Part shown: positions 1-24,336 of the stretch, piece by piece
Layout: the number at the start of each line of letters is the position of its first letter
Position numbering within the stretch: the stretch's first letter is position 1
Assembly (NCBI GenBank): GCA_945912085.1
Contig: CAMEBJ010000002.1
Span: 1-24,336, forward strand
DNA length: 24,336 nucleotides
Reading direction: 5' to 3'
From: an uncultured Bacteroidales bacterium
GTDB lineage: Bacteria > Bacteroidota > Bacteroidia > Bacteroidales > UBA932
The notes under the pieces: generated by a model
Told to the model about the DNA's origin: nothing
Databases searched by the model: none
Seen by the model: only the letters and a program-made list of their open reading frames with translations
Made by a program: the position numbers and the translations under genes

Positions 1-1073
1 AGGAATATGCAGGAAGACACCGTGCAATTCCTGATTGCTCCGGATGAAACCGCCTCATTTCCAGCCTCGGGGCCAATCACCACACCCCTGGCAAAATCTG
101 CCCAAATGAGGCAGCCTTCAATCCGGATGTTTTCAAGGTCGGACATAGGCTTTGCATTGTGCCTGACCTTCAGGGTAATGCAGTCATCGTAGCAGCGGAT
201 AAAGCAGTCTTTCAGGAGCACGTCCCGGGAGCAGACCACATCGATCCCGTCTCCGTTCAGAATCCAGTTGACCAGGTTGATATTCTCTATTCTGACATCG
301 GACATATTGTAAACGGAAACCGTCCAGCTAGGGGAATCTATAATGGTAACATCCTCTATGACAAGATTCTTCCTTCCCGGACTGCGGTCCTTGTTGCACT
401 CAATCAGTAGTTCGCCACTGGCCCACTGGGTACCTGTGTGAGGAAGTTCCGCTCCGGTGATGATGCCGTGGCCTGCGATTCTGCAGTCGCTGCCCTGAAT
501 CTCGACAGCGGCATAAAGCACTGCACCATAGTCCACATACAGGGTCTGCCCCTGCTTGAGAATCACCTTCCCTTCGCGATGCTCACCCGGACCGTAGTAA
601 ATCACGGAAGGGTCGTCCGGAGAAGGTTTCTTCCTGTCGGGAAGGTTGCAGATCAGAAACAGGTTCGTTGCACGGTCGTCGTCAAATTCGACCGAAATCT
701 TTCTGTGGGAATATTCATCAATCACAAATTCAACCGTGTGGTTGTCAAGCACTTCTGGAGCGACACCGTAGAGAGTAGGCCTTATGCGGACATCTGAAAA
801 GGCATCCCTGCGCCTGACCCTGAATCTGAGAGGAAAATCCCCGGGACATTCCACAAGGGCTATGGACATCGTGTCTCTCAAGGCCTTGGAATTGTTCCAG
901 TCATTCCAGATTTCCGGATGATGAGCCGCAGAATCGGAACACAAGGCTTTATATACCGTTACGGGAACAAAGCCGTCTCCGCGGTCAACTTCGACGACAT
1001 AGTCGGTCCCACGGCCGGAGGCCGCGGACAAAGCTAAGGGCAGAAGCAGGAGAAGGGTCAGAATCTTCCTCAT
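1..1073 (-). CDS. GH28-like right-handed beta-helix hydrolase, C-terminus cut by window edge
   Basis: A partial gene whose first 357 codons are present; the C-terminus lies beyond position 1. It opens with a signal peptide (MRKILTLLLLLPLALSA) without a lipobox, so a periplasmic or secreted product is expected. An N-terminal beta-sandwich-like module carries the motif IWNDWNNSK (residues 55-63), followed by a typical beta-helix entry (VIYYGPG, then QTLYVDYGAV). Putative catalytic acids are D275 (NGDGID) and D296/D297 (YDDC), 21 residues apart, the spacing of the GH28 Asp/Asp-Asp triad. The GH28 Gly-His-Gly position reads A-R-G (R329), so the family histidine is absent. It is a clear paralogue of the protein at 2896-5139 but lacks that protein's 265-residue N-terminal extension. 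Its ATG overlaps the GH20 stop in an ATGA arrangement, so translation is probably coupled. GH49-like enzymes are an alternative family; substrate unknown. Confidence 0.85.
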   Translation of the reverse strand, partial: MRKILTLLLLLPLALSAASGRGTDYVVEVDRGDGFVPVTVYKALCSDSAAHHPEIWNDWNNSKALRDTMSIALVECPGDFPLRFRVRRRDAFSDVRIRPTLYGVAPEVLDNHTVEFVIDEYSHRKISVEFDDDRATNLFLICNLPDRKKPSPDDPSVIYYGPGEHREGKVILKQGQTLYVDYGAVLYAAVEIQGSDCRIAGHGIITGAELPHTGTQWASGELLIECNKDRSPGRKNLVIEDVTIIDSPSWTVSVYNMSDVRIENINLVNWILNGDGIDVVCSRDVLLKDCFIRCYDDCITLKVRHNAKPMSDLENIRIEGCLIWADFARGVVIGPEAGNEAVSSGAIRNCTVSSCIF

Positions 1074-2890
1074 AGGTTTTTCCAATGGTCCGGTTCTACA
1101 TAAGGGAAATATTCAACCATGGAAGAATCCGTCCCCACAAAAAGGGAATCCACTCCCAAAGGAGCACCTGATTCAAAACGGGAGGCTTTCACAAGAACGG
1201 GCTCAGTCACCTCGAAAGGCTTCTCGTAGAGAGCAGAGGAAGAGCAAGGAGAGCTTCCGTCGGTTGTGTAACGGATTTCCGAAGGATATTTTTCACATTC
1301 CAGGCTGACAAGGGCACGGCCGGAGGAGACGTCGGAACTGATGTCAATCCTGTCCGAGAGAGGATAGCAGTTCAGTCCCATTGCGCGGAGAGAAACGACG
1401 TGAGCATTCATCCTGCGTTTGAAAGAGTCCCAGTCGCGCAGATGTGACGGTGTCCAGCCAAGTTCCGCAACTGCAAGAAGACGAGGAAAGACCATATATT
1501 CCAGATGCTGACAGTCGTCGATGAACTCGCTCCAGGCACAACCCTGGACTCCAAGAAGATTGCCGGCAGCCTCCTCTGAGCAAATCCATTCGATTTCCCT
1601 GTCGATTTTCTGCCCCAGAATGAGCTCTTCATTGAAAAGGGCTTTCTGCGGGGTGTCGGCAAGAGGTTCCATAAGGTAAACCTTTCTGACTGGAGAATAT
1701 CCTATCATTGCCCGGGGCTGGGTCTGGGGAGTGTCCTGATACCAGTCAAAATAGAGGGCTGCCCCTGGGGTGAATATTACCTTCTGGCCTTTGTTCGCTG
1801 CCTGTGAGACATATTCCTGACCACGGTAGGAGTAAACCACCGATTCAGGATAAAGTTCGTTTTTGCTGATTTCGTCCCAGCCGCACATTTTCTTTCCCTT
1901 CGAGTGGAGATAGTCCTCAATCCTGTCAACCATATAGCACTGGAGTTCATCGTAGTCCGGGATGCCCTCCCGTTCCATCAAGGCACGGCATTTCGGGCAG
2001 AGAGGCCATTCCTTCTTGCGGGCCTCGTCTCCTCCGATGTGGATGTAGTCAGAAGGAAAGACCTCCATTATCTCGTCAAGGACATTTTCAAAGAATTCGT
2101 AGGTCTGCGGATTTCCGGCACAGAATTCACCGCTTGTGTAGGCCCTACCCTTGCAGCACAACTCCGGATGGGAGATGAAAACTGCATCGGAATGTGCCGG
2201 GAATTCGATTTCGGGGATTACCTCGATGTGGTTCGCAGCGGCATATTCAACTATTTCCCGGAGTTCATCCTTGGTGTAATAACCGCCATAGGCATTCGGA
2301 GTACCCTCGTCAAGATAGCGCTTGTCCTGCTTGTCCCACCACTCAATCCAGCTTTTCTGAGTGCGGTAGGAGCCTTTGGCAGTTAGTTCGGGGTAACGAT
2401 CGAGCTTCACTCTCCATCCACCGTTGTCGGTCAGATGAAAGTGAAAGTAATTCATCTTGTAGCGGGCCATCTGGTCCAGAAGAAGGAAAACCTCCTCCTT
2501 GGGAAAGAAGTGCCTCGAAACATCCAGATGGAATCCCCGGTAAGGGAAGCGGGGAGCATCTTCAATCCTGACACAAGGCAGGCCCTTGTCCGTCAGTATC
2601 TGCAGCAGGGTCTGGACAGCATAGAAAGCTCCGTCCTCATCTGAACAGTTTACAGTGATTTCCCGTCTTCCGACAGTCAGCCTGTAGCCCTCGGCAGGGA
2701 TTGAATTGTCATCAACAAAGTTGACACAGGCCCTCGGCTTCGCACGGAATTCAGTGCTGTCTATGCGGAACCCTCCGCCGGAGAGCGAGATTGCGCCCGG
2801 CTGCGGGACAATTGACAGGTCCTCTGGATTGGGGGAAGAGCAGCAGACGGCGCAAAGGAAGGCCGCCGCGGCCATCATCAACTTTTTCAT
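1070..2890 (-). CDS. GH20 beta-N-acetylhexosaminidase
   Basis: A 606-residue enzyme that removes terminal beta-linked GlcNAc or GalNAc by substrate-assisted catalysis. The N-terminus is a signal sequence ending in CAVCC (residues 13-17), probably a lipoprotein signal although the lipobox is imperfect. A GH20b-type domain spans about 27-110. The catalytic TIM barrel follows, with HFHLTDN near 150 and the hallmark HIGGDE, whose Asp-Glu pair is D288/E289. The C-terminal part carries a chitobiase/hexosaminidase C-terminal module (RYTTDGSSPCSSS and following). The length is normal for the family. It starts 5 bp after the beta-helix gene stop and overlaps the next gene by 4 bp, so it lies in the middle of the operon. 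The region before its ATG is A/T-rich with no obvious Shine-Dalgarno, which is usual in this phylum. Whether it is a GlcNAcase, a GalNAcase or a 6-sulfo-specific enzyme cannot be read from the sequence. Confidence 0.96.
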   Translation of the reverse strand: MKKLMMAAAAFLCAVCCSSPNPEDLSIVPQPGAISLSGGGFRIDSTEFRAKPRACVNFVDDNSIPAEGYRLTVGRREITVNCSDEDGAFYAVQTLLQILTDKGLPCVRIEDAPRFPYRGFHLDVSRHFFPKEEVFLLLDQMARYKMNYFHFHLTDNGGWRVKLDRYPELTAKGSYRTQKSWIEWWDKQDKRYLDEGTPNAYGGYYTKDELREIVEYAAANHIEVIPEIEFPAHSDAVFISHPELCCKGRAYTSGEFCAGNPQTYEFFENVLDEIMEVFPSDYIHIGGDEARKKEWPLCPKCRALMEREGIPDYDELQCYMVDRIEDYLHSKGKKMCGWDEISKNELYPESVVYSYRGQEYVSQAANKGQKVIFTPGAALYFDWYQDTPQTQPRAMIGYSPVRKVYLMEPLADTPQKALFNEELILGQKIDREIEWICSEEAAGNLLGVQGCAWSEFIDDCQHLEYMVFPRLLAVAELGWTPSHLRDWDSFKRRMNAHVVSLRAMGLNCYPLSDRIDISSDVSSGRALVSLECEKYPSEIRYTTDGSSPCSSSALYEKPFEVTEPVLVKASRFESGAPLGVDSLFVGTDSSMVEYFPYVEPDHWKNL

Positions 2891-2895
2891 ATTGT

Positions 2896-5139
2896 TTAAT
2901 ATTCAATTTCTATATTATCACCGCTGACCAGCCATTTGGAAGTGTTCTGAATCAACGTCCCATTGTAGGTTACATTCTTGATTTCCAAGCCTTTGATTGT
3001 GTTTCCATTCGAGACAACCGTAGAGATTCCGCACCCTGTGTCCGAAAGGATGGATATGTTCGAAAACTTCACCCTTTCCATCAGGCAGCCTCCCTGCGAT
3101 GGTTTCTGCCAGACTGAAACCGGCCGGCCGTTCGGACGGATGTTGTCAATGACGATGTCCTGGAAGCTGATGTCTGACATAGTGCCGGAAGTGGTACCGC
3201 CCGAAGGATACTGGCTGATGCACAGACCTCCACGGTCGTCATTGGAGTAATCGTTGTTTTTTGTCGGATAATCAAGCACGGTGCAGTTCGAAACAAGCAC
3301 ATCGTGGATGCGTCCGGTATTTGTTGAGCCGCTCTCCGGACCAACGACGATGCCACCGGCAAAGTCAGCCCAGATGAGGTTGTCCTGAATGGTGATGTTT
3401 TTGGTATCATCAAGGGAAAGATGATTGACCTTCAGGGTAATGCAGTCATCATAAGTACGGATGAAACAACCCTTTACAGTTCCGCCGTCAACGGAGCAGA
3501 AATCTATTCCGTCTCCATTGAGTATCCAGCAGATAATGTTGGTATTCTCGATTCTGACATTGTTTGTCCTGTAAATCGAGAATGTCCAGCTCGGAGAATC
3601 AACGACGGTTATGCCCTCTACCGTGAAACCGTTGCGGGTGCCGGTTTTTGTGGCATTGGTTTCAATCATCTGGTAGCCGCTGGCATATCTGTCTCCAGTG
3701 TGGGGGAGACGTGCTCCTGAGAGCACTCCCCTGCCCTTGATGGCCGTGTTGTTACCGACCGAATTGATTTTGGCATAGACGACGGCACCCTCGTCTATGT
3801 AAAGTGTCTGGTTGTCCTTCAGGGTAATCCACTGCGGGTTCCACACTCCGGGACCGTAGTAGATGACATTTGAAGGGAGATTTTCGGGGTCAGGTCTGTC
3901 CGGATCCGGTTTCTCGGGCAGGACCATCAGATTGTGGAAACGGTCCCCGTCATATTCAATTGAGAACTTCCTTGTCTGCCAGGAAGGTATGGTGAGTTCG
4001 ATCGTGTTGGCATCCACGGTCACCGGAACGATTCCCGAGAGGGTCGGGCGCACTTTCACGCTTGAGTAGGATCCTCTGAGTTTCTTCACCCTGATTGTCA
4101 CGGGAGAATCAAAATCAGCAGTGAAATTCACGAAACTGGCAGTGTCGCGCAGTTTCTTGGAATTGTTCCAGTCATTCCAGATCTGGGTGTGATGGTTCGG
4201 GGCATCCGAGACGAGGGCGTCGTGCACGAAGGCGTCTTTCCATTGTCCGTCGTCCTGCAGGACGCTCACCTGATAGTGTATATTCTTTTTGAGGACTTCC
4301 TTCAGCTGGACGGTCTTTCCCCACAGCACGGGTTGGGAGGCCCCCTCCGGAAGCATCCTTACCCAGCACGCGAGAAGTCCGTCGGTCTCGAACTGGGAGA
4401 AATCCAGTTCAAGGGAAAGGGTGCACCCTTTTTCCAAAGGTCTGGTGAGAGGGATGTCAATCCTGTCCGTCTCAAGACCCTTAATGTCCAGGCTGACGGG
4501 CAGTATCCAGCCTCCGTCCTCATACATCGGCATCAGATATGCCCCGACCTCCGGCTTTTCCCCTGTCACCTCAAAGGTCCGGGACCAGCCCTGGTCCTTT
4601 GCCGACGGGGTCCATCCGGGCAGGGAAATCCTGTCCGCAAGGGCTGAAATTGTCGTCCGGGCGGACACAAGGCTCTGCGGAGCCTCCGTGAGGGTCATCG
4701 TGAATGACGGGGTGAAGAGAGTCAGAGGAACGGCCGAAGTGTAGGCCTGTGAAGGAATACCGTCCCAATGCCACAGCCCCGGCAGCTCCGAGGCCGTGTC
4801 CTTGGGATAGAAGAAGTAGGATAACAGAGGGAGTCCCTCCGTCCTTGCCCCGACGACAAAATTTTCCATCCGGTCTGATGCGATGACATTCATCCTCTCC
4901 CCCGGGGTGAGCACCGAGGCAGGCCGTTCGGAAGAACCCTCGGCCACATCCACGCATTCCTCGCCCTTGAAGGCATAGACAATGTAGTCCCAGTCCCCCG
5001 CTTCCCCGGGGATTCCTTCGGTCAGAACCTCGAAGGAACCGTCAGGAGTTCCGGAAGGCTGGTGTTCAGACCGCCTGCAGGCGGCAAGACTGAGTCCCGC
5101 CGCTGCAAGCAAAAGAAAATATCTGCCGTATCGGAGCAT
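2896..5139 (-). CDS. Lipoprotein GH28-like right-handed beta-helix hydrolase with extra N-terminal domain
   Basis: A 747-residue predicted SPII lipoprotein (LSLAAC, Cys21). Residues about 30-300 form an extra domain absent from its paralogue at 1-1073; its beta-rich pattern ending in a 'L-rich, G, Y-x-V' strand vaguely recalls FimB/Mfa2-type fimbrillin-like domains, a weak resemblance. From about residue 290 it aligns with the paralogue: IWNDWNNSK (320-328), the YYGPG entry, then a long beta-helix. The putative catalytic acids are D543 (NGDGID) and D564/D565 (YDDC), with GH28-like spacing. The segment corresponding to the GH28 Gly-His-Gly motif reads A-G-G (G595), so the His is replaced, and no Arg-Ile-Lys motif was recognised. 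It is 13 bp after the NAGPA-like lipoprotein gene and 5 bp before GH20. A glycoside hydrolase or lyase of a GH28/GH49-like fold is the best description; polygalacturonase activity is unlikely. Confidence 0.88.
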   Translation of the reverse strand: MLRYGRYFLLLAAAGLSLAACRRSEHQPSGTPDGSFEVLTEGIPGEAGDWDYIVYAFKGEECVDVAEGSSERPASVLTPGERMNVIASDRMENFVVGARTEGLPLLSYFFYPKDTASELPGLWHWDGIPSQAYTSAVPLTLFTPSFTMTLTEAPQSLVSARTTISALADRISLPGWTPSAKDQGWSRTFEVTGEKPEVGAYLMPMYEDGGWILPVSLDIKGLETDRIDIPLTRPLEKGCTLSLELDFSQFETDGLLACWVRMLPEGASQPVLWGKTVQLKEVLKKNIHYQVSVLQDDGQWKDAFVHDALVSDAPNHHTQIWNDWNNSKKLRDTASFVNFTADFDSPVTIRVKKLRGSYSSVKVRPTLSGIVPVTVDANTIELTIPSWQTRKFSIEYDGDRFHNLMVLPEKPDPDRPDPENLPSNVIYYGPGVWNPQWITLKDNQTLYIDEGAVVYAKINSVGNNTAIKGRGVLSGARLPHTGDRYASGYQMIETNATKTGTRNGFTVEGITVVDSPSWTFSIYRTNNVRIENTNIICWILNGDGIDFCSVDGGTVKGCFIRTYDDCITLKVNHLSLDDTKNITIQDNLIWADFAGGIVVGPESGSTNTGRIHDVLVSNCTVLDYPTKNNDYSNDDRGGLCISQYPSGGTTSGTMSDISFQDIVIDNIRPNGRPVSVWQKPSQGGCLMERVKFSNISILSDTGCGISTVVSNGNTIKGLEIKNVTYNGTLIQNTSKWLVSGDNIEIEY

Positions 5140-5152
5140 TATGGTTCAGGTG

Positions 5153-6811
5153 TTATTTTGCATCGAATGCAATGACATATTTGGCCATCTGGCCTTCCTG
5201 TCCTGCGACGATGGCTCCGTCAACAGTGATGGTAGGCAGGAATGTGTCTGCTTGGTAGTCATCACCGCCGACATAGTAAACATCCGTCCATCCGAGGTCT
5301 GCGAGGACGTATGCACCCTGCATAATGTTCATATACTTGCCATCGATGGCTGCAAGACCGAGCTTGTTGTCAATTGTGCGGCCGATGTAGCAGCGTGACC
5401 TTGCGCCGTTGAAGCCATTCCCAAGAGTCTCGGTATCCGGGTTATTTGCCATCGCATCAACAAAATGTACCTTGTAGCCGTCAACCACAAGAGCAGGATA
5501 AAACATTGCGCAATTTGGAACTGTCCAGTCATCACCTGCAACGGTAAAGTCATCACGGAAAGGCACAAAGGTGGCATCAGTCAACACATCAGAGGCATAA
5601 TTAAAGCCATAATCTGAAGCCCTGCGGAAGTCGCCGAGGACGTGGAAGATGTCGGCATCAGGATCAGGAGTGATTCGTTTGATACCCATTTTCCCATTAT
5701 CGTCGAAACCGAAGCAAAGACAATGTGAGGTTCTCTTTTTCTTCACACCTGTCCACCAGCCAATCGACTCTTTGGAACAGATTGTACCCTCTGACTTCAC
5801 CCAGCAGGTCCAGGTGGCAGGGCAGCCGCTCATTGTGATGAGGGAGGTCACGCTCTCAGCAGCCTTTCCTGATTTGACTGCAGTTGCGTCAGAGACGATC
5901 TTGCCCTTGTAGTCACGCTCGTTGAAGGTGACGATTGTGAAGTTGCAGGCAGCCATATCAACCATTGCCTTAGTGTCATCGTAATCTCCTAAGATACCCA
6001 TATATCCTACTTGTGCATCTCTGGAAGACAGATCAGCATAGAATCTCGGCTGATCGCCTCCTTTATTAAAATCAGGAACCTTCTTGCTGAGGGCTGTCGC
6101 ATTGAGAACAGTCAGGGAAGGAATCTTGGCCTTCTGTGCATCGGTTGTGATGTCGGTGAAGCCCCAGGTCTGGGGATTCACGAGGACTGAAGAATAGTCG
6201 ATGCTGACAGGGAAGGTCTTGGAAACGGTGCCCACTTTGATTGTGATCTCAGCCGGTCCCTCTGAAAGGTCAAGGGTCTTATTGGCAACCTCCGCGCCTT
6301 CCATCAGGGAGCCTTCGCCGAAGACGAGGGTAACCTTGCTGCGGTCCATTCCGGCAGCATAAGTGATGACGAAAGCCTTTGTTGCGACATTGTAGGTCAA
6401 GGCATAACCGCCCTCGACGCTGATCTTCGATCCGTCAACGATTGGAAGAGCGTTTGAAGTGATGGTGACGGTGTACTGCACCTTCTTGCCTTCCGGATCA
6501 GTGAAATAGATGTTAGGGTCGGTGCTGACATCGTAGTTGTCAGGGTCGGCAGGGAACACGAGCTTCCAGCCGTCGTTCACCGTGAGGATGAGCTTTGCTG
6601 CGGTGAAGTTCTCCGCAGTGGTGAAGCTGAAGGAGACGGCAGTGCCGGAAACGACACCCTCGACAGTCTCGCCGTCGGCCTGGAGGCTGATGGTGTCAAA
6701 AGGTTTGTCCGAATAGACCGGTGTCTGTGGGCCAGCATCCTTCTTGCAAGATGCGAGCATTCCAAGCGAAATCACGCAAAGAGCGCTCAGAAACAAGTTT
6801 TTAAGTTTCAT
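5153..6811 (-). CDS. Cysteine-rich lipoprotein in the glycan-binding-protein position, with NAGPA-like C-terminal region
   Basis: A 552-residue lipoprotein (LGMLASC, Cys22) directly after SusD2, the place normally held by a SusE/SusF-type surface glycan-binding protein. Residues 25-210 look like two Ig-like beta-sandwich repeats (for example VQYTVTIT and FPVSIDYS strand ends). The rest, about 225-527, follows the layout of the phosphodiester glycosidase (NAGPA) family: a 'PALVVDG' strand, then R473-x-x-x-G477, 'AAIDGK' (487-492), then an 'A-D-L-G' helix end leading to V514-G-G-D-D-Y519. The family normally has D-G-G-G-S-S at that last point, so the site is altered and the domain may bind rather than cut. 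At least eight cysteines sit in this C-terminal region, more than expected for a surface binding protein. The assignment comes from motif order read by eye; a family search is needed to confirm it. Confidence 0.72.
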   Translation of the reverse strand: MKLKNLFLSALCVISLGMLASCKKDAGPQTPVYSDKPFDTISLQADGETVEGVVSGTAVSFSFTTAENFTAAKLILTVNDGWKLVFPADPDNYDVSTDPNIYFTDPEGKKVQYTVTITSNALPIVDGSKISVEGGYALTYNVATKAFVITYAAGMDRSKVTLVFGEGSLMEGAEVANKTLDLSEGPAEITIKVGTVSKTFPVSIDYSSVLVNPQTWGFTDITTDAQKAKIPSLTVLNATALSKKVPDFNKGGDQPRFYADLSSRDAQVGYMGILGDYDDTKAMVDMAACNFTIVTFNERDYKGKIVSDATAVKSGKAAESVTSLITMSGCPATWTCWVKSEGTICSKESIGWWTGVKKKRTSHCLCFGFDDNGKMGIKRITPDPDADIFHVLGDFRRASDYGFNYASDVLTDATFVPFRDDFTVAGDDWTVPNCAMFYPALVVDGYKVHFVDAMANNPDTETLGNGFNGARSRCYIGRTIDNKLGLAAIDGKYMNIMQGAYVLADLGWTDVYYVGGDDYQADTFLPTITVDGAIVAGQEGQMAKYVIAFDAK

Positions 6812-6853
6812 AAAAGTTTGAATTAGAAGTGTTGTTTATTAGTGTTAGCCAAA

Positions 6854-8506
6854 TTACCATCCCGGATTGACCTGGAGATTGGAGTTTTTGTATCTTTCGT
6901 AATCGGAATAAGGGTAGAGATAGTACTTGTCATCCCATTCCCTTGTCTGAACAAGGTTCTTTGTGTAAGACACTGTCCCGCTCGCCTCATCTTTCACAAG
7001 AGAAAGACCGTAGATTTGGGTGTCCCCGCACTGGAGTTTCCATCTTCTTGTGTCCCAGAAACGATGATTCTCAAAGGCGAACTCGACGCGGTTTTCTTTC
7101 TGAACGGTCTTCAGGAAATCAGTCGTCGCACCCACCTTACCGACACCTGCCCTGTCACGAACGGCATTCAGGGCTTCCAGCGGAGACATAGTGTAGTTCA
7201 CCTGTCCCACACTTCCCTTGAAAGAGGCATCACCTGTCGCAAGGTAAAGGGCCTCGGCGTAAATCAGGTACATTTCCGCAAATCGGATGATGGGATAGAT
7301 GTGAGGGTATGAAATCGAATTTCCAGTCACGAACGAGGTCTCCTCTATGAGGTTCTTGCGCAGGTAGTAGGAAGTCGGGGTCGCACCTGTCTTCGGAAGT
7401 GCGTTCTGTCCGCCCTCCCACATTTCCAGAGGTTTACCCTTGAACATCGAGCCGTTGACATAGAAAGTCTCTGCAAAACGCGGGTCTCTCTTTGACGGGT
7501 CGAGTGCGATGGCACGATGGGCAGGATTGTCCCAGTCGAAAGGAGTACCGTCCAGCATGTCGAATGCCTCGGCAAGGTTCTGCGACGGGCAAGATCCTGA
7601 ATTTCCTCCCTCCACTCCCATTGGGAAATTGGATCTTTCAAGACCGTTGCTTGCAGAACGGATGATTCCGAATATGTAACCCTTTGCATTGAAGTTGTTG
7701 ATCTTCTGTTCTTTGACAAGGGAATACCAACCACTGTCAATGACCGCTTTGGCTGCTGCCGCAGCTTTTTCATAGCGGGTTTTGTCTCCGGTCGGATTGT
7801 GAAGCGGACTGGCATCGTAGAGAAGTACCCTTGCCTTGAAGGCCATTGCCGCTCCCCTTGTGATTCTGTTTGTCCTTCCGGTGACAAATTCCGCATAGCT
7901 CACCGGGAGTTTCGGTGTAATCTCATCAAGTTCTCCTACAATCCACTCTGTCACAGTGTGAAAATCCGAAGGAACCATTTCATTGACCTTTGCCGGGTCG
8001 GCGCTATGATCCATCAGGACGATGTCACCGTAGCGTCGCATCAGTTCAAAATGGTACCAGGCACGCAGGAAACGGACTTCGTAGGGATAGTTTTTCAACT
8101 GCTGCATCCTGTCTTTGTAATCTTCCAGGTACTGCGTCTGAGGGAAATCATCCGGAGCGTTCTCGAGGAAATAGTTTGCCTGGGCTATGCCCGCATAGTA
8201 ATGCGAGAAACGGTCGTTGATTGTGTTGCGGGGACTCCAGGTCCCGTTATAATAGGTTTTGATTCCATTGCTTTCCCACGCATACACAGCATCGTCGGTG
8301 GCGCTGCTATGGGTTGACCACAGCCATTCGGTGTCAACATCAAGATAGCTGTAAACGTGGGAGCAGACTTTCTTCACGTTTTCAAAACAACTGAACTGAT
8401 AGTCGATGGTCTGGTAGGTATTTTCCGTCTGTTCGAGAAAATCGCAGGAACCCAGGCCGGCAATCAGGGCTGCCGAAAGAGCCATATTTTTTATTATATT
8501 GTTCAT
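6854..8506 (-). CDS. SusD/RagB-family outer-membrane glycan-binding lipoprotein (pair 2)
   Basis: A 550-residue SPII lipoprotein (AGLGSC, Cys21) that should sit as a lid on the partner SusC2 barrel and capture glycan at the cell surface. The family signs are the N-terminal 'SCDFLEQTE' start, the TPR-like helices with an AEALYLATG stretch, the 'ENRVEFAFENHRFWDTRRW' type segment before the C-terminus, and the terminal NPGW. The length is normal for SusD. It follows SusC2 by 10 bp and precedes the NAGPA-like lipoprotein by 42 bp, the largest gap within the operon; that gap is A/T-rich but holds no convincing promoter. It is clearly diverged from SusD1 (650 residues), so the two pairs probably do not bind the same glycan fragment in the same way. 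Confidence 0.95.
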   Translation of the reverse strand: MNNIIKNMALSAALIAGLGSCDFLEQTENTYQTIDYQFSCFENVKKVCSHVYSYLDVDTEWLWSTHSSATDDAVYAWESNGIKTYYNGTWSPRNTINDRFSHYYAGIAQANYFLENAPDDFPQTQYLEDYKDRMQQLKNYPYEVRFLRAWYHFELMRRYGDIVLMDHSADPAKVNEMVPSDFHTVTEWIVGELDEITPKLPVSYAEFVTGRTNRITRGAAMAFKARVLLYDASPLHNPTGDKTRYEKAAAAAKAVIDSGWYSLVKEQKINNFNAKGYIFGIIRSASNGLERSNFPMGVEGGNSGSCPSQNLAEAFDMLDGTPFDWDNPAHRAIALDPSKRDPRFAETFYVNGSMFKGKPLEMWEGGQNALPKTGATPTSYYLRKNLIEETSFVTGNSISYPHIYPIIRFAEMYLIYAEALYLATGDASFKGSVGQVNYTMSPLEALNAVRDRAGVGKVGATTDFLKTVQKENRVEFAFENHRFWDTRRWKLQCGDTQIYGLSLVKDEASGTVSYTKNLVQTREWDDKYYLYPYSDYERYKNSNLQVNPGW

Positions 8507-8516
8507 ATGACGAGAA

Positions 8517-11315
8517 TTAGAATGTGAATTTCAGTCCGAAGGAGAATGACCTCACGGAAGGATAACCAAGGGATATGGACTCAGGGTCGAAAATCTTGAT
8601 TCTGTCAATAGAGAAGAGATTCAGTCCCCGGAAGAAAATGGAAATCTCACGGAATTTCGCCCTCATCAATGCCTCTGACTGGAATCCGTAGTAAACATAG
8701 AGCGAGCGGAGCTTGAACCAGTCGGACTTTTCAACCCAGAAATCACTTCCTCCCTGGAAGTTGTTCCCGTTGCTCAGGGTTGTCAGACGTGGATAGCGGG
8801 CATTCTGGTTTTCCGGAGTCCAGCGGTTGTTGTAATAGTGCATCGAGATGTTCTTGTCATCATTGTAGAGCGGCCAGTAAACCGACCCGGTTGTGAGCTG
8901 GACATACTGGTTGATGCGTCCGTCGAAAGTGGCCTCGAAACCCAGACCCTTCCATTTGAATCCCAACTGGATACCGTAAACGGCAGAAGGAAGGGAGTGG
9001 TATTGATCCATATACTGCTTGTCATTCACGTCAATCACACCGTCCCCGCTGATGTCCTTGTAGCGGATGTCTCCCGGCCTCACTCCTTTTCCTTCGAGGG
9101 TGCTTTGAGGGTATTTCGGAAGCAGATTGCCATTGGAATCGAAATCGGAAGTGCTGTAGAGGCCGTCGCTGGTGTAGAGGGTCAAGGCCGTGATGGAGTG
9201 ACCGGTCCGGTACATATAGGAGTAAGGATGGTATTCCTCACCCATTTCAAGAATCTTGTCCTTAGTGTAGGAAATGCAGCCTCCTATGTGCCAGGAGAAA
9301 TCTCCGACCGTCTGGCTCCAGCTTGCGGAAAGTTCGCCTCCCCAGTTCAGGGTCTCTCCGTTGAAAATATACGGCGAGCCGAGGCCGAGCAATGAGGAAT
9401 ATACTCCGGAGGATGACACCTTCAGATGTTTCCTGTGGTTGCGGAAGACATCAATGCTTACCTCAAGACCTCCGAAGGCCCGAAGATCGATTCCCACATT
9501 GGCCTTGAAGTCCGTTTCCGGGAGAGCCCCGTAAGAAGGGTAGGAACCCTGCATCATTCCGGATTCGGACGAGCCGACCATTGAAACAAATCCACCGCCA
9601 CTGCCGTTGTTCGGAGTGTCCAGACCGTAACCCAGCCTTGCATCGTAACCGGTGATTCCATAGCTTGCGCGAAGTTTCAGAAGGTCGAGTCCGGAAGCAT
9701 CCTTGAGGAAAGACTCGTTCGAGATGATCCAGGCTGCGGAAACGGCAGGATAGAAACGATATTTCTTTCCTTTCTCGAGGAAAGCACTGCCTGAGCAGGT
9801 CGCCACTACATCCACGAGATATCTGTGGTCGTAATCATATCCTGCCCTGAGGATGAAATCATTGTAGGAAAACACATTGCCCTTTCCCCTGTTCTTCCAT
9901 CTGTCCATCGACCAGATGAAGGAAGCCTTCACGCCATTCTTGCCGAAGGTCCTGTCGTAGTCAGCCATTGCCGTTACAGAGAAATTGTTGTTGACACTGC
10001 TTCCGCCTGCAAGAGCAGATGAGAAGGACAGGTCGGTGTCATTGCCATATTCGGTCCAGTTGAGTTTCTGAACGTCTCCATTATCGTCCCGGCCGTAGGC
10101 CATCATTACATACTTGTAGGTCTTTGACCTGTTGTCATTGATTATCGCACTGTTGTCGAATGCGCCCTTGAGTGTCAGGGAGAGTCCCTGTGTCAGCATC
10201 GACAGGTCCTGGATGATCGAGAGATCAGCAAGAAGGGTTCTCTGGAGAGAAACCGAATATCCACTCTGGGTGTAGGTCGAAAGAGGATTCGCAAAGAGTT
10301 CCGACCGTGCCCAGAGACCGTCCTCGGACTTGAGAGGGAAAGCGATTGCCGGAGTGGTGTAGATTCCCGAGACATAGGTTCCCGCGTAAGGCTGCTGTGT
10401 CTGAGAGAGACGACCCATCATATTGATCCTGATTCGGGTGGTCCTTGTCATTTCCGCTTCAAGGTTGGTCCTGAGTTTGAGACAGGAATTCTGGTACTGG
10501 GTGCTGTAGCCATCATTCATCCTTGTGTTGTTGAACAGGCCATCGTAGCCGTTGTAGTTGGCGAGCACATAGTAGCGGAAGCGTTTCTCCCTTCCCTCCA
10601 GGGAAACGTTCAGGTCGTGGACGAATGCCGTCTTCCTGAGAACTTCCTTCTTCCAGTCCACCGAAGGGAAGAGGGAACTGCCCTGTGCTATTCCCTTAAG
10701 GTCGGCAGCAGTGTATCTCGGCTGAAGGCCGTCATTGGCAAGTGCCTCATTAACTGCATTGGCATAGGTAAGGCCGTCCGCCATCTGAGGCATTGCAAAC
10801 GGGGTCTGAACGCCGAAACTGTATTCGGCATTGATTCTCATTCCCGGAGTATGTCCCCTCTTGGTCGTGATGACAACCACTCCGTCCGCTCCCCTGTTTC
10901 CGTAGATTGCGATTGCGGCGGCATCCTTGAGAACCGTGATGTTCTCTACCTCTTCTGCTCCGATGAACGCCGGAGCTCTCTCGACACCGTCAACTATGTA
11001 CATCACATTGTTGCCCGAGAAGGAGCCCCTTCCCCTGACAAACATTGACTGTCCGTTGTCCGGAAGATTTCCTCCGTTTGACACAATCACTCCGGGAAGC
11101 ATTCCGGATATGCTTGCAAGTGCCTGTCTTCCACGGACAATCTGAAGGGCCTGGACCCCTATGCTGGAAGCGCTGACTGTTGAAAGGTCCGTGCTGACAG
11201 ACTTGTCGTAACCCAGGTAAAGGACGGTGTCCCTGATCGGGTTTATTTCTCGTGCATAGGAGAGCGAGGCTGACAGCAACAGGAGAGCCAGGGTAATGAA
11301 TATCTGTTTTTTCAT
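8517..11315 (-). CDS. SusC-family TonB-dependent transporter lacking the N-terminal CarboxypepD_reg-like domain (pair 2)
   Basis: A 932-residue outer-membrane barrel that imports glycan fragments using TonB energy. After the signal peptide (cleavage near LSYA-RE) there are only about ten residues before a TonB-box-like stretch, DTVLYLGY (28-35). The plug domain follows at once (ISGMLPGVIV, FVRGRGSF, MYIVDGVER, ITVLKDAAAIAIYGNRGADG). The roughly 80-residue carboxypeptidase-regulatory-like domain that precedes the plug in most SusC proteins, and in SusC1 here, is missing. The barrel is complete to the terminal aromatic strand SFGLKFTF. The start is sound: ATG 21 bp after the SusD1 stop, followed by a good signal peptide, so the short N-terminus is not an annotation error. 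It pairs with SusD2, 10 bp downstream. Confidence 0.95.
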   Translation of the reverse strand: MKKQIFITLALLLLSASLSYAREINPIRDTVLYLGYDKSVSTDLSTVSASSIGVQALQIVRGRQALASISGMLPGVIVSNGGNLPDNGQSMFVRGRGSFSGNNVMYIVDGVERAPAFIGAEEVENITVLKDAAAIAIYGNRGADGVVVITTKRGHTPGMRINAEYSFGVQTPFAMPQMADGLTYANAVNEALANDGLQPRYTAADLKGIAQGSSLFPSVDWKKEVLRKTAFVHDLNVSLEGREKRFRYYVLANYNGYDGLFNNTRMNDGYSTQYQNSCLKLRTNLEAEMTRTTRIRINMMGRLSQTQQPYAGTYVSGIYTTPAIAFPLKSEDGLWARSELFANPLSTYTQSGYSVSLQRTLLADLSIIQDLSMLTQGLSLTLKGAFDNSAIINDNRSKTYKYVMMAYGRDDNGDVQKLNWTEYGNDTDLSFSSALAGGSSVNNNFSVTAMADYDRTFGKNGVKASFIWSMDRWKNRGKGNVFSYNDFILRAGYDYDHRYLVDVVATCSGSAFLEKGKKYRFYPAVSAAWIISNESFLKDASGLDLLKLRASYGITGYDARLGYGLDTPNNGSGGGFVSMVGSSESGMMQGSYPSYGALPETDFKANVGIDLRAFGGLEVSIDVFRNHRKHLKVSSSGVYSSLLGLGSPYIFNGETLNWGGELSASWSQTVGDFSWHIGGCISYTKDKILEMGEEYHPYSYMYRTGHSITALTLYTSDGLYSTSDFDSNGNLLPKYPQSTLEGKGVRPGDIRYKDISGDGVIDVNDKQYMDQYHSLPSAVYGIQLGFKWKGLGFEATFDGRINQYVQLTTGSVYWPLYNDDKNISMHYYNNRWTPENQNARYPRLTTLSNGNNFQGGSDFWVEKSDWFKLRSLYVYYGFQSEALMRAKFREISIFFRGLNLFSIDRIKIFDPESISLGYPSVRSFSFGLKFTF

Positions 11316-11336
11316 CTTTTCAATATTTTCAAGTTA

Positions 11337-13289
11337 CTACCATCCCGGGTTCTGGACCAGTCCGTATCCCTTGTTGATCTCATCGGACGGGAACGCGCTC
11401 AGGAACCATTTCGGGCTGAATTTATCCTGCCAAATTCTGCCCTGGTCCATCTTTGACGGGTCTGAATAGGTGAGAACAAGGTTGCCCTCCTCGAAAGAAC
11501 CACTCTTGCGGGTTATCTGGATTCCGTAGAGAATCTTGCGCATCAGGTCCTCCCTCTTCCAGAAAGCGATGTCGAACCAGCGGACTTCTTCGAAACAGAA
11601 CTCCCTCGCCCTTTCATCTAAAATCTCCTCGCGAAGGTATTTGTCACCTTGGAGGTTGCATTCAGGATAGTCCGGAAGGGTTTGCCCCGAATGAAGCCTG
11701 GCGGCATTCGGAAGGGTCATTTCCGGAAGGCCCACCCTTGTGCGGGTCTTGTTGAGCCAGGAAAGGGCTTCCTGGGAACGGCCAAGCTCGTTCAGAGCCT
11801 CGGCGTACATCAGATAGAGTTCAGGAAGACGGATATAGGCCGAATTGGTGGCCTTGTTGAGAAACTCGTCATTGTAATCCCAAAGGAACTTCCTGATAAT
11901 GAAGCCTGTGGCACATTTCGGATTGGCTGAACTTCCGTGTTCCAAACCGTCAACCCAGGTCTCGGCACAGCGGGTCCTGTAACGGTCCCCGGCTATGAGT
12001 ACTGTTTCGTACAGACGGGGATCCTTGCCTGTGAAAGGATTGTCCGCAAGAGTACCCTCGTGACCGTGGTCTGCGAGCCATTTTCTGTAATCGGAAGGTG
12101 TGCCGTCGGCAGCGGTAAACATATCCACGAAATTCAGGGTTACGCAGCCTCCGCCATATCCCCTTCCTGCCTGTCCCTGGTCGGTCAGACCGAAATACAT
12201 TCTGTGGTAGGTGTTGTAATAGGTAGGTATGGCCCTACCGGTGTGGATGATGATTTCCGGGGATTCCCTATCAGCGTAGCAGGTGCTGAAAGCCTGACGG
12301 TAGCCCTCGGCGTCATTTGTCTGAGGCATCACCAACCTGTAGGCATCACCGTTTTCCGTGTTCTTCTTGAAGAAATCCTCACAGGCATCAGCCACAGCCT
12401 GCCAGTTCTCCTGAGTGTAGGAACCGAGCCAGGTCATCAGTCCGGGATCCTCCTTTACGGAAGCTTTGTTGGCTGCCGTCGGTTCCTGTGCCTGAAGGTA
12501 AGGAGTCGATGCATTGAACAGCGGACGGGCCGCAAGTTGAAGCACTCTTGCCTTCAGTGCGAGTGCTCCGGCAGCGGTCATTCTTCCGTTGTCCGAATCT
12601 GCGACAGTCCACGGAAGCTCTTTCGCTGCCTGCTCGCACATATTCACAATAAAATCCACACACTGTCTTACCGTTCTGCGGGAATAGTCCGCAGTCATTT
12701 CATTTTCCGGGGTGGCATAGTCATCCAGAATCGGCACTCCTCCGAAATGACGGAGCATCTCGTGCATCTGAAGGGCTATGATCATCCTTGCCTCACCTTT
12801 GCGAACTGTTTTCTCCTCATCAGTCATATCGGGGACCCTGTCCACATTGTTGATGAAAATCCATGCGCGCCTGATTCCTGTCCAAGCGCCTTCCTGATCC
12901 GGAAGAAATCCGAATTTTCCGTACCCCGCATTCTCCGCCTCGGCATTGTAGGTGCCTGCATAGTAGGTCTTGATAACACCTCCCCAGGTGCAGTGGCTCT
13001 GCATCAGGTCGGTCATTGTGTCAAGATTGTCCCAGCCGATTTTGTTACCTCCGTTTTGGAATTCGTACCGGCCGTTGTTGGAATGGACTGTCAGACAGGT
13101 GCGGAGCGAGGCGTATGCACCGACGAGTTCTCTCTCGGCATACAACTTCGACGAAAAGATCTGCTCAAGGGTCATATCCGCTCCAGGCGCCTTCTCGAGA
13201 AAGGCGTTGCCGAATTTGAGGTCGCTGCAGGAAGAAGCGGCAAAGAGCGCGGCAGCAGCCATTATATTTGTAAATATCTTTTTCATCAT
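11337..13289 (-). CDS. SusD/RagB-family outer-membrane glycan-binding lipoprotein (pair 1)
   Basis: A 650-residue SPII lipoprotein (LFAASSC, Cys21 counting from the first of two consecutive ATGs). It carries the SusD hallmarks: an N-terminal 'SDLKFGNAFLEKAPG' opening, TPR-like helices (YAEALNELG), a 'DERAREFCFEEVRWFDIAFW' type segment, and the terminal NPGW. It is about 100 residues longer than SusD2, so it has extra loops that could shape ligand binding. The first ATG shares one base with the SusC1 stop (TGATG); the second ATG three bases on (13286) is an equally possible start. The overlap points to coupled translation with SusC1, as expected for partners in one outer-membrane complex. Confidence 0.96.
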   Translation of the reverse strand: MMKKIFTNIMAAAALFAASSCSDLKFGNAFLEKAPGADMTLEQIFSSKLYAERELVGAYASLRTCLTVHSNNGRYEFQNGGNKIGWDNLDTMTDLMQSHCTWGGVIKTYYAGTYNAEAENAGYGKFGFLPDQEGAWTGIRRAWIFINNVDRVPDMTDEEKTVRKGEARMIIALQMHEMLRHFGGVPILDDYATPENEMTADYSRRTVRQCVDFIVNMCEQAAKELPWTVADSDNGRMTAAGALALKARVLQLAARPLFNASTPYLQAQEPTAANKASVKEDPGLMTWLGSYTQENWQAVADACEDFFKKNTENGDAYRLVMPQTNDAEGYRQAFSTCYADRESPEIIIHTGRAIPTYYNTYHRMYFGLTDQGQAGRGYGGGCVTLNFVDMFTAADGTPSDYRKWLADHGHEGTLADNPFTGKDPRLYETVLIAGDRYRTRCAETWVDGLEHGSSANPKCATGFIIRKFLWDYNDEFLNKATNSAYIRLPELYLMYAEALNELGRSQEALSWLNKTRTRVGLPEMTLPNAARLHSGQTLPDYPECNLQGDKYLREEILDERAREFCFEEVRWFDIAFWKREDLMRKILYGIQITRKSGSFEEGNLVLTYSDPSKMDQGRIWQDKFSPKWFLSAFPSDEINKGYGLVQNPGW

Positions 13290-16200
13290 CAGAACGTTAT
13301 ATTAATGCCGAAGTTGAAAATCCTGTTGTTTGGATAGGTGTAGGTCCCGTCTCCGGTGCTGCCTTCGGGGTCAATGTCAAACTGCTCGAGTTCAGAGAAC
13401 AGGGTCAGAAGGTTGTAACCGCTCAGGAAGACTTTGAAAGATGAGATTCCGGCTTTCTTGAGGGCCTTGTCCTTGAATGTGTAGGCGACCTCGGCCGTCT
13501 TGAGCCTCAGATAGGAACCATCCATCAGCCAGAGGTCGGAATCTCTGGTGTACTGGGTCTTGTTCACGAATGTAAGTCTCGGAAAACGGGCATTGTCCAT
13601 ATTCTCCTCGGTCCACCTGCCGTCAGCCAGATAGGTCAGAAGGCTTCGGGAGTTCTGGGTTCCGAAAGGAGTGCGGTACTCGCCCGAAAGCACCCTCGAT
13701 GCGTGCAGGGCACCGGTCCACTGCATAGAAACCGACAATCCCTTCCAGCTGAGTCCCGCCACAAGACCGAAGACATAGTCAGGACGGCCGGAGTAACCGT
13801 AAAAGGTACAGTCGTTCCCGTCAATCTTCCCGTCATTGTTCAAATCCTTGAACAGAGGGTCACCCGGTTTGTTTGTTCCGGGCTGCTCCGGAAGAAGGTA
13901 CCTGCCTTCGTCGTCTTTAAGCAGATTTCCGTCGGAGTCGAAATCGGACGGACGGTAGAACCTGTCGAACACAAGACCGTAGCTCTGTCCGGTAGGGCGT
14001 CCCGTCTGGGCCATATACCACTCGTTCGGAGTCACCTCATCCATAAAGATGATCTTGTTTTTGGAATACGACATATTCGCAGTTATCCAGTAGCCTACCT
14101 TGTGACTCGGGCGCGTGTCCCTCCATCCCAGAGAGAGTTCATATCCCCAATTGTCCACGATTCCCAGGTTCATAAGAGGGAGCTTGTAGTCTGTCACCGA
14201 CGGGGATGTCCTCCTTTTGGAGAGAATGTCCTTACGGTGTTCAAAGAAGAGATCACCGTTGAAAGACAGGCGGTTGTCAAACATTTTCAAATCAATTCCG
14301 TAATTCTGCTTGTAGGCCTTCTCCCAGGTCACGTCCTCATTGCCCTGGCGGCTCTCGACCGCATCCCGCAGCATCCCGATGGTCGGATTGATGCCGAACT
14401 GCCAACTGCCATAGGCTCCATCACCAACAGCACTGTGGTTGCCGTTCCAGCCTCCAAGGTAGAGGAAACGCTCTCCGGAATATTTGTCATTGCCGACAAC
14501 TCCGTACGAAGCCCTGATTTTCAGGAAATCAATCACCTTGGCCTTGCTCATCCACTTCTCGGACGAAACCACCCATCCGGCCGAAACGGAAGGGAAGAAA
14601 CCGTAACGCTTGCCGGGAAGGAAGTTCTCGGAACCGTTGTAGCCGGCATTGAGGTCAAGCAAATATTTCTGTTTGTAGGCATATGTAGCCCTCCAGACAT
14701 ATCCCACATATCCCGTTGGTATGTCGGAATATGAGGAAGGATAATATTTCTTGCTCTGGTTGTAGAGGAAAAGACCCGAGACAGCGTGGTCTCCGAAAGT
14801 GCGGTTGTAATTGATTGATCCCTCGAGATACCAGTCCCTGGCACGGCCGGAAGAAGTCTCGGCATAGGAAAGAGGCTCATGGAGGTTGCTGATGCCCTCG
14901 GTCCGGTAAACGATAGTGTTGTCAAAACGAGGGTCGGAAATATCCATTCCGGGCTGTGTGACTGAGCCCTTGTAAATCGGAATCCAGGTACTGTCGGTAC
15001 CCGTCGGAGAACGGAGGATTGTCACGCTGTGGGTAGTATTGTAGGCTCCCTTGACCTGTACGCTCAAGCCCTTTGTGACAAAATCAAGATTCTGCTCGAT
15101 AGCCAGGTCGAGATTCAGGACATTCTGGTTAGTGGTGTAAAGACCCCAGTTGTAGTAATAGTCGTAAGGAGACTTGGTTTCTCCGATCGGGATGTAGGGA
15201 TTGAAGCCGTTCTGGATGAGTTTCCCGTCCACGAAGCCAGGACTTGAGAAAGGCACGCACCACATCACGGTCCTCCAGAGGTCCTCGTTCTGCGGTTCCT
15301 TGCGGCTGCCCAGACGGCCTCCGATGTTGAGTTTGAGCAAGGTCGTCTTAGTGAGGTTCACATCCACATTGGTCCTGTAGTTGAACCTGTCGTAGCGGAA
15401 GTTCGAATTGAAGGTCTCATAATTCTGCTTCAGGACACCGTCCTGGTGCATATAGCCCAATGAAACAAAGTAGCGGAATCTTTTCCCGCCACCGGACAGG
15501 GTGACATTGTGCTGTGTCTGCCAGGAGAAATCCTTGAAGACTTCCTTCTGCCAGTTGACATTCGGGAACATTATCGGCTCGTCGCCCTGGCGGAATCTCT
15601 CGATCACATAATCGGAGAAGATGAGGTTCTTGTCGGAGACTCCGTCGGATTTCTGAGCTTCGGTGAAGAGCGTTGCGTAGGTGTAACTGTCCACACAGGT
15701 AAGTTTGCGCAACGCCTGGGTCAGACCGAACTGGCTGGAAACCGAAATGCTCATCTTTTCCTCGGCACCGCGCCTTGTGGTCACGAGGATGACTCCATTG
15801 GCACCACGAACTCCGAACACTGCCGTCGAAGAGGCATCTTTCAGAACTGTGATACTCTCGATTTCATTAGGGTCCATCTGGAAAAACGACCTCTCGACTC
15901 CGTCCACCAGAATGAGAGGGCTGGAAGCCGTATTGGACAGCGAACCGGTTCCACGCACGAAAATCTGAGGGTCATCCGCACCCGGCTGTCCGGAAGTCTG
16001 GACGGTGGAAATTCCGGTGACGGCTCCGGCAAGAGCGCTTGCTGCACTTCCCGCTGGAGATTTCAGAAGTTCGCTCGTGCCGATTGAAGTGATGGCTCCG
16101 GTGATGGAGAGCTTACTCTGTTTTCCGTAGGCGATGACCTGAACTTCATCAAGAGTCTGGACATCCGGTACGAGAGCAATTTTGCCCATCGATGCGGCAG

Positions 16201-16480
16201 CCTTTACTTCAAGGGTCTCGTAACCCATCAGGGAAATCTCAAGAACTGAACCGGCAGGTACCTTGAGGCTGAACCGGCCGTCTAAATCAGTGATGACGTG
16301 GTCTGTTGAAGACTTGGCTTTCAGAAGCACGACCGCACCGATGAGAGGCTCCCCTGTAGAGGAATCCACGACCGTTCCGGTTGCCGTCACGGTCTGGGCG
16401 GCTGCATTGAAAGAGCCGAAGAAAATGACAAGCGCTGAAAGAAGAATCAGCAGCGAGTCTTTGTAAAATCCGTTTGACAT
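13289..16480 (-). CDS. SusC-family TonB-dependent transporter, canonical (pair 1)
   Basis: A 1063-residue glycan importer. From the ATG at 16480 it has a normal signal peptide ending NAAAQ (residues 25-29), a CarboxypepD_reg-like domain (about 31-110, with GTVVDSSTGEPLIGA), a TonB-box-like DEVQVIAYG, a plug (GAVTGISTVQ, FVRGTGSL, LILVDGVER, ITVLKDASSTAVFGVRGANG), and a 22-strand-type barrel ending FGINITF. The frame is open ten codons further upstream to a TTG at 16510, but the predicted -7 box covers 16508-16515, so that TTG would lie upstream of the RNA start; the ATG at 16480 also gives the better signal peptide. It is the first gene of the long operon and lies about 97 bp after the HTCS stop. 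Confidence 0.96.
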   Translation of the reverse strand: MSNGFYKDSLLILLSALVIFFGSFNAAAQTVTATGTVVDSSTGEPLIGAVVLLKAKSSTDHVITDLDGRFSLKVPAGSVLEISLMGYETLEVKAAASMGKIALVPDVQTLDEVQVIAYGKQSKLSITGAITSIGTSELLKSPAGSAASALAGAVTGISTVQTSGQPGADDPQIFVRGTGSLSNTASSPLILVDGVERSFFQMDPNEIESITVLKDASSTAVFGVRGANGVILVTTRRGAEEKMSISVSSQFGLTQALRKLTCVDSYTYATLFTEAQKSDGVSDKNLIFSDYVIERFRQGDEPIMFPNVNWQKEVFKDFSWQTQHNVTLSGGGKRFRYFVSLGYMHQDGVLKQNYETFNSNFRYDRFNYRTNVDVNLTKTTLLKLNIGGRLGSRKEPQNEDLWRTVMWCVPFSSPGFVDGKLIQNGFNPYIPIGETKSPYDYYYNWGLYTTNQNVLNLDLAIEQNLDFVTKGLSVQVKGAYNTTHSVTILRSPTGTDSTWIPIYKGSVTQPGMDISDPRFDNTIVYRTEGISNLHEPLSYAETSSGRARDWYLEGSINYNRTFGDHAVSGLFLYNQSKKYYPSSYSDIPTGYVGYVWRATYAYKQKYLLDLNAGYNGSENFLPGKRYGFFPSVSAGWVVSSEKWMSKAKVIDFLKIRASYGVVGNDKYSGERFLYLGGWNGNHSAVGDGAYGSWQFGINPTIGMLRDAVESRQGNEDVTWEKAYKQNYGIDLKMFDNRLSFNGDLFFEHRKDILSKRRTSPSVTDYKLPLMNLGIVDNWGYELSLGWRDTRPSHKVGYWITANMSYSKNKIIFMDEVTPNEWYMAQTGRPTGQSYGLVFDRFYRPSDFDSDGNLLKDDEGRYLLPEQPGTNKPGDPLFKDLNNDGKIDGNDCTFYGYSGRPDYVFGLVAGLSWKGLSVSMQWTGALHASRVLSGEYRTPFGTQNSRSLLTYLADGRWTEENMDNARFPRLTFVNKTQYTRDSDLWLMDGSYLRLKTAEVAYTFKDKALKKAGISSFKVFLSGYNLLTLFSELEQFDIDPEGSTGDGTYTYPNNRIFNFGINITF

Positions 16481-16495
16481 TAGCCTTGTTATTAA

Positions 16496-16521
16496 CTGAG
16501 GTTTCGGCAAATTTAACTCAG
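16496..16521. repeat. Short inverted repeat flanking the SusC1 -7 box
   Basis: CTGAG at 16496-16500 and CTCAG at 16517-16521 form a 5-bp inverted repeat around a 16-bp spacer that contains the predicted -7 box. It could be a regulator site or chance; arms this short are common. Confidence 0.25.
16508..16515 (-). promoter_or_regulatory. Predicted -7 box of the SusC1-led operon
   Basis: On the minus strand this reads TAAATTTG, a perfect match to the Bacteroides -7 consensus TAnnTTTG. It lies 27 bp before the SusC1 ATG at 16480, giving a leader of about 20 nt. No clear -33 TTTG is found at normal spacing, which would suit a promoter that needs an activator such as the adjacent HTCS. The intergenic DNA it sits in (16481-16576) holds no other recognised element apart from the short repeat. 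Confidence 0.55.
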
Positions 16522-16576
16522 CAACAGGCTATGTAAGGTCGAAAATTGTTCACAAAAACTCCACTTGTCAGAGGAC

Positions 16577-19500
16577 CTACCCTCGAATGCTGTCCAGATA
16601 AGCTTTCGGCGTCATCCCATACTTCTTCTTGAAGCAGGCGGAGAAATATTTCGGGTCGTTGAATCCGACTGAAAAAGCAATGTCGGAAATCCTCACGTCA
16701 TCCTTGTTTTCGGTCAATGCCTTGTAGGCGACGGTCATCCTGACATTGTTGATGAATGCTCCCGGCGACATCCCTGTAAGGGCCTTGAGTTTCTCCGTCA
16801 GGACAGTCTTGGATGTTCCCATTGAAGAGACGAACTCCGGAAGGTCGAAATCACAGTCCTTGTAGTGGGCATTTACGCAGTCAATGGCTCTTCTCAGGAA
16901 AGTCTCATCCATTGAAGTGTACTCCATATTGTCCACATCCAGGACAATCTGCTTCCGGAAGTCAGCTCCCTTCCGTTCAATCTTCCTCAGACACTCGACA
17001 ATCTGGGCATAGAGAAGTTTCATCGAGAACGGCTTGCAGACATACCCGTCGGTTCCAGCCTGCCAGCCTTCAATCTGGCTTTCCTCGGCACTTTTTGCGG
17101 TCAGAAGGATGACAGGGATGTGGCAGTACTCAAACCTGGACTTGATTGTCCTGCACAGTTCCAACCCGTCCATCTGAGGCATCATCACATCGGAAACCAC
17201 GAGCGAGACATTCGAAGTCTCCAGTATTTCAAGGGCTTCCTTCCCGTCCCTTGCCGTCAGCACATTGAAATGCTCCGCAAGCATACTCTTCACCAGATAG
17301 CAGAGTTCCTGATTGTCATCCACAAAAAGAATGGTGTAGTCATTCGACAGTCCCTCGGGACGCTCCAGAACCACTGTCGCAGTATTCAGGACAGGACAAC
17401 TGTCCTGGGAGGTGTCCTTTCCGATTTCCTCCCCTTCGTATGCCTCCTCTGAGATCGGCAGCCGGACAGAGAAGACATTGCCTTGTTCCGGACTGCTTGA
17501 CACAGTGATTTCACCTTTGTGAAGAGTGACAAGATCCTTGACCAGAGACAGTCCTATACCGGTTCCGATGGTATTGTGTTTTCTGTAGTCACCTTCGTAG
17601 AATCTCTTGAAAAGCCCCTTGATGGTCTTCTCGGACATAGTATCCCCCGTGTTCACCACGTCAATCATCACCATCCCGTCAGCCAGGGATGAAACCTTCA
17701 CGCTTATGTCCCCGCCCTGCGGAGTGTATTTCGCGGCATTTGAAAGCAGGTTGTACACTATTTTGTCAACCTTGTCCGTGTCATACCAGCCCTCGATCTG
17801 GTCCGGGGAACTCGTGAAGGAAAGGTTCTGGGCCTTGCCGGCAATCAGAGGGCTGAAAGCCTCCACACAAGAAGATATGAACTTCGTGAGATTTCCCCTG
17901 GAGACGGACAGTTTCAGATTCCCGCTCTCGACCTTTCTGAACTCAAGCATCTGCTGAAGGAGTCTGGTCAGCCTGGTTGTGTTGACAGACAGGACTTTGG
18001 GCAGGTCCGGATTCCATTTTCCGCCTGTCAGGCTCTCCACCGATGCATTGATGATGCTCAGAGGGGTCATCAGTTCGTGGGTGACATTGGTGTAGAACTG
18101 GAGTTTCAGGTGATTGAGTTCCTCAGCCTTCTGTTTCTCAATCCTGCTGAGCCTCACAAGTTCACGCGCCTTGATGCGGTCGTATGTGTATCTCCAGATT
18201 CCGTAGGCCAGAGCAGCAGAAACAAGCAAATATGCCATAATAGCCCAGAATGACAGGAGTGGATGGCGCAACACCTTGATTCTCAGCGTACGTTCGTGGG
18301 TTTTGTCACGGCCGAGGGTCTTCAGGCGGAAGATATAGTTCCCCGGAGGTACGTTTTCATAACTTGCAGTGTGTCTCCCCTCGGCATCAATCACCTCTTT
18401 CCGGTCATACCCTTCGAGGATGTAGGAATATATGTCCTGCTTTCCGGCGCCCTTGTTCAGAAGGGCGAAACTTATTGAAAACGAATGCACCGTGTGGTCT
18501 ATCCTGACCATGTCGGCATAGTTGATATCCTTTTCGCAGACTTTCCTGCGCTGTTTTGGGGACATCGACCTCAAAGAAGTCTCTCCGAGACGGAAATCAG
18601 TCAGGCAGAGATTCTCCCTCACGGGGGAAGACGGGGTCTGGCTGCGCAGCGGGAAATAGACGATTCCCTTGGAAGAACCGGCGGCAACCGTCCCGTCAGG
18701 CAGATTCACAAGAGTGCTGGCATTGAATGACATCGAGGCATCGTGATCCGATAGTGAAATATAGTCCACGTCTCCGATTCCGCCACCTTCGGAGTATGTG
18801 AAGGAGACAGCGGCATCGGAAGTAGTCACCCACAGTCGGGAAGTGATGTCCGAGGACATTCCTGTAATACCTTTATTATATAGGGCGGAGATATTGTTGA
18901 TCTGACTGAACTCCCCTTTCTTCCTGTCGTAGAGATACAGCCCGTCAAAAGCGGACCCTGCCCAGACATTCGAGGCCGGATCCACGAAAAGACAGGAAAC
19001 ATTGTCAGACTCTCCAAGGGACCATCTGACCAGACTGCCGTCGGAAGGGGAAAGACGATACACTCCGTAGTAGTTGGTAGCAATCCAGACTGAGCCGTCA
19101 CGAGCCGACTTGAGGTCGGTCACAATCACATCCGAAAGAGGGTCCAGGGCAGCATCCGGCAGATAATCCGCAATTGAAAAAACCTTGTTCCCGGGTGTCA
19201 TCACGAAAACGCCTTTCCTTGTTCCGATCCAGAGGTTCGATGCATTGTCTTCAGCGATTGCAGTCACTCCGAGATGGGCAAATTCCGGATAATCCTCTGC
19301 AACAACCCTCCGGGCAGCGTTGCGGGATGAGGGGTCCAGAAGCCATAGTCCCTGACTGTAAGTCCCGAAACAGATTTCCGAAGTACTGCGCCTGCGCGAT
19401 ATTACATCAACGGCCGAAGTGTAGGGGAAATCCCTGAAAGCCGGATATTTCTCGTAAGAGAGGAAACTGCCGTCAAAGGGGTCGTAAAGCACCATTCCGA

Positions 19501-20641
19501 AACCTATGATTCCAAGCCAGAGACAACCGTCAGGCATAGGAAATATACTGCGTACCGAATTGGTCCTGAGAGACTTCCTGATGTTTTCAAGGGCATCGGT
19601 CCTGAAGTCGGCATCGGGACTTTCCACCTTGAAGACCCCCCCGCAGAACATACTCAGCCAGATGTTCCCGTCGTCTGTCCTGAGGATAGAGCTTACCTCA
19701 TTGTAAGGCAGGTCGTGACCGGGTTCTCCCGGAGCGTAGTTGACGAAAGAGAGAGGATCCGAAATGTCTTCGAGAATGCTCAGGCCGCTTCTTGAAGCCA
19801 CCATCAGTCTCCCCTCGGAATCCTGTCCGATGTCGTAGATGACGTCATCCAGCAGGGAGCCGGCCTGCGGGGTGTGGGAATACACTGTGCAGGAAAGATT
19901 CCCTGGACCATGAGGAGGATCGATCCGGAGCAGCCCCTTTCCCCAAGTGCCGACCCAGAGGCGGCCTTTGAGATCCTTGTAGGCCACATTCGACCAGTAA
20001 AGAGGATCTTCTGAATATTTACGGAATGAGAATGTCTTCGTGTCATATCTGTAAAGCCCGTGCTCACAGCAGCACACCCAGAGATATCCCTCCGCATCCT
20101 CGCAGATTGAGGACACCCATTCAATGGGATTGCCATCCATCAGGATTGGGGTGAATTCACCTGTGGAAGCCTCGATGTGCCACAGTCCGGAACTTCCCCC
20201 TACCCACACATCCCTCCCGTTGGAGCAGCGAATGTCCGAGGCATTGAGCGTTCCCATCCGTGGGTCTGGTCCTGCAAAGGAAATCTGACCATTGTTCTTG
20301 TCCAGGGTGTAAACGCCTTTTTCCGACGCTATCCAGAGCTTGTTCCCCTCCGATTCGCAAACCACGTTTATGTGGCAGTCAAACTTCTCCCCATCCGATT
20401 CATTCATTCCAAACACCACCGTCGAAGACCCGTCATACCTGACAAGGCCGCTGTAGGTCGGAATCCAGACATATCCTTCACTGTCACTAAACAGCACCCT
20501 TACAGCATTGGTAGGCAAGAGCTTGGATGGAATACTCCGGAAAGAAAGAACCTCGGAGGAGAAGGCATTGATGCAAGACAGAACAGTCAGTGCCACAGTC
20601 AGCAGGGAACGCAGGAGATTCATTGCAGATATTCGTTTCAT
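16577..20641 (-). CDS. Hybrid two-component system sensor/regulator (HTCS) of the PUL
   Basis: A 1354-residue one-protein signalling system. Order of parts: signal sequence (1-29); a periplasmic double beta-propeller of about fourteen Reg_prop repeats (about 35-680; for example VWIPTYSGLVRYD, LWVGTWGKGLLRID, VWAGSAFDGLYLYD); a Y_Y_Y domain (about 716-785); one transmembrane helix (795-818); a histidine kinase with H-box His855 (THELMTPL), an N-box near 965 (NLLSNAAKYTP) and a G-box near 1024 (GTGIGLSLV); a receiver domain (1102-1215) with phospho-acceptor D1151 (SDVMMP) and K-P-F; and an AraC-type DNA-binding domain (about 1260-1352). All catalytic parts look intact. The H-box has Met where most histidine kinases have Arg (HELRTP). 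It presumably binds a glycan fragment in the periplasm and activates the SusC1 operon. It is co-directional with, and upstream of, that operon. Confidence 0.97.
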   Translation of the reverse strand: MKRISAMNLLRSLLTVALTVLSCINAFSSEVLSFRSIPSKLLPTNAVRVLFSDSEGYVWIPTYSGLVRYDGSSTVVFGMNESDGEKFDCHINVVCESEGNKLWIASEKGVYTLDKNNGQISFAGPDPRMGTLNASDIRCSNGRDVWVGGSSGLWHIEASTGEFTPILMDGNPIEWVSSICEDAEGYLWVCCCEHGLYRYDTKTFSFRKYSEDPLYWSNVAYKDLKGRLWVGTWGKGLLRIDPPHGPGNLSCTVYSHTPQAGSLLDDVIYDIGQDSEGRLMVASRSGLSILEDISDPLSFVNYAPGEPGHDLPYNEVSSILRTDDGNIWLSMFCGGVFKVESPDADFRTDALENIRKSLRTNSVRSIFPMPDGCLWLGIIGFGMVLYDPFDGSFLSYEKYPAFRDFPYTSAVDVISRRRSTSEICFGTYSQGLWLLDPSSRNAARRVVAEDYPEFAHLGVTAIAEDNASNLWIGTRKGVFVMTPGNKVFSIADYLPDAALDPLSDVIVTDLKSARDGSVWIATNYYGVYRLSPSDGSLVRWSLGESDNVSCLFVDPASNVWAGSAFDGLYLYDRKKGEFSQINNISALYNKGITGMSSDITSRLWVTTSDAAVSFTYSEGGGIGDVDYISLSDHDASMSFNASTLVNLPDGTVAAGSSKGIVYFPLRSQTPSSPVRENLCLTDFRLGETSLRSMSPKQRRKVCEKDINYADMVRIDHTVHSFSISFALLNKGAGKQDIYSYILEGYDRKEVIDAEGRHTASYENVPPGNYIFRLKTLGRDKTHERTLRIKVLRHPLLSFWAIMAYLLVSAALAYGIWRYTYDRIKARELVRLSRIEKQKAEELNHLKLQFYTNVTHELMTPLSIINASVESLTGGKWNPDLPKVLSVNTTRLTRLLQQMLEFRKVESGNLKLSVSRGNLTKFISSCVEAFSPLIAGKAQNLSFTSSPDQIEGWYDTDKVDKIVYNLLSNAAKYTPQGGDISVKVSSLADGMVMIDVVNTGDTMSEKTIKGLFKRFYEGDYRKHNTIGTGIGLSLVKDLVTLHKGEITVSSSPEQGNVFSVRLPISEEAYEGEEIGKDTSQDSCPVLNTATVVLERPEGLSNDYTILFVDDNQELCYLVKSMLAEHFNVLTARDGKEALEILETSNVSLVVSDVMMPQMDGLELCRTIKSRFEYCHIPVILLTAKSAEESQIEGWQAGTDGYVCKPFSMKLLYAQIVECLRKIERKGADFRKQIVLDVDNMEYTSMDETFLRRAIDCVNAHYKDCDFDLPEFVSSMGTSKTVLTEKLKALTGMSPGAFINNVRMTVAYKALTENKDDVRISDIAFSVGFNDPKYFSACFKKKYGMTPKAYLDSIRG

Positions 20642-20706
20642 AAGCAGAGGAAGCGTGTTTCTGTAAAAATATTCCGTTTTTGGTCGGCTAAGGTAGAAAA
20701 TTTTCC

Positions 20707-20736
20707 TAAATATATCCTTTTGTTCCGCGAGCCAAA
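20707..20736 (-). promoter_or_regulatory. Predicted HTCS promoter
   Basis: On the minus strand TTTG (20736-20733) is followed after 18 bp by TATATTTA (20714-20707), a one-mismatch version of the Bacteroides -7 box TAnnTTTG. It would give a leader of about 60 nt before the HTCS ATG at 20641. Read by eye; no start-site data. Confidence 0.4.
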
Positions 20737-20751
20737 TGGAAACACAGCATA

Positions 20752-20776
20752 ATTCAGTATTTTTGTCATTCTGAAT
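20752..20776. repeat. Inverted repeat around the sialidase-fusion promoter
   Basis: ATTCAG (20752-20757) and CTGAAT (20771-20776) are perfect 6-bp inverted arms around 13 bp that contain the whole predicted -7 box. The likely RNA start is at or near the second arm, so this would act as a DNA operator rather than an mRNA hairpin. Chance occurrence cannot be excluded. Confidence 0.35.
20758..20765 (+). promoter_or_regulatory. Predicted -7 box of the sialidase-fusion gene
   Basis: TATTTTTG is a perfect match to TAnnTTTG, ending 23 bp before the ATG at 20789. A matching -33 TTTG is not found at normal spacing; the nearest TTTG (20719-20722) is about 35 bp upstream, too far. The leader would be under 20 nt. 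Confidence 0.5.
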
Positions 20777-20788
20777 AATTCATCTCTT

Positions 20789-23700
20789 ATGAAACATATA
20801 AAACTGATAACCATCATCTTTCTCATCCTGTTCTCCCTCCTTTCCAAGGGAGAGGACAGAATCGGAGTACTTCAAATCAACGTCTGGCAGGAATGTACGT
20901 GCGTCCCGGGAGGATTGGACGCCCTTGTGGACAACATCATCGAAAGCAGGGCCGACGTGGTCTTTATGCAGGAAATAAGGAATTACGAAGGGCGGAGGTT
21001 CATTCCGCGACTGATTGAGGCTCTCGCCCTGAGGGGCGTGACATTCTACGGAGAGGACAGCACCTGTGACAGCGGAGTCATCAGCAGGTTCCCACTCGTG
21101 CAGGACGGAAGGAAATGGGAAGGCTGCGGGTCCGTCCAGAGAGTCAGAATCAATGCCGGAGGGCATCCGGTGGCACTATATTCAGCTCATCTGGACTATA
21201 AGAACTATGCCTGCTACTATCCGAGGGGGTACGACGGGAACACCTGGAAGAAGATACCTGCTCCCGAGACCTCCGTGGAAAGGATTCTGGAAATGAACCG
21301 GGCTTCCGGAAGGGACGACACCATCAGGGATTTCATCAGACTCAGCAGAGCCGACATCGACGAGGGCATCGACGTGATTCTGGCAGGGGATTTCAACGAG
21401 CCGTCGCATCTGGACTGGACTGAGCAGACAGCCTCCCTTTGGGACCACAATGGAGCAGTCATCCCTTGGGATTGCTCCACAATGCTTTACGAAGGCGGTT
21501 TTGAGGATTCCTTCCGGGTGGTGAATCCTGACCCTGTGTCCTCCCCGGGCTTCACCTTCCCGAGCGACAACTCCGACTGTAATCCTATGAAACTGACCTG
21601 GGCCCCTGAAAGCGACGAGAGGGACAGAATCGATTTCATCTATTACTACGGGGACGGGTCCCTCAAACCCGTGGACAGCAAGGTATTCGGACCTGCAGGT
21701 TCGATTGTCCGGGGGAAAAGGACCGTGGAGGAGAATCTTTCTGACATCATCCCCGTGACAGGCAAGTGGCCGACAGACCACAAGGCAGTCCTCACCACAT
21801 TCGAGTTCACCCCGGTGGCACGAATCTTCACTCCCTCCATCCCGACCATAGTGGACCGGGAGCACAACATCATCTGCGAAATCTGCCTGGAGTCGTTTTC
21901 CGGGAAGGACGTACTGGAGAGTGTCGGGGTCACCGTCTCGGGAATTGACCCATCGGCCATCCGGAATGCCAGGCTGATGTACACGGGAACCAGTTCTGCA
22001 ATATACTCCCGGACCACATCCTACATACTTAAGGACCAGTTCCGCAGAATCGGCGCGGGGCAGGACACCTGGAGACATCCTGCCTTTGCTGTTCAGACAG
22101 CATCCTGCAAGGCGGGGAAAGACGGGAGAATCGTCCTGAAACCGGGGAAAAGCCTTGTCAGGGACAGAAATTATTTTTACCTGAGTCTTGAGGTGGACTC
22201 GCGGAAAGTGGACCTGAGCGGGACTTTCGGGGTGACAGTGGAGTCCGTGGAACTCAGATGCCCGGTGCAGGACGGGAGCGGCTCTTTACTTCGTCAGGCC
22301 AGAATCGTATCCGAAGGTTCCCTTGAGGGTCACCGGTTCGGAATCGCACTGCGCAACCACAAGGATGACAATGTCTTCTCCTACAGAATCCCCGGACTGG
22401 TCACCACTCCGAAAGGGACATTGATTGCAGTGTACGACATCAGGCACACCTCCGGGAACGACCTTCAGGACAACATTGACGTTGGTGCCAGCCGGAGTAC
22501 CGACGGGGGACGGACCTGGGAGAAGATGCGCACAATCATCGATATGGGTGAATGGGGAGGACTTCCGCAGGGACAGAACGGTTGCGGAGATCCTTCAGTG
22601 CTTGTGGACAGCAACACAGGAACGATTTTCGTCTGCGCTCTGTGGACGCACGGCCTTGGCAACAGGCACGCATTCTCATTTGCCTCAGAAGGCTACGATC
22701 CGATTTCGACCGGACAGATGGTTCTGGTGAAAAGCACCGACGACGGAAAGACCTGGAGCAAGCCTGTCAACATCACCCGTCAGGTAAAGCGTCCTGATTG
22801 GAGGATGACCCTCCAGGGGCCGGGACGGGGAATCACGATGCAGGACGGGACTCTGGTTTTCCCGATGCAGTGCCTTGACAGCAAAGGGATTCCAAGTTCA
22901 GGAATAATGTACAGCAAAGACGGGGGCGAAACCTGGCACTGCCACTCCAGAGCCTGTGAACGCACCACCGAGGCCCAGGTCGCCGAGATTGCACCGGGAG
23001 TACTGATGCTGAACTGCAGGAACGACCGTCGTCAGGGCAGGGTCGTCTGCGTGACTGATGACCTGGGGAAAACCTGGAAGACCCACCCTTCATCAGGAAG
23101 CCTCGTGGAACCCGTCTGTATGGCGGGGCTGCTGAATATTCCGGCTTCCGAAAACATCTACGGAAGGGATATCCTCCTGTTCTCAAATCCGGTTTCCGCC
23201 CCTGGAAAAGGCAGGAACAACATCTGCATAAAGGCGAGCCTCGATGCCGGGATGACCTGGAATCCGCTTGACTGTCTGCTCCTGGACCAGGAGGAAGGCT
23301 GGGGATATTCCTGCCTCACCTCCATCGGGAATGACAAGGTGGGAATCCTCTATGAAGGCAGCACCTCGCACCTTGTCTTCCAGCAGGTCAGGCTGAGTGA
23401 CATTGTGAAAAGCATTCCCGCTCCCTCAGGGCTGTCCGTCGGGGAAATCTACTCCGACGATATGATTTTCCAGAGGGACGTACCTCTTGAAATTTCAGGA
23501 AGGACTGCACCGGGGCTTGAAGTGAAGGTCACCCTGGGGTCATCGACAAGGAAATGCCGTTCGGCACAGGATGGAACATGGAGGGTCCGTATGCCGGCAC
23601 TCAAGGCCGGGACAGGAATACCGTTCACCGTGACTGACGGACGGGACACCCTGAGTTTCAGCAATGTGGCAGCCGGAGAGGTCTGGCTCTGCTCAGGGCA

Positions 23701-24336
23701 GTCGAATATGGCTTTTGAGTTGAAGGGAGCCGACACCTTCAGCAAGGAAGGACTGGATGACCCGATGCTGAGGTTCTACGACATGAAAAGCCATCTGAAA
23801 ACCTGGGGGCTGGTCTGGAGCGAAGAGGATGCGGGGAAGGTTGCACAGGGAAAGTATTACGGCAGGACACGATGGAGCTGCTCGTCTGAGAAGACTGCCA
23901 GGGAATTTTCAGCAGTGGGATATTACTTTGGCAAAATGCTCAGGGATAGTCTGAATGTACCTGTGGGGCTGATCTGCAATGCCGTCGGCGGGACGACCAC
24001 CGAGTCATTCATCAGCCGCAGTGCTCTGGAGAAGGTTCTTCCGGGATTCTGTGACGGATGGTTTGAGGATGAATCCGTGATGGAATGGGCAAAGGAAAGA
24101 GCCCGGGAGAATATGTCAGCCTTCAAAGGAGGGTATATACAGCATCCTTTTATGCCGGCATATCTCTTTGAAAACGGCATCCGTCCACTGGAGAGATTTC
24201 CAATCAAAGGGGCAATCTGGTACCAGGGAGAGTCGAACGCGGAGAACATCCCGCAGCACGAAATCCTTTTCAGGACCCTTGTGGACTGCTGGAGGCAGAC
24301 CTGGGATAATCCCGACCTGCCTTTCTACTTCGTCCA
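20789..24336 (+). CDS. Secreted fusion: EEP phosphoesterase - GH33 sialidase - sialate O-acetylesterase (C-terminus cut by window edge)
   Basis: One frame without a stop for 1182 codons; the end lies outside the window. A signal peptide (1-20, no lipobox) sends it to the periplasm or outside. Residues about 22-340 are an endonuclease/exonuclease/phosphatase fold with its key residues: E62 (MQE), D201/N203 (GDFN), D279-x-x-D282 (DRIDF), D330/H331 (TDH). Residues about 345-510 look like the sialidase N-terminal accessory domain. Residues 515-875 are a GH33 sialidase: YRIP (532-535), five Asp-boxes (570-577, 649-656, 709-716, 756-763, 817-824) and GYSC with Tyr840, the likely nucleophile. From about 885 begins a sialate O-acetylesterase: GQSN with catalytic Ser972, an N-A-V-G-G-T block near 1065, and WYQGESN (1144-1150); its C-terminal Asp-x-x-His lies beyond the window. 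It would release and de-acetylate sialic acids; the EEP substrate is unknown. Confidence 0.93.
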   Translation, partial: MKHIKLITIIFLILFSLLSKGEDRIGVLQINVWQECTCVPGGLDALVDNIIESRADVVFMQEIRNYEGRRFIPRLIEALALRGVTFYGEDSTCDSGVISRFPLVQDGRKWEGCGSVQRVRINAGGHPVALYSAHLDYKNYACYYPRGYDGNTWKKIPAPETSVERILEMNRASGRDDTIRDFIRLSRADIDEGIDVILAGDFNEPSHLDWTEQTASLWDHNGAVIPWDCSTMLYEGGFEDSFRVVNPDPVSSPGFTFPSDNSDCNPMKLTWAPESDERDRIDFIYYYGDGSLKPVDSKVFGPAGSIVRGKRTVEENLSDIIPVTGKWPTDHKAVLTTFEFTPVARIFTPSIPTIVDREHNIICEICLESFSGKDVLESVGVTVSGIDPSAIRNARLMYTGTSSAIYSRTTSYILKDQFRRIGAGQDTWRHPAFAVQTASCKAGKDGRIVLKPGKSLVRDRNYFYLSLEVDSRKVDLSGTFGVTVESVELRCPVQDGSGSLLRQARIVSEGSLEGHRFGIALRNHKDDNVFSYRIPGLVTTPKGTLIAVYDIRHTSGNDLQDNIDVGASRSTDGGRTWEKMRTIIDMGEWGGLPQGQNGCGDPSVLVDSNTGTIFVCALWTHGLGNRHAFSFASEGYDPISTGQMVLVKSTDDGKTWSKPVNITRQVKRPDWRMTLQGPGRGITMQDGTLVFPMQCLDSKGIPSSGIMYSKDGGETWHCHSRACERTTEAQVAEIAPGVLMLNCRNDRRQGRVVCVTDDLGKTWKTHPSSGSLVEPVCMAGLLNIPASENIYGRDILLFSNPVSAPGKGRNNICIKASLDAGMTWNPLDCLLLDQEEGWGYSCLTSIGNDKVGILYEGSTSHLVFQQVRLSDIVKSIPAPSGLSVGEIYSDDMIFQRDVPLEISGRTAPGLEVKVTLGSSTRKCRSAQDGTWRVRMPALKAGTGIPFTVTDGRDTLSFSNVAAGEVWLCSGQSNMAFELKGADTFSKEGLDDPMLRFYDMKSHLKTWGLVWSEEDAGKVAQGKYYGRTRWSCSSEKTAREFSAVGYYFGKMLRDSLNVPVGLICNAVGGTTTESFISRSALEKVLPGFCDGWFEDESVMEWAKERARENMSAFKGGYIQHPFMPAYLFENGIRPLERFPIKGAIWYQGESNAENIPQHEILFRTLVDCWRQTWDNPDLPFYFV

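Follow-up and report, generated by a model that had tools for sequence, protein, structure and literature searches.

A single reading frame at the end of the window (the whole stretch of 24,336 nucleotides analysed here, from a Cryptobacteroides-group gut bacterium) joins three putative hydrolases in one chain, which by Pfam are, in order, an EEP domain, a GH33 sialidase with its own N-terminal domain, and a SASA esterase. Sialidase-esterase fusions and polysaccharide utilization loci (PULs) are already known; what is new is the EEP module in the fusion, an uncharacterised phosphoester-hydrolase module that is kept with the esterase even where the sialidase is lost and that is fused to many glycan enzymes. 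Our preferred reading, to which we give a probability of roughly 0.48, is that the protein is a PUL enzyme which clears a single complex glycan of phosphate ester, acetyl ester and sialic acid.

The fusion gene and its three domains

No stop codon interrupts the 1182 codons from 20789 to 24334, and the frame exits the window at its edge, where contig C2 ends as well. The gene is composed as follows.

20789..20851, plus strand: signal-peptide-like N-terminus, residues 1-21 (MKHIKLITIIFLILFSLLSKG), judged by eye from the translation
20852..21823, plus strand: EEP domain (PF03372), residues 22-345
21824..23416, plus strand: BNR_assoc_N and GH33 sialidase domain, residues 346-876
23426..24334, plus strand: SASA esterase domain, first ~303 residues; the remainder lies past the contig end, probably on contig C106

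All three domains exceed the curated Pfam cut-offs against which matches were scored. Exo_endo_phos (PF03372) scores 41.2 bits (cut-off 24.5) over residues 40-331, BNR_assoc_N (PF14873) 34.4 bits (cut-off 25) over 348-489, and SASA 43.2 bits (cut-off 24.8), with its best stretch at 964-1075; the GH33 repeats over 534-848 score 93.8 bits as BNR_3 (cut-off 27) and 86.3 as BNR_2 (31.4). These scores and the frame, open to the window edge, bear out the first-pass annotation, which had described three intact domains in one stop-free frame, and the signature residues E62, D201, D282, D330, H331, Y840, S972, WYQGES and five Asp-boxes are all read in that frame. D279, which it had also counted as an EEP signature, has to be dropped: it is not invariant or nearly so among 36 aligned EEP proteins, several of which have Glu there; D276 and D282, by contrast, never vary.

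Motif and spacing, with alignments to four NanH-type PDB sequences, place the GH33 catalytic set at R533, D558, E728, R744, R809 and Y840; for Tannerella forsythia NanH, the published work names the Arg triad R212/R423/R487, the Y518/E407 pair and the acid/base D237 (PMC9472817). With these residues, its Asp-boxes (570, 649, 709, 756 and 817) and BNR_assoc_N, the domain is predicted to be a NanH-type exo-sialidase, and nine PDB sequences show NanH-type kinship at E below 1e-100. In the esterase, S972 lies within GQSNM and WYQGES at 1144; we take the former to be the nucleophile and the latter a SASA motif. SDLGHPTDVHP, presumably the C-terminal Asp/His of the SASA triad, occurs beyond the window, in the possibly foreign strain sequence of C106 and in the related protein P0002.

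The first 68 bases of C106, a contig of the same assembly, agree with the last 68 of the window at 65 positions. C106 carries the esterase on in frame for 190 residues, followed by a GH3 gene, and probably holds the missing C-terminus, although it may originate from a related strain because of the three overlap mismatches and a later divergence from P0002. Full-length proteins with all three domains, 1323-1373 aa long, fall into four 90% clusters, which together count 2535 member sequences.

P0002: 1365 aa, 2265 member sequences, on a 77,789-base contig
P0003: 68 member sequences
P0004: 201 member sequences
P0005: 1 member sequence

A second genome, G640, has the triple gene at 69% identity, likewise cut by a contig end. 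An assembly join, a frameshift or a chimeric gene, the danger to which the first-pass annotation had itself pointed, would be in keeping with the contig end that interrupts the gene, with the mismatches to C106 and with the broken frame within the EEP domain of P0096 (a 28-member cluster). For the architecture such an artefact is refuted, because full-length proteins of the same architecture occur in four clusters, in one case on a long contig, and the gene recurs in G640.

The window locus and its sisters

The neighbouring genes are listed below.

16577..20641, minus strand: hybrid two-component regulator HTCS, divergent from the fusion gene; relatives of 72% in G640, 57% in L041 and 47% in G903
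13289..16510, minus strand: SusC-like TonB-dependent receptor 1; 85% in G640, 79% in L041
11337..13289, minus strand: SusD-like lipoprotein 1; 84% in G640, 79% in L041
8517..11315, minus strand: SusC-like receptor 2, Plug domain only in Pfam; 79% in G640
6854..8506, minus strand: SusD-like lipoprotein 2
5153..6811, minus strand: 552-aa lipoprotein-like protein without family match
2896..5139, minus strand: GH28-like protein with GH49N Ig-like stretch
1070..2890, minus strand: GH20 beta-hexosaminidase; 53% to the GH20 of the G903 locus
3..1085, minus strand: second GH28-like protein, truncated by the window edge

With SusC/SusD pairs, a regulator and CAZymes together, the locus is a PUL, and the 552-aa protein is possibly, from its position, a surface glycan-binding protein. 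The sister locus L041 holds the SusC, SusD and HTCS relatives listed above, an EEP-SASA gene and a GH3 gene 85% identical to the C106 fragment; GH33 had no match at that locus. G903 has, besides its GH20 and HTCS relatives, a GH88-EEP gene and, 22 bases on, a GH33-SASA gene. In G325 and G343, stand-alone SASA genes (48-50% identical) directly adjoin NanH-type sialidases, near SusC relatives and proteins that are SusD-like by eye.

The triple gene is rare by species, being found among 400 congeneric genomes (at most two candidates scored per genome) in the window genome and G640 only, and 0 of the 150 with completeness of 90% or more and contamination of 5% or less reached the threshold; this absence is weak evidence because the carriers found are incomplete genomes. 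The protein architecture search scored the 7993 candidates with most shared words, and the GH33-SASA search 7996.

Descent of the architecture

Related loci thus hold the parts in two further arrangements, EEP-SASA without sialidase and GH88-EEP adjoining GH33-SASA. In an EEP tree of 53 of the 219 EEP rows, hand-chosen by architecture, a single clade of 13 unites the triple, EEP-SASA and GH88-EEP rows (SH-aLRT 97, quick search); in the SASA tree all 12 fused rows group together (100/99), in a clade whose three subclades match those of the EEP tree. The trees show that the EEP and SASA partners descended together. P0097, which figures as 'alone' in the EEP tree, extends into the N-terminal domain of the sialidase and is probably a truncated triple.

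In two EEP-SASA proteins, P0007 and P0008, the last ~105 residues of GH33, its last blade, remain between EEP and SASA (E of 1e-14 and 7e-11 when four sequences were searched). Because this relic is retained, the sialidase of their lineage was lost from a triple ancestor, and late insertion of GH33 between EEP and SASA is disfavoured. The same relic was sought in P0009/L164 and in L041 and not found there; for these, the trees point to GH33 loss. The GH33 of G903 joins the triple GH33 at 90/90, a grouping that is not starred and whose alternative is not rejected (p-AU 0.27). The overall pattern suggests that EEP and SASA are an evolutionarily linked pair, and that GH33 comes and goes. The first-pass annotation had seen EEP as an odd addition to a sialidase-esterase core; its relatives, keeping EEP with SASA while losing GH33 or splitting the parts, speak for the reverse. 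The family's other fusion partners are GH20, GH29, GH97, GH3, GH88, GH123, M60 and metallophosphoesterase, and because so many of these fusions lack a sialidase, EEP appears to be a recurrent partner of glycan enzymes and no special oddity of sialic acid release.

The EEP family

The window EEP has the catalytic-type residues N31, E62, H134, D201, N203, D282, D330 and H331, which we assume to be the EEP catalytic set; N31 and H134 are additions to the earlier list. Across the 36 aligned EEP proteins, hand-chosen and about 50% identical to the window EEP, 52 columns are invariant. Forty-four lie outside the eight catalytic-type positions, among them R146, W153, R175, W210, H220, W227, W271, R278 and R280, and therefore suggest a specific pocket. 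Nine positions, the eight catalytic-type residues and R146, were scored more widely, and all nine are kept in 60 of 62 homologues at least 35% identical to the window domain; of the other two, P0020 departs at R146 alone, while the alignment of P0080 covers part of the domain. Among 32 more distant homologues, 29 depart from the scored set at one position at least, mostly R146 or H134. Between the window and G640, dN/dS is 0.17 for EEP, 0.11 for GH33 and 0.12 for SASA, with dS saturated; with that reservation, the EEP value and the residue conservation disfavour a degenerate passenger.

The family is large, uncharacterised, secreted-looking and of the Bacteroidota, its genes often come after SusCD genes, and we know of no activity or structure for it. 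It has PF03372 and the catalytic set in common with the ExoIII/CCR4/DNase I branch, at a similarity of E 0.001 or worse. No close kinship of the window EEP to a characterised nuclease was found in the PDB, and the window EEP had no match among NCBIfam models; one of the 36 members matches the cytolethal-distending-toxin-B model (E 0.0067). For a Flavobacterium EEP lipoprotein, Fjoh_0074, which may not be of the same subfamily, the published study reports phosphomonoesterase activity unchanged in the mutant (PMC8812569).

From 585 EEP relatives found, 80 loci were kept, and neighbours (ORFs of at least 150 aa) were counted in 78, L035 and L072 being left out as having no recognised EEP ORF; the counts are not independent tests, because the seeds were drawn from the neighbours in those same loci. 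EEP stands directly behind SusD in 16 of the 78 and within two genes of a calcineurin-type phosphoesterase or alkaline phosphatase in seven, with an alkaline phosphatase farther off in two loci. GH33 or SASA relatives occur in 2 of the 80, both times within fused genes. At that frequency EEP is not generally tied to sialic acid, and a sialic-acid-specific accessory is rejected for the family at large.

Comparison with known systems

SiaBb1 of Bifidobacterium bifidum is actinobacterial and is not known to be part of a SusCD locus. It is an O-acetylesterase/sialidase fusion with both activities reported, and as a characterised case it supports the first-pass view that the coupling of sialidase and esterase is sensible (PMC10017367, PMC10298468). 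Like SiaBb1, the window protein has GH33 and an SGNH-type O-acetylesterase domain in one chain; unlike the window protein, SiaBb1 has no EEP domain named in the available excerpts of these papers. EstA is a name used in connection with Bacteroidota sialic acid operons (PMC10017367), and the window GH33 is of NanH type, as in NanH/EstA-type operons. In G325 and G343, SASA, GH33 and a GH20 relative are neighbouring separate genes, with no EEP gene seen in those stretches, whereas the window has SASA and GH33 in one polypeptide. Stand-alone members of the EEP family sit as in the phosphate utilisation systems (PusCD) of Flavobacterium, in which SusCD-like genes lie with phosphodiesterases or phosphomonoesterases (PMC8115612). 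Unlike these, the window has CAZymes and an HTCS, and the nine ORFs scanned beside the fusion gene include no phosphatase. As the first-pass annotation had supposed, no characterised enzyme with the triple architecture was found in the literature searched. Open-access full text, in which slash spellings may be missed, yielded neither an EEP domain with a sialidase or with PULs, nor the EEP family with SusD and a phosphodiesterase.

Proposed function

In the preferred reading the fusion protein would be secreted and act within the PUL. EEP would hydrolyse a phosphoester on the glycan, more likely a phosphodiester, SASA would take off acetyl esters and GH33 terminal sialic acid; in the order proposed, the GH20, GH3 and GH28-like enzymes of the locus would next break down the uncapped chain, and its products would be taken up by both SusCD pairs. 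The sialidase would be a third activity, lost by some lineages. The leading reading of the EEP domain is still the one inferred by the first-pass annotation, that the substrate would contain a phosphodiester or phosphomonoester as well.

SASA may instead be a general carbohydrate acetylesterase, the target being another acetylated and phosphorylated glycan of bacterial polysaccharide or glycosaminoglycan type, on which sialic acid is an occasional cap. We consider this rather unlikely, although L041 lacks GH33 despite SusC and SusD 79% identical to those of the window, its GH3 has beta-xylosidases as nearest PDB kin, the closest match of the G903 GH88-EEP is a GH88 entry, followed by unsaturated glucuronyl hydrolases, and the best PDB match of SASA, 'Carbohydrate esterase FI8', is hardly better than 'Sialate O-acetylesterase'. 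The stand-alone SASA genes of G325 and G343, beside NanH-type sialidases, sit as sialate O-acetylesterases would. Two other alternatives concern EEP. It could be a phosphorus-scavenging phosphodiesterase, acting on lipid head groups, glycerophosphodiesters or teichoic-acid-like polymers and fused because the polymer has both sugars and phosphate. This agrees with the SusC-SusD-EEP loci that include a metallophosphoesterase or alkaline phosphatase, with the L043 operon (GDPD, Fe-ADH_2, MFS transporter, HAD phosphatase and EEP, of which we take Fe-ADH_2 to be glycerol-1-phosphate dehydrogenase and the MFS protein a GlpT-type transporter), and with the co-localisation described for PusCD systems; it is unlikely for the window, where phosphatases are absent from the nine scanned neighbours and the regulator is an HTCS, not an ECF sigma/anti-sigma pair. 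PDB sequence and family-model matches lean, if anything, towards a nuclease: the 36-row profile best matches an exodeoxyribonuclease in the PDB (E 0.001), followed by CCR4-type nucleases (E 0.05), and two exodeoxyribonuclease III models are weakly matched by 10 (TIGR00195) and 7 of the 36 members. As a DNase or RNase, serving to thin mucus or to gain nucleic acid, EEP would share a location, not a molecule, with GH33 and SASA acting on sialoglycans; this seems improbable given matches at superfamily level only, partners that are glycosidases, an esterase and a phosphoesterase, and the specific pocket suggested by the 44 invariant columns.

Beyond the preferred reading of the window protein as a remover of three glycan decorations, the whole EEP family could tentatively be seen, though we hold this doubtful, as an unrecognised class of glycan phosphoesterases in wide use among gut Bacteroidota, which would strip phosphate-linked groups from host-type glycans in the way that sulfatases strip sulfate. 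On this view, phosphate esters on gut glycans would hinder access to nutrients strongly enough to have selected many fusions (GH20, GH29, GH88, GH97, GH123, GH3, SASA, M60). If EEP acts on glycans, gut bacteria meet phosphate-linked decorations, which the models of mucin and glycosaminoglycan degradation known to us omit, and the EEP fusion partners indicate where to seek them. Xylose-phosphate occurs in the proteoglycan linkage region. Because beta-xylosidases are the closest kin of the L041 GH3 and GH88 is present in the G903 locus, a phosphorylated, sialylated proteoglycan-type structure carrying such a linkage region could be named as one target within the family-wide view, as a very long shot.

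Among the 120 matches listed from the GH33-SASA search (774 proteins matched in all), GH33 (BNR) and SASA occur together in 92, the combination shared with the window protein, and EEP in P0002-P0005 only. A PF00884 sulfatase is also present in 25 of the 120; it would be another remover of an ester decoration, and was counted for the preferred reading. Several of the GH33-SASA fusions are named as Planctomycetota.

The fusion gene and its missing 3' end

The forward-strand reading frame at 20789-24334 runs for 1182 codons without a stop, and terminates only because the contig does. In a Pfam scan of its product, EEP (PF03372), BNR_assoc_N with GH33, and SASA all pass the cut-off, and the N-terminus, judged by eye, resembles a signal peptide. 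The first-pass annotation had assigned motif positions to the three domains, and a script check confirms these with the exception of D279, a position that varies within the EEP family; D276 and D282, by contrast, are invariant across 36 aligned proteins. The GH33 portion is NanH-like (E<1e-100 to nine PDB sequences), and the T. forsythia NanH residues named in PMC9472817 are found in it on mapping by motif and spacing. A general carbohydrate esterase and a sialate O-acetylesterase match the SASA portion with practically no difference in strength.

A second contig of the same assembly, C106, is a candidate carrier of the 3' end. Its first 68 bases are identical to the last 68 of the window at 65 positions; past this overlap it extends the esterase in frame by 190 residues, and a GH3 gene begins next (so labeled from 85% identity to the GH3 of locus L041, itself Pfam-assigned). 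C106 may come from a related strain, because its sequence departs from database cluster P0002 further on. The complete triple occurs in the following protein clusters.

Database clusters with the complete EEP-GH33-SASA triple
P0002: 1365 aa, 2265 member sequences, 97% identical
P0003: 1373 aa, 68 member sequences
P0004: 1350 aa, 201 member sequences
P0005: 1323 aa, 1 member sequence, named Candidatus Cryptobacteroides

Cluster P0096 (318 aa, 28 member sequences), a 95% relative, has its frame broken within the EEP domain right after DRIDFI, which is either a sequencing error or a broken allele.

A rare form of a known fusion

The triple was found solely in P0002-P0005, in truncated pieces (P0006 and P0097 among them) and in two genomes. 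In a sample of 400 genus genomes, the window's own included, it is carried by that own genome and G640 only; the gene in the third match, G903, is a GH33-SASA fusion and not a triple. The same two genomes are again the sole carriers among 398 family genomes, and the window's own is the sole carrier among 295 order genomes. No match at threshold occurs among the 150 genus genomes at least 90% complete, the triple carriers being incomplete genomes. Sialidase-esterase fusion is already known from SiaBb1 (PMC10017367 and PMC10298468) and is common in the database, GH33 and SASA occurring together in 92 of the 120 matches listed. No paper on the EEP-containing triple was found in open-access literature using search terms without slashes. 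The interesting part of the triple is the uncharacterized EEP family, which deserves a study of its own.

The EEP family and its neighborhoods

Searched alone, the EEP domain matches 2628 of 4953 scored candidate database proteins at E≤0.001. Its fusion partners, read from precomputed or scanned Pfam domains, are GH20, GH29, GH97, GH3, GH43, GH88, GH123, M60 and M61, as well as beta-lactamase-like, LamG, GH36-like and calcineurin-type phosphoesterase domains. Fused members of the same family include P0021, P0022, P0019, P0024, P0026, P0037, P0045, L155:3697-6693 and L156:3012-6104, with GH20, GH29, GH97, GH3, M60, GH123, metallophosphoesterase and GH36-like partners across the set. All nine scored EEP positions are intact in 60/62 homologues at ≥35% identity and in 3/32 more distant ones.

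A neighbor census covered 78 loci, of 80 kept from 585 found, with seeds drawn from the same loci as were counted. SusD lies directly upstream on the same strand in 16/78, a calcineurin-type phosphoesterase within two genes in 5/78 (none further off), and alkaline phosphatase equally close in 2/78 (also further off in two). GH33 or SASA relatives occur in only 2 of the 80 loci, both within fused genes. A Bacteroides operon (L043:5565-11170) encoding GDPD, Fe-ADH_2, MFS, HAD and EEP looks like one for glycerophosphodiester use; its gene order is repeated in L039 and L040, where no GDPD ORF of at least 150 aa was seen. Such neighborhoods resemble the Flavobacterium phosphate utilization systems described in PMC8115612.

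Related loci and loss of the sialidase

Divergent from the fusion gene lie, in this order, HTCS (hybrid two-component regulator), SusC, SusD, SusC, SusD, an unassigned lipoprotein-like gene, a GH28-like gene, GH20 and a second GH28-like gene. This order is kept in G640 as far as the stretch retrieved, with identities of 85% (SusC1), 84% (SusD1), 72% (HTCS) and 79% (SusC2). L041, from Bacteroidales MAG SUG646, is similar (SusD1 79%, SusC1 79%, HTCS 57%, the following GH3 85%), and its fusion gene is EEP-SASA, without the sialidase; a further EEP-SASA gene occurs in L164 (G688). In G903, two neighboring genes (L162:8629-13939), GH88-EEP and, after a 22-base gap, GH33-SASA with its own start, stand opposite GH20 (53%) and HTCS (47%). 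This locus is related to that of the window, with the same parts split otherwise.

A quick tree was built from 53 EEP domains, hand-chosen out of 219; it groups those from triples, EEP-SASA and GH88-EEP proteins into a single clade of 13 (SH-aLRT 97). A SASA tree covers 25 domains, and there the 12 from fused proteins likewise make up a clade (100/99). Both trees recover the same three subclades: the triples; L041 with clusters P0007 and P0008; and G903 with P0009/L164. Exactly between EEP and SASA, P0007 (~359-463) and P0008 (~350-451) retain ~105 residues from the final blade of GH33, including an Asp-box-like stretch (E 1e-14 and 7e-11, respectively, in a search of four sequences). This remnant should not act as a sialidase, because the stretch holding R533, D558, E728 and R744 is absent. 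The EEP-SASA form of this lineage is therefore the triple minus its sialidase, most of that domain having been deleted. The G903 GH33 domain may descend from the same triple (support 90/90), the alternative not being rejected (p-AU 0.27). From the trees and the relic, EEP and SASA appear to be the pair that selection keeps together.

Proposed function

We take the fusion protein to be a decoration stripper, in which EEP would cleave a phosphoester, SASA would take off acetyl and GH33 sialic acid, with GH20 and GH3 acting after the decorations are stripped. We infer the EEP substrate only from the company that the domain keeps. A nuclease role for EEP is possible, because its nearest solved relatives, although very distant (best PDB match at E 0.001, none better), are nucleases. 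NCBIfam exoDNase III models weakly match 10 and 7 of 36 EEP members, and no NCBIfam model matches the EEP of the window. The decoration-stripping reading has a parallel in GH33-SASA-sulfatase proteins (25 of the 120 matches listed), where the third ester remover targets sulfate. These include P0228, P0233, P0234 and P0236-P0238, some carrying Planctomycetota names.

Three further proteins share the window locus with the sialidase and GH20:
5153-6811 (-), 552-aa lipoprotein-like protein
2896-5139 (-), GH28-like protein
3-1085 (-), GH28-like protein

The first, with zero Pfam or NCBIfam matches, is placed as a surface glycan-binding protein would be. The GH28-like proteins have only distant kinship to pectin enzymes, the best PDB match of that at 2896-5139 being at E 5.6e-06.
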